Part shown: positions 1-47,049 of the stretch, piece by piece
Layout: the number at the start of each line of letters is the position of its first letter
How positions within the stretch are numbered: position 1 is the first letter of the stretch
NCBI GenBank assembly: GCA_016869215.1
Contig: VGEP01000032.1
Coordinates: 1-47,049, forward strand
Direction of reading: 5' to 3'
Source of the DNA: Alphaproteobacteria bacterium
GTDB taxonomy: Bacteria > Pseudomonadota > Alphaproteobacteria > Rhizobiales > Xanthobacteraceae
Length of the DNA stretch: 47,049 bases
Notes under the pieces: model-generated
Seen by the model: the letters and a program-made list of their open reading frames with translations, nothing else
What the model was told of the DNA's origin: nothing
The model's database searches: none
Program-made: the position numbers and the translations under genes

Positions 1-1
1 C

Positions 2-145
2 CCTGATGCACAGGTCGCCGCCCATCGCTTCGGCGTCGCAGGCGCGACTTTTCCTGGCGATCGATCCGACCGCTTCGTCCAAGTCAGCGCGATGATTCTC
101 ATCGCGAACTGCGGACAATCAAGACTTGTCGGAACTCTTTCTTGA
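2..145 (+). CDS. Possible C-terminal fragment of an upstream gene (47 codons, open to the window edge)
   Basis: The frame starting at base 2 is open to a TGA at 143-145, just before the ribosome binding site of the next gene. Its sequence reads plausibly as a protein tail (residues such as FPGDRSDRFVQVSAMILIANC), but no family is recognised. It may equally be chance, because a 47-codon open frame is unremarkable in this DNA. If real, it would be the 3' end of a gene co-transcribed with the LVIVD protein. Confidence 0.25.
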   Translation, partial: PDAQVAAHRFGVAGATFPGDRSDRFVQVSAMILIANCGQSRLVGTLS

Positions 146-159
146 GAGGAGCCTCTCGA

Positions 160-1443
160 ATGTCGCGTCCCTATTTTCATCCCAACCCCGTGCGCGGAGG
201 CGGCGCAGAACAGTACGTCGGTGTCGATCATGCTCTGACGGAGCCATGGCCCGAAGAGTCGCACAATGTGCGCCTGATCGCGCATTCAGATTTGAACGGT
301 TGGGGTGATGCGTTCCAGATTCAGGTTGGCAAGGGTATCTGCTACGTGGCCGCGTCCGGTGTAAATGGCCATGACGGAATGACGATCCTTGACGTTCGAG
401 ACCCCGCCAATCCACGAATTGTCAATCAGATCATCGACAGTCCGGCCGCGCGAACGCACAAGGTACTCCGCATCACCGACGATGTGCTCCTGACCAACAG
501 CGAGCTTCGACCGGGCCTACGCAATCGCTACCCAGAGGCGGTGGGTGGATTGCGGATCTTCGATTGCAGCGATCCGGTCAATCCGAAGTTTGTACGCTAC
601 ATCGAGACAGGCAACCTGGGCGTTCATCGCCCGATCTACGACCGAAAGCGCAACCTTCTGTACAGCTCCGGACACAAGGACGGCTTCAAAGGCAAGATTT
701 TACTGATCCACGACATGAAAGATCCCTGGAAGCCCGAATTGATCGGTGAAGCGTGGATTCCCGGCCAGAAGGAAGGCGAGAAGCCGTGCTGGGACACCAG
801 CGTGGTCGAAGAAGGTGGCGCCTGGATTCACGAGGGCAACCCGTGGGGCAACTACGTCACGGCTGGCTACTGGGACGCTGGTATCGCAATGTTCGACTGC
901 ACCGACCCGACAAAGCCAAAACTCATGTGGCGGCACAATCCTCATGAGACGCACGGCTGGTCCGGTTGCTTTCACAGCTTCCTTGTTCCGCCGGGCTCTG
1001 AGTTCGGGATCGTCACCCAAGAAACAACGACCGTGAACTGCGACCATCCACCGGCGCACATCACTTTCTACGACCTACGCAATGCCAATAGCCCACTGCC
1101 GATCAGCACCTTCATGCCGCACGATATCGATCCATACACGATGCGGCCTCTCGATCAGAAATGGTCTCGGACTGGCGCGCGCTATGGCGCACACAACATC
1201 TGGCTCGATATGCAGAAGGACGATCTGATCTACATTTGCTGGTTCAACGCCGGCCTTCGGATTATCGATTGGTCGAACCCGTTCAAGCCAAAGGAGATGG
1301 GGTACTACATCCCAGCCGGAACGAAGGAACGTTGCTGCCCGCAAAGCAACGACGTGCAAGTCGACCGCGAAACCGGATTGATCTACATGGCCGACCGCTG
1401 GGGACTCGGCCTGCATATTCTCGAGTACACAGGGCCGCGGTAG
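160..1443 (+). CDS. LVIVD-repeat beta-propeller protein
   Basis: The 427-residue protein carries at least five regularly spaced repeats of the form (D/F)-x-x-(D/N)-P-x-x-P-x-(I/L/F): DVRDPANPRIV, FDCSDPVNPKFV, DMKDPWKPELI, FDCTDPTKPKLM and DWSNPFKPKEM. This is the signature of LVIVD proteins, predicted beta-propellers of unknown biochemical role. No signal peptide is visible, so it is probably cytoplasmic. ATG 160 is preferred over an in-frame TTG at 142 because GAGAGGAG lies about 8 nt upstream of it. Several Cys, His and Trp residues in the C-terminal half (e.g. KERCCPQ) could bind a ligand or metal, but that is speculation. A c-type cytochrome gene follows 47 bp downstream and may be co-transcribed. 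Confidence 0.8.
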   Translation: MSRPYFHPNPVRGGGAEQYVGVDHALTEPWPEESHNVRLIAHSDLNGWGDAFQIQVGKGICYVAASGVNGHDGMTILDVRDPANPRIVNQIIDSPAARTHKVLRITDDVLLTNSELRPGLRNRYPEAVGGLRIFDCSDPVNPKFVRYIETGNLGVHRPIYDRKRNLLYSSGHKDGFKGKILLIHDMKDPWKPELIGEAWIPGQKEGEKPCWDTSVVEEGGAWIHEGNPWGNYVTAGYWDAGIAMFDCTDPTKPKLMWRHNPHETHGWSGCFHSFLVPPGSEFGIVTQETTTVNCDHPPAHITFYDLRNANSPLPISTFMPHDIDPYTMRPLDQKWSRTGARYGAHNIWLDMQKDDLIYICWFNAGLRIIDWSNPFKPKEMGYYIPAGTKERCCPQSNDVQVDRETGLIYMADRWGLGLHILEYTGPR

Positions 1444-1490
1444 CCCCGCTGCCTTAACGAGATCGATCAATCCGACGGCGCTTCTTGCAC

Positions 1491-2069
1491 ATGAACGGTC
1501 AGTCTTCCAGCCGGCGTCTCATTTCTCTCGGATCAGTTTCAGTCGCCTTCGCAATATTGTCACTCTTCGTCATGTTCGCCGGCGCGCAGCCGTCGTCGCG
1601 CGAACTCGCCGGCCAGTGGGGGCCATACCAGGATCCCGAGCCTGCACCGAAAGCGGAAACGCCAGAGCAAGCTCGGACGGCTATCCGCCGTCTACAAATG
1701 CGTGCCATATCGGCGCATTATCGGTCAATCGAAGCGACGTTACTGTTTCAGGTGCACGCTTCGCTTGCGGCTGACGCCGATGCGTTGGCGCGAAGCGCGG
1801 AAAATCTACCCCAGCTATTTGAACCGAAATCTCCGTCGTCCGGTAAGAGTGGAGCCAGGGCGGAAATCTGGGACGAGCCGCAACTGTTCGGCGAGCATCT
1901 CGCCGGCTTTCGGACCGCAACGCTCGATCTTGCTGCGGTCGCGGGCGGCAACGACCGGACTGTAGCGGCCAAAGCTCTTGCCGCGGTGCGCTATCAGTGT
2001 CTGGCCTGTCATTTTCATTATCGGCGCATCGAAGGCCGACCGGGTGCCGAGAGCCGACGAGAGCGATAA
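1491..2069 (+). CDS. Secreted c-type cytochrome, cytochrome c'-like
   Basis: The 192-residue protein has a signal peptide (RR near residue 8, hydrophobic stretch about 13-32, AGA-like cleavage site) and a mostly helical body. A single haem motif, CLACH (about residues 170-174), lies close to the C-terminus. A lone CxxCH near the C-terminus of a helical protein is the arrangement of class II cytochromes (c'/c556). It should be exported and haem-loaded in the periplasm. ATG 1491 is chosen over an in-frame TTG two codons earlier, and neither has a strong ribosome binding site. Its electron partner is unknown. The neighbouring genes suggest a metal-related or oxidative role, but this is only context. 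Confidence 0.7.
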   Translation: MNGQSSSRRLISLGSVSVAFAILSLFVMFAGAQPSSRELAGQWGPYQDPEPAPKAETPEQARTAIRRLQMRAISAHYRSIEATLLFQVHASLAADADALARSAENLPQLFEPKSPSSGKSGARAEIWDEPQLFGEHLAGFRTATLDLAAVAGGNDRTVAAKALAAVRYQCLACHFHYRRIEGRPGAESRRER

Positions 2070-2086
2070 TGTGTGAGCTGACGGCG

Positions 2087-3139
2087 CTATCGACCTGCGA
2101 TAGCCGCTTCGCCCGTAACGTAGCCGGTCAGTAGCAGAAGGCCTAAGGCCAACACCAACGCGGCTGCGCAAACCTCAACGCCGCGAAACGCCAGAACCCC
2201 AAATCCCTCCCTCTTCATCAAGAACCGAACCGCAACGGACTTGGCCTTGACGGCCACAGTCGCGATCGTTGCCACGGTCATCGCCGTGCCGACTGCCATG
2301 AGAAGCGTCGAAGCGATGCCAACGAGCATGATATCCTGAGACCATGCAAAGACCAGGACGACGATCGCTCCCGTACATGGCCTAAGCCCAACAGCAAGTG
2401 CTGCGACGAAGCCGGCTCGCCAACTCTTCGTTTGCGCCAGAGCCGTCGCATCGAAACCATGCGCGTGTCCACACAAGCACGAGTCATTGCCCGATTTCGG
2501 AAATTGCGATGGATTCTGAAATATGTGATCCGGTCCGCTTGGGTGGCCCGCTGCAACGAGGCGGGCTGGTCGCAAAGTAACATTCAGATCACGCAGGAAG
2601 GCCCGGCCCTTGGACCAAACTAGATAGGCGCCGACCATAGCGATCATCATAAATCCCGTCGCTTCGATGGTTCGCACAGTTGCGCTCATGCTCTTTGCAG
2701 TGACATCGAAAAGCAAGCTGCCGATTGCGACGATCAGAATGGCGACCAAAGCCTGAAAAAGCGCTGACGCGATGGACAATGCTATCCCGCGACGCCACGC
2801 CTGTTCGTTCGCCAACAGGTATGAGGTAATGACGGCCTTGCCGTGACCTGGTCCGGCAGCATGAAACACACCATAGGTGAAAGACAGGGCGATCAGTCCG
2901 AACTGGACATTGCCGTCCACCCTTGCTTCGCGCAGCGCCTTCACAAGAATCCGATGAAACTCAGCCTGCTTTGATAGGAGCCACCCCGAGAGTCCATCTG
3001 TTGATACAGGGCGGAGTGGAACAACGTCACCGATGCCAAATGGGTTCGCCGCCGCCTGCCCAATTGCCATCATGCACATGACGATCATCAAGACGGATAC
3101 GCTTGCGATCGCTAGCAGTCCGGCTCCTCGCCCGATCAT
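2087..3139 (-). CDS. NicO/RcnA-family metal permease
   Basis: A 350-residue multi-pass membrane protein of the nickel/cobalt transporter (NicO, RcnA-like) family. It contains the family motif HAAGPGHGK (after an N-terminal membrane segment and a periplasmic stretch) and GLRPCTGA. A central hydrophilic loop with C-L-C-G-H-A-H residues fits a metal-binding loop. The start at 3139 is chosen because its ATG overlaps the TGA of the upstream DUF1007 gene (ATGA, 4 bp), so the two are translationally coupled. NicO proteins are usually Ni/Co exporters or importers. The shared Zur-type operator upstream argues that this one works in zinc homeostasis, perhaps for uptake or as a low-zinc response. That specificity is inferred from regulation, not from residues. 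Confidence 0.85.
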   Translation of the reverse strand: MIGRGAGLLAIASVSVLMIVMCMMAIGQAAANPFGIGDVVPLRPVSTDGLSGWLLSKQAEFHRILVKALREARVDGNVQFGLIALSFTYGVFHAAGPGHGKAVITSYLLANEQAWRRGIALSIASALFQALVAILIVAIGSLLFDVTAKSMSATVRTIEATGFMMIAMVGAYLVWSKGRAFLRDLNVTLRPARLVAAGHPSGPDHIFQNPSQFPKSGNDSCLCGHAHGFDATALAQTKSWRAGFVAALAVGLRPCTGAIVVLVFAWSQDIMLVGIASTLLMAVGTAMTVATIATVAVKAKSVAVRFLMKREGFGVLAFRGVEVCAAALVLALGLLLLTGYVTGEAAIAGR

Positions 3140-3849
3140 GGGCACCTCAGTGCCACCTTGTTGGTGAATTGCGCGCCCCAACTGGCCGACGCCGTCAGCG
3201 CATTGAAAAACTCCTCCGAAAGGCTCTGAGCTTGCTTGATGTCAATCTCCTTCGGCCGCTCGATAGCCAGTTTGCAGTTCGAGGGTCCGCCGCGGAGCGT
3301 AACGGGAGCCTTTGGGGCGAACTCAAAGAACACAAAGAAGCTGGGGTCGTAGATCTCGATATCCAGCGTGCGAACAACAACTGGCGCTTTCAATGGAAGC
3401 GTAAAGTGAAGCGTCAAAAGGCCGTTGGCATAGTCCAGCCAGTAGTCGACAGGCTCATTGAACGGAACTCTCCGGCCGTTGGCCTTGGCGAAGGTGAAAA
3501 ACTTGTACTCGCGGAGCGAGGTGACATTGACCTCTGCAAGAGGCGCCAATTCCTCGCGCGTGAAGAGGCCTTTCTTCTTTGAGTGGATGCCCTGAAGAGC
3601 AAACGCCGAAAACGCATCGTCAAAAGTCCAGGCGTGCCGTACCCCGACAGCCGACCCGTCGGCCGCATGGACGATCTGGCTTTCAACAGTGACCCAGACG
3701 TGCGGGTGAGCCTGCCCGAGCGATGCCGAGGCCCATGTAAAGAGCAGGGCACAGAGCATGCGACAACGAAGGACCTGCAGCCCGGTAACCCGGACCGCTC
3801 GGCTGAGCCTTAAACGCAAGATGCGCGCTTGCGCCGCGAAGGTCCCCAT
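3136..3849 (-). CDS. DUF1007-family secreted protein, partner of the NicO permease
   Basis: The 237-residue ORF has a hydrophobic export signal (LCALLFTWASASLGQAHP) followed by HPHVWVTVES, the typical mature N-terminus of DUF1007 proteins. That His-rich start may ligate metal at the periplasmic face. DUF1007 genes usually precede NicO/RcnA-type permeases, as here with an ATGA overlap. The start at 3849 gives a long basic leader; an internal Met at 3759 would give a more standard signal peptide. The Zur-box palindrome lies about 48 bp upstream of the 3849 start. The function is probably as a periplasmic accessory or metal-delivery subunit for the permease (inference). Confidence 0.8.
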   Translation of the reverse strand: MGTFAAQARILRLRLSRAVRVTGLQVLRCRMLCALLFTWASASLGQAHPHVWVTVESQIVHAADGSAVGVRHAWTFDDAFSAFALQGIHSKKKGLFTREELAPLAEVNVTSLREYKFFTFAKANGRRVPFNEPVDYWLDYANGLLTLHFTLPLKAPVVVRTLDIEIYDPSFFVFFEFAPKAPVTLRGGPSNCKLAIERPKEIDIKQAQSLSEEFFNALTASASWGAQFTNKVALRCP

Positions 3850-3896
3850 CCATCAACTCCACGACCGCTCATCTACGAAACGGTTGCGGCAGGATT

Positions 3897-3913
3897 ATGT
3901 TATAATATAACAT
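3897..3913. promoter_or_regulatory. Zur-box palindrome between divergent metal genes
   Basis: ATGTTATAATATAACAT is a perfect 17-bp dyad around a central A. It matches the proteobacterial Zur consensus core GTTATAWTATAAC. It sits in the 94-bp gap between the divergent DUF1007-NicO operon (start 3849) and the AztD-like gene (start 3944), so a single site could repress both when zinc is sufficient. The match is seen directly. Zur control is inferred from the known consensus and from the presence of a zinc-chaperone homologue. Confidence 0.85.
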
Positions 3914-3943
3914 TACAATTCCGTTAAGTACTCTGGTGATGGC

Positions 3944-5164
3944 ATGTGGCACGTCCTGATCGTCTTGGTGTGCCTAGTGGTCGCTGACGGGCGGCTGAGC
4001 CTTGCGCATGGGTCAGGCAATCGAAGTCCGGCTCCCCAATCCGCTTCAAACGAAGCCATGCGACTTGTCGTCAGCGACGCGACTGCGCCGACAGTCCGCG
4101 TCATCGACCTTTCCAGCGGCCGGGTTCTCGAAAGTTTCAATCTGAAAGGCCCGGCTCGGCTCCATAGTGGGGCTTCGGGGCGATACGTCTATGCCGCGCA
4201 ACCGGACGCAGGCCAGGTCGCCATTATCGATACAGGGATTGCCACCGAAAGCCACGGTGACCACGACGATATCAAGATCACACCGCCGCGACTTCTGCGG
4301 ACGCGCCTCGACGGCCCGCGACCATCTCACGTCAACCACGACAACACCCGCATTGCCATATTCTTTGACGGCGATGGGTCCGCTCATGTGATCCCAGAAA
4401 AAGATCTGGTCAGCGGCAAATTAGAGAGTCGCCGAAGAATCGAAACGGGCGCCAAGCATCACGGCGTTGCCCAGCCGGTCGGGCGACTCGTCGCCGTGAC
4501 CGTCCCTCCTGATGGCGAAGGCCTGCCAAACGCTATCGAATTGCGTGGGCCTGACGGATCGGCATTGCAGCGCATGAATTGCTCCCGCCTGCATGGCGAA
4601 GGAAAAACTGGAGTTTTTTTGGCCTTCGGTTGTGCCGACGGAGTGGTCGTCTATCAGATCGGACGAGACGGTGTGACAGCGCGCTCGGTTTCGTACCCAG
4701 CATCTCTTCCGACCGGCCGCATGATTCGGAATATGTCCGGGGCTGCTGGCTTTAGATTTCTGGTTGGCGACTTCGGAGCAGACGGAATGGTTATTCTTGA
4801 CCCCTCTGCGGCTGATGGGGACTTCCGTTTCACTTCTCTCCCATCTCGGCGGATGCACTTTCATTTGCATCCCGAGCCCGGCGATCAGCTCTTCGTCATC
4901 CTGGAAGATGGCAAGCTGTTCCGAATCAACCCAATCACCGGCCAGGTTACCGGACAGGCCCAGGTCACGAATCGCTATTCGATGGAGCAGGGCGTCGTTC
5001 GCCCGCGAGTTGCTTCGGTCGGCCGGCATGTTGCCGTCTCCAGTCCAGCGACGGGCGAAGTGATAGTCTTGGACGCAGACAGCTTAGCGGAACGCCGACG
5101 CATTCAGTTGGGTGGTGCGCCGTTCGATATGCTCGCCGTTGGCGGCACCGGCGCTTCGCACTAG
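3944..5164 (+). CDS. aztD: AztD-like periplasmic zinc metallochaperone
   Basis: A 406-residue exported beta-propeller protein with an N-terminal signal peptide (about residues 1-22). It shows the hallmark His motifs of AztD: HGDHDD near residue 104, KHHGV near 171, LHGEGKTGVFLAFGC in the middle, and RRMHFHLH near 305. AztD binds zinc in the periplasm and hands it to the AztC solute-binding protein of the AztABC importer. aztABC are not in this window, so either they lie elsewhere or this protein serves the adjacent NicO/DUF1007 system. The Zur-like operator ends about 30 bp before the start codon, consistent with expression in zinc starvation. The ribosome binding site is weak. Confidence 0.8.
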   Translation: MWHVLIVLVCLVVADGRLSLAHGSGNRSPAPQSASNEAMRLVVSDATAPTVRVIDLSSGRVLESFNLKGPARLHSGASGRYVYAAQPDAGQVAIIDTGIATESHGDHDDIKITPPRLLRTRLDGPRPSHVNHDNTRIAIFFDGDGSAHVIPEKDLVSGKLESRRRIETGAKHHGVAQPVGRLVAVTVPPDGEGLPNAIELRGPDGSALQRMNCSRLHGEGKTGVFLAFGCADGVVVYQIGRDGVTARSVSYPASLPTGRMIRNMSGAAGFRFLVGDFGADGMVILDPSAADGDFRFTSLPSRRMHFHLHPEPGDQLFVILEDGKLFRINPITGQVTGQAQVTNRYSMEQGVVRPRVASVGRHVAVSSPATGEVIVLDADSLAERRRIQLGGAPFDMLAVGGTGASH

Positions 5165-5283
5165 ACCGGAGTACAAACCCTCTCTGCCAACAATGGCGTC
5201 TGGAGAGGCCCTCGCAGCAACGCGTGTTCTCGCCAGTTCGGCACGCCGCGATCACGCCTCGTTCAGACCCAGGGAGACCACCC

Positions 5284-5857
5284 GTGCATGTATTCTGTCG
5301 CAAGTCTTTCTTCATGTTGGCGAAAGGAATGCTGCCGGCTTGCGGGGCAATGCTTGTCTTGATTGCCAGCGCGACTGCAAGCGAGCGAAGTGCTCAACTC
5401 ATCGAGTCTTTCAATGACTTTTTGCAGCATGGAGGCGCCAAGCTTTATGCGATTGGATGAAAGGGCATCTTCTATGAAGCTCCCGGGGCGGAACGAACTG
5501 GCGCTCCCCAATTCGGGCAATTATTTTTCCCATTCAAAGTCGTGGCTCGTCTTTCTCAGCAGCGGCCCTCACGAGTTGAACGGTTCGGAAGCGCAGGCTC
5601 CTGATGGCAAACTAACCAGCTGCGGGATTGGCGCACCGGATGTGAACGGTGATGAGATGCGCACCTTGTTGACGACATCCTTGAGCCTTGGTGCCCCGAT
5701 ATCGGTAAGGTCGTCACCTGATGGGAAACAACAGGTGACGACGTGGACGCTTTCCCGAGCAGGAAACGATTTCATGCTTATTCTGACCGACGGCACTCCG
5801 ACGCACCGGTCCGGCATTTCACTCATTCTTGTCCATCGCGAATTCAAGAAGTCGTAG
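5284..5857 (+). pseudogene. Frameshifted gene for a small secreted protein
   Basis: From GTG 5284 (GGGAG about 10 nt upstream; alternative ATG 5314) a signal-peptide-like sequence (MLPACGAMLVLIASATAS) and about 25 mature residues run into a TGA at 5458-5460. The +1 frame then stays open to 5857 and reads like a normal soluble domain (SLGAPISVRSSPDGKQQ, FMLILTDGTP). Joining the two halves would give one exported protein of about 190 residues. This suggests a frameshift near 5440-5475, either a real mutation or a sequencing error. The family is not recognised. It follows the aztD-like gene on the same strand by about 120 bp and may belong to the same Zur-controlled unit. Confidence 0.5.
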
Positions 5858-6171
5858 TCGCCACTTCTGAGGGCACGGGCAGCGCAATTACGATCCCTGT
5901 CCGCTGCGCCAACGTTGTAAAGCGTGGTTGGGCGTAAACGCGAGAAGTTTTGCGAGAGAACGTTAGAATACAGTTGCTCTCCCTCCGCCAGTCTTTCAAT
6001 CAAGAATCCGTCACCGCCGACATCGGCGAAATGCGCAACTCGCGCCTGCCCGGATGCGTGGGATTTCCATTCAATCTCCGGGACACATTGGTTCGATAGC
6101 CGCCTTGATGTTAAGCTGGCGTTGCGCCGCCGGAGGCGCACCCGCTCGCGGAAATCGATAGGAGCGCTGCC
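5858..6171. other. 314-bp gap with no supported gene
   Basis: No ORF with convincing protein character and no strong hairpin was found. By eye this is where base composition changes from the moderate-GC metal region on the left to the high-GC catabolic region on the right. It may therefore mark an island junction. Confidence 0.5.
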
Positions 6172-6708
6172 ATGCTGTTCAAGATTCCGTCGATCGAAAT
6201 GCCGAACCTCGATCTCGAAAGCGTCATGCGGGAGCTGACCGAGACCGGCAGGCGGACGAAACAGCTTTGGCTGACGGCCGATTCGATGGCGTTCATCGCG
6301 CGCGGGCGCGAATACCGCAGCGAATTCCACATTAACCCGAGCTACGAGATTCAGTATTCGCTGAAGGGCGATCTGCACCTGCATTACCGGACCGAAACCG
6401 GCGAGGAGAAGATCGCCCACGTGCCGGAGGGCTCGTGCCTGTTCCAGCCGCCGCTGGTGCCGCACTCGCCGCGCTTTGCGCCGGATGCGTTCCAGTTCAT
6501 CATCGAGCGCGCACGCTTGCCCGGCGACGTCGACCGTTTTGTGTGGTTCTGCCAGTCCTGCGACGAATTCCTGCACGAGGAAACCTACGTGGTCGACGAT
6601 TACCGCGCCGACCCGGTGACGCAGGCGTACAAGAATTTCTATAATTCCGACACGCACCGCACCTGCAAGAAATGCGGCACGATCATGCCGGCGCCGGACA
6701 AGCTCTGA
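6172..6708 (+). CDS. 3-hydroxyanthranilate 3,4-dioxygenase-like cupin
   Basis: A 178-residue cupin aligned by memory to bacterial 3-hydroxyanthranilate 3,4-dioxygenase (HAAO). The Fe(II) ligands H53, E59 and H98, the substrate-binding residues R49 and R101, and E112 are all present at matching spacing. The C-terminal rubredoxin-like iron site is complete (C127-x-x-C130 and C165-x-x-C168). HAAO cleaves 3-hydroxyanthranilate with O2 to 2-amino-3-carboxymuconate semialdehyde in tryptophan or nitrobenzoate catabolism. No kynurenine-pathway genes are adjacent, so the real substrate could be another ortho-aminophenol-type acid. The start is supported by AGGAG about 9 nt upstream. It is the first gene on the high-GC side of the composition change. 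Confidence 0.75.
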   Translation: MLFKIPSIEMPNLDLESVMRELTETGRRTKQLWLTADSMAFIARGREYRSEFHINPSYEIQYSLKGDLHLHYRTETGEEKIAHVPEGSCLFQPPLVPHSPRFAPDAFQFIIERARLPGDVDRFVWFCQSCDEFLHEETYVVDDYRADPVTQAYKNFYNSDTHRTCKKCGTIMPAPDKL

Positions 6709-6729
6709 CGGGGTCGCGGGCTTACGCGG

Positions 6730-7899
6730 CTATCGTGCGAGCTGCGCCTTCAGCCACTCCACGATGGTCTCGGCGATGTGATCGGCCGGCTGTCCGGGCG
6801 TGCGTCCCATGTGATGGCCGTCGGGATAGACCCGCGCCGACTTCGGGCTGCCGTGCTCCAGCAATAGATAGACATCGGCGATCGGCGCCTGGTCGTCGAG
6901 CTTGCCGTTGACACCGAGCAGCGGCGCCGACGGCTGGTCGAGCAGGCCCATGTCCTTGAGCGACAGCTTCGACACCGCGGCGAAGAACTCCTCCATGGTC
7001 TTCGTGCCCATGGCGCGGCCGCGCGCGTCGAGCAGGCTCGCGGCGCCGAACAGATAGGTCGCGCCGCCGGTGGTGAACGCCGGGAGCAGCCATTCCTTCT
7101 GGAAGCCGAAGTGAACGTTGCCGCCGTGGAACACCGCGCCCTTGATCCGGGCGCGCGCGGTGTATGCGAGCCGCGCCGCCCAGTAGGCGCCAAAACTTCC
7201 GCCCCAGACGCCGAGACGTGAGCCGTCGAGATCGCTGCGCGTCAGCACATGATCCATCCAGGCGGTGTATGTCCTCTCGGCGGCGGGCTCGCCATAGAGC
7301 ACTGGATTCTCGCCCGACCCCGGCATGTCGACGGTCAGCGATGCCATGCCCGCGCCCACGATCGTTTTCGCGATGCGCAGCCGATCCTCTTTCCAGCCAT
7401 CGACGCCGCCCCAGTGCATGACGACCGCAGGCTTCGCGACGCCCGGCGGCAATTGCAGGTAGCCGGTCAGCGTCTTGCCCTCGAACGGAACCTCCACGAC
7501 TTCGAGCGGCGGCGTGAAGTGCTTCGCGGCCTTACGGAACATGCGCAGCGAATGCTTGTAGGCTTCGAGCTTGCCCGGCGACACCGGCGACGGATAGCGC
7601 CCGACGCGGCAGGCGTCGAAGGCGTGCATGTAAAGCTCTTCGAGTTCCGCCGCACCCGCGCCGGCCTTGGCGCGCGCGTCGCCCTGCGCCTCGTAGCCGA
7701 GCCCGATCTTGCACCACTCTTCCGCCCAATGATCCTTGTCGAGGCTTGTCAGCGCATTCATCACGCGCTCGGCATCCTCGCGCTTGATGTCCTCGAACGG
7801 ATTGAGCCGTCCCGCGCGCCGCATGAATTCGGCCTTGACCTCGTCGAGTGTGCGCTCGCGCGTGCCCTTGGGCTGCATGGACGGAGGATTGGCGTTCAT
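6730..7899 (-). CDS. Alpha/beta hydrolase of the FrsA / pseudooxynicotine-hydrolase type
   Basis: A 389-residue protein with an N-terminal helical region (about 1-130) and a C-terminal alpha/beta-hydrolase domain. The nucleophile elbow GGSFG (Ser about 233) is clear, and GHHMGR near the C-terminus supplies the likely catalytic His. A helical N-domain plus a hydrolase of this length is typical of 2,6-dihydroxypseudooxynicotine hydrolase and related C-C or ester hydrolases. It is convergent with the HAAO-like gene (21 bp between stops) and divergent from the PrpD gene. The family can hydrolyse C-C bonds in N-heteroaromatic pathways, which suits the local content, but the substrate is not predictable. 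Confidence 0.75.
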   Translation of the reverse strand: MNANPPSMQPKGTRERTLDEVKAEFMRRAGRLNPFEDIKREDAERVMNALTSLDKDHWAEEWCKIGLGYEAQGDARAKAGAGAAELEELYMHAFDACRVGRYPSPVSPGKLEAYKHSLRMFRKAAKHFTPPLEVVEVPFEGKTLTGYLQLPPGVAKPAVVMHWGGVDGWKEDRLRIAKTIVGAGMASLTVDMPGSGENPVLYGEPAAERTYTAWMDHVLTRSDLDGSRLGVWGGSFGAYWAARLAYTARARIKGAVFHGGNVHFGFQKEWLLPAFTTGGATYLFGAASLLDARGRAMGTKTMEEFFAAVSKLSLKDMGLLDQPSAPLLGVNGKLDDQAPIADVYLLLEHGSPKSARVYPDGHHMGRTPGQPADHIAETIVEWLKAQLAR

Positions 7900-7950
7900 G
7901 GTTCACTCCCTGGGCGGAACGCGCCCGCCTGCCGCAAGCTTACCCAAGGA

Positions 7951-9312
7951 ATGCCCGGCCCCGCCATGGACTCCATCACCCGAAGCATCGCCGAATATGC
8001 CGTCCGGCTCGACTACGCCGCTTTGCCCGCCGACGTTGTCCACGACTGCAAGCGGCGGATCGTCGACACCATGGGTTGCGCGATTGCGGCCTACGACACC
8101 GAGCCGGCACGGATCGCGCGCGCCGTCGCCACGCGCGCGCCTTTTCCCAACGGCGCGACCGTCGTTGGCACTGCGTTCAAGACGCTGCCCGACCTCGCCG
8201 GCTTCGCCAACAGCGTGGCGAGCCGCTACCTCGAAGGCAACGACACCTATCCGGGCGGCGGCGGCCACCCGAACGATTGCCTGCTGCCGATCCTTGCCGT
8301 CGCCGAGGCCGAGAACGCCGACCCGCGCACCGCCATCGCCGCGCTGGTGCTCAGCTACGAGGTGCACCGCTACTTGTTCCTCGCCTACCCGATGCGGAAA
8401 CACGCACTGGACTACGTTCTGTACAACGCGGTGTCCGCGGCGGCGGGCGCAGCCAAGATCATGGGGCTGGCTTTCGAGCAGACCGCGAACGCGCTGTCGC
8501 TCGCTGCCGTCCCCAACCTCGGCCTCGACATCAGCCGGCGCGGGCATCTGACGATGTGGAAGGGCTGCGCCGCAGCCAATGCCGCACGCAATGGCGTGTT
8601 CGCGGCCATCATGGCGGCGGAGGGCATGGAAGGACCGCCCGAGCCGTTCGAGGATGGGCTCGCGGCCGTGACAGGGCCAGCGCTCAAGCCGTCGTTCCCG
8701 CTGGAGCCCGGCCGGTTCAGCATGCTCAAGGCCGACTACAAGTATTTCCTCAGCGAGTTCCACGCCCAGGGGCCAGCGTTCCTTGCGCTCGAGCTGCGGC
8801 CGCAGTTTGCGCTCGACGACGTCGAGAAGATCGCGATCGACACGTACCACTTTGCCTGGTTCGAGATCGGCAGCGGCGCGGAGAAGTGGGCGCCGACCAC
8901 CCGCGAGACCGCGGACCACAGCATGCCCTACGTCGTAGCGGCGGTGCTGATCGACGGCGCATACACCGACGCGATCTTCGAGCCCGCGCGTTTCACCGAC
9001 GCCCGCACGCTCGACCTGATGAAGAAGATCGTCGTCACGGAGGACGACGGGTTCAACAAGCGGTATCCCGCGAGCCTGCCATGCCGGATGACGGTCACGC
9101 TCAAGGGCGGCAAGCGGATCGCGGCCGAGCTCGCCAATCCCATCGGCCACCACGACCGCCCGATGACCGACGAGCAACTGACGCAGAAGTTCCGCGGTCT
9201 TGCGGGCCGCAAACTTTCCGAGGAGCGCCTTCAGGCCGTGCTCGACCGGGTCTGGCGGCTCGACGGCGGCGGCAGCCTGGCATCGCTGTTCGAGTCCGTG
9301 CGCATGACGTGA
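7951..9312 (+). CDS. MmgE/PrpD family protein
   Basis: The 453-residue protein begins with the family-typical segment SITRSIAEYAVRLDYAALP and shows DCKRRIVDTMGCAIAAYD, followed by EGNDTYPGGGGHPND, the conserved PrpD active-site region. MmgE/PrpD enzymes include 2-methylcitrate dehydratase and cis-aconitate decarboxylase. Many paralogues in soil alphaproteobacteria lie in catabolic clusters with unknown substrates. Starts at 7951 or 7966 are possible: AAGGA abuts the first and lies 15 nt before the second. The gene diverges from the alpha/beta hydrolase across about 50 bp, suggesting a shared regulatory region. A specific methylcitrate role is unlikely because prpB and prpC are absent. Confidence 0.85.
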   Translation: MPGPAMDSITRSIAEYAVRLDYAALPADVVHDCKRRIVDTMGCAIAAYDTEPARIARAVATRAPFPNGATVVGTAFKTLPDLAGFANSVASRYLEGNDTYPGGGGHPNDCLLPILAVAEAENADPRTAIAALVLSYEVHRYLFLAYPMRKHALDYVLYNAVSAAAGAAKIMGLAFEQTANALSLAAVPNLGLDISRRGHLTMWKGCAAANAARNGVFAAIMAAEGMEGPPEPFEDGLAAVTGPALKPSFPLEPGRFSMLKADYKYFLSEFHAQGPAFLALELRPQFALDDVEKIAIDTYHFAWFEIGSGAEKWAPTTRETADHSMPYVVAAVLIDGAYTDAIFEPARFTDARTLDLMKKIVVTEDDGFNKRYPASLPCRMTVTLKGGKRIAAELANPIGHHDRPMTDEQLTQKFRGLAGRKLSEERLQAVLDRVWRLDGGGSLASLFESVRMT

Positions 9313-9332
9313 CCGGCGCACGCGGCCCGGAG

Positions 9333-9950
9333 TCAGCGCGGCCGCAATTCGATTTGCGCAGCGGCCAGACGCCGGTAGAGATTGCGTTGGCGCATCACTG
9401 GCCACCACCGGTACAGAAATATTTCCATCGGCCGCCAGTTGGCGACCCAGCCGAGAATGATGAGTCCCTCGTTGAAGAACCGGCTCACGTAGCCTTCGCC
9501 CAGTTGATATGCCAGCAACTGCCCGGCAATCACGCAGGTCGCCAGCACCGACAGGCCGATGGCGAGCGAGATGCGGCCGACCCGAAACAGGTCGCGAATA
9601 TCGAGATCGGTCCGGTTCGCGCGATAGCTGAAGTAGGTGTTGAACGCTTCATGCAGGATCGGCGCGATGGGGCTCGCAGCCTCCTCCGGCGGAAGGTGAA
9701 GCACAATTCGGATCGGATGATGGGTAGACAACTCGCGCGCCCAGCCGACGATATAGTCCTCGGCGGTTTTGGACAGGTCCCGTTGCGGAAACGGGAACGG
9801 GTCGAGGGCGTCGAACAGATGCGCAATCCGCTCGGCCCGCAGCTCGATGGTGGATCCGGATACTTCGCCTGCCAACTCAGCCTCACCCACAATCCCGCCG
9901 AAGCGGGGTTTTCGGGCAACAACTGTGGCCATTCCGCCGCGCGCGGCCAT
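9333..9950 (-). CDS. Uncharacterised membrane protein with two TM helices
   Basis: A 205-residue protein with a soluble N-terminal half (about 1-120) and two hydrophobic segments near residues 128-150 and 160-175, followed by a basic tail rich in Arg and Trp. It is not recognised. The motif DPFPFPQRDLSKTAEDYIVGW resembles small conserved hypothetical proteins of Hyphomicrobiales. The start may instead be the Met at 9932. It is convergent with the PrpD gene and divergent from the P1B-type ATPase, but no functional link is evident. Confidence 0.6.
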   Translation of the reverse strand: MAARGGMATVVARKPRFGGIVGEAELAGEVSGSTIELRAERIAHLFDALDPFPFPQRDLSKTAEDYIVGWARELSTHHPIRIVLHLPPEEAASPIAPILHEAFNTYFSYRANRTDLDIRDLFRVGRISLAIGLSVLATCVIAGQLLAYQLGEGYVSRFFNEGLIILGWVANWRPMEIFLYRWWPVMRQRNLYRRLAAAQIELRPR

Positions 9951-10050
9951 TGAGCCACATCAATCGGACCGCCGATTTCACGGCCTAAGTAACGCGTGGT
10001 GTAATCTCGCCAATCGGCGGCCGTTCGGTCCGCCGACCCGGCAACCCGAC

Positions 10051-11943
10051 ATGCGCGCCGACATCGACCTGCGACACATCCTGGTTTCAGTGCCCGCGGC
10101 CGGCCTCGTCCTGGGGCTGGCGCTGTCCGCGTTGGGGCGCGGCGAGTGGTCCGGCGCGATCTGGGCCGCGTCCACCCTGCCGGTGCTGATCGCTCTCCTG
10201 TTCGAAATCGTCTCGAGCCTGCGCCGCGGCGACGTGGGTCTCGACATCGTCGCCGCGTTGTCCATGACGGCGGCGCTGGTGTTCGGCGAATACCTCGCCG
10301 CCGCCGTGGTCGCGCTGATGTACGCCGGCGGCCAGTATCTCGAAAGCTTCGCCGAGCGTCATGCGCGCAAGGAGATGACCGCGCTGCTGTCGCGCGTGCC
10401 GCGCAGCGCGGTCCGGCACCGCGATGGAGCGCTGGAGGAGATCACGATCGACGACATCGCGCCCGGCGACCGCCTGCTGATCCGCCAGGGCGACGTGGTG
10501 CCGGTCGACGGCGACGTCGCCGGCGGCTTGGCCGTGCTCGACCAGTCGGCGCTGACCGGCGAATCGCTGCCGGTGCAGCGCAAGGCCGGCGAGCCGGTGA
10601 TGAGCGGTTCGACCAATGCCGGCGCGGCGTTCGATCTGGTCGCCACCCGCCGCGCCGCGCAAAGCACCTACGCCGGGATTGTCCGGCTGGTCGAGGCAGC
10701 GCAGAAGTCGAAGGCGCCGATGGCGCGGCTCGCCGATCGTTATGCGATCGTGTTCCTCGCGCTGACCGTCGCCATTGCAAGCGCGGCGTGGTTCATGACC
10801 GGCGATCCGATCCGCCTTGTCGCAGTGCTGGTCGTCGCAACGCCCTGCCCGCTGATCCTCGCGGTGCCCGTCGCAATCGTGTCCGGACTGTCCCGCGCCG
10901 CCCGCTACGGCATTCTGGTCAAGGGCGGCAAGGCCCTGGAGGGACTGGCGCGCGTGCGCGTGCTGGTGCTCGACAAGACCGGCACGCTCACGCACGGCCG
11001 CGCCCGCATCGTCGCCGTACGAACCGTCGCCGGATTGGACGCCGGCGATGTGCTGCGGCTCGCGGCCTCGCTCGACCAGGCGTCCAAGCACATCATCGCG
11101 GAAACCATCGTGGCGCAGGCGCGCGAGCGCGGCCTCCAGCTTTCGATCCCGGGCAATGTCGCCGAAACACCCGGCGAAGGCATCGAGGGGATCGTCGACG
11201 GCCGGCGTGTGATCGTCGGCGGGACCCGTTTTGTGGCCAACAGGCTGGGCGGCACACCGGGGCTGCCGCCCTGGCCGCAGACACCCGGCGCAGTCACGGT
11301 ATCGGCCGCGGTGGACGGCAAGCTGGCAGGCGAGCTTGTGCTGGCCGACGAGTTGCGCAGCGGCACCGAGGCCCTGCTCAAGCGCCTGCGCGAGCTTTCT
11401 TTCGAACGCATCGTGCTGGCGACCGGCGACCGCCGCGAGGTCGCTGACGCCGTGGTGGCCGGCCTCGACATCGACGCCGTGCGCCCGGAACTGACGCCCG
11501 ACCAGAAGGTCATGGTCGTGCTGGCCGAGCGCAAGAACGGCCCGGTGATGATGGCCGGTGACGGCGTCAACGACGCGCCGGCGCTGGCCGCCGCTGACGT
11601 GGGCCTCGCCATGGGCGCGGGCGCGGCCGCCTCCGCCGAGGCCGCCGACGTGGTGCTGCTGGTCGACCGGCTGGACCGCATCGTTCCAGCGGTCGAGATC
11701 GCACACCGCTCGCGGCGCATCGCGCTGGAAAGCGTTTACGCCGGCATCGGATTATCGGTGGCGGGAATGATTGCGGCAGCGTTCGGGTACATCACGCCGG
11801 TGCAGGGCGCGCTGCTGCAGGAGGCGATCGACGTGGCGGTGATCCTGAACGCGCTGCGCGCGCTCAAGGGGCGGGCTTACCCCGCAGATCCTTCACCCGC
11901 ACAGCTTTCCCCTGCGACCGCGGCAGCTCGCCCGGCATCTTGA
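10051..11943 (+). CDS. P1B-5-type heavy-metal ATPase
   Basis: A 630-residue P-type ATPase without an N-terminal metal-binding (HMA) domain. It has TGES (about 169), TPCPL in the transport helix (Cys 266), the phosphorylation site DKTGT (Asp 308), GDGVNDAPA, and a last-helix motif QEAIDVAVILNALR (Gln about 590). TPCP together with QExxDxxxILNALR is the signature reported for subgroup P1B-5, whose studied member (Nia of Sinorhizobium) exports nickel and iron. The hemerythrin-like tail seen in some P1B-5 proteins is missing; only a short Pro/Ala tail follows. The start is the ATG at 10051 before MRADIDLRH. The last 80 bp overlap the convergent paaK. Confidence 0.85.
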   Translation: MRADIDLRHILVSVPAAGLVLGLALSALGRGEWSGAIWAASTLPVLIALLFEIVSSLRRGDVGLDIVAALSMTAALVFGEYLAAAVVALMYAGGQYLESFAERHARKEMTALLSRVPRSAVRHRDGALEEITIDDIAPGDRLLIRQGDVVPVDGDVAGGLAVLDQSALTGESLPVQRKAGEPVMSGSTNAGAAFDLVATRRAAQSTYAGIVRLVEAAQKSKAPMARLADRYAIVFLALTVAIASAAWFMTGDPIRLVAVLVVATPCPLILAVPVAIVSGLSRAARYGILVKGGKALEGLARVRVLVLDKTGTLTHGRARIVAVRTVAGLDAGDVLRLAASLDQASKHIIAETIVAQARERGLQLSIPGNVAETPGEGIEGIVDGRRVIVGGTRFVANRLGGTPGLPPWPQTPGAVTVSAAVDGKLAGELVLADELRSGTEALLKRLRELSFERIVLATGDRREVADAVVAGLDIDAVRPELTPDQKVMVVLAERKNGPVMMAGDGVNDAPALAAADVGLAMGAGAAASAEAADVVLLVDRLDRIVPAVEIAHRSRRIALESVYAGIGLSVAGMIAAAFGYITPVQGALLQEAIDVAVILNALRALKGRAYPADPSPAQLSPATAAARPAS

Positions 11944-13189
11944 CGGCGACCTCGCACGTCACGCCGATGCGCGATTTGATGTGATGCGCGACGTCGCGGG
12001 CGATGCTTGCGCGGCTTGCGTCGTCGGCGGGCGCGCCTGCGGCCATTTCGATCTCCAGCGTCATGGCGTCGAGCGATCCTTCGCGCTTCAGCTCGATCTG
12101 ATAGTGCGGCGCGACGCCGGGGAACCCGATCAACAACGCCTCGACCTGCGAAGGATAGACGTTGACGCCCCGGATGATCATCATGTCGTCATCGCGGCCG
12201 GTGACGCGCATGATGCGCACGTGGCTGCGGCCGCAGGCGCAGGGCGAGCGCTCCAGCCGCGTGATGTCGCGGCTGCGATAGCGCACCATCGGCAGCGCCT
12301 GCTTGGTGAGCGTGGTGATCACCAGTTCGCCCGCCTCGCCGTCCTTCACCGGTTCCAGGGTATTGGGATCGATCACCTCGAACAGGAAATGGTCCTCCCA
12401 GCCGTGCAGGCCGTCCTGCGCCACGTCGCATTCGACCGCGACGCCCGGCCCGATGATTTCGGACAGACCGTAGAGATCGACCGCCTTGATGCCGAGCCGC
12501 TCCTGAAGGTCGCGGCGCATGGCGTCGCTCCACGGCTCGGCGCCGAAAATGCCGAGCCGCACCGGCAGCTTGCGAACGTCGACGCCCATGCCTGCGGCGA
12601 CCTCGGCGATGTTAAGCGCATAGGACGGTGTGGCGCAAAGCACTTGCGCGCCAAGGTCCTGCAGCAGCGTGACCTGACGCTCGGTCATGCCGCCGGACAC
12701 CGGCACCACCGAGCAGCCGAGCCTTTCTGCACCGTAGTGAACGCCAAGCCCGCCGGTGAACAGGCCGTAGCCGTAGGCGTTGTGCAGAATGTCGCCAGGC
12801 CGCGCGCCGGCGCAGGCGATGCAGCGCGCCATCAGGTCGGACCAATTGTCGACGTCGCCCTGGGTGTAGCCGACCACGGTGGCCTTGCCGGTGGTGCCGG
12901 ACGACGCGTGCAGCCGCACCACCTGCTCGCGCGGCACCGCGAACAGCCCGAACGGATAGGCGTCGCGCAGATCGGCCTTCACCGCGAACGGGAAACGCAC
13001 GATGTCGTCGAGCGAACTGAGATGCTCGGGCTTGACCTTGGCGGCGTCGAACTTGGCCCGTACATGCGGGACCCTGGCATAGGCCGTCTCGACCGTGGTC
13101 TTGAGGCGCGCGAGCTGCAGCGCGGCAAGCTCCACGCGCGGCATGCACTCGGCCTTGCGGTCGTAGAAGAAGGTGTCGGCCCGGCTCAT
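11864..13189 (-). CDS. paaK: Phenylacetate-CoA ligase-like AMP-forming enzyme
   Basis: A 441-residue adenylate-forming ligase. It has the ATP-binding loop SSGTTGKATVVGY, LYGLSE in the core, a Cys-rich SPCACGRSH segment, the adenylation hinge TGRDDDMMIIRGVNVYPSQ, and a C-terminal lysine in RSQGKAVRV. This order and length match PaaK, which converts arylacetates to CoA thioesters with ATP. ATG 13189 is used; the open frame extends upstream but overlaps the divergent gene's leader. It is back-to-back (about 60 bp) with a DpgC-like dioxygenase gene whose known relative acts on a phenylacetyl-CoA, so the two probably act in series. No other paa genes are nearby, so the substrate may be a substituted arylacetate. 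Confidence 0.85.
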   Translation of the reverse strand: MSRADTFFYDRKAECMPRVELAALQLARLKTTVETAYARVPHVRAKFDAAKVKPEHLSSLDDIVRFPFAVKADLRDAYPFGLFAVPREQVVRLHASSGTTGKATVVGYTQGDVDNWSDLMARCIACAGARPGDILHNAYGYGLFTGGLGVHYGAERLGCSVVPVSGGMTERQVTLLQDLGAQVLCATPSYALNIAEVAAGMGVDVRKLPVRLGIFGAEPWSDAMRRDLQERLGIKAVDLYGLSEIIGPGVAVECDVAQDGLHGWEDHFLFEVIDPNTLEPVKDGEAGELVITTLTKQALPMVRYRSRDITRLERSPCACGRSHVRIMRVTGRDDDMMIIRGVNVYPSQVEALLIGFPGVAPHYQIELKREGSLDAMTLEIEMAAGAPADDASRASIARDVAHHIKSRIGVTCEVAVKMPGELPRSQGKAVRVKDLRGKPAP

Positions 13190-13248
13190 GGCGGCGGTAT
13201 AGTAACAGCGAGATGGGGGCCGTGAACCAGACGTGAGGAGTGAAATCG

Positions 13249-14658
13249 ATGGCCGTCCGCGAACCCCGATGGGATACAAGGCCGCTTGCGGCGGCGGGGA
13301 TTGCCGCAAAAGACATCAATGCCTGGCTCAAGGCCGAACCGCTTAGGACCCGGAGCTTTGCCGCCGATTGCAAGGCCTATTCCGCGTTCTGGCGGAAGTC
13401 CACTGCGCTACTTGCGCAGTTGCCGCCCCCCGCGCGCCGGCAAGACCGCGACCGATCCGCCGCCATCACCATCGATTTTGCGGCGCGCGATGCACGCGCG
13501 CGCTTTCTGTATGCCCACGCCGATGCGGTCTACGACAAGCTGACTGCCAAGCGAACACGCCATGTCCGCATCGAGGAACTGGCCGCAGCCGCCGCAAAGC
13601 TTGTGCCGAACCTTGTGCCTTCGCATAAGCAGATCGCCGCCGAGGACGGACTGAAGCAGAGCGAAAAGGCAGGATTGGAAATCGATCAGGGACTATTCGT
13701 TTCAGCAATGCTGCGAAGCCGGCAATCCGGCACACATCTCTGCCACGCCATGCTGCTGCCGCGACAGGAAGCTTACAACGCGCTGCCGAGGTATCTCAAA
13801 AGTGACAAAGCCGAATTCCCTGGCGCTTCAATCGAACGGCGCGGCAAGGCCGCGATCCTCACCTACCGGAATCCACGTTTTTTGAACGCCGAGGATCAGA
13901 CCACGCTCGACGGGTTCGAGACCTGCGTCGATCTTGCGCTGCTGGACGGCAGAGTGGAGGTCGCCGTGCTGCGCGGCGGTATCGTCGAGAATCCGAAATA
14001 TGCGGGCCGACGCTTGTTCGGCTCCGGCATCAACCTGACGCACCTCTATCATGGGCGCATCCCGTTTCTCTGGTACCTCACGCGCGATCTCGGCTACGTC
14101 AACAAGCTCTATCGTGGCATTGCGGTGCCGCATGACGCGCCGCCCGACGAGTTTGGCGGCCAGACCATTGAGAAGCCGTTCATCGCCGCGGTCGAGGGCT
14201 TTGCCATCGGCGGCCACTGCCAGGTGCTGCTTGCGGTCGACTATGTGATCGCGGAAAAGACCGCGTTTATGACGCTGCCCGCCCGCAAGGAGGGCATCAT
14301 CCCCGGCGCCGCCAACATGCGGCTGCCGCGTGCGGTCGGAGACCGCGTTGCACGCCAGGCGATTCAGTACGAGCGGCGGCTGGAATGCGACAGCCCGGAA
14401 GGCCGCCTGATTTGCGACGAGATCGTAGAGGCGGGCGCGATGGACGCCGCCATCGAGAGGGTGGTCAAGGGACTCACCAGCTCCGGCGTGGTCAGCGCGG
14501 CCTCCAACCGCCGCGCATTCCGCATCACGCAGGAGCCGCTCGATATGTTCCGAAATTACTTTTCGGTCTATGCGCGTGAGCAAGCCTATTGCCACTTCAG
14601 CCCGGCGCTGATCTCGAACCTGGAGCGTTATTGGGACGCGGCAAACCGCAAGCCGTGA
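13249..14658 (+). CDS. DpgC-like cofactor-independent acyl-CoA dioxygenase (crotonase fold)
   Basis: A 469-residue protein of the enoyl-CoA hydratase superfamily with the long N-terminal helical domain (about 1-190) unique to the DpgC group, not found in ordinary hydratases. Segments ALLDGRVEVAVLRGG, GRRLFGSGINLTHL, DLGYVNKLYRGI, AIGGHCQVLL and EGIIPGAANMRLPR follow the DpgC order. The Gln in GGHCQ corresponds to the catalytic-pocket Gln of DpgC. DpgC converts 3,5-dihydroxyphenylacetyl-CoA with O2 and no cofactor to the arylglyoxylate during glycopeptide antibiotic synthesis. ATG 13249 has GAGGAG 8 nt upstream; a GTG at 13240 is the alternative. Pairing with the PaaK-like ligase suggests catabolic oxidation of an arylacetate. 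Confidence 0.8.
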   Translation: MAVREPRWDTRPLAAAGIAAKDINAWLKAEPLRTRSFAADCKAYSAFWRKSTALLAQLPPPARRQDRDRSAAITIDFAARDARARFLYAHADAVYDKLTAKRTRHVRIEELAAAAAKLVPNLVPSHKQIAAEDGLKQSEKAGLEIDQGLFVSAMLRSRQSGTHLCHAMLLPRQEAYNALPRYLKSDKAEFPGASIERRGKAAILTYRNPRFLNAEDQTTLDGFETCVDLALLDGRVEVAVLRGGIVENPKYAGRRLFGSGINLTHLYHGRIPFLWYLTRDLGYVNKLYRGIAVPHDAPPDEFGGQTIEKPFIAAVEGFAIGGHCQVLLAVDYVIAEKTAFMTLPARKEGIIPGAANMRLPRAVGDRVARQAIQYERRLECDSPEGRLICDEIVEAGAMDAAIERVVKGLTSSGVVSAASNRRAFRITQEPLDMFRNYFSVYAREQAYCHFSPALISNLERYWDAANRKP

Positions 14659-15072
14659 CTACTTCTTCAGCGCGTCGCGTTTCGCCGCCTTGGCCTTCAA
14701 CCGCTCGACGGTCTTGGCGACGTCCACGACAAAGCGGCCGTGCGTGCCGGCGCTGATCGTGTCCAGCTCGTCCTTGGCCGAGACCTCGAAATTCACCTTC
14801 CGGCCGTCGATGGCCGTGACTTTCACTGCGATCTCCACCGTCATGCCGGGCAGCGACGCGGCCTGGTGCTTCACCGACACTTCGGTGCCGACCGAGTCCT
14901 CGCCCGGATCGGCGTGTTCGAGGATCAGGTCGCGGCAGGTGCGTTCGATGTCGAGGATCATGGACGGCGTGGCGTAGACCCTCGCGTCCTCGCCCATGAA
15001 CCCGATGGTGCGGTCGCGGTCGATGACGATGTGGCGGACCTTGGAGGCGCCTGGCTTGAGGCTCGGCTTCAT
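14659..15072 (-). CDS. FlK-like hotdog thioesterase
   Basis: A 137-residue single hotdog-fold protein. A Thr in ATPSM, a Glu in DIERTC and a His in VKHQAAS match the Thr-Glu-His catalytic set of the fluoroacetyl-CoA thioesterase FlK family. It would hydrolyse a small acyl-CoA in the cytoplasm. The start at 15072 has GGGAG about 11 nt upstream and lies 16 bp after the isomerase stop, so it closes the Gfo/DUF993/isomerase operon. Its stop abuts that of the DpgC-like gene with no gap. A genuine role in fluoroacetate resistance is not indicated; many homologues act on other acyl-CoAs. Confidence 0.75.
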   Translation of the reverse strand: MKPSLKPGASKVRHIVIDRDRTIGFMGEDARVYATPSMILDIERTCRDLILEHADPGEDSVGTEVSVKHQAASLPGMTVEIAVKVTAIDGRKVNFEVSAKDELDTISAGTHGRFVVDVAKTVERLKAKAAKRDALKK

Positions 15073-15088
15073 TCTTGAATTCGCTCCC

Positions 15089-15919
15089 TCACACCACCGT
15101 CCGGTGCCGATCCAGGCAGATGCGTAGCACCTCGGCGGGATCGCGCTTCCACCAGTTCTCGGCGGAGAAAATCTCCACGTCGCAGTGGCCGTCATAGCCG
15201 GTCGCCTCGACCATGGCGCGGATGTCGCGCAGGCCGATGACGCCGTCGCCCGGCATGCCGCGGTCGAGCAGCAGGTCCTTCGTGGGCACCAGCCAGTCGC
15301 AGACGTGATAGGTGATGATGCGTTTGCCGGCGCGTGCGATCTCACGGCGCAGGTTCGGATCCCACCAGACGTGATAGACGTCGACCGCGAGGCCGAGACC
15401 CTCTCCCAGTTCGTCGCAGAGGTCGTTGGCGTGCGCCATGGTGTTCACGCAGGCGCGGTCGGCGGCATACATCGGATGCAACGGTTCGAGCGCCAGCGGC
15501 ATCTTCACCGTGCGCGCATAGTCCAGAAACGCGGCGAGCCCGTCGCGAACCTGCCGCCGCGCGCCGTCGATATCGCGTGAGCCCTTCGGCAGCCCGCCCG
15601 CGATCAACACCAGCGATCCCGCGCCGATGGCCACAGCCTCGTCGACCGCGCGCTTGTTGTCGTCGAGCGCGGCGCGCCGCCCGGCCTCGTCGGCCGCAGG
15701 AAACATGCCGCCACGGCAGAGACAAGTTACGGTGAGATTCTGTGCGCGGATCAGCTTGCCGGCGCGCTCGACGCCGCAGGCCTGTACGATGTCGCGCCAT
15801 GGCGCGATGGCGGCGATGCCGGCACGCGCGCAGCCCTCGACCAGTTGCTCCAGCGACCACGGTTTCACCGTCGCCGAGTTGATCGCGAGCAGCTTCGAGT
15901 CGTTCGAAAGGTCGCGCAT
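15089..15919 (-). CDS. Sugar phosphate isomerase/epimerase (TIM barrel)
   Basis: A 276-residue xylose-isomerase-like TIM-barrel protein. The metal-binding pattern is visible: LALEPLHP (Glu on strand 6), LAVDVYHVWWDP (Asp and His), TYHVCDW and CDVEIFS (C-terminal Glu). These enzymes isomerise or epimerise keto-sugars or related polyols. The ATG overlaps the DUF993 stop (TGATG), implying translational coupling. The conserved association with a Gfo/Idh/MocA dehydrogenase and DUF993 suggests a sugar or cyclitol degradation route in which the dehydrogenase acts first. The substrate is unknown. Confidence 0.85.
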   Translation of the reverse strand: MRDLSNDSKLLAINSATVKPWSLEQLVEGCARAGIAAIAPWRDIVQACGVERAGKLIRAQNLTVTCLCRGGMFPAADEAGRRAALDDNKRAVDEAVAIGAGSLVLIAGGLPKGSRDIDGARRQVRDGLAAFLDYARTVKMPLALEPLHPMYAADRACVNTMAHANDLCDELGEGLGLAVDVYHVWWDPNLRREIARAGKRIITYHVCDWLVPTKDLLLDRGMPGDGVIGLRDIRAMVEATGYDGHCDVEIFSAENWWKRDPAEVLRICLDRHRTVV

Positions 15920-17082
15920 CAGGCTTCCACGCCGCGCACCGCCATGACGAGACGCATGCGGTGCGACGACAATTCGGGATCGATCAGGAGGCCCGCGACG
16001 TCGGCAAGCCGGAACAGTTCGGCGAGATGCAGCGTCGAGCGCGTGCTTTCCTGGCCGCCGACCATGATGAAGTGGTCCTGCAGTCCGTTGAGGTAGGCCA
16101 TGAACACGACGCCGGTCTTGTAGAAGCGGGTCGGCGCTTTGAAGATGTGCCGCGACAGCGGCACCGTCGGCGCGAGGATGTCGTGGAACAGCGCCGAATT
16201 GCCGTGGCTGAACGCGTCAAGGGCGGCCGACGCCGCCGGCGCGATGGCGTCGAAAATGCCGAGCAGCGCATCCGAATAGCCCTGCTCGTCGCCCGCGATC
16301 AGCTCGGCATAGTTGAAATCGTCGCCGGTGTACATGCGAACGCCCTGCGGCAGGCGCCGCCGCATGGCGATTTCCTTGTCCTTGTCGAGCAGCGAAATCT
16401 TGATGCCGTCGACCTTGGCATGGTTGGCGGTGAGCACGTCGATGGCGACGCTCATCGCCTGCGTGTGGTCCTTGTGACCCCAATAACCTTCGAGCGCGGG
16501 ATCGAACATCTCGCCGAGCCAATGAACGATCACCGGCTCCTTCACCTGGCTGAGGATGCGGTCGTAGACCTTCATGTAGTCGTCGGGCGACTTCGCGGCC
16601 TTCACCAGCGCGCGGCTCGCCATCAGGATAATGCGGCCGCCGAGCTTCTCGACCGCCGCGCACTGCTCCTCGTAGGCGCGGATCACGTCGTCGATAGTGA
16701 TGCCGGGCTTCGCCTCCAGGTGGTCGGTGCCGACGCCCGAAGCGATCATGACGCCCGGATATTCGCGTGCGGCGTCGAGACTGCGCCGGATCAATTCGAG
16801 CGAGGTCGGCCAGTCCATGCCCATACCGCGCTGGGCCGTGTCCATGGCCTCCGCCACGCCGAGGCCGAGCGACCAAAGATGGCGGCGGAACGCGATGGTC
16901 GTGTCCCAGTCGATGGCGGAATCGATCCATGGCTCGCGGTCGGCGAGCGGATCGGCGACCACGTGCGCTGCCGCATAGGCGACGCGGTTGAAGGGGGGCG
17001 TGGCCGTCGGGAAATTCCGCGGCGGGCGCGTGAGATAGGGCGTCAGCCGGCCGCCTGCGGTGGGAAGATTGAGCGTGGGCAC
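15919..17082 (-). CDS. DUF993 family protein (DHDPS/aldolase-like TIM barrel)
   Basis: A 387-residue protein recognised as DUF993, a relative of the dihydrodipicolinate synthase/aldolase TIM barrels. Typical segments are RHLWSLGLGVAEAMDTAQRGMG, SGVGTDHLE, EPVIVHWLGEMFDPALEGYWG and GIKISLLDK, where the Lys could be the Schiff-base residue. Lyase or aldolase chemistry on a keto-acid or keto-sugar is likely, but no member is biochemically defined to my knowledge. It sits between the Gfo/Idh/MocA gene (63-bp gap) and the isomerase (1-bp overlap), forming the core of a three-gene catabolic set. Confidence 0.8.
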   Translation of the reverse strand: MPTLNLPTAGGRLTPYLTRPPRNFPTATPPFNRVAYAAAHVVADPLADREPWIDSAIDWDTTIAFRRHLWSLGLGVAEAMDTAQRGMGMDWPTSLELIRRSLDAAREYPGVMIASGVGTDHLEAKPGITIDDVIRAYEEQCAAVEKLGGRIILMASRALVKAAKSPDDYMKVYDRILSQVKEPVIVHWLGEMFDPALEGYWGHKDHTQAMSVAIDVLTANHAKVDGIKISLLDKDKEIAMRRRLPQGVRMYTGDDFNYAELIAGDEQGYSDALLGIFDAIAPAASAALDAFSHGNSALFHDILAPTVPLSRHIFKAPTRFYKTGVVFMAYLNGLQDHFIMVGGQESTRSTLHLAELFRLADVAGLLIDPELSSHRMRLVMAVRGVEA

Positions 17083-17145
17083 CTGGAAAATCTCACTACA
17101 CGACGGAACTCAACCGGCTTCAGGCTGAGGACGGAGAACGCATTC

Positions 17146-18297
17146 TCACACTTTCAACGCCGGGATGTCGATCCAGCGGCGCTCCTTCCAGCTCTTGTGG
17201 GCGGCCTCGACCAATTGCAGGCCCTTGGCGCCCTCCAACAGCGTCCATTTGAACGGCGCGTCCTCGTAGAGGTGCCGGATGAACATCTCCCATTCGGTCT
17301 TGAAGCCGTTGTCGTAGGCGCCGAGGCCGGGCACCTCCGACCAGGTTTCGAAGAACTTGATCGGCTGCGGCACATCCGGGTTCCACACCGGGCGCGGCGT
17401 GTTGACCCGCGCCTGGCTCCAGCATTTCTGCAGTCCCGCCACCGCCGAGCCCAGCGTGCCGTCGACGTGAAACGTCACGAGGTCGTCGCGGCGCACGCGC
17501 GTGCACCAGGAGCTGTTGACGTGTGCGATGGCGCCGCCCTTGAGCTGGAACGTCGCGTAAGCCGCGTCGTCCACGTCATTGGTATAGGGCTTGCCGTTCT
17601 CGTCCCAGCGCTTGGGAATGTGCGTCGCGCCGAGGCAGGTGACGCTCTCGACCTCGCCGAACAGATTGTCGAGCACGTAGCGCCAGTGGCACAGCATGTC
17701 GAGAATGATGCCACCGCCGTCCTTCCTGCGGTAGTTCCACGACGGGCGCTGTGACGGCGACCAGTCGCCCTCGAACACCCAGTAGCCGAACTCGCCGCGC
17801 ACCGACAGGATGCGTCCGAAGAATCCTGAGTCGATCAGCACCTTAAGCTTAAGCAGCCCCGGCAGAAACAGCTTGTCCTGCACGACGCCGTGCTTGACGC
17901 CGGCCTTCTTCGCCGCGCGCACCAGATCGAGCGCATCCTTCAGCGTATCGGCCGTCGGCTTCTCGCAGTAGATGTCCTTGCCCGCCTTCATCGCCTTCTT
18001 GAGCAGGCCGGCGCGAAGCTGCGTGGTCGCGGCGTCGAAGAACAGCGTATCCTTCTTGTCCTTGAGCGCGGCGTCGAGGTCCGTGGTCCAGCGCGACAGG
18101 CCGTGCGCCTTGCAGAGCTGCTGGAGCTTCTCGGCGCTACGGCCGACCAGGATCGGGTCGGGCATCACGCGGTCGCCGTTCTTCAGCGCCACGCCGCCTT
18201 CGTTGCGGATCGCAACAATAGAGCGGATCAGATGCTGGTTCATCCCCATGCGCCCGGTGACGCCGTTCATGATGATGCCGAGCCGCTGCTGCGCCAT
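17146..18297 (-). CDS. Gfo/Idh/MocA family oxidoreductase
   Basis: A 383-residue NAD(P)-dependent dehydrogenase. The N-terminal Rossmann region has GVTGRMG, followed by the family motif CEKPTAD (about 109-115) and a C-terminal substrate domain with GGGIILDMLCHW, where the Asp and His form the usual catalytic pair. Such enzymes oxidise sugar or cyclitol hydroxyls. It is the first structural gene of the operon, and its start lies 28 bp from a perfect 16-bp palindrome, the likely operator of the upstream TetR-type regulator. Its pairing with DUF993 and a sugar isomerase is a recurring arrangement in rhizobia (from memory, not searched here). Confidence 0.85.
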   Translation of the reverse strand: MAQQRLGIIMNGVTGRMGMNQHLIRSIVAIRNEGGVALKNGDRVMPDPILVGRSAEKLQQLCKAHGLSRWTTDLDAALKDKKDTLFFDAATTQLRAGLLKKAMKAGKDIYCEKPTADTLKDALDLVRAAKKAGVKHGVVQDKLFLPGLLKLKVLIDSGFFGRILSVRGEFGYWVFEGDWSPSQRPSWNYRRKDGGGIILDMLCHWRYVLDNLFGEVESVTCLGATHIPKRWDENGKPYTNDVDDAAYATFQLKGGAIAHVNSSWCTRVRRDDLVTFHVDGTLGSAVAGLQKCWSQARVNTPRPVWNPDVPQPIKFFETWSEVPGLGAYDNGFKTEWEMFIRHLYEDAPFKWTLLEGAKGLQLVEAAHKSWKERRWIDIPALKV

Positions 18298-18311
18298 GGA
18301 CGTTCTCCCCG

Positions 18312-18340
18312 GGTTACGCCGTAAGTAACCAATTGGTTAC
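18312..18340. promoter_or_regulatory. Probable TetR-family operator with three half-sites
   Basis: GTAACCAATTGGTTAC at 18325-18340 is a perfect 16-bp palindrome. An additional inverted half-site GGTTAC at 18312-18317 pairs with the proximal GTAACC across 7 bp. The cluster lies 15-43 bp upstream of the Gfo/Idh/MocA start and overlaps the TAA stop codon of the TetR gene. Position and symmetry fit an operator bound by that regulator, and overlapping half-sites would allow two dimers to bind. Binding is inferred. Confidence 0.75.
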
Positions 18341-19041
18341 AATCGGGCGGCCTTGTTGGCAAGCGGTTTTTCCGGCCGCAGGAAGCCGAGGATAACCGCG
18401 GAAATGTGCCGCCCCCAGGCCCGCAGCTCCGGCTGCGCCGTCAGGTCGCGGGCGAAGATCGCCGACAGCGTCCAGCGGTTCGACAGGTAGAAGATGCCGA
18501 GCGAGGCGATGGAAATGTAGAGGTGCACCGGGTCGACGCCCGTGCGGAACGTGCCGCTCGCCGCGCCGCGCTTGAGCACATCGGAGATCGCCGAAACCAG
18601 CGGCGAATGCAGCTCCAGCACGCGCTGCGACTTCTTGAGGAACTTCGCGCGGTGCAGGTTCTCAGTGCTGAGGATGCTCAGAAATTCCGGGTGTGCGAGG
18701 AAGTAGTCCCAGGTGAACGCGACCAGCCGCTCGATCGCTTTTTCCGGCGCGAGATCGGCCAGTTGCAATCCGGCTTCGGACGAGCGGATGCCGACATAGG
18801 CGCTCTCCAGCACGGCCCGGTAGAGCCCATCCTTGTCGCCGAAGTAGTGGTAGATCATCCGCTTGTTGGCGCCGGAGCGCCGCGCGATGGCGTCGATCCG
18901 CGCGCCCGCATAGCCCTTATCGGTGAATTCGCTCACGGCGGCAGCGAGGATCGCGGCGCTGGTGCGCTCGGGATCGCGCGGTCCGGCGCCGCGGGATTTT
19001 TTCGCGCTCCGGGCGGTGCTTCTGTGCTGCGTCGCCGTCAT
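18337..19041 (-). CDS. TetR/AcrR family transcriptional regulator
   Basis: A 234-residue regulator. After a basic N-terminal arm, residues about 25-75 form a TetR helix-turn-helix (AILAAAVSEFTDKGYAG, then NKRMIYHYFGDKDGLY). The C-terminal ligand domain contains HPEFLSILSTENLH, similar to TetR_C regulators of catabolic genes. It lies just upstream of, and in the same direction as, the Gfo/DUF993/isomerase/thioesterase genes, with a palindromic site in the 39-bp gap. It probably represses that operon until a pathway intermediate binds. The start at 19041 is the only good Met before the arm; the pita-bread gene diverges from it 78 bp away. Confidence 0.9.
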   Translation of the reverse strand: MTATQHRSTARSAKKSRGAGPRDPERTSAAILAAAVSEFTDKGYAGARIDAIARRSGANKRMIYHYFGDKDGLYRAVLESAYVGIRSSEAGLQLADLAPEKAIERLVAFTWDYFLAHPEFLSILSTENLHRAKFLKKSQRVLELHSPLVSAISDVLKRGAASGTFRTGVDPVHLYISIASLGIFYLSNRWTLSAIFARDLTAQPELRAWGRHISAVILGFLRPEKPLANKAARL

Positions 19042-19119
19042 GCGTTCAATCTCTAACCATCCGCAGGCTTGGACGGAAGAGCGGCGGCATGGAATAGTGC
19101 CGCATCGTAGGATTGCCGC

Positions 19120-20217
19120 ATGCTCGCCGACCGACGCCGCAGACGACTGACCGACGCCATGGCCGAGGCAGGCCTCGATGCGCTCGTGATCTACGGCAAC
19201 GCTTGGCAGGGCGACTATCTGCGCTACGCCACCGACTTCGGCATTCTGGAGGGACAGGCGCTCGCGATCGTGCGCCGCGACGGCCACATCACGCTCTATC
19301 TCGACAGCCCGCTGGAGGCCGACCGCGCCGCGCTCGATTGCCCCGGCCTGGAGATCGTTCAGGCGCCGGATTTCGCAGTCGAAGCCGAGCGCGCCATGGA
19401 GCGGATGCGCAACCAGCGCATCGGCGCCGCGCCCTGGCGCCTCATCCCGCGCCGGATCGGCGCGCGCGCCGACGATCTCAAGCTCGGCGACGAGACCGCG
19501 TTCTTCGACCGGCTGCTGATGCACAAGATCGACGACGAGATCGCAGCCATTCGCCGCGCGTCGCGGCTCGCCGATGAGGGCTACAAGGTGTTCATGCAGG
19601 CCGCCCGCGTGGGCCGCGCCGACTACGAACTGGTCGCGGAGGCCGAGGCGTTCTTTCGCGCCAAGGGCGTTCCCGACAATTTCCAGATCGTCGGCGTCGG
19701 CGGCGTCGAGGTCAAAGGCATGGCGCCGCCGAGCGGCAGGCGGCTCAAGCGCGGCGACATGGTCACGACCGAACTGACGCCCTGCATCGACGGCTACTAC
19801 GCGCAGATCTGCCGCACGCTGGTCATCGGTGACGCGACACCCGAGCAGAAGGCCGCGCACGCGCTGTGGCGCGAATCGATGGAAGCGGGCATTGCGACGG
19901 TGCGCGACGGCGTGACTGCCGCCGACATCGCCAAGGCGGAGAACGACGTGTTCCGAAAGCACGGCATGGGCCAGTACACCACCAGCGAATACACCCGCGT
20001 GCGCGGCCACGGTATGGGCCTGTTCGCGGATTCCAAGCCGCACATTCTGGAAGACGTCACGACGCGCATCGAAGCCGGCATGGCGCTGATCGTACATCCG
20101 AACACCTATCATCCAGCCGTCGGCTACATGGTGCTGGGCGACGGCGTCGCGGTGACCGAGGACGGCTGCGAGGTGCTGACCGCGACGCCGCGCGAACTGT
20201 TCGGCGTCGCGGGCTGA
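19120..20217 (+). CDS. Creatinase-like M24 pita-bread protein with altered metal ligands
   Basis: A 365-residue protein with a creatinase N-domain (about 1-150) and an M24 pita-bread C-domain. The usual five metal ligands (Asp, Asp, His, Glu, Glu) are only partly kept: the two Asp positions fall in TTELTPCIDGYYAQICRT (Glu and Gln), GHGMGL keeps the His, the first Glu is His in VHPNTY, and VTEDG keeps the last Glu. Creatinase itself lacks metal and shows similar replacements, so this is likely a metal-free amidinohydrolase-like enzyme rather than an Xaa-Pro peptidase. It is followed on the same strand by a second family member 63 bp later. Confidence 0.75.
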   Translation: MLADRRRRRLTDAMAEAGLDALVIYGNAWQGDYLRYATDFGILEGQALAIVRRDGHITLYLDSPLEADRAALDCPGLEIVQAPDFAVEAERAMERMRNQRIGAAPWRLIPRRIGARADDLKLGDETAFFDRLLMHKIDDEIAAIRRASRLADEGYKVFMQAARVGRADYELVAEAEAFFRAKGVPDNFQIVGVGGVEVKGMAPPSGRRLKRGDMVTTELTPCIDGYYAQICRTLVIGDATPEQKAAHALWRESMEAGIATVRDGVTAADIAKAENDVFRKHGMGQYTTSEYTRVRGHGMGLFADSKPHILEDVTTRIEAGMALIVHPNTYHPAVGYMVLGDGVAVTEDGCEVLTATPRELFGVAG

Positions 20218-20280
20218 GGATGGCCCTAAAAGCGCCCACCGGCCGTCGGATCGTATCGACATCGAAATGAAAGCAAGACC

Positions 20281-21345
20281 ATGCGCCGCGGCTTGATGGG
20301 GCGAGACGAAACCGAACTGCCGGTCGCCGCGCTCGAAGCGCGCCTTGAACGATTGCGGTCCGCACTGGACGCCGCGGGGCTTGACGCCCTCGTCGTGTAC
20401 ACCAACAACGTGCGGCCGAGCGCCGTGACTTGGCTCACGGGATTCACGCCCTACTGGAACGACGCGCTGCTCATGGTGCCGACGACCGGCGCGCCAATAT
20501 TTGCGACCGCGCTGTCCAAGCGCGTGTCGGAATGGATTCGCACCACGGACCCGATCAGTGAGATTGCCAACTCGCCGAAGCCGGGGGCGTTGATCGGTCA
20601 GCGGCTGGCCGGCGACGCGGCCATGCGGCGCGTCGGTGTGCTGGAACTGGATACCTTGCCCACAGGCCTCGCCGACGACCTCGCCGCCGCCGCGCCCGCG
20701 GCCGAATGGCATGATGCCACCGCGCTGTTTGCCGGTTTGCGCCGCACAGTCGACGATGTAGAGCGCAAGCTTTTTCTGCGCGCCGACGCCATCGCTCAGG
20801 AAGCACTGCGCCAAGCGGAGGCGAACGCGGCGACGGATGCCGCGACGCTGTCGGGCCTTGTCGAGCAGAACGCGCGTCTGGCCGGCGCAGAAGAGGCCTA
20901 CATCGCGATCGCGCCCGACCTCGCAGCAGACCGCCGGTTCAACCGCATATCCCGGGCCCTCCCGCTCGGAGCCCGCTTCGCCGTGCGCGCATCCGTCGCC
21001 TACAAGGGCGCGTGGGTCCGCCGCGCGCGGACGTTCGCCGCGGACGCCACCTCGACGGAGGCCGACCGTTGGTTCGACCGCGCCGTGCGCTCACTGGAAT
21101 CCGGAAAACCGCTGACCGCGCAGATCGCCGCGAAAGTCAAAGAGCTTCCCGGCGCGAAGCTCGATTCGTGTATGGCCGAGAGTTGCACCGGCAGCTATCC
21201 GCTGTCGGTCGTCGCTCATCTACGCGCGCCAGGAAACGACGTCGTGAGCGACGGGCAATTCCTGGTGCTGACCGTCGAGCTTTCGCTCGGCAGAGCACCA
21301 TGGATCGGCGCGGCGCCGACGATCGTCGGGACCGGAGCGCTCTGA
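20281..21345 (+). CDS. Degenerate M24/creatinase-family protein
   Basis: A 354-residue protein. The first ~150 residues form a creatinase N-domain (LERLRSALDAAGLDALVVYTNN, then TWLTGFTPYWNDALLMVP), but the C-terminal half lacks recognisable pita-bread ligand motifs; there is no GHG or EDG segment and the end reads LSLGRAPWIGAAPTIVGTG. It may be a divergent non-catalytic partner of the preceding family member, or substrate-specific. The same-strand tandem arrangement suggests co-transcription. The start could be 20281 or the internal Met at 20296. Its stop lies a few bases from the convergent Pht5-like gene. Confidence 0.65.
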   Translation: MRRGLMGRDETELPVAALEARLERLRSALDAAGLDALVVYTNNVRPSAVTWLTGFTPYWNDALLMVPTTGAPIFATALSKRVSEWIRTTDPISEIANSPKPGALIGQRLAGDAAMRRVGVLELDTLPTGLADDLAAAAPAAEWHDATALFAGLRRTVDDVERKLFLRADAIAQEALRQAEANAATDAATLSGLVEQNARLAGAEEAYIAIAPDLAADRRFNRISRALPLGARFAVRASVAYKGAWVRRARTFAADATSTEADRWFDRAVRSLESGKPLTAQIAAKVKELPGAKLDSCMAESCTGSYPLSVVAHLRAPGNDVVSDGQFLVLTVELSLGRAPWIGAAPTIVGTGAL

Positions 21346-21349
21346 TCGC

Positions 21350-22342
21350 CTACACGTGCTGCCCGTCGCCGAGCGGGATGTCGCGCATGGTCGACAGCGC
21401 GAACAGATCCTCGATCTTCAGCCGCCGGTCGGTCAGGCCGTGCTCGTGGGTGTATTGCAGCAGCGCTTCGAGCGACGGGCGGTTCTTCTCAATGCCGTAG
21501 GGATACCAGTCCTCGCCGATGATCGCCTTCTCCTCCTCGATCATCGGCTGCAGCCAGGCGAACGAGGCCTTGGGCGAGCCGGTGTCGGAGAGGCTGCGGT
21601 AGCACTTGTCCTTGGCGCGGCTCAGCGCCTGGTAGAGACTCTGCGCGACCCACGGATCGTTCTCGTAGACGTCCTTCCTGATCACCACCGTGTGCATGAT
21701 CGGGTAGATTTTCGTGCGCTTGTAATATTCTTTCTCGACCTCGGCGTAGTTCGGAAACAGCCGCCGCACCTTGGGCGAGCCGCGCCGGAACGACAGCGGA
21801 TTGTTCGCGGTGATGAGGAAGTCGATCTCGCCGCGCTCCAGCATGTCGCCAAGTTCGGTGCCGGGCGGCGCCTGCGTGAGCTTGATATCGGACGGCAGCG
21901 CGCGCCCGAGCCGGTCGGTGCGGCCCTGCACCCATTCGACGTCGGTCGGCTTCACGCCGAATTCGTGCTGCATCACGCCGCGCATGTAGACCGCCGCGGT
22001 CATGGAATATTCCGGCACGCCGCCGCGCTTGCCCTTGAGGTCCGAGCCCTTCTCGATGCCCTTCGTCGTGTTGATGAAGAAGTAGCCGTGTCGGAACACC
22101 CGCGACGGATAAACCGGGATCGCGACGAACGGCGGATCCTTCAGGCTGCGCATCGTCGTCGTGTTCGACAGCGACATCTCGCAGGCCTGGAACTCGTTGT
22201 ATTGCAGCATGCGCCAGAAAATCTCGGCGGGCTGCATGTTGAGATAGTTTAGATCGATGCCGTCGGGCTGGATCGAACCGTCGCGCAGGCCCTCGGTGCG
22301 GTCGTAGGGACCGCAGGCGAAATTCAGACGCAGCTTGGCCAT
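21350..22342 (-). CDS. 4,5-dihydroxyphthalate decarboxylase-like protein (Pht5 family), copy A
   Basis: A 330-residue protein with a periplasmic-binding-protein type II fold by motif: FACGPYDRTEGL at the N-terminus, VAIPVYPSRVFRHG, DLKGKRGGVPEY, GEIDFLIT and YPIMHTVV. The same blocks occur in annotated 4,5-dihydroxyphthalate decarboxylases and in NMT1-like solute-binding proteins. No signal peptide is present, which favours a cytoplasmic enzyme over a transport receptor. It is the last gene of the minus-strand run FAD subunit, 2Fe-2S subunit, Mo subunit, cupin, Pht5-like. It may therefore decarboxylate the hydroxylated product of that molybdenum enzyme (inference). Two paralogues lie at 27.2 and 44.2 kb. 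Confidence 0.75.
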   Translation of the reverse strand: MAKLRLNFACGPYDRTEGLRDGSIQPDGIDLNYLNMQPAEIFWRMLQYNEFQACEMSLSNTTTMRSLKDPPFVAIPVYPSRVFRHGYFFINTTKGIEKGSDLKGKRGGVPEYSMTAAVYMRGVMQHEFGVKPTDVEWVQGRTDRLGRALPSDIKLTQAPPGTELGDMLERGEIDFLITANNPLSFRRGSPKVRRLFPNYAEVEKEYYKRTKIYPIMHTVVIRKDVYENDPWVAQSLYQALSRAKDKCYRSLSDTGSPKASFAWLQPMIEEEKAIIGEDWYPYGIEKNRPSLEALLQYTHEHGLTDRRLKIEDLFALSTMRDIPLGDGQHV

Positions 22343-22360
22343 GGTCCCTTTTCCCTCCGC

Positions 22361-22447
22361 GTCATGGCCGGGCGTGTCCCGGCCATCTCGATCGTCGGGG
22401 TTCAGCAGCCCCGCATCGGGGTCGCCGGGTCAAGCCTGGCGATGACG
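22361..22447. repeat. Intergenic palindromic repeat, GTCATGGCCGGG type
   Basis: The segment starts GTCATGGCCGGGCGTGTCCC and ends CCTGGCGATGAC, with internal arms (GGCCGGG...CCCGGCC, CGGGGTT...CCCCG) forming several hairpins. It fills most of the gap between the cupin and Pht5-like genes. It resembles dispersed intergenic mosaics of high-GC rhizobia and could form a processing or attenuation hairpin within the operon. Confidence 0.6.
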
Positions 22448-22473
22448 ACAGTGGTTGTTGTTGGCGTGAACGC

Positions 22474-23004
22474 TCACACTGCCTTCAGATGCGCGTCGCG
22501 GCGCTTGTAAAGCTCGTCGTCGGCATAGCCCATTGTTTCCGGCTTGCCGCGGCCGATCATCACCTGGAAGTATACCGGCTCGAGCGAGTCGTTCTGGTAG
22601 CCGTGGATCACGCCCGCCGGACAGGAGATGCACTCCCAAGGACCAAGCCGCGTGGTGATGCGCTTGCCGGTTTCGTCCTCGACGAACACATCGAGATGGC
22701 CCTTGAGCACGAAGAAGCATTCTTCGACCTCGTGGGTGTGCGCGGCGTTGCCCTGGCCGGGCTCGACATACATGATCGACAGCGTGAAGTTGCCGGCGGG
22801 AATGACGGTCGGATCGCCGTGCTTGCCGGAGCCGCCGGCGCCGATGAAGCGGTGCTGCGCGCGCTTGAAGCCTTCGATCTTGGCGTCCTCGAAGGCCGCC
22901 CAGTCGGCGCGCTTCTCGCTGTAGCGGCCGACATATTTCTTCATGATCTCTTCGATCGGAACGCCTTCGAGCTCCTTCGGGCGCGGATGACGGGCGACGG
23001 ACAT
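22474..23004 (-). CDS. Cupin-domain protein
   Basis: A 176-residue single-domain cupin. Cupin motif 1 is HTHEVEECFFVLKG (two His and a Glu as metal ligands) and motif 2 is CPAGVIHGYQN (third His). An N-terminal helical extension (about 1-60) with GRYSEKRADW precedes the barrel. The intact ligands suggest a metal-dependent dioxygenase, isomerase or sensor, but the substrate is not inferable. It sits between the Mo-hydroxylase genes and the Pht5-like gene on the same strand, suggesting a step in the same pathway. GGAGCG lies just upstream of the ATG. Confidence 0.75.
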   Translation of the reverse strand: MSVARHPRPKELEGVPIEEIMKKYVGRYSEKRADWAAFEDAKIEGFKRAQHRFIGAGGSGKHGDPTVIPAGNFTLSIMYVEPGQGNAAHTHEVEECFFVLKGHLDVFVEDETGKRITTRLGPWECISCPAGVIHGYQNDSLEPVYFQVMIGRGKPETMGYADDELYKRRDAHLKAV

Positions 23005-23129
23005 GTCACGCTCCTGCGTTGGGGATGTTGTTACGAATCTAGGCCTGAGGCGCTTGTGGCGTCAATGAAGGCAAGACTGCGCAGCGCGCACAGCCCTCGT
23101 GTCCCGTCGGCAGCGCAGCACTCTCCACC

Positions 23130-23244
23130 GTCATTCCGGGGCGCGCCGAAGGCGCGAACCCGGAATCCAGAGCCAAACAAGAAATGACCTGCCGCGCAGC
23201 ACTGGATTCCGGGTTCGCTCGCTTCGCAAGCGCCCCGGAATGAC
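23130..23244. repeat. GTCATTCC...GGAATGAC palindromic repeat, copy 1
   Basis: A 115-bp element bounded by GTCATTCCGGGGCGC and GCGCCCCGGAATGAC. It contains paired CCCGGAATCCAG and CTGGATTCCGGG blocks and arm-tip palindromes (GCGCGCCGAAGGCGCG, GCTCGCTTCGCAAGC). It folds as a long cruciform-like structure. Related copies are at 31391-31502 and 32706-32812. It sits between the cupin and Mo-subunit genes, so it may act on mRNA stability in the operon. Confidence 0.85.
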
Positions 23245-23267
23245 CCGCGGAAATGCGTGTCCGCCTT

Positions 23268-25547
23268 CTACTCCGCCGCTTTCCGCCCGGCCTGCTGCAG
23301 CAGTTCCCAGATATAGGCCGGCGACAGCGGCAGCTGCCGCGGCTGCACGCCGAGCGAAGACAGCGCGTTCGCCACCGCGTTGGCCATGCAACCACCGGCG
23401 GCAATGATGCCGCCTTCGCCCGCGCCCTTGGCGCCGAGCGGATTGATCGGCGACGGATACTTGTCCAGCACCACGCCGCGCAGGTTTGGGAAATCGCTGG
23501 CGAGCGGTAGCAGATAGTCGGCGAGCGAGCCGGTGAGAATCTGGCCGTTCTCGTCGTACTTCAGGTCCTCAAGTACCGCGCCGCCGAGGCCCTGCACCAG
23601 CGAGCCGATCATCTGGCCCTTCACGGTGAGCGGATTGATGGCGCGGCCGACGTCCTGCACCACGACGTAGTCGATAATCTCGATGCGGCCGAGTTTCGGA
23701 TCGACCGTGATGTGTGCGACGTGCGACCCGTAGCTGTAAGTGTGCTTCTTGTTCAGGAACACGCCTTCCTGCGTCAGCCCGGCAAACTCCCTGAGCGGAA
23801 CCGATTTGCCGCCGCCCGTCAGCTTGTCCTCGTCGAGCGTCACCGCATTCGCATCGCAACCGAGGCGCTTGGCGCCCGCCTCGCGCAGCGCCGCGAGGAA
23901 ATTGTTTGCGGCGTCGAGCACCGCCGAGCCGCCCATCACCGTCGAGCGTGAATGATAAGCGCCGTAGCCGTCGCTCACATACGCCGTCGAGCCGTGATGG
24001 ACGTGGCGGATGCGCTCGATGGAGACTTCCAGCGCGTCGGCCGCGATCTGCGCGAAGATCGTCTCCACGCCTTGCCCGACCGACGATGTGCCGAGGTAGA
24101 GCGAGATCGTGCCGTCGCCGTTCACCTCAAGCCGCGCGGTCTCCTTCGGGCCGGCAGCGCCGCCCTCGATGAAGCAAACCACGCCGATGCCATGGTACTT
24201 GCCGTCGACCAACTTGCCCTGGAGCTTGGACACCCGCGGCCAATCGATCTCCTGCAACGCGCGCTCCAGCGTTTCGGGATAGTGGCCGCTGTCATATTCG
24301 TCGACCGCGTTGGTCGGCTGCACGGTCGCGATCGGATAGGGCTGCTCCTTCGCAGTGATCAGGTTCCTTCGTCGCATGTCGATGCGGTCGATGCGAAGCT
24401 CTTCGGCGATCATATCGATCATGCGTTCGAGGAAGAAATTGGCCTCGAAGCGGCCCGGCCCGCGATAGGTACCGACCGGCGTCTTGTTGGTCATCCAGAG
24501 CGACGAATCGATCTTGACGTGCGGCACGCGATACGGGCCCGCCATGAACTGCGATACGTTGCGCGCACCGACCGCACCGTTGGTGCGCATGTAGGCGCCC
24601 ATGTCGGTGTGGACCTCGCCGCGGATCGCGAGGATGGTGCCGTCGCGCGCGCAGGCGACTTCGAGGATCGCCTCCTCCTCGCGCGCATGGTTCATCGCTA
24701 TCAGGTTCTCGCGGCGGTCCTCGATCCATTTCACCGGACGGCCGGTGTGCCTGGCCGCGAACGGGATCAGGAAGTCTTCCGGATAGAACTCGCCGCGCGC
24801 GCCATAGCCGCCGCCGACGTCGTTCTCGATCATCTCGATCTGCTCGACGGGGAGCCCGATCTGCGCCGAGAGAATCCGGCGGTTGAAGAACGGGACCTTC
24901 GCGGCGCCATAGATCGTGAGCATACCCTTGGCCGCGTCCCACGTGGCCATCACGCCGCGCGGCTCCATGGTCAGGCCGTAGTGGCGGCCGGTTCGCAGCC
25001 GCTCTTTGCGGACGTAAGGCGCGCTGGCAAAGGCCGCATCGGCGTCGCCCTTGCGCGATTCGAACACCATCGAGCGGTTGGTGCCCTGCTTGTCGAACAG
25101 CACGCTGTTGTTCCGCTGCGCCACCGTCCAGTCGGCGACCGCCGGCAGTTCTTCGATTTCCACTTCGATGGCATCGAAAGCGTCCTCGGCCTGCGCCGCA
25201 GTCGCGGCCAGCACCACGGCGATCGGCTCGCCGACGTAGCGCACTTTTTCGTGGGCTATCGCAGGCTGCTCGAACGGTTTGAACTCGGGCAGCGGCTGCA
25301 ACCGCATCGGCACGATCGGCGGGCCGCCCGGCATGTCGGCCGCGGTGATGACCGTGTGCACACCCGGCCGCTTCAGCGCCGCCGACGTGTCGATGCTCTT
25401 GATCTTTCCGTGCGCGACGGAACTCCGCAGGATCGCGGCGTGCAGCAGACCCGGCAGCGCGACGTCGTCGACATATTCGCCGCGCCCGCGCAGGAAGCGC
25501 AGGTCCTCGCGGCGTTCCATCGGCTGGCCGATGAACGTGTTCTTCAT
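23268..25547 (-). CDS. Molybdenum hydroxylase large (Mo cofactor) subunit, CoxL/XdhB type, set 1
   Basis: A 759-residue xanthine-dehydrogenase-family molybdopterin subunit. The N-terminal GQPMERREDLRFLRGRGEYVDD, DVGGGYGARGEFYPED, the active-site loop GTYRGPGR (about residue 360) and the catalytic Glu in KGAGEGG (about 707) are present. The loop is not the AYxCSFR of true form I CO dehydrogenase, so it is a hydroxylase of an organic substrate such as an N-heterocycle, purine or aldehyde. It follows the 2Fe-2S subunit gene by about 9 bp and forms a complete three-subunit enzyme with 25557-27018. Electrons would pass from Mo-MCD through the 2Fe-2S centres to FAD. Confidence 0.9.
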   Translation of the reverse strand: MKNTFIGQPMERREDLRFLRGRGEYVDDVALPGLLHAAILRSSVAHGKIKSIDTSAALKRPGVHTVITAADMPGGPPIVPMRLQPLPEFKPFEQPAIAHEKVRYVGEPIAVVLAATAAQAEDAFDAIEVEIEELPAVADWTVAQRNNSVLFDKQGTNRSMVFESRKGDADAAFASAPYVRKERLRTGRHYGLTMEPRGVMATWDAAKGMLTIYGAAKVPFFNRRILSAQIGLPVEQIEMIENDVGGGYGARGEFYPEDFLIPFAARHTGRPVKWIEDRRENLIAMNHAREEEAILEVACARDGTILAIRGEVHTDMGAYMRTNGAVGARNVSQFMAGPYRVPHVKIDSSLWMTNKTPVGTYRGPGRFEANFFLERMIDMIAEELRIDRIDMRRRNLITAKEQPYPIATVQPTNAVDEYDSGHYPETLERALQEIDWPRVSKLQGKLVDGKYHGIGVVCFIEGGAAGPKETARLEVNGDGTISLYLGTSSVGQGVETIFAQIAADALEVSIERIRHVHHGSTAYVSDGYGAYHSRSTVMGGSAVLDAANNFLAALREAGAKRLGCDANAVTLDEDKLTGGGKSVPLREFAGLTQEGVFLNKKHTYSYGSHVAHITVDPKLGRIEIIDYVVVQDVGRAINPLTVKGQMIGSLVQGLGGAVLEDLKYDENGQILTGSLADYLLPLASDFPNLRGVVLDKYPSPINPLGAKGAGEGGIIAAGGCMANAVANALSSLGVQPRQLPLSPAYIWELLQQAGRKAAE

Positions 25548-25556
25548 CGGCAGCCC

Positions 25557-26021
25557 CTACTTCTTGTACGCCGCGCGCGCGTCGAGCACCGCTTCGACGA
25601 TGCCGATGTAGCCGGTGCAGCGGCAGATGTTGCCCGACAGCACCTCGCGCACCCGGTCGGCATCGCAATCGGGCTCCTCGGTGAGCAGCGCATGCGCCGT
25701 GGTGATGAAGCCCGGTGTGCAGAATCCGCATTGCAGCGCGTGGTGCTTGCGGAAGGACTTCTGCAGCGGCGTCAGGTCCGCGTCGTTCGACAGGCCCTCG
25801 ACCGTCACGACCTTCGCGCCCTCGGCCTGCACCGCCAGCATCAGGCAGGCGCGCACCGCCTCGCCGTCGACCAGCACCGTGCAGGCGCCGCAGACGCCGT
25901 GCTCGCAGCCGACGTGCGTGCCGGTAAGCCGCAATTCGTGGCGAAGGCAGTCGGCGAGCGTCATGCGCGGCTCGACGTTCACGCTGACGGGCTTGCCGTT
26001 GACTTCGAACTTGGTGGTCAT
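25557..26021 (-). CDS. Molybdenum hydroxylase [2Fe-2S] subunit
   Basis: A 154-residue CoxS-type protein. The plant-ferredoxin-like cluster ligands are in CEHGVCGACTVLVDG with a following Cys (RACL). The second cluster is in CGFCTPGF and GNICRCTGY near the C-terminus. All eight cysteines appear intact. It relays electrons from the Mo subunit to the FAD subunit. ATG 26021 (MTTKFEV) is preferred over 26033. The stop is 9 bp before the Mo-subunit start, indicating coupling. Confidence 0.93.
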   Translation of the reverse strand: MTTKFEVNGKPVSVNVEPRMTLADCLRHELRLTGTHVGCEHGVCGACTVLVDGEAVRACLMLAVQAEGAKVVTVEGLSNDADLTPLQKSFRKHHALQCGFCTPGFITTAHALLTEEPDCDADRVREVLSGNICRCTGYIGIVEAVLDARAAYKK

Positions 26022-26037
26022 GCGCCAACCCATCCCC

Positions 26038-26134
26038 GCTCATTCCCGCGCAAGCGGGAATCCAGCGCAAAATGTCCAAAAGCCTTGAATTGCCGCCATG
26101 GGTCCCCGCTTTCGCGAGGACGCACGGAGAGGGC
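26038..26134. repeat. CATTCCCGC/GCGGGAAT palindromic repeat
   Basis: CATTCCCGCGCAAGCGGGAATCCAG at the left, with a decayed right arm (TGGGTCCCCGCTTTCGCGAGGAC), separates the 2Fe-2S and FAD subunit genes. It is a different repeat family from the GTCATTCCGGGG copies but has the same design, and it lies inside the operon. Confidence 0.6.
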
Positions 26135-26160
26135 TGCGCACACGAACACCATGACGGCCC

Positions 26161-27018
26161 CTATCGTGCCGCGGCCAGAAGCGCACGCTCGCAGAGCGTG
26201 CCGGTGAGCGAACGCCGGTAGGCGGCGCTGGCGTGGATGTCCTCCTGCGGATCGACCTCGGCCGCCGCCGCCTCGCCGACCTTCACGGCCAGCGCCTCGG
26301 TAACGGCCTGGCCGTTCAGCGCGGCCTCGGCCTTGGCGAGACGCCGCGGCCGATCGCCGACGCCGATGGTGCCGATGTGGGCGTTCGTCGCCTTGCCGCC
26401 GGCATCGAGATCGTAGAACAGCGCCACGCCCGACATGGCGAAATCGCCGCGGCGGCGCGCAAACTCCTGGAAGCCAGAGCGGCGCACGGCCGGCCATGCC
26501 GGCAGATGGATTTCGGTGACGATCTCGTCGGGCTTGAGCGCCGTGGTCAGTGCGCCCTCGAAGAAGTCGGCGGCCTTGATGGCGCGCGTGCCGCCCTTGC
26601 CCGCGGCCGTGATCACCGCGTCGCAGGCGACGCAGACGCCCGGCATCTCCGCCGCCGGGTCGGCATGCGCGACGCTGCCGCCGACCGTCCCGCGGTTGCG
26701 GATCTGGTAATGCGCGACATGCGCGATCGCGGCCTTGAGCAAGGGATGCGCGGATTCGAGCCGCTTGTCGTCCTGAATGTCGCGCCAGCGCACCAGCGCG
26801 CCGAGGCGGACGCCGTCGGCGCCGATCTTGATCTCGTTCAGGCCGGGGAGCTTGCGCAGATCGACCAGCAGCGACGGCCGCGCCAGCCGGAACGCCAGCA
26901 TCGGCACGAGGCTCTGGCCGCCGGCGATGGCCTTGGCCTCGCCGTTGTGGGAGGCGAGCAGCGCAACCGCTTCGTTGAGGGTCGTGGGACAGGCGTATTC
27001 GAACGGCGGCAGCTTCAT
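26161..27018 (-). CDS. Molybdenum hydroxylase FAD-binding subunit
   Basis: A 285-residue CoxM-type flavoprotein of the PCMH FAD-binding fold. AIAGGQSLVPMLAFRLA and NRGTVGGSVAHADPAAEMP are the two FAD-binding blocks, and a CO-dehydrogenase flavoprotein C-terminal domain follows (GIGVGDRPRRLAKAE-like region). It passes electrons from the 2Fe-2S subunit to an acceptor. ATG 27018 starts the domain exactly; the longer frame is upstream noise. It is the first gene of the operon and diverges from the second Pht5-like gene over about 150 bp. Confidence 0.9.
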   Translation of the reverse strand: MKLPPFEYACPTTLNEAVALLASHNGEAKAIAGGQSLVPMLAFRLARPSLLVDLRKLPGLNEIKIGADGVRLGALVRWRDIQDDKRLESAHPLLKAAIAHVAHYQIRNRGTVGGSVAHADPAAEMPGVCVACDAVITAAGKGGTRAIKAADFFEGALTTALKPDEIVTEIHLPAWPAVRRSGFQEFARRRGDFAMSGVALFYDLDAGGKATNAHIGTIGVGDRPRRLAKAEAALNGQAVTEALAVKVGEAAAAEVDPQEDIHASAAYRRSLTGTLCERALLAAAR

Positions 27019-27169
27019 GGGCTCACTCGGACTGGTCGAGGCTCGTGCCTTCGTTGCCTGGAACGATGACAAACCACTATCGCCAGCCCCCGCCGGAGCG
27101 TCAACGCACGGGCCATGCAAATACGGTATGGTTCGGCGTCCCGATGCCGCATTCCGCCGGAGCATGCGT

Positions 27170-28159
27170 ATGGCCCTGGAGCTGAGCCTGTCCGTCTGCA
27201 ACTACGACCGCACCGCGGCGCTCTTCGATGGCCGCGTATCGGTCGAGGGCTGCAACGTCACCGCGGTCGCGCTCGAACCGGAAGAGTCCTTCCACCGCGC
27301 GTTCAAGTTCCAGGAGTTCGACGCCACCGAAATCTCCATGAGCAGCTACCTGCTGTCGGTCGCGCGCAACGACTCCCACTACGTCGCGATTCCGGCCTTC
27401 GTGTCGCGGCTGTTCCGGCATTCCAGCATCTACATCCGCACCGACCGCGGTATAAGCGGGCCGGAGGACCTGAAAGGCAAGACCATCGGCCTGCCCGAGT
27501 ACCAGATGACCGCCAACGTCTGGGTGCGCGGCATGCTGCAGGACGAATACGGCGTGCATCCGCGCGACATCAAATGGCGGCGCGGTGGCCTCGAAGAGCC
27601 CGGCCGCGAGGAGCGCGCGCGCATCTCGTTGCCGCCGGAGATCGACCTGCAGGCGGCGCCGCACGACCGCTCGATCTCCGACATGCTGGAGAAGGGCGAG
27701 ATCGACGGCATTCTCAGCGCGCGGGCGCCGTCGTGCTTCCTGCGCGGCGCGCCGAACGTCGGGAGGCTGTTCGCGGATTATCCGGCGGCCGAGGCGGCCT
27801 ACTACAAGAAGACCAAACTGTTCCCGATCATGCACGCCATTGGCATTCGGCGTTCGATCATCGAGAAAAATCCGTGGGTCGCGGTCAGTCTCTACAAGGC
27901 GTTCGTGCAGGCGAAGGCGCTGTGCATGCACGAGCTCGGCCAGATCGGCCATCTGCTCGCGACGCTGCCGTGGCCGGTCGCGGCCTACGACGAGGCGCGC
28001 AAGCTGATGGGCGAGGACTACTGGTCCTACGGCGCAAACGAGAATAAGCACACGCTGGAGACGCTGGCGCACTACTCGTTCGAACAGGGCCTGTCGGTGC
28101 GGCAGGTGGCGTTCGAGGAGATGTTCGCCAAGCCTGTGTATGAGCTGACGAAGATCTAG
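27170..28159 (+). CDS. 4,5-dihydroxyphthalate decarboxylase-like protein (Pht5 family), copy B
   Basis: A 329-residue paralogue of copy A with the same blocks in order: SVCNYDRTAALF, VAIPAFVSRLFRHSS, DLKGKTIGLPEY, MLEKGEIDG, FPIMHAIGI and NPWVAVSLYKAF. It has no signal peptide. ATG 27170 has GGAG 7 nt upstream; ATG 27164 is also possible. It diverges from the molybdenum hydroxylase operon, so both may be controlled from the 150-bp gap. The stop overlaps the convergent transporter stop by 4 bp. Substrate-binding-protein function cannot be excluded, because the fold is shared. Confidence 0.75.
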   Translation: MALELSLSVCNYDRTAALFDGRVSVEGCNVTAVALEPEESFHRAFKFQEFDATEISMSSYLLSVARNDSHYVAIPAFVSRLFRHSSIYIRTDRGISGPEDLKGKTIGLPEYQMTANVWVRGMLQDEYGVHPRDIKWRRGGLEEPGREERARISLPPEIDLQAAPHDRSISDMLEKGEIDGILSARAPSCFLRGAPNVGRLFADYPAAEAAYYKKTKLFPIMHAIGIRRSIIEKNPWVAVSLYKAFVQAKALCMHELGQIGHLLATLPWPVAAYDEARKLMGEDYWSYGANENKHTLETLAHYSFEQGLSVRQVAFEEMFAKPVYELTKI

Positions 28160-29061
28160 CGGCTCACCAGCACGATCCCCGCAGCCACCAGCAGCGCCGC
28201 AGTGCCCTTCTGCATCAGGTCGCGCGGGGCAAGGCTCTCGTGGCTGACTCGCGGCCAGAGCAGGGTCAGCACCACGCCGAAGACAAACACAAACAGCGTC
28301 GTGGTCGAGCCGATGGCCTGCACCACCGCGAGCGGCGCGAAGATCAGCGCGTAGCGGTTGCCGAGTGCGCCGCCGAGGTTGACCAGTTCGTTCGAGGCGT
28401 TGATCGCGACCATCGCCACCGGGTGCTCGCGGAACAGCCGGAAGAACTCGCGGCGATGGTTGCCGATGCTGAGGTACGCGAACCCGAAGATCGCCTCGCC
28501 CGCGAACATCCAGAACGTCGTCGCCCAGAATTCCTCCTTCACCGCGAACACCTTGAAGATCAAGGTCGACAGCGACATCACAAAACCGCAGCACAGCATC
28601 AGCAGCGCGAGCCGCCAGCGGAACGGCTCCGTCCGCCGCGCGCCGACCGACACGAACAGGATGCCGCCGAGGATCAGCGCGCAGCCTCCGAACTGCGACC
28701 CCGACAGCGTTTCGCTCAGGACCAGATACCCGAGCGCATAGCCGAACAGCGGCGAGGCCTGGAAGAACGGCGCAACCACCGACGCCTCGTGGCCCTGCAA
28801 GGCGCGCAGGTAAAAGAAGATCGCCGCCATATAGAGCAGGCCCGACAGCGTCATCAGTGCGACGCTTTGCAGGTCGCGGTACAGCACCGAGGGATCGAAG
28901 TACGCGATCGCCGGCATGAGCGCGAGGCCCATCAGCGCGGTGAAGATCAGCAGGATGCCGACGTCGGTGTTCTTGAAGTAACGCTCGACCAGGTACTTGT
29001 CCAAATGCGTGGAGATCGCCCATAGCACCGGGCCCGAGAGCGCGAAGCCAAGCCAGTTCAT
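28156..29061 (-). CDS. EamA/DMT-family transporter
   Basis: A 301-residue membrane protein with about ten hydrophobic helices in two EamA-like repeats. LDKYLVERYF in the first helix region, SPLFGYALGYLVLSETLSGSQ at the end of repeat 1 and TTTLFVFVFGVVLTLLWPR at the end of repeat 2 fit drug/metabolite exporters. Its ATG overlaps the TGA of the upstream Mo-subunit gene (ATGA), so it is translationally coupled to that enzyme. It could move the substrate or product across the inner membrane. Confidence 0.8.
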   Translation of the reverse strand: MNWLGFALSGPVLWAISTHLDKYLVERYFKNTDVGILLIFTALMGLALMPAIAYFDPSVLYRDLQSVALMTLSGLLYMAAIFFYLRALQGHEASVVAPFFQASPLFGYALGYLVLSETLSGSQFGGCALILGGILFVSVGARRTEPFRWRLALLMLCCGFVMSLSTLIFKVFAVKEEFWATTFWMFAGEAIFGFAYLSIGNHRREFFRLFREHPVAMVAINASNELVNLGGALGNRYALIFAPLAVVQAIGSTTTLFVFVFGVVLTLLWPRVSHESLAPRDLMQKGTAALLVAAGIVLVSR

Positions 29062-31355
29062 GTTCGCCGCCGCGCCTCCTGCGCCAGCTCCCACACCCGC
29101 TGCGGGGATAGCGGCAGGTCGCGCGGTTCCGCGCCGAGCGCGTTGGCGACCGCATTGGCGATCACGCCGCCGACCGGAATGATGCCGCCCTCGCCCGCGC
29201 CTTTGACGCCGAGCGGATTGTGCGGCGCGGGTTTTTCTTCCAGCGCGTGCGCGCGGACAGCGGGAAAGTCGCTCGCGGTCGGCACCAGATAGTCGGTGAG
29301 CGAGCCGGCGAGGAACTGCGCCTCGCCGTCGTAGGCGAGACTCTCCAGCAGCGCACCGCCGAGCCCCTGCACGATGGCGCCGACGGTCTGGCCGTGCAGC
29401 GTCAGCGGATTGACGATGCGGCCGACGTCCTCCACCGCCATGTAGTCGATCAGCGCCATGTGCCCGGTGCCGGGATCGACCGCCACATGCGCCGCATGCG
29501 CGCCGTAGCCGTAGGTGCGCTTGCTGGAGGCGTAAGTGCCTTCCACTTCGATTCCCGCCAGCGCCGCAAACGCGATCGACCGCCCGTCCGGCCCGCGCGC
29601 GGCATCGCCGTCGATGACGACACTTGCAGCCTCGCAGCCGAATCGCTCCGCAGCCGCGTCGCGGATCGCCTTTTTCAGGTTCTCCGCCGCATGCACGATG
29701 GCCGAGCCGCCCATCACAATGGAGCGCGACGAATAGGAGCCGAAGCCCTGCTTCACGTGCGTGGTCGAGCCGTGGCGCACCTCGCGGATGCGCGCCATCG
29801 GCATGTCGAGCGCGTCGGCAGCGATCTGCATGAACACCGTCTCGACGCCCTGCCCGACCGACGACGAGCCGACATAGAGCGTCACCGCGCCGTCGCTTTC
29901 GAGCACCATGCGCACGTTCTCGCGCGGGCCGGAGCCGCCGCCTTCGATGTAGCAGCCGACGGCAATGCCGTGATAGCGGCCACCAACGAATTGGCCTTGC
30001 AGCTTTGCCTTCTCGTCCCAGCCGAAATCCGCGAGGCAGCGGTCCAGCGTCTGGCGATAGTCGCCCGAGTCGGTTTCGGTGCCCTGGTCGAGCGGCTGCA
30101 CCGTCGGCAGCGCCCAAGGCATTTCGGATTCGGAGAGCAGATTGCGGCGGCGGAACTCGACCCGGTCGATGCCAAGCTCGTTTGCGGCCATGTCGAACAA
30201 CCGCTCGCGGTAGAAGTCGGCCTCGAACCGCCCCGGCCCGCGATAGGTGCCCGAGGGCGTCTTGTCGGTCATCAAAAGCGTCATGCCGAAATCGACGTTC
30301 GGCACGCGATAGGGCCCGGTCAGCACCTGCGCGGTGTTGCGCGGCGCGGTGACGCCGTTGGTGCGGATGTAGGCGCCGAGGTCCGTTGCACCCATCCCGC
30401 GCAAGCCGCGGATCGTGCCGTCGCGGTCGCAGGCGATTTCGAGTTCGCATTCCGAGTCGCGCGCGTGGTTGGACGCGATCATGTGCTCGCGGCGGTCCTC
30501 GATCCATTTCACCGGCCGGCCGAGTGCCTTCGCAGCGAACGGGATCAGGAAATCCTCCGGATAGAACTCGCCGCGCGAGCCGAACCCGCCGCCGACGTCG
30601 GCCTCGATCATGGTGATGTCGTGCTCGGCGAACCCTAGCTGCTTGGCGAGCAGGCGGCGGTTGTGGAACGCGACCTTGGCCGCGCCATGGACCGTGAGAT
30701 GGCCGCGCGCGCCGTCCCATTGCGCCAGCAGCCCGCGCGGCTCCATCGGCATGGCCGTGAAGCGCTGCACCGAGAAGCGTTCGCGCCGGACGTAGGGCGC
30801 ATCGCGGAATGCCGCGTCCGCATCGCCGCGCCGCGCCGTCAGCTCGATGACGCGATTGGTGCCGGCGCTTTCGAACAGCACGCTTGCGTCCGCGCGCGCC
30901 GCGTCGCGGTCCGCGACCGGCGGCAGCGGCTCGATGTCGAGCGCGATGGCCTCCAGCGCGTCTTCCGCGAGCGCCGCGCTGTCGGCGACCACCACCGCAA
31001 TCGGCTCGCCGACGTAGCGCACCTTGCCATGGGCGATGACCGGCTGCTGATAGGGCTCGAATTCCGGCAACAGCTCCTGCCGCATGGCGATGATCGGCAC
31101 GCGCCCCAATGCGCGTTCGACGTCGGTTGCCATCAGTACCGCATGTACGCCCGGCCACTCGCGCGCCACCGCACATTCGATGCCGCGGATGCGCCCGTGC
31201 GCCACCGGCGAGCGCAGGATGGCCGCGTGCAGCGCGCCCTTCGCCGGGACGTCGTCGACGAATTGCCCCCGCCCGCGCAGGAAGCGCAGGTCCTCGACGC
31301 GCTCGACCGGGCTGCCGATCGGACGGTTGCCGCTATGCTTGCGAGAGGGGTCCAC
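29058..31355 (-). CDS. Molybdenum hydroxylase large subunit, set 2 (no adjacent small subunits)
   Basis: A 765-residue paralogue of the set-1 Mo subunit with the same landmarks: GSPVERVEDLRFLRGRGQFVDD, ADVGGGFGSRGEFYPED, GTYRGPGR (about 370) and KGAGEGG (about 717). The close similarity of motifs suggests a duplication. No 2Fe-2S or FAD subunit gene is beside it; it is followed only by a DMT transporter (4-bp overlap). It may borrow the small subunits encoded at 25.6-27.0 kb. The start at 31355 lies near a GAGAGG-like site, and upstream is a palindromic repeat and a divergent acyl-CoA dehydrogenase gene. Confidence 0.88.
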   Translation of the reverse strand: MDPSRKHSGNRPIGSPVERVEDLRFLRGRGQFVDDVPAKGALHAAILRSPVAHGRIRGIECAVAREWPGVHAVLMATDVERALGRVPIIAMRQELLPEFEPYQQPVIAHGKVRYVGEPIAVVVADSAALAEDALEAIALDIEPLPPVADRDAARADASVLFESAGTNRVIELTARRGDADAAFRDAPYVRRERFSVQRFTAMPMEPRGLLAQWDGARGHLTVHGAAKVAFHNRRLLAKQLGFAEHDITMIEADVGGGFGSRGEFYPEDFLIPFAAKALGRPVKWIEDRREHMIASNHARDSECELEIACDRDGTIRGLRGMGATDLGAYIRTNGVTAPRNTAQVLTGPYRVPNVDFGMTLLMTDKTPSGTYRGPGRFEADFYRERLFDMAANELGIDRVEFRRRNLLSESEMPWALPTVQPLDQGTETDSGDYRQTLDRCLADFGWDEKAKLQGQFVGGRYHGIAVGCYIEGGGSGPRENVRMVLESDGAVTLYVGSSSVGQGVETVFMQIAADALDMPMARIREVRHGSTTHVKQGFGSYSSRSIVMGGSAIVHAAENLKKAIRDAAAERFGCEAASVVIDGDAARGPDGRSIAFAALAGIEVEGTYASSKRTYGYGAHAAHVAVDPGTGHMALIDYMAVEDVGRIVNPLTLHGQTVGAIVQGLGGALLESLAYDGEAQFLAGSLTDYLVPTASDFPAVRAHALEEKPAPHNPLGVKGAGEGGIIPVGGVIANAVANALGAEPRDLPLSPQRVWELAQEARRRT

Positions 31356-31390
31356 GCGATTCCCGTTTGTGACACGCCATCCTATCCACG

Positions 31391-31502
31391 GTCATTCCGG
31401 GGCGCGAGCGCAGCGGGTGAACCCGGAATCCAGGGACGGCGTGCGCCGAATAAGTAGCCCTGGATTCCGGGCCTTCGAGCTTCGCTCGCATCCCGGAATG
31501 AC
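31391..31502. repeat. GTCATTCC...GGAATGAC palindromic repeat, copy 2
   Basis: A 112-bp relative of the 23130 element with the same ends and the paired CCCGGAATCCAGG / CCTGGATTCCGGG blocks; the arm-tip palindromes differ. It lies in the divergent gap between the second Mo subunit and the acyl-CoA dehydrogenase, so it could influence either promoter. Confidence 0.85.
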
Positions 31503-31540
31503 CGCTGATACGCTTCGGCGCAAATTGCCGGAGCGCCTGG

Positions 31541-32695
31541 ATGGACCTCGAACTGCCCGAAGAGCTGCGCATGCTCAAGGAGACCGTGCGCCAGTTCGTC
31601 GACCGCGAACTGATCCCCATCGAGATGACGGCGATGGACGGCTCGGACATGAAGCCGGAGGTCCGCAAGCAGGTCGAGGACAAGGCGAAGAAGGCCGGGC
31701 TCTGGCATCTCGACGTGCCGGCCGAATACGGCGGCGCGGGACTGAATCTGTTGGGCCTCGTCGTGGTCTGGGAGGAGATCGCGCGCACGATCGCCGTGCC
31801 GCCGCGCGGGCCGCTGGTGTTCGGGCCCGATCTGCGGCCGATCCTGTTCACGCTCACGCCCGCGCAGAAGGACAAGTACCTGCATCCCGTGCTGCGCGGC
31901 GAGAAGCGCACAGCCTTTGCGCAATCCGAGCCCGATGCCGGCTCCGATCCCGGCACGATGCGAACGACGGCCGTGCGCCAGGGCGACCACTACCTCATCA
32001 ATGGCTACAAGCGCTGGATCACCAACGCCCACAACGCCGACTTCCTCCAGCTCGTGGCCGCGACCGATCGCAGCAAGGGCAGCCGCGGCGGCCTGTCCAT
32101 GTTCCTGGTCGACTGCGACACGCCGGGACTGAAGATCGTGCGCAAGACGCCGACCGTGATGGGCGACGAGCCCTGCGAGCTTGCGCTCGACGACGTGAAA
32201 GTGCCGGCTGAAAACCTGATCGGCAAGGAAGGCGACGGAATGCGCGCCGCGCAGGCCTGGATCACGGCAGGAAGGCTCTATCAGGCCTGCCGCGGGCTCG
32301 GCGTCGCCAAGCGCTGCCTCGACCTGATGGTGTCCTACGCCAGGCAGCGCACGACCTTCGGTGCGCCGCTCGCCGAGCGGCAGGCGGTGCAGTTCATGAT
32401 CGCCGACAGCTACACCGAGCACCACATGACGCAACTCATGGTGTACCGGCTCGCCGCGCGCACGGACGCCGGGATCGCCGCGCGCCACGAGAGCTACATG
32501 GCCAAGATCGCCGGGACCGAACTGGGATTCCGCGTGGCCGACCGCTGCATGCAGATCCACGGCGGCATGGGCTTGGCGACCGAGATGCCGATCTCCAAGA
32601 TGTGGCGCGACGCCCGGAGCTTCATGATCACGGAAGGCCCGGTCGAGGTGATGCGGATGGTGCTGGCGCGGGAGATTTTCCGGGGGCAGAGTTGA
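31541..32695 (+). CDS. Acyl-CoA dehydrogenase
   Basis: A 384-residue FAD-dependent acyl-CoA dehydrogenase with ELRMLKETVRQFVDREL at the start, FAQSEPDAGSDPG (flavin and substrate loop), ARQRTTFGAPLAERQAVQF, QIHGGMGLATEMPISKMWRDAR and a C-terminal MITEGPVEV. The Glu of TEG (E365) is placed like the catalytic base of medium-chain enzymes. It oxidises an acyl-CoA at C2-C3 and passes electrons to ETF. It is followed on the same strand by a third Mo subunit and a flavin oxidoreductase, consistent with degradation of a CoA-activated acid. Confidence 0.9.
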   Translation: MDLELPEELRMLKETVRQFVDRELIPIEMTAMDGSDMKPEVRKQVEDKAKKAGLWHLDVPAEYGGAGLNLLGLVVVWEEIARTIAVPPRGPLVFGPDLRPILFTLTPAQKDKYLHPVLRGEKRTAFAQSEPDAGSDPGTMRTTAVRQGDHYLINGYKRWITNAHNADFLQLVAATDRSKGSRGGLSMFLVDCDTPGLKIVRKTPTVMGDEPCELALDDVKVPAENLIGKEGDGMRAAQAWITAGRLYQACRGLGVAKRCLDLMVSYARQRTTFGAPLAERQAVQFMIADSYTEHHMTQLMVYRLAARTDAGIAARHESYMAKIAGTELGFRVADRCMQIHGGMGLATEMPISKMWRDARSFMITEGPVEVMRMVLAREIFRGQS

Positions 32696-32705
32696 CGGCG
32701 AAGCC

Positions 32706-32812
32706 GTCATTCCGGGGCCGGCCGAAGGCCGGAACCCGGAACCCAGAGCGGCCAGCGCGATGCCTGTTTCCCTGGATTCCGGGTCCCGCGCTGCGCGCGG
32801 TCCCGGAATGAC
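32706..32812. repeat. GTCATTCC...GGAATGAC palindromic repeat, copy 3
   Basis: A 107-bp copy with the same ends as the 23130 and 31391 elements and arm-tip palindromes (GGCCGGCCGAAGGCCGG, GCGCTGCGCGC). It begins 11 bp after the acyl-CoA dehydrogenase stop and ends 27 bp before the next start. It could act as a partial terminator or an mRNA-stabilising hairpin. Confidence 0.85.
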
Positions 32813-32839
32813 AACGGAGAGAGCGGGGAGAAAACGTCC

Positions 32840-35164
32840 ATGAAATTCGGAGTGGGCCAGCCGGTGCCGCGGACGGAAGATCCGCGCTTCCTTAAAGGCG
32901 TCGGTCGCTACGTCGGCGACATCGTCCCGCCGAACCTCGCGCACGGCGTGGTCTTGCGCTCGCCGCATGCGCACGCCCGCATCGCGAAGATCGACACCGC
33001 GGCGGCCAAGGCCGCGCCGGGCGCGCTTGCGGTGCTGACCGGCGCCGATGCGCGCGCCGATAACCTCGGCGTGTTGCCTTGCACCGCGCCACCGATTGCA
33101 TTCGGAGGCCCGCCCAAGGCGTTCATGGCGTTGCATCCGATCCTGCCGCACGACCGCGCGCGATTCGTCGGCGAGCCGGTCGCCTTCGTCGTCGCCGAAA
33201 CGCTGAACCAGGCGCGCGACGCGGCCGAGCTGGTGAAGATCGAATACGAGGTGCTGCCCGCCATCGTCTCCACCGGCGAGGCGCACAAGCCAGGCGCACC
33301 ACTGGTCTGGGAAGGTGCGGCCAATAACGTGTGGTTCGCCATGGAGCGCGGCGACAAGTCCGCGACCGACGCGGCCTTCGCGCGCGCGGCGCACGTCGTG
33401 TCTCTGAAGATCGTCAACAACCGCCTGTCGGCGAACTCGATGGAGACGCGGGTCGCGCTCGCCGAATACGATCCGGTCAGCGGCAAGACCACGCTGCACA
33501 CCTCGACGCAGCAGCCGCACAAGGTGCGCGCCGGACTGGCGGGCTCGGTGTTCCGCGAGCCGGAGATGAAGTTCCGCGTGGTCAGCCCCGATGTCGGCGG
33601 CGGCTTCGGCATGAAGGGCGGCGTGTTCCCCGAGGACGCGCTGGTGTGCTGGGGCGCGCGCAAGACCGGCCGCCCGGTGAAATGGACCGCCGAGCGCTCC
33701 GAAGGCATCATGACCGACTGCCACGGCCGCGACAGCGTGAGCGAGGCTTCGCTCGCGCTTGACAAGGACGGCAAGTTCCTGGGGCTGCGAGTCAGCACCA
33801 ACTACTGCCAGGGCGCCTATCTCGCGCCGAGCGCGGGCGTGCCTGCCGGCATGGGCTCGATGGCCTACACCAATGTCTACGACATACCGGCGGCGCACAT
33901 CGCGCTGCGCGCGGTCTATACCAACACCACCTGGGTCGGCCCCTATCGCGGCGCGGGCAAGCCCGAGGCGATCTACGTGATGGAGCGCCTGGTCGAGCGC
34001 GCGGCGCACGAGATGAACATCGACCCGGTCGACATCCGCCGCAAGAACTACATCCGACCGGCCGCGGTGCCCTACAAGACCCAGCTCGTGCTGGTGCACG
34101 ACAGCGCCAACTACGAGGCGGTGATGGACCGCGCGGTCGAAGTTTCGGACTGGAAGGGTTACGGCAAACGCAAGGCGGAATCGAAGAGGAACGGCAAGCT
34201 GCGCGGCCGCGGCGTCGCCTACTTCATGGAAATCTGCGGCCCGTTCAACGACCGCATGGAAATCCGCTTCGACGAGAACGGCACCGTCACCGTCGTGTCG
34301 GGCACACACAGCCATGGCCAGGGCCACGAGACGGTCTATGCCCAGATGATCACGGAATGGCTCGGGGTCGACTTCAAGTCGGTGCGGATGATCCAGGGCG
34401 ACACTGATCAAGTGGCGTTCGGCCGCGGCACCTACGGCTCGCGCAGCATGACCATCGGCGGATCGGCGCTGCGCAATGCCGCCGACGTGCTGATCGAGAA
34501 GGCCAAAAAAATGGCAGGGCACGTGCTGGAGGCCGCGGCAAGCGACATCCAGTTTGCCGAAGGCAAGTTCACCGTCGTCGGCACCGACAAGTCGATCATG
34601 CTGGTGGACCTGGCCAAGGAGTCCTATACGCCGGTCGGCTGGCCGGGAGAATTCGGCGTCGGCCTCGAAGCCGTCGGCACCTTCACGCCGACGCGCTCCA
34701 ACTTCGCCAACGGCTTCCACATCTGCGAGGTCGAGGTCGATCCCGACACCGGCGACGTCAAGATCGACCGCTATGTGGGCGTCGACGACTCCGGCGTCAT
34801 CATCAATCCGCTGCTGTTCGAGGGCCAAATCCACGGTGGGCTCGCCATGGGCATCGGTCAGGCGCTGCTGGAGCACGTCGCCTTCGACGCCGATACGGGG
34901 CAACTGCTCGCCGGTTCGTTCATGGACTACTCCATGCCCAAGGCCGGGCATTTCGCCTGGTTCGACATGCACGAATTGCCGGACTTCTGCCGCTCCAATC
35001 CCATCGGCGTGAAGGGCGCGGGCGAGAGCGGCACCGTCGGCGCGCCGCCGACCGTCATCAACGCCATTGTCGACGCGCTGCGCGACTACGGCGTGAAGGA
35101 CGTGCCGATGCCGGCGACGCCGCTGCGCGTGTGGCAGGCGATGCAAGAGGCGCGCGTGTCGTGA
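32840..35164 (+). CDS. Molybdenum hydroxylase large subunit, set 3 (no adjacent small subunits)
   Basis: A 774-residue Mo subunit more divergent than the other two: GQPVPRTEDPRFLKGVGRYVGD, SPDVGGGFGMKGGVFPED, loop VGPYRGAGK (about 367) and catalytic Glu in KGAGESG (about 725). The start of the loop differs from the GTYRGPGR of sets 1 and 2, pointing to another substrate class. The start is ATG 32840, with GGAG about 10 nt upstream. It lacks neighbouring 2Fe-2S and FAD genes in the window. It lies between the acyl-CoA dehydrogenase and a luciferase-like oxidoreductase gene. Confidence 0.9.
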   Translation: MKFGVGQPVPRTEDPRFLKGVGRYVGDIVPPNLAHGVVLRSPHAHARIAKIDTAAAKAAPGALAVLTGADARADNLGVLPCTAPPIAFGGPPKAFMALHPILPHDRARFVGEPVAFVVAETLNQARDAAELVKIEYEVLPAIVSTGEAHKPGAPLVWEGAANNVWFAMERGDKSATDAAFARAAHVVSLKIVNNRLSANSMETRVALAEYDPVSGKTTLHTSTQQPHKVRAGLAGSVFREPEMKFRVVSPDVGGGFGMKGGVFPEDALVCWGARKTGRPVKWTAERSEGIMTDCHGRDSVSEASLALDKDGKFLGLRVSTNYCQGAYLAPSAGVPAGMGSMAYTNVYDIPAAHIALRAVYTNTTWVGPYRGAGKPEAIYVMERLVERAAHEMNIDPVDIRRKNYIRPAAVPYKTQLVLVHDSANYEAVMDRAVEVSDWKGYGKRKAESKRNGKLRGRGVAYFMEICGPFNDRMEIRFDENGTVTVVSGTHSHGQGHETVYAQMITEWLGVDFKSVRMIQGDTDQVAFGRGTYGSRSMTIGGSALRNAADVLIEKAKKMAGHVLEAAASDIQFAEGKFTVVGTDKSIMLVDLAKESYTPVGWPGEFGVGLEAVGTFTPTRSNFANGFHICEVEVDPDTGDVKIDRYVGVDDSGVIINPLLFEGQIHGGLAMGIGQALLEHVAFDADTGQLLAGSFMDYSMPKAGHFAWFDMHELPDFCRSNPIGVKGAGESGTVGAPPTVINAIVDALRDYGVKDVPMPATPLRVWQAMQEARVS

Positions 35165-35217
35165 TATACGACACGCCCGCGCGTCTTCTGTCGGCGGACA
35201 ACTTGGGACCGAATTGA

Positions 35218-36252
35218 ATGGCCTTGGAATTCGGAGTGTTCGATCACGTCGACCGCAACGACCTGCCGCTGTCGCGATTCTACGAGGACCGGCTGAAGCT
35301 GATCGAGGCCTACGACCGCGCCGGCATCTACGGCTACCATTGCGCCGAGCACCATTCGACGCCGCTCGGCATGTCGCCTTCGCCCAACGTGTTCCTTGCC
35401 GCGGTGGCGCAGCGCACCAAACAACTTCGTTTCGGCCCGCTGGTCTATACGCTTGCACTGTACCACCCGCTGCGGCTCGCGGAAGAAATCTGCATGCTCG
35501 ACCAGGTGAGCCGGGGCCGGCTTCAACTGGGCGTCGGCAAGGGCATTTCGCCGATCGAAGTGGGCTACTACGGCATCGACTTCAGGAACGCCGACAAGAT
35601 GTTTTCCGAAGCGCTGAAAATCGTGCTGCAGGCGCTGACGACAAAGCGGGTCGATTTCCAGGGCGAGTTTTTCCGCTACAGCAACGTGCCGTTCGACGTC
35701 GAGGCGTTCCAGAAGCCGCATCCGCCGCTGTGGTACGGCGTGATCACACCCGACAGCGCCGAACGCTCGGCGCTTGCCGGATACAACATCGTCGCCAACG
35801 GGCCGGCCAAGGTGTTCGCTGCCATCACCGAGCGATACCGCGCAACGTACAAGTCGCCGCCGGGCGCGGCCGGATATCCGAAGCTCGGGCTGAACCGTTT
35901 CATCGTCCTCGCGGACACCGACGCCGACGCGCTCGACATCGGGCGGCGCGCCTATCGCCGCTGGTATTCGAACTTCATGATGCTCTGGCGCAAGCACAAC
36001 ACCGCGCCGACCAACGTCGCCTATCCGCCGGAGCTCGACGGCCAGATCGCACTCGGCGTCGCCGCGGTCGGCACGCCCGCCACCGTGCTGAACAGCCTGC
36101 GCGCGCAGCTTGCCGAGTCGGGCGCGAACTATCTGGTCTGCCGCTTCGCATTCGGCGATCTCTCGCTCGCCGAATCGCTGCGCTCGCTCAACCTGTTTCA
36201 GCGCAACGTCATGCCGGCGCTGCGCGAGAGCGCGCCGGTCGCGGCGGAGTAG
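35218..36252 (+). CDS. LLM-class flavin-dependent oxidoreductase (luciferase-like)
   Basis: A 344-residue protein of the bacterial-luciferase-like monooxygenase family. The segments EFGVFDHVDR, AEHHSTPLGMSPSPNVFLAAVAQRT, LYHPLRLAEEICMLDQVSRGRLQLGVGKG and PPLWYGVI follow the family order with the FMN/F420 barrel motifs. These enzymes use reduced flavin and O2 to hydroxylate or cleave small molecules. The 54-bp spacing from the third Mo-subunit gene suggests one operon. The flavin donor is not encoded nearby. It converges with the DUF1080 gene, and a palindromic repeat lies between them. Confidence 0.85.
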   Translation: MALEFGVFDHVDRNDLPLSRFYEDRLKLIEAYDRAGIYGYHCAEHHSTPLGMSPSPNVFLAAVAQRTKQLRFGPLVYTLALYHPLRLAEEICMLDQVSRGRLQLGVGKGISPIEVGYYGIDFRNADKMFSEALKIVLQALTTKRVDFQGEFFRYSNVPFDVEAFQKPHPPLWYGVITPDSAERSALAGYNIVANGPAKVFAAITERYRATYKSPPGAAGYPKLGLNRFIVLADTDADALDIGRRAYRRWYSNFMMLWRKHNTAPTNVAYPPELDGQIALGVAAVGTPATVLNSLRAQLAESGANYLVCRFAFGDLSLAESLRSLNLFQRNVMPALRESAPVAAE

Positions 36253-36270
36253 TGCATTCTTGAGCGAAGA

Positions 36271-36330
36271 AACCGGGGTCCCGGGTCGGCAGCGCGTCAT
36301 TTCATGCCGCGCTGCGCCCGGGACACGGGG
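36271..36330. repeat. Palindromic repeat between convergent genes (possible terminator)
   Basis: CCGGGTCGGCAGCGCG faces CGCGCTGCGCCCGGG, giving a stable stem between the ends of the LLM oxidoreductase and DUF1080 genes. There is no T-tract, so an intrinsic terminator is uncertain. It belongs to the dispersed repeats of this chromosome. Confidence 0.5.
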
Positions 36331-36341
36331 CTGCCGAACAA

Positions 36342-36941
36342 TCAGATCGGCTTGATCGCGACCTTGCGGAACTTGATCGTGCCGCTGCCGTGCTGGAGCG
36401 TGATCGGGCCCTCCTCGAACATCTCGTTGCGCAACCGCGCCGTCTCCTTGCCGTTGAGCACAACGACGATCTCGCGGCCCTTCACGGTGATCTCGAAGGT
36501 GTTCCACTTGCCGCCGGCCTTCGGCATCGGATTGACCTCGGCGAACCGCACGATCGCGCCGGTGCCGTAGGTCGGGTCCTTGCGCTGGTCGAAGATGTTG
36601 GCCTCGTAGCAGGACCGGTCGGTGATCACTTCCGGATTCTGGCAGCGCATGAAGATGCCGCTGTTGGCGTCGTCGCTGGACCAGAACTCGACGTAGATCT
36701 GGAAGTCCTTGTACTTCGCCTTGGTGACGAGATGCGCCGGCGCCTTTCTGGTGCGCTTGTCGGCGACGATGGCGCCGTCCTCGACCCGCCAGTTGGTCTC
36801 GCCGACCTTGTTCCACTGGTCGCCGATGGTCTTGCCGTCGAACAGGCTGATCCAGCCCGGACCGGACTGCGCGGACGCCGGAGCGGCTGCGAAGAAGGCG
36901 GCAACGGCGAAGCCCGCCGCAAGCGCGATGGCGCGATGCAT
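36342..36941 (-). CDS. Secreted DUF1080 protein (concanavalin-like fold)
   Basis: A 199-residue protein with a clean signal peptide (about 1-24, ending ASAQ) and a DUF1080 domain: WISLFDGKTIGDQWN, ANSGIFMRC and GKWNTFEITVKGREIVVVLNG. DUF1080 (3-keto-disaccharide hydrolase-like) domains have a concanavalin-like jelly-roll fold and include glycosidase-type enzymes. It should be periplasmic or exported. It is transcribed alone, convergent with the LLM gene. A sugar-related role would tie it to the Gfo/isomerase genes, but they are about 18 kb away. Confidence 0.8.
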   Translation of the reverse strand: MHRAIALAAGFAVAAFFAAAPASAQSGPGWISLFDGKTIGDQWNKVGETNWRVEDGAIVADKRTRKAPAHLVTKAKYKDFQIYVEFWSSDDANSGIFMRCQNPEVITDRSCYEANIFDQRKDPTYGTGAIVRFAEVNPMPKAGGKWNTFEITVKGREIVVVLNGKETARLRNEMFEEGPITLQHGSGTIKFRKVAIKPI

Positions 36942-37118
36942 GGGTTGAGTCCTCCCTGGATTGCTATCGTTTGGTTTCTGGACAAAACAGCCGTTGGCGG
37001 CTGTGAAAGCTTCTTGCCGGTGGCGCCGGAAAATAAATCATGCATCGCATGGTAGAGCCATTCGCGCCGCTCTGGAAGCCGGTCGCGCGCGGCGGTAGCG
37101 TGAGCGCGGGAGTTCGAG

Positions 37119-38483
37119 ATGAGCGGTTACGACTACCGGCCCTTCCTGCCGCCGCCCGGCACGTCCAAGATCGCGGGCCCAACGCCGCGCGCCCACACCG
37201 AGGGGCGGACCAAGAACAACGCCCGCGCCCAGGGCATGTTCGCCAAGTGGGCGCAGATGGCGAGCGAGCCGTTCCGCGGCATCACCACGGACGGCAATCC
37301 CATCGCGGGCCTGTTTGAACGCAAGCCGGAGGGCGCGCCGACGCTCGCCATGATCGAAGCGGTCAACGCGCTGCTGGCCCGCATGTCGAGCGAGCAGAAA
37401 AAGGCGTCGTGCTTTCCCGTCGATTCGCCGCAATGGCGGCGCTGGCAGAACACCGAGCTGTTCCTCGAAGACTACGGCCTGCGTCTCGACGAAGTAGGCG
37501 AGCCGCTGCGCGAAGCCACGATGGCGGTGCTTCGCGCCAGCCTGAGCCCGCACGGCTACGAGCTGTCGCGCAACACGATGAAGCTCAACCGCTTCCTCGG
37601 CGACCTGGTCGGCGGGCCGGACGTCATGGGCGAGTGGAGCTACACGTTCTGCCTGTTCGGCGAACCGTCGGCGAGCGAACCTTGGGGCTGGCAGTACTTC
37701 GGGCATCATCTGGTGATCAACTGCTTCGTGTTCGGCGAGCAGATGACCATCACGCCGGCATTCTGGGGCGCCGAGCCGAGCTTCGCCGACCATGGGCCGT
37801 TCAAGGGCATCCATCTGTTCCAGGACGAGGAGCGCGCGGGACTGACGCTGATGCGCTCGTTCAGCGAGGCGCAGCAAAAGCGTGCCATCGTCTATCATTC
37901 GATGATGGGCGGCGACCTGCCGGAAGGCCGGCGGCATTTCGCCGACAATCTGCATCTCGGCGGCGCGTACCAGGACAACCGCGTGGTGCCCTACGAGGGC
38001 CTGAAGGGCACGGAGCTGTCGGCGCTGCAGCGGCGCAACCTGCTCGACCTCGTGGAGAAATACTACGGCGTGCTGCCGCACGGACCGCGCGCCGCGCGCA
38101 TGGCGGAAATGGAGCGGCACCTGGCCGACACGCATTTCTGCTGGATCGGCGGCTTCTCCGAGGAAAGCCCGTTCTATTACCGGGTGCAGAGCCCGGTGAC
38201 GTTCATCGAGTTCGACCACCACGCCGGCGTGTTCCTGACCAACCCGGAGCCGGCGAAGTTCCACGTCCACACCATCGTGCGCACGCCGAACGGCAACGAC
38301 TACGGCTTCGATCTGCTGCGGCAGCACTACCGGACGTCGCCGCATCACAAGCACGATCACGGCGGCGGCGGGCATCATCATCACCACGGCGATGGCGACC
38401 GTCACCATCATCATGGGGATGGGAAGCACGATCACCATCACGGCAATGGCGATCACGGGTCTCATCACCACAACAAGACGTGA
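37119..38483 (+). CDS. DUF3500 family protein with a histidine-rich C-terminal tail
   Basis: A 454-residue protein with the DUF3500 core WGWQYFGHHLVINCFVFGEQM, TPAFWGAEPSFADHG and HTIVRTPNGNDYG. The last ~45 residues are a low-complexity His/Gly/Asp tail (HHHHHGDGDRHHHHGDG pattern, more than 15 His), typical of nickel, cobalt or zinc storage or delivery tails. No signal peptide is present, so it is probably cytoplasmic. The core contains conserved His pairs but no assigned chemistry. GGAG lies about 7 nt upstream of the start. The tail is the strongest clue to metal dependence; no metal gene adjoins it here. Confidence 0.75.
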   Translation: MSGYDYRPFLPPPGTSKIAGPTPRAHTEGRTKNNARAQGMFAKWAQMASEPFRGITTDGNPIAGLFERKPEGAPTLAMIEAVNALLARMSSEQKKASCFPVDSPQWRRWQNTELFLEDYGLRLDEVGEPLREATMAVLRASLSPHGYELSRNTMKLNRFLGDLVGGPDVMGEWSYTFCLFGEPSASEPWGWQYFGHHLVINCFVFGEQMTITPAFWGAEPSFADHGPFKGIHLFQDEERAGLTLMRSFSEAQQKRAIVYHSMMGGDLPEGRRHFADNLHLGGAYQDNRVVPYEGLKGTELSALQRRNLLDLVEKYYGVLPHGPRAARMAEMERHLADTHFCWIGGFSEESPFYYRVQSPVTFIEFDHHAGVFLTNPEPAKFHVHTIVRTPNGNDYGFDLLRQHYRTSPHHKHDHGGGGHHHHHGDGDRHHHHGDGKHDHHHGNGDHGSHHHNKT

Positions 38484-38527
38484 CGGCGCACGGAATCGCT
38501 TGCCGTCCATCCAGTCCTCTTCGATTG

Positions 38528-39553
38528 TCAAACAGCCAAACGGGATCGTCCGCGGACTTTGAGGGCGCCGCGGAGCCCTGCTCCTTTTTCCGTCCCCCGG
38601 ACAAAGCCCGAGGGGATGGAGCGCCGAGCGGCGCCCTTTCTCAAGTTCCCCGCTTCGGCCTTCCGGCTTCGGCGAGGGCGCTCCCGTAACGCGTAGACGT
38701 CCGAGAACCCGCCGATGTGCGGCGTGACGATCACGTTCGGCATGGTCCAGAGCGGATTGTCCTGCGGCAGCGGCTCCTTGGCATGGGCGTCGAGGGCTGC
38801 GCCCGCGATCTTCTTTTCGTTCAGCGCGCGGATCAGCGCGTCCTCGTCGAGCACGCCGCCGCGCGCCAGGTTGATGAGATGCGCGGAGGGCTTCATCGCC
38901 GACAACACCTCGTAATTGACGATGTTGCGGGTGTCGGCTTCGAGCGGCACCAGCAGCACGAAGTAGTCGAGCTCCTTCACGGCCTCGACGATCTGAGCGC
39001 GCGAATAGATTTTGTCGAATCCCGGGATCGGCCGGTCGGTGCGCGAGATGCCGGTGACGCGCATGTTGAAAGCCTTGAAGCGCGGCGCCATGTCCTCGGC
39101 GATGGCGCCGAGGCCGAGGATGCCGACGGTCTTTTCCGCAAGCAGCGCGCCGGGCCAGCGCACCCATGACTTCTCGGCGCGCTGGCGCTCGATGCGGCGG
39201 AAGTCGCGCGTCAATGCGAGCATGGTGAGGAACGCCATCTCCGAGATCGGCGCGCCGTGGATGCCGCGCACCGCGGTGACGATCACGTCCTTGCCGAGAT
39301 GGGGTGAGTCGGTGATGCCGTCGGTGCCGGTGCCGAGCGAATGCACCCACTTGAGCCGCGGCGTGTCCTTGAAGAAGTCCTGCTTCGCCTGCGGACCGAA
39401 GCACATGACGATGTCGGCCCAGCCGGCGTGCTGGATCGCCTCGTCGCGCGTGCCGAAGGTCTTGATGGTGAGTTCGGGATGGCGCGGGGCGAGATACTTC
39501 TCGTAGCCGGAGCGCGTGGGTTCGGGATGGGTGAGGAAGATGAGGAGGTTCAT
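38528..39553 (-). CDS. D-2-hydroxyacid dehydrogenase with its C-terminus replaced by repeat DNA
   Basis: A 341-residue NAD-dependent D-2-hydroxyacid dehydrogenase: GILGLGAIAEDMAPRF (nucleotide fold), NLARGGVLDEDALIRAL (catalytic Arg region), Glu in DAHAKEPLP and the catalytic His in TPHIGGFSD. The expected C-terminal helix, normally about 25-30 residues after TPHIGG, is missing. The frame instead runs about 50 Arg/Gly-rich residues through a repeat element at 38546-38695 to a stop at 38528. The active-site residues remain, but folding may be impaired. It converges with the DUF3500 gene. Confidence 0.75.
   Translation of the reverse strand: MNLLIFLTHPEPTRSGYEKYLAPRHPELTIKTFGTRDEAIQHAGWADIVMCFGPQAKQDFFKDTPRLKWVHSLGTGTDGITDSPHLGKDVIVTAVRGIHGAPISEMAFLTMLALTRDFRRIERQRAEKSWVRWPGALLAEKTVGILGLGAIAEDMAPRFKAFNMRVTGISRTDRPIPGFDKIYSRAQIVEAVKELDYFVLLVPLEADTRNIVNYEVLSAMKPSAHLINLARGGVLDEDALIRALNEKKIAGAALDAHAKEPLPQDNPLWTMPNVIVTPHIGGFSDVYALRERPRRSRKAEAGNLRKGAARRSIPSGFVRGTEKGAGLRGALKVRGRSRLAV
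38546..38695. repeat. Repeat element inserted at the 3' end of the dehydrogenase gene
   Basis: The block contains GAGGGCGCCGCGGAGCCCTGC, TTTTTCCGTCCCCCGGACAAAG, GGATGGAGCGCCGAGCGGCGCCC and CTTCGGCCTTCCGGCTTCGGC arms, a string of short hairpins unlike coding DNA of the family. Its left part supplies the abnormal C-terminal codons of the dehydrogenase. The exact ends are uncertain to about 15 bp. Confidence 0.6.
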
Positions 39554-39595
39554 GGGAGGCGGGAATGGAAGGGAGGACTACGCACTTGTTCGGAT

Positions 39596-39800
39596 TTCTC
39601 CCTCTCCCCGCATAGCACGTCGAAGACGGGCGTGAACGCCCTTTCGCTGGGGATAGGGCCGGGGTGAGGGGGCGTCACCACGACTCTGAGCGTCTCAGAC
39701 TCGTTGAAGCTCCCCTCACCCGACCGCCCATAGCGCGTCGAAAGACGCGCGTGAACGCGCTTGTGGGCGGTCGACCTCTCCCCGCAAGCGGGGAGAGGTG
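39596..39800. repeat. CTCTCCCCGC/GCGGGGAGAG-type intergenic repeats (two units)
   Basis: Two related units fill the 266-bp gap: about 39596-39673 (CTCCCTCTCCCCGC ... CGGGGTGAGGG) and 39711-39800 (CCCCTCACCCGACCGCCC ... GGGCGGTCGACCTCTCCCCGCAAGCGGGGAGAGG). Each has internal palindromes with a CGTCGAAGAC / CGTGAACGC core. No ORF of merit lies here. They separate the ends of the dehydrogenase upstream region and the pita-bread gene. Confidence 0.7.
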
Positions 39801-39819
39801 ACGGAGTGTGCCGCGCCGC

Positions 39820-41019
39820 TCAAGCCACCTCCACCACTTCCTCCGGGAAGTAGTGAATGCGGCCCATCGGACCGTTGCCGCCGATGATGTAGTTGTCGCA
39901 CAGCCAGTTCAGGTACCCGCCGTGGGCGTAGGTCGGGTGCACGACGATGTTCATGTCCTTCTCGATGGTCCACGGCTCGTCGTTGCGGATCAGCGGGCGC
40001 TCGACGAGGTCGTAGCCCTGACCGTGGCAGTAGAGCCGCGCTTCCTCCGGCCGGCCGTTCTTGCGCATGAAGGCGTTGAACGTGTCCCAGATGTCCTTGC
40101 AGGACGCGCCGGGCTTGAGCATGTCGAGCGTGAGCTTGCGCGACTCCATGCAGAAGGCGAGCTCGTCCTTCATCGCCTGCGGCACCTTCACGCCGACGAC
40201 GCAGGAACGGCCGAGCTCGGTGTACATGCCGCCGGGCCCGGAATCCTCCACCAGCAGCGCGACCTGATCGCCCTTCTGAATCACGCGGTTCTGCACGTGG
40301 CGCTGGCCGAACTTGCCTGGCTGGCCGAGCGGCATGGAGGCGCAGAGATAGATGCCGTTCTCCGAGCCGTTGCGGCCGCTGTACTCCTGGGCGATCGCGG
40401 CCACATCGCGGTCGCGCATGCCGGGCTTGATCGCGGCGAACGCCGCCTTCATCGCGCCGTCCTGCATGATCGCGGCGCGGCGGACCAGCTCCATCTCCTC
40501 CGGGCTCTTGATCACCTTGATGCGGTCGACCATCTCGCTGGCGTCGACGTAGCGCGCCTGCGGGAACTTCTTCATGATGAAGTCGCCCATGGCGAACGAC
40601 ATCTGGTAGATGCCGACGAAGCCGATTGACGCCTTGGCGTAAGGCGCGAGCGCCTTCGCGGCCAGCTCCGGATCGTAGTATTGCGTGTAGTGCGCGGACT
40701 CGTAGCTCGGCGTGGTGAGGATGCGCTTGACCCCGCGCCAGACGTCGCGCTCCGGCGGCCGGTCGCCGCCAAACGGCCCCTGCATCACCACCGTCATCTC
40801 GTCGTCGGCGGGGAAGATCACCGTGTTGGGATAGCCGTTGGTGGCCGGCATGTCGGTGAACCACTTCACGTAGCCGCCCATGTGGTCGTTGTTGTTCTGC
40901 ATCAGCAGAACGTCGACGCCCTCGCGCTTCATCGCGGCGCGCGTTGCGGCCCAGCGCCGCTCCAGCTCCGCGGTCGAAATCGGCGTCTGCAGGCGCTCGC
41001 TCAGTCCATTGCCAGCCAT
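39820..41019 (-). CDS. M24/creatinase-family pita-bread protein with altered metal ligands
   Basis: A 399-residue protein with an N-terminal creatinase domain (about 1-180) and a C-terminal pita-bread domain. The segment where two Asp ligands are expected reads VEDSGPGGMYTELGRS; CHGQGYD keeps a His; the Glu before Pro is His (VVHPTY); no final TEDG is found. It is therefore unlikely to be a di-metal Xaa-Pro peptidase. A creatinase-like, metal-free amidohydrolase or C-N/ether hydrolase is more likely. ATG 41019 has an excellent AGGAGG 5 nt upstream, overriding a longer open frame to 41085. It is the third such protein in the window. Confidence 0.78.
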   Translation of the reverse strand: MAGNGLSERLQTPISTAELERRWAATRAAMKREGVDVLLMQNNNDHMGGYVKWFTDMPATNGYPNTVIFPADDEMTVVMQGPFGGDRPPERDVWRGVKRILTTPSYESAHYTQYYDPELAAKALAPYAKASIGFVGIYQMSFAMGDFIMKKFPQARYVDASEMVDRIKVIKSPEEMELVRRAAIMQDGAMKAAFAAIKPGMRDRDVAAIAQEYSGRNGSENGIYLCASMPLGQPGKFGQRHVQNRVIQKGDQVALLVEDSGPGGMYTELGRSCVVGVKVPQAMKDELAFCMESRKLTLDMLKPGASCKDIWDTFNAFMRKNGRPEEARLYCHGQGYDLVERPLIRNDEPWTIEKDMNIVVHPTYAHGGYLNWLCDNYIIGGNGPMGRIHYFPEEVVEVA

Positions 41020-41192
41020 CCGTTCCTCCTTTATCGCACTTTCAATTTTCTTAACACATTGACCCAGAACGACAAATCGGCACAATGCCGATCACGGAAA
41101 CTTTTCCGGCCGGTGTTGCGTTACCGATTCCGTCAAAAAGCCTTCTTGTATAGTTCATATCTGAGGGGGCCGTCCCTGAGTGCCGTATCCCA

Positions 41193-44165
41193 ATGGAATC
41201 CATCCTCGTCAAGGTTTTCGCGACGGCCCTAGCGCTCAGTCAGGTCACGTCAAATCCTGACGCCGTCAAGACGCAGTTCGACCCGGAGGCCGACAAGGCC
41301 GAGGTCGTTCGCCTGCTCGGCCAGGGCTGCGCGCATGTCCGCAAGGAATTCGACATCGAGAACATCGATCTCGACGATCTGATTGAGACCGTGATGACCG
41401 ACAAGCAGGCCGCGAGCGACGAGGTCGCGGTGGCCGGCTTCAAGGGCATCAAGTTCAGCGACCTGCACCTGGCCTACCGGCAAATCTGCAAGCAGGAAAA
41501 GATCGAGACCGCGCTGGTCGACTTCGGCGAGGTGATCAAGTTCTACAACGCAGCGGCGACCGATCTGCCCGATCACAACCGCCTGAAAGGCCTGAAGCTG
41601 CCCGGCCTCACCACGGTGATGGACGCCAAGGGCGCCAAGTTCGCCGAGTTGTTCGAGCCCGACAACCGCCGGCACTGGGTGCCGCTGTCGGAAATCCCCG
41701 ATCACGTGCAGAAGGCGTTCATCGCCGCCGAGGACAAGCGCTTCTTCGAGCATCACGGCGTCGACGAGCGCTCGGTGCTGCGCGCCTTCATGAACATGCT
41801 CGCCGACCCCAAGAAGCGGCAGGGCGGCTCGACCATTTCGCAGCAGGTGGCGAAGAACCTGCTGGTCGGCGACGACATCTCCTACGAGCGCAAGATCCGC
41901 GAAATGATCGTCGCGGGCCGTATCGAAAAGTCGCTGAGCAAGAACGAGATCCTCGAAATCTACCTGAACTCGATTTATCTCGGCCGCTCGACCTGGGGCG
42001 TGGAGCTGGCGGCCCGCGCCTATTTCGGCAAGCGCGCCCGCGAACTGACGCTCTCGGAGGGCGCATTCCTCGCCGGCCTGACCAAGGGGCCCGCCTACTA
42101 CAACCCGGACAAGTACCGCGGCCGGGCCCAGGAGCGGCTCGGCTACGTGCTGACGCGCATGAAAGAGGACAACGCCATCACCGCGGAACAGATGACCGCC
42201 GCGGAGGAAGGCCGGCTGAACTTCGTCGAGCACACCCGCGTGCGCCGGACCACCGGATTTCACTTCGTCGACCACATCGGCCGGGAAGCCAGGGCCATGG
42301 CCGGCATCGAGCGCCTGACCGCGGTCTCGCACACCGTCCGCTCGACGATCATTCCCGACCTGCAGCGCGCGGCCGAAGCGGCTCTCCAGGAGGGCCTTGC
42401 GCGCTACGAGCAGAACGCCAACCGGGTCGAGTTCGAAGGCCCGGAGACCAGTCTGCGCGAAACGATCCTGCAGGTGCAGAAAGACGCAACACCGGACGGC
42501 ATCAAGCCGGACTGGCAGCGCGCGCTCGAACGGGTGCGGATGCCGCTCTACGACGTGCAATGGATGCCGGCCGTGGTGCTGGAGCGCTCGTCGTCCGGCG
42601 GCTTCGATTCGATCCGGGTCGGATTGCGCGACGGCCGCATCCTGCCGCTGTCGACCTGGGGCGCACGGACCAGAAGCCGCCTGAACGTGCACGACGTGAT
42701 CTATGTCAACGTCGTCGAGGGCGATCCGAAGAAAAAGCAGGGCACGCGCGTCGAGCTGCGCTCGCGCCCGAAGGCGCAGGCCGCGTCGGTGGTGATCGAG
42801 AACCGCACCGGGCGCGTGCTCGCGATGGTCGGCAGCTTCTCCTATCCCTTGAGCCAGCTCAACCGCTCGACCCAGTCGCGCCGTCAGCCCGGCTCGTCGC
42901 TCAAGCCGCTGACCTATCTCGCGGCGCTCAGCGCGGGATTGCAGCCCAACACGCTGGTGACCGACGCACCGGTCACGTTCCCGCCGATCAACGGCGTCAA
43001 CCGCTACACCCGGGCCACCGACTGGTGGTCGCCGCGCAACTACGACGGCGGCTACACCGGCACGATGACGCTGCGGCGCGCGCTGGAGCAGTCGAAGAAT
43101 CTGCCGACGGCTCGCATGCTCTTCGGAATCGGCACCTCGCCGCGCGACAGCCTCGCCGCGATCTGCCAGCTCGCCATCGAGGCGCGGCTCTATCCGGAGT
43201 GCGACTACTACTACCCGTTCATCCTCGGCGCGCAGCCGGTGCGGCCGATCGACATGGCGGCGTTCTACGCCGCGATCGCCAACGAAGGCGCGCTTCCCAC
43301 GCCGCACGTGATCGATTCGATCGAGATCGATGGCCGCACCGTGTACCGGGCCAAGGTGCAGCAGCGCTTCCTCTCCGGTACCGACCGCGCTTCGGCGTTC
43401 CAGCTCCGCTCGATCCTGCAGGGCACGGTCGAACGCGGCACCGCCGCGTCCCGGCGCGCGATCGCGCCGTTCATTGCCGGCAAGACCGGCACCAGCGACG
43501 AATGGAACGACGCCTGGTTCGTCGGCTTCAGCAACGACGTGACCATCGCGGTCTGGGTCGGCTACGACAACGACCGGCGAAAGCGCACGCTCGGCGCGGG
43601 CAACGCCGGTTCGCGCGTGGCGCTGCCGATCTTCGACCAGACCATGCACGCGGTCTGGAACATCTACCGGCCGCGCACCCTGCTCGCAGGCCCCTCGCCC
43701 GAGGCCTCGCGCCAATTGATCGCACTGCCGATCGACGTGCGCACCGGGCAGCGCGTCAACGCCGGCCGCGGCGCGTTCATGGAGCATTTCAAGCTGGACA
43801 GCGCCGGCCGCATGGCGGAAACGCAATACCGGCTGGTGTCGCGCGAATCCGACGGTTTCGGCAACGATTCCGGATTCCCGAATATCGGCGGACCCTTCAC
43901 GCCGCCGTGGTTCCAGCGCGACGCGGACGGCCCGCCGGGCATGCCGCCCTTCTTCCGCTCGTCGCCGTCCCGGTCCGAACCGCGCGACGACCGCTATCTG
44001 CGGGAGCCGCCGCGCGAGCGTCTGGAGCAGGACCCGTTCTACATCGAGCGCCAGGAGCGGCAGCAGCGCACGCGGCCGCGCACCGCAGAGCCCTACGTCG
44101 ACCGTGCACCGCCGCCGCCGCGGCGGGGACCGGATGTTTTCTGGGGCGGCCGTCCCGGTTTCTGA
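41193..44165 (+). CDS. Class A penicillin-binding protein (PBP1A-like glycosyltransferase/transpeptidase)
   Basis: A 990-residue bifunctional peptidoglycan synthase. The glycosyltransferase has catalytic Glu in AAEDKRFFEHHG (E182) and RQGGSTISQQVAKN. The transpeptidase has SSLK (Ser 568), SKN (Ser 634) and KTGT (Lys 764). An N-terminal hydrophobic segment (about 3-20) is followed by an unusual ~130-residue domain before the GT51 fold, and the last ~110 residues are Pro/Arg-rich and disordered. It polymerises and crosslinks the cell wall in the periplasm. A core-type gene among accessory genes, it may be a housekeeping paralogue. The 42-bp gap to the next Pht5-like gene shows no terminator. 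Confidence 0.9.
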   Translation: MESILVKVFATALALSQVTSNPDAVKTQFDPEADKAEVVRLLGQGCAHVRKEFDIENIDLDDLIETVMTDKQAASDEVAVAGFKGIKFSDLHLAYRQICKQEKIETALVDFGEVIKFYNAAATDLPDHNRLKGLKLPGLTTVMDAKGAKFAELFEPDNRRHWVPLSEIPDHVQKAFIAAEDKRFFEHHGVDERSVLRAFMNMLADPKKRQGGSTISQQVAKNLLVGDDISYERKIREMIVAGRIEKSLSKNEILEIYLNSIYLGRSTWGVELAARAYFGKRARELTLSEGAFLAGLTKGPAYYNPDKYRGRAQERLGYVLTRMKEDNAITAEQMTAAEEGRLNFVEHTRVRRTTGFHFVDHIGREARAMAGIERLTAVSHTVRSTIIPDLQRAAEAALQEGLARYEQNANRVEFEGPETSLRETILQVQKDATPDGIKPDWQRALERVRMPLYDVQWMPAVVLERSSSGGFDSIRVGLRDGRILPLSTWGARTRSRLNVHDVIYVNVVEGDPKKKQGTRVELRSRPKAQAASVVIENRTGRVLAMVGSFSYPLSQLNRSTQSRRQPGSSLKPLTYLAALSAGLQPNTLVTDAPVTFPPINGVNRYTRATDWWSPRNYDGGYTGTMTLRRALEQSKNLPTARMLFGIGTSPRDSLAAICQLAIEARLYPECDYYYPFILGAQPVRPIDMAAFYAAIANEGALPTPHVIDSIEIDGRTVYRAKVQQRFLSGTDRASAFQLRSILQGTVERGTAASRRAIAPFIAGKTGTSDEWNDAWFVGFSNDVTIAVWVGYDNDRRKRTLGAGNAGSRVALPIFDQTMHAVWNIYRPRTLLAGPSPEASRQLIALPIDVRTGQRVNAGRGAFMEHFKLDSAGRMAETQYRLVSRESDGFGNDSGFPNIGGPFTPPWFQRDADGPPGMPPFFRSSPSRSEPRDDRYLREPPRERLEQDPFYIERQERQQRTRPRTAEPYVDRAPPPPRRGPDVFWGGRPGF

Positions 44166-44206
44166 GATAAGCTGTCCGGCACACGTTCCGAATTTCCGGG
44201 GGCTGG

Positions 44207-45196
44207 ATGAGCCGTCTCAAGCTGTCGGTTGCGACCACCGATTACGATCATTTCCGCGACTTCCGCCTCGGCGCGGTGCAGGCCGAGGGTATCGAGCCGG
44301 TGTGGTCGGTGCTCGGGCATCACGAAATTTTCGCGCGCTTCACCCTCAATCGGGATTGGGACGTGGCGGAGCTGTCGTTCGCCAAGTTCTGCGCCCAGGT
44401 CACGCGCAAGAACTCCGACATCATTGGCCTGCCGGTGATCTGCTCGCGGCTGTTCCGGTTCTCGTCGTTCTACGTCAACAAGAACAGCAAGATCAAAACC
44501 GCGAAGGACCTCAAGGGCAAGAAGATCGGCTCGCCGGAATGGGCGCACACCGCGGCGGTCTACATGCGCGGCTGGCTCAACGACGAGCACGGTGTCGGGC
44601 TCAAGGACGTGCACTGGGTGCAGGCCGGCACCAACGAGGCCGGCCGCGCCGAGAAGGTCGAATTGAGCCTGCCCAAGGGCGTCAAGCTCACCCGCTTCAG
44701 CGACAAGTCGCTGAGCGACATGCTGGCCGCGGGCGAGATCGACTGCGCCATCATCGCGCGCCCGCCCGACTGCTTCCGTCAGGGCCATCCCGACGTGGAG
44801 CGGCTGTTCCCGGATTTCCGGAAGATGGAAGAGAGCTACTACGCCTGGACCAAGGTCTGGCCGATCATGCACATCATTGCGGTGCAGAAGCGCGTGCTGG
44901 ACGACAATCCGTGGGCGGCGCGCAATCTCTACAACGCCTTCCTCGCCTCCAAGAACCGCAGCGTCGAACGGCTGACCGATCCCGCCGTGTCGCGCTATCC
45001 GATCCCGTGGCTGCCGACGTATGCGCGGCAGATGAGCGATCTGTTCAAGGGCGATCCGTTCCCCTACGGCATCGAAGAGAACCGCGCGACCTGGGAGCAG
45101 ATGCTGCGCTACGCCCACGAACAGGGCATCGCGCATAGGCACGCCAAGCCCGAGGAGATTTTTCCGAAGGGCATCATGACCGACGTCAAGGTGTGA
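44207..45196 (+). CDS. 4,5-dihydroxyphthalate decarboxylase-like protein (Pht5 family), copy C
   Basis: A 329-residue paralogue of copies A and B: SVATTDYDHFRDFRLG, LPVICSRLFRFSS, DLKGKKIGSPEW, MLAAGEIDC, WPIMHIIAV and NPWAARNLYNAF. The first Arg seen in A and B (YDR) is His here, so activity may differ. It lacks a signal peptide. It lies between the PBP gene and a methyltransferase gene, away from the Mo enzymes. The start ATG at 44207 has GGGGG-rich sequence upstream. A binding-protein role remains possible. Confidence 0.72.
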   Translation: MSRLKLSVATTDYDHFRDFRLGAVQAEGIEPVWSVLGHHEIFARFTLNRDWDVAELSFAKFCAQVTRKNSDIIGLPVICSRLFRFSSFYVNKNSKIKTAKDLKGKKIGSPEWAHTAAVYMRGWLNDEHGVGLKDVHWVQAGTNEAGRAEKVELSLPKGVKLTRFSDKSLSDMLAAGEIDCAIIARPPDCFRQGHPDVERLFPDFRKMEESYYAWTKVWPIMHIIAVQKRVLDDNPWAARNLYNAFLASKNRSVERLTDPAVSRYPIPWLPTYARQMSDLFKGDPFPYGIEENRATWEQMLRYAHEQGIAHRHAKPEEIFPKGIMTDVKV

Positions 45197-45222
45197 CGCC
45201 GATGCCGCGCTGAGAGGGCTGC

Positions 45223-46008
45223 ATGACCGTAGTCGAGTTCTTCAACGACGGCGATGCCTACGAGCGGTTCATGGGCCGCTGGAGCCGCGCGTCCGGCGAG
45301 ATTTTCCTCGATTGGCTCGCACTGCCGAAAGGCCTGCACTGGCTGGACGTGGGCTGCGGCACCGGCGCGTTCACCGAGCTGCTTTACGCGCGTTGCGCGC
45401 CGTCGAAGGTCGAAGGCGTCGATCCTGCCGAAGACCAGCTCGCCTTTGCGCGCAAGCGGCCCGGCGCTGCACAAGCGGAATTCCGGCAGGGCGACGCGCA
45501 GGCGCTGCCGTTTGCGGACGGACAGTTCGATGCCGCCGCAATGGCGCTGGTCATAAACTTCGTCCCCGATCCGGCCAAGGCGGTCGCCGAAATGGCGCGC
45601 GTGCTCAAGCCCGGCGGCACGGCCGGCGCCTACATCTGGGACTTCCACAGCGGCGGCTTCGTGCAGCAGCCGCTGCGCGACGCCATCACAGCGACGGGCG
45701 CACCGCTGCTGCCCAACCCCGGCCCCGAGAAGGCGACGCGCGAAGCGTTGCAGGGCACCTTCGCGGCGGCGGGCTTTCAGGCGGTCGAAACGCGCGGCAT
45801 CGAAATCGACGTTTCCTATCCCGACTTCGAAACCTACTGGGCATCGCAGACCGGCCTGCCCAATCCTGCGGTGCAGTCGCTGCGCAAGATGGCGGAGCCT
45901 GACGTGGCAAAGCTCAAGGCCGGCCTGCGCGACAAGCTCACCGGCCCCGGCGGCCGCGTGACCTATCCCGCGCGGGCCAACGCCGTCAAAGGCCGCAAGC
46001 CCGGCTGA
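45223..46008 (+). CDS. Class I SAM-dependent methyltransferase
   Basis: A 261-residue protein with SAM motif I LDVGCGTGAFTE (about 42-53), an acidic residue at the end of strand 2 (VEGVDP), GDAQALPFADGQFDAA and VLKPGGTAGAYIWD. This matches the UbiE/COQ5-like Methyltransf_11 group. The acceptor is unknown. The N-terminus (AYERFMGRWSR) is common in this group. It is 26 bp downstream of the Pht5-like gene on the same strand and probably co-transcribed. Confidence 0.85.
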   Translation: MTVVEFFNDGDAYERFMGRWSRASGEIFLDWLALPKGLHWLDVGCGTGAFTELLYARCAPSKVEGVDPAEDQLAFARKRPGAAQAEFRQGDAQALPFADGQFDAAAMALVINFVPDPAKAVAEMARVLKPGGTAGAYIWDFHSGGFVQQPLRDAITATGAPLLPNPGPEKATREALQGTFAAAGFQAVETRGIEIDVSYPDFETYWASQTGLPNPAVQSLRKMAEPDVAKLKAGLRDKLTGPGGRVTYPARANAVKGRKPG

Positions 46009-46136
46009 CCGATTGCAGCTGGCGCGCGACCCGCGGCGGCGGTGCGCCGCATAGACATCGTGCACGGCCGCTGCCAGCATGCGGCGCGCTCGGCCAAGAA
46101 AATTCGAACGGCATTGCGGGGAGGACTCGGTTCGGG

Positions 46137-46927
46137 ATGAAGACCATCGCCAGGATATTCCTTTGGCTGATCGTTCTGATCGCGGTCGTCGCCGGCGGAC
46201 TGTTCGCGGCGCATCAGGTCACGCCGTGGCCGTCGGCGATGCTGATCCGCTACGCCTTCGAGGCCGGCGCTGCGAAAACCTCGCGCGCGCTCGAAAAGCA
46301 CGTCCCCAAGGACGTGGCGTCGCTGCTCAACGAACGCTACGACGAGGCCGACGCCGGCGCGCTGCTCGACGTCCATTTCCCGGCAGCCGTCGACAACACG
46401 GCCCAGGCGCTGCCGACGGTGGTCTGGATTCACGGCGGCGGCTTCCTGTCAGGCAGCAAGGGCGAGATCGCCAACTACGCCAAAATCCTCGCCTCCAAGG
46501 GCTTCACTGTCGTCGGCGTCGACTATTCGCTCGCGCCAGCGAAAACCTATCCGACGCCGGTGCGCCAGGTGAATGTGGCTCTCGGCTATCTGGTGAAGAA
46601 CGCGCGACGCCTGCATGTGAACGCCAACAAGTTCGTGCTGGCGGGCGATTCCGCCGGCGCGCACATCGCAGCCCAGCTTGCGAACGCGATCAGCGTGCCG
46701 GACTACGCCAAGGCGCTCGGCATCGAACCTGCGATCGACCGGCTGCGGCTTTCCGGCGCGATGCTGTATTGCGGCCCCTACGATCTCGCCTCCATCGGAA
46801 GACGGCCCGGCGCGCCCGGCATGTTGGCGCAAACCATGGGCTGGTCTTACTTCGGGACAAAGGACTACGCCAACGAAGAGCGGTTCGCGACGTTCTCGGT
46901 GGCGAAACACCTGACGCCGGAGAGAGA
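46137..46927 (+). pseudogene. HSL-type alpha/beta esterase, interrupted at its 3' end by an IS element
   Basis: From ATG 46137 an N-terminal membrane anchor (FLWLIVLIAVVAGGLFAA) leads into a hormone-sensitive-lipase-type esterase: oxyanion motif HGGGF (about residue 99) and nucleophile GDSAG (Ser about 172). The sequence is normal through VAKHLTP. It then meets a hairpin-bearing IS terminus and runs on without a stop to the window end in non-native codons. The expected C-terminal Asp and His of the triad are absent, so the copy is probably inactive. It could otherwise resume on the far side of the IS, outside the window. The ribosome binding site GGGGAGGA lies about 11 nt upstream. Confidence 0.75.
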
Positions 46928-47049
46928 TGGTCCCGGTTTCCGGGACAGTTTGGCGGCTTGGCTAAGATGGATTCTGGGTTTGATTACGCCGCCAATTTTT
47001 CTGGCTCCATGTCGATATCATAGACCTCGTCGGGCGTCCTGCCGCCGAG
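46928..47049. mobile_element. End of an IS3-family-like insertion sequence
   Basis: At 46928 the sequence starts TGGTCCCGGTTTCCGGGACA, with a perfect hairpin (GTCCCGG-TTT-CCGGGAC at 46930-46946). IS3-family ends characteristically start with TG. Inward, on the minus strand, is the C-terminal end of a transposase. The element continues beyond the window. It has inserted into the esterase gene. Confidence 0.7.
46984..47049 (-). CDS. Transposase C-terminal fragment (IS3-family OrfB-like)
   Basis: The last 21 codons before the window edge read LGGRTPDEVYDIDMEPEKLA plus a final Ala and TAA stop at 46984-46986. LGGRTPDEVY is the usual C-terminal end of integrase-type (DDE) transposases of the IS3 group. 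The reading frame is open to 47049 and enters from outside. Confidence 0.65.
   Translation of the reverse strand, partial: LGGRTPDEVYDIDMEPEKLAA

Follow-up and report, generated by a model that had tools for sequence, protein, structure and literature searches.

Genome comparison suggests that a PaaK-like ligase and a DpgC-like enzyme form an unrecognised route of phenylacetate breakdown in bacteria without the usual one

Our comparison of genomes suggests that a pair of adjoining genes, encoding a PaaK-like ligase and a relative of the dioxygenase DpgC, is an unrecognised route of phenylacetate breakdown in bacteria from which the usual route is missing. The pair lies in the window, the whole stretch of 47,049 nucleotides of alphaproteobacterial DNA that we analysed, whose sequence suggests that the host, a soil bacterium, couples an enzyme that activates arylacetates to a relative of an O2-using, cofactor-free enzyme of antibiotic synthesis. 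We consider it rather probable that an arylacetate, most likely phenylacetate, is converted by way of its CoA ester to an arylglyoxylate and then to benzoyl-CoA, which would enter the Box pathway. Homology, conserved residues, gene linkage and co-occurrence across genomes are the observed base of this route, and from them we infer its reactions, its substrate and the arylglyoxylate enzyme. More tentatively, we put forward the wider idea of an undescribed aerobic pathway for phenylacetate and phenylalanine. It would start with PaaK and a cofactor-free dioxygenase of phenylacetyl-CoA that resembles DpgC, continue with a 2-oxoacid oxidoreductase and the Box enzymes, and stand in for the Paa epoxidase across a considerable share of one family of Alphaproteobacteria.

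The locus is made up of the following features:

11864..13189, minus strand: PaaK-like aryl(acetate)-CoA ligase, 441 aa (TIGR02155, PF00501 and PF14535, PDB 2y4o)
13190..13248, no strand: divergent intergenic region of 59 bp, presumably with both start regions (sequence)
13249..14658, plus strand: DpgC-like, presumed cofactor-free arylacetyl-CoA dioxygenase, 469 aa (NF042432, PDB 2np9, residues)
14659..15072, minus strand: FlK-type hot-dog thioesterase, about 137 aa (PF22636)

The PaaK-like frame runs from an ATG at 13189 to a stop at 11864 on the minus strand, and the DpgC-like frame from an ATG at 13249 to a stop at 14658 on the plus strand; a GTG at 13240, taken from the list of open reading frames, is also a possible start of the latter. 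The divergent pair of the original prediction, said to be 60 bp apart, is confirmed at these positions with an ATG-to-ATG distance of 59 bp. Beside the pair lies a third member that the prediction did not include, a thioesterase gene convergent with the dpgC-like gene (112 bits to PF22636 on reading frame 14659-15087, with the start placed at the first ATG in the translation of that frame).

The window protein shares with DpgC, the 3,5-dihydroxyphenylacetyl-CoA 1,2-dioxygenase of vancomycin-type synthesis (PDB 2np9), both full-length homology and the pattern of key residues. It matches the NCBIfam DpgC model (NF042432) with 428.6 bits, the next family scoring 68. This alignment spans model positions 3-408 of 412, and the N-terminal part that is missing from ordinary crotonases is therefore present. 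Residues 53-460 of 469 align with residues 29-433 of 440 in the 2np9 chain (E 3.8e-100), with 45.8% identity over the aligned residues, so that the predicted full-length homologue with its diagnostic N-domain is borne out by both spans. The score nevertheless lies below the NF042432 equivalog cut-off of 530 bits, which was reached in none of the 7 matching genomes among 297 searched, and the ligase likewise scores 598.7 bits against a TIGR02155 cut-off of 646.3; because both proteins fall under curated cut-offs, we call them DpgC-like and PaaK-like. The host genome holds one full-length dpgC-like copy, its ten other matches being short and reaching at most 45.7 bits; a comparison of residues with its own crotonases covered seven of eight loci, all but L004.

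The glutamates of hydratases are replaced as in DpgC, by Q325 (the predicted pocket glutamine, DpgC Q299) and A345 (DpgC 319), and Gln and Ala occupy these positions in all 48 homologues. The window protein also keeps Glu189 and Arg254, which we take to be the DpgC pocket pair, and Ile235 and Gly296, presumably its oxyanion residues; Glu189, Arg254 and Ile235 are each retained in 44 of 48 homologues, and Gly296 in 48 of 48. At the O2 pocket, which we assume to consist of Ala319, Ile324 and Val425, the Ala and Ile are kept and Val425 is replaced by Leu. Ala298 of DpgC is replaced by Cys. Position 425 is unlike DpgC in all 47 homologues with a residue there, and position 298 in all 48. Together with the score under the equivalog cut-off and a long branch between the DpgC-like protein and DpgC in our tree (built without L069 and L084, both cut by contig ends), these differences would fit a non-oxygenase crotonase-fold enzyme that acts on arylacetyl-CoA by, for example, hydrolysis or isomerisation. 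We regard this as improbable given the full-length match at 46% identity, the universal replacement of the catalytic glutamates by Gln and Ala, and the separate thioesterase gene that already adjoins, and we prefer to read the protein as a cofactor-free dioxygenase. L016 and L017 were rejected as relatives of the full protein, having only short crotonase matches, and an AlphaFold2 model from the window, L014 and L015 sequences was discarded at a mean pLDDT of 42.

The ligase carries both PF00501 and PF14535, matches the phenylacetate-CoA ligase of PDB 2y4o (E 9e-151) and is the sole close PaaK of its genome, where the next match is 30% identical and scores 115 bits. PaaA epoxidase was not found in the host genome by a search that matched 4 of 14 control genomes, 3 of them over the cut-off. 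The ligase thus cannot feed the canonical Paa route, in support of the earlier suggestion of a route distinct from the Paa epoxidase. BoxB (G000:C13:82303-83724; 898 bits, cut-off 499) and BoxC (932.6 bits, cut-off 712.3) are present in the same genome, as are a benzoate-CoA-ligase-family protein and an IorA/IorB pair.

In 28 of 48 loci a PaaK gene is found close to dpgC, in one of three arrangements; these loci come from related genomes and do not amount to 28 independent cases. If there are 1.2 PaaK per 4.6 Mb, as we assume, one would fall within 2.5 kb of any chosen gene with a probability of about 0.0017. The PaaKs near dpgC fall into two deeply separate lineages in our PaaK tree, and these lineages and the 28 loci support the original view of the two genes as a functional pair. 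In the remaining 20 loci no PaaK lies in the flanking DNA retrieved, which in some cases stops at a contig end, and 10 of the 43 dpgC-positive genomes of the host's family gave no PaaK match at E 1e-90; in six of these ten a different acyl-CoA ligase lies near dpgC, accompanied by IorA/IorB in two of the six. The tree sampled 20 paaA-linked PaaKs (both genes being present in 75 genomes) and 13 further window-type PaaKs (part of those existing), without the truncated PaaK of L056. It has 6 changes (3 forced), which could be gains or losses, and long branches at L091, L092 and L094. Window-type PaaKs are also found in genomes without dpgC.

Across 198 genomes of the family, 43 with dpgC and 155 without, paaA is present in 2 of the former and 76 of the latter, a near-exclusion (p 1.3e-8, inflated like all family-wide p values here by kinship of the genomes). 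Within eight genera holding both kinds, picked for having both genes and with genomes that have none of the listed genes left out, dpgC and paaA occur together in 2 genomes where 6.0 would be expected (p 0.0025). Of the 120 genomes that lack paaA, 45 have PaaK and 32 of these carry dpgC, as compared with 9 of the 75 without PaaK (p 5e-11): dpgC fills the gap in PaaK-positive genomes that have no paaA. The Box pathway follows dpgC as well, with boxB in 38 of 43 dpgC-positive and 84 of 155 dpgC-negative genomes (p 3e-5); leaving out four fragments below the cut-off, all of them in dpgC-positive genomes, gives a stricter 34 of 43 (p 0.005). paaA and boxB are independent of each other (p 0.77). 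The control gene pcaH occurs in 17 of 43 and 80 of 155 genomes (p 0.17), or 15 and 79 when counted over its cut-off (p 0.08).

It is possible that the same chemistry acts on another substrate, such as hydroxyphenylacetyl-CoA or indole-3-acetyl-CoA, with a product that would not lead to benzoyl-CoA and with boxB and IorA only sharing genomes with dpgC. The conserved Glu/Arg pocket pair, kept in the window protein and in 44 of 48 homologues, may mean a substrate with a hydroxylated ring. Five of the 43 dpgC-positive genomes have no boxB, including the two with IorA/IorB beside dpgC, and in the tree the window PaaK sits in a separate clade from the 20 paaA-linked PaaKs. We nonetheless consider another substrate unlikely, as the near-exclusion of paaA persists inside genera, dpgC fills the gap just described, several dpgC-adjacent PaaKs nest among those within about 10 kb of paaA, and box genes adjoin the pair in one genome, L057, in the row boxC-boxB-paaK-dpgC-FlK. 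Since dpgC complements paaA and is linked to boxB, we favour phenylacetate itself over the hydroxylated phenylacetates that the original prediction named as test compounds. A co-variation of pocket residues with ligase type was considered and rejected, since the four homologues without Glu189/Arg254 (L071, L082, L083, L084) do not coincide with those that have the other ligase type.

With phenylacetate as the favoured substrate, the ligase would make phenylacetyl-CoA or another arylacetyl-CoA, and the DpgC-like enzyme would deprotonate it at the alpha carbon. The enolate would react with O2 in that enzyme with no metal or cofactor, giving CoA and the arylglyoxylate (phenylglyoxylate). Oxidative decarboxylation to benzoyl-CoA would follow, probably catalysed by a 2-oxoacid enzyme of the IorAB type, or another that uses thiamine diphosphate, whose genes lie elsewhere; alternatively, benzoyl-CoA may arise via benzoate and a benzoate-CoA ligase. 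The Box epoxidase pathway would then degrade it.

Among the window proteins that we scanned, none was recognisable as an enzyme for arylglyoxylate. In relatives, three kinds of 2-oxoacid enzymes adjoin dpgC-like genes: IorA/IorB (L075 and L078), E1/E2 (L090) and a ThDP enzyme (L066), the neighbour genes having been called by a simple codon-usage script that mislabels some. A ThDP decarboxylase is not a general partner, because such a gene occurs only in L066, beside dpgC, and L052, beside PaaK, and both proteins are most like those of the acetolactate-synthase type. An IorA-type oxidoreductase is present in 38 of 43 dpgC-positive and 43 of 155 dpgC-negative genomes (p 5e-13). As it is a direct neighbour of dpgC in just 2 of 48 loci, its support is one of co-occurrence, and the association of IorA with boxB is also present among genomes without dpgC. 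The IorA proteins score 285 and 288 bits, far below the 650.9-bit cut-off of the characterised alpha subunit. IorAB is reported, in the excerpted text of PMC9765128, as an anaerobic enzyme converting phenylpyruvate to phenylacetyl-CoA, and the IorA link may therefore lie upstream of phenylacetyl-CoA.

The whole route would be an O2-dependent counterpart of the anaerobic conversion of phenylacetyl-CoA through phenylglyoxylate to benzoyl-CoA. Its proposed intermediates are those of the Thauera/Aromatoleum route as given in excerpts of PMC9765128. There the first oxidation is made by a molybdenum-iron-sulfur oxidoreductase, whereas in the proposed route O2 would be used by an oxygenase of the crotonase fold that needs no cofactor, and the benzoyl-CoA would pass, unlike in the anaerobic route, into the aerobic Box pathway. 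With the canonical aerobic Paa pathway (PaaK and the PaaABCDE epoxidase) it would share a PaaK-type CoA ligase as first enzyme and the need for O2, but oxidation of the side chain would replace ring epoxidation of phenylacetyl-CoA.

The DpgC enzymes named in excerpts of PMC3849588 are biosynthetic, and the pair could by analogy serve the synthesis of a secondary metabolite by making an arylglyoxylate or arylglycine. We hold this to be very improbable: genes for transporters, acyl-CoA ligases, Box enzymes and 2-oxoacid enzymes are among the neighbours of dpgC in relatives, and dpgC correlates with catabolic genes. The original prediction had also listed dpgA, B and D as missing; our Pfam scan adds that 34 window proteins, part of the window's open reading frames, hold no match to a type III PKS family, and in contrast to the Dpg system the substrate would presumably be ligase-made. 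DpgC had been described there as known from actinobacterial antibiotic synthesis, but it is not confined to it, as the excerpted PMC3849588 predicts a dpgA-D set with XALc locus tags in Xanthomonas.

Our search of the open-licence literature, seen in part and with subscription papers mostly outside its scope, found no catabolic DpgC and no aerobic route from phenylacetyl-CoA to phenylglyoxylate, which is weak evidence of absence; the name dpgC is given to an unrelated gene in excerpts of PMC10384211. The proposed route, if true, would place a large group of catabolic enzymes as sister to DpgC, with many new members for studying how the crotonase fold tames O2. To our knowledge, cofactor-free O2 activation on this fold is characterised only for the DpgC of antibiotic synthesis. 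The presence of PaaK ligases in genomes that have no Paa epoxidase would also be explained, the annotated use of phenylacetate and phenylalanine could be corrected, and under aerobic conditions the pathways of phenylacetate and benzoyl-CoA would be joined.

The dpgC-like gene of G605, from another family of the same class, has two-component genes beside it and no PaaK in the fetched stretch. In 12 of 48 loci, among them that of the window, a homologue of the FlK-type thioesterase is found close to dpgC; the enzyme may recycle or proofread aryl-CoA.

The original prediction took a PaaK-like ligase and a homologue of DpgC, the cofactor-free 3,5-dihydroxyphenylacetyl-CoA dioxygenase of antibiotic synthesis, as a catabolic route from arylacetate to arylglyoxylate separate from the canonical Paa pathway. 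The gene pair is confirmed in its coordinates, divergent orientation, 59-bp spacing between start codons and family matches, and lies beside a thioesterase gene:

11864-13189, minus strand: PaaK-like ligase, 441 aa (PaaK model, PaaK domain pair)
13249-14658, plus strand: DpgC-like protein, 469 aa (NCBIfam DpgC model, PDB 2np9)
14659-15072, minus strand: FlK-type thioesterase, convergent with the DpgC-like gene

The DpgC-like protein scores 428.6 bits with the NCBIfam DpgC model, the match spanning model positions 3-408 of 412; the runner-up family is DpgD (68.4 bits). It aligns almost full length with solved DpgC 2np9 (E 3.8e-100; 45.8% of aligned residues identical). Because its score lies under the curated cut-off of 530 bits, we name it DpgC-like and not DpgC. 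The ligase scores 598.7 bits against the PaaK model (cut-off 646.3) and carries the PaaK domain pair; its closest solved structures are the phenylacetate-CoA ligases 2y4o and 2y27. The 3' end of its gene overlaps by 80 bp the 3' end of a convergent P-type ATPase ORF (9769-11943, plus strand).

In genome comparison, dpgC and the epoxidase gene paaA seldom occur together. Our sample comprised 198 family genomes, some incomplete, of which 43 carry dpgC and 155 do not, and the family-wide p values ignore relatedness. paaA occurs in 2/43 dpgC-positive vs 76/155 dpgC-negative genomes (p 1.3e-8). The exception to the caveat on relatedness is a within-genus test: in eight genera chosen for holding both kinds, and with genomes that have none of the listed genes excluded, dpgC and paaA occur together in 2 genomes where 6.0 are expected (p 0.0025), namely G142 and G165. 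Among the 120 paaA-negative genomes, dpgC is present in 32/45 with PaaK vs 9/75 without (p 5e-11). The Box pathway gene boxB is enriched with dpgC (38/43 vs 84/155, p 3e-5; 34/43 vs 84/155, p 0.005, once four fragments under cut-off, all from dpgC-positive genomes, are removed) and is independent of paaA (47/78 paaA-positive vs 75/120 paaA-negative, p 0.77). The 2-oxoacid oxidoreductase subunit IorA co-occurs with both dpgC (38/43 vs 43/155, p 5e-13) and boxB (74/122 vs 7/76, p 7e-14). A general wealth of aromatic genes does not explain these patterns, since the control pcaH shows no excess with dpgC (17/43 vs 80/155, p 0.17; above cut-off 15 vs 79, p 0.08). The link between IorA and boxB extends to 28 genomes that lack both dpgC and paaA; IorA/IorB may have a wider role in forming benzoyl-CoA.

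Genome comparison gives good support to reading the pair as a catabolic module for arylacetate outside the Paa route; its chemistry, substrate and third enzyme are what we infer. PaaK would activate an arylacetate, probably phenylacetate, to its CoA ester, which the DpgC-like enzyme would oxidize with O2 at the alpha-carbon, giving arylglyoxylate and CoA. Arylglyoxylate could then yield benzoyl-CoA by oxidative decarboxylation, or via benzoate, and the Box pathway would take over. In the window's own genome (5.15 Mb, completeness given as 100%), contig 13 encodes BoxB, BoxC and a protein of the benzoate-CoA ligase family. Contig 7 carries an IorA/IorB pair adjoining a TRAP transporter and a gene of that ligase family; IorA scores 285 bits vs the characterised subunit's cut-off of 650.9, and IorB 657 vs 348. 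Neither PaaA nor a second close PaaK was found in this genome.

Anaerobes share the proposed intermediates, the first oxidation being made there by a molybdenum enzyme (PMC9765128). A 2026 survey of phenylacetate pathways (PMC13186573) describes PaaK unaccompanied by the epoxidase as one of the other configurations; DpgC does not occur in its text. A search of the open-licence literature found no account of a dpgC-dependent aerobic route.

Residue comparison suggests that the DpgC-like protein should not act as a hydratase, and that it resembles DpgC at most positions thought important, with a slightly altered pocket; the catalytic and pocket roles of the compared residues are those we assume for DpgC. 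The comparison set was nine rows of ordinary crotonases: two come from relatives and seven from the own genome, where one gene accounts for two rows. Most carry Glu at the first (7/9; otherwise Ile, Asn) and second (6/9; otherwise Phe, Phe, Gly) catalytic positions, which are Gln and Ala in both DpgC and the window protein. In DpgC numbering (2np9 chain), Gln299, Ala319 and Gly296 are each kept in 48/48 homologues, window included, and Ile235 in 44/48. Glu189 and Arg254 are each kept in 44/48 and are lost together at four loci (L071, L082, L083 and L084), where Ile or Met replaces Glu189 and His replaces Arg254, a natural test of what this pair does. DpgC Ala298 is Cys in 48/48, and Val425 is Leu in all 47 homologues with a residue there. 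The structure model (pLDDT 42) is too poor to judge the pocket.

Across the window and 47 further loci, a PaaK homologue lies near dpgC in 28/48, at a distance of up to 1.5 kb in 26 and up to 2.5 kb in the remaining two, either upstream on the opposite (10) or same (12) strand or downstream on the same strand (6). Six loci, all lacking PaaK, have another acyl-CoA ligase within 1.5 kb. FlK is close by in 12/48, and a second thioesterase type in 3 further. On a tree of 60 PaaKs, adjacency to dpgC requires six gains or losses, at least three of them forced by well-supported branches. The dpgC-adjacent PaaKs form two deeply separate classes, and some in the second class nest among PaaKs lying about 10 kb or less from paaA; dpgC has therefore paired with different PaaKs. 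Window-class PaaKs also occur away from dpgC, beside FlK at L146, L147 and L149, adjoining IorA/IorB in L147 and a benzoate-CoA-ligase homologue in L149.

At locus L057, boxC and boxB immediately precede paaK, dpgC and FlK. Three kinds of 2-oxoacid enzyme, each in only one or two loci, lie beside dpgC-like genes and are what arylglyoxylate would need: IorA/IorB (L075 and L078, both from genomes without boxB), an E1 alpha, E1 beta and E2 set resembling pyruvate dehydrogenase (L090), and a ThDP enzyme (L066). Alternatively, IorA/IorB may work upstream, on arylpyruvate.

DpgC-like matches at E 1e-40 or better occur in 6/11 genomes of the genus and 43/198 of the family, own genome counted. At E 1e-50 the DpgC model matched in 7/297 genomes of an order sample, none above cut-off, and the window protein in 3/398 of a phylum sample; these few matches indicate that the group is concentrated in one family. 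L014 and L015, two named relatives, are metagenome-assembled Hyphomicrobiales. DpgC itself branches about 2 changes per site away from all others on a tree of 47 rows.

Elsewhere in the window, an operon-like triad (15089-18297, minus strand) encodes a xylose-isomerase-like TIM barrel, a DUF993 protein (PF06187, 615 bits) and a Gfo/Idh/MocA oxidoreductase, next to a TetR regulator (18337-18960, minus strand). A 330-aa protein (21350-22342, minus strand) had no family match at E 1e-3 in either Pfam or NCBIfam. Three xanthine dehydrogenase-type molybdopterin large subunits are encoded at 23268-26033 (minus strand, adjoining a 2Fe-2S protein), 29058-31355 (minus strand) and 32840-35164 (plus strand). 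A DUF3500 protein is encoded at 37119-38483 (plus strand), and another, at 7701-9068 (minus strand) of locus L065 from a relative, lies directly downstream of the dpgC-like gene there.
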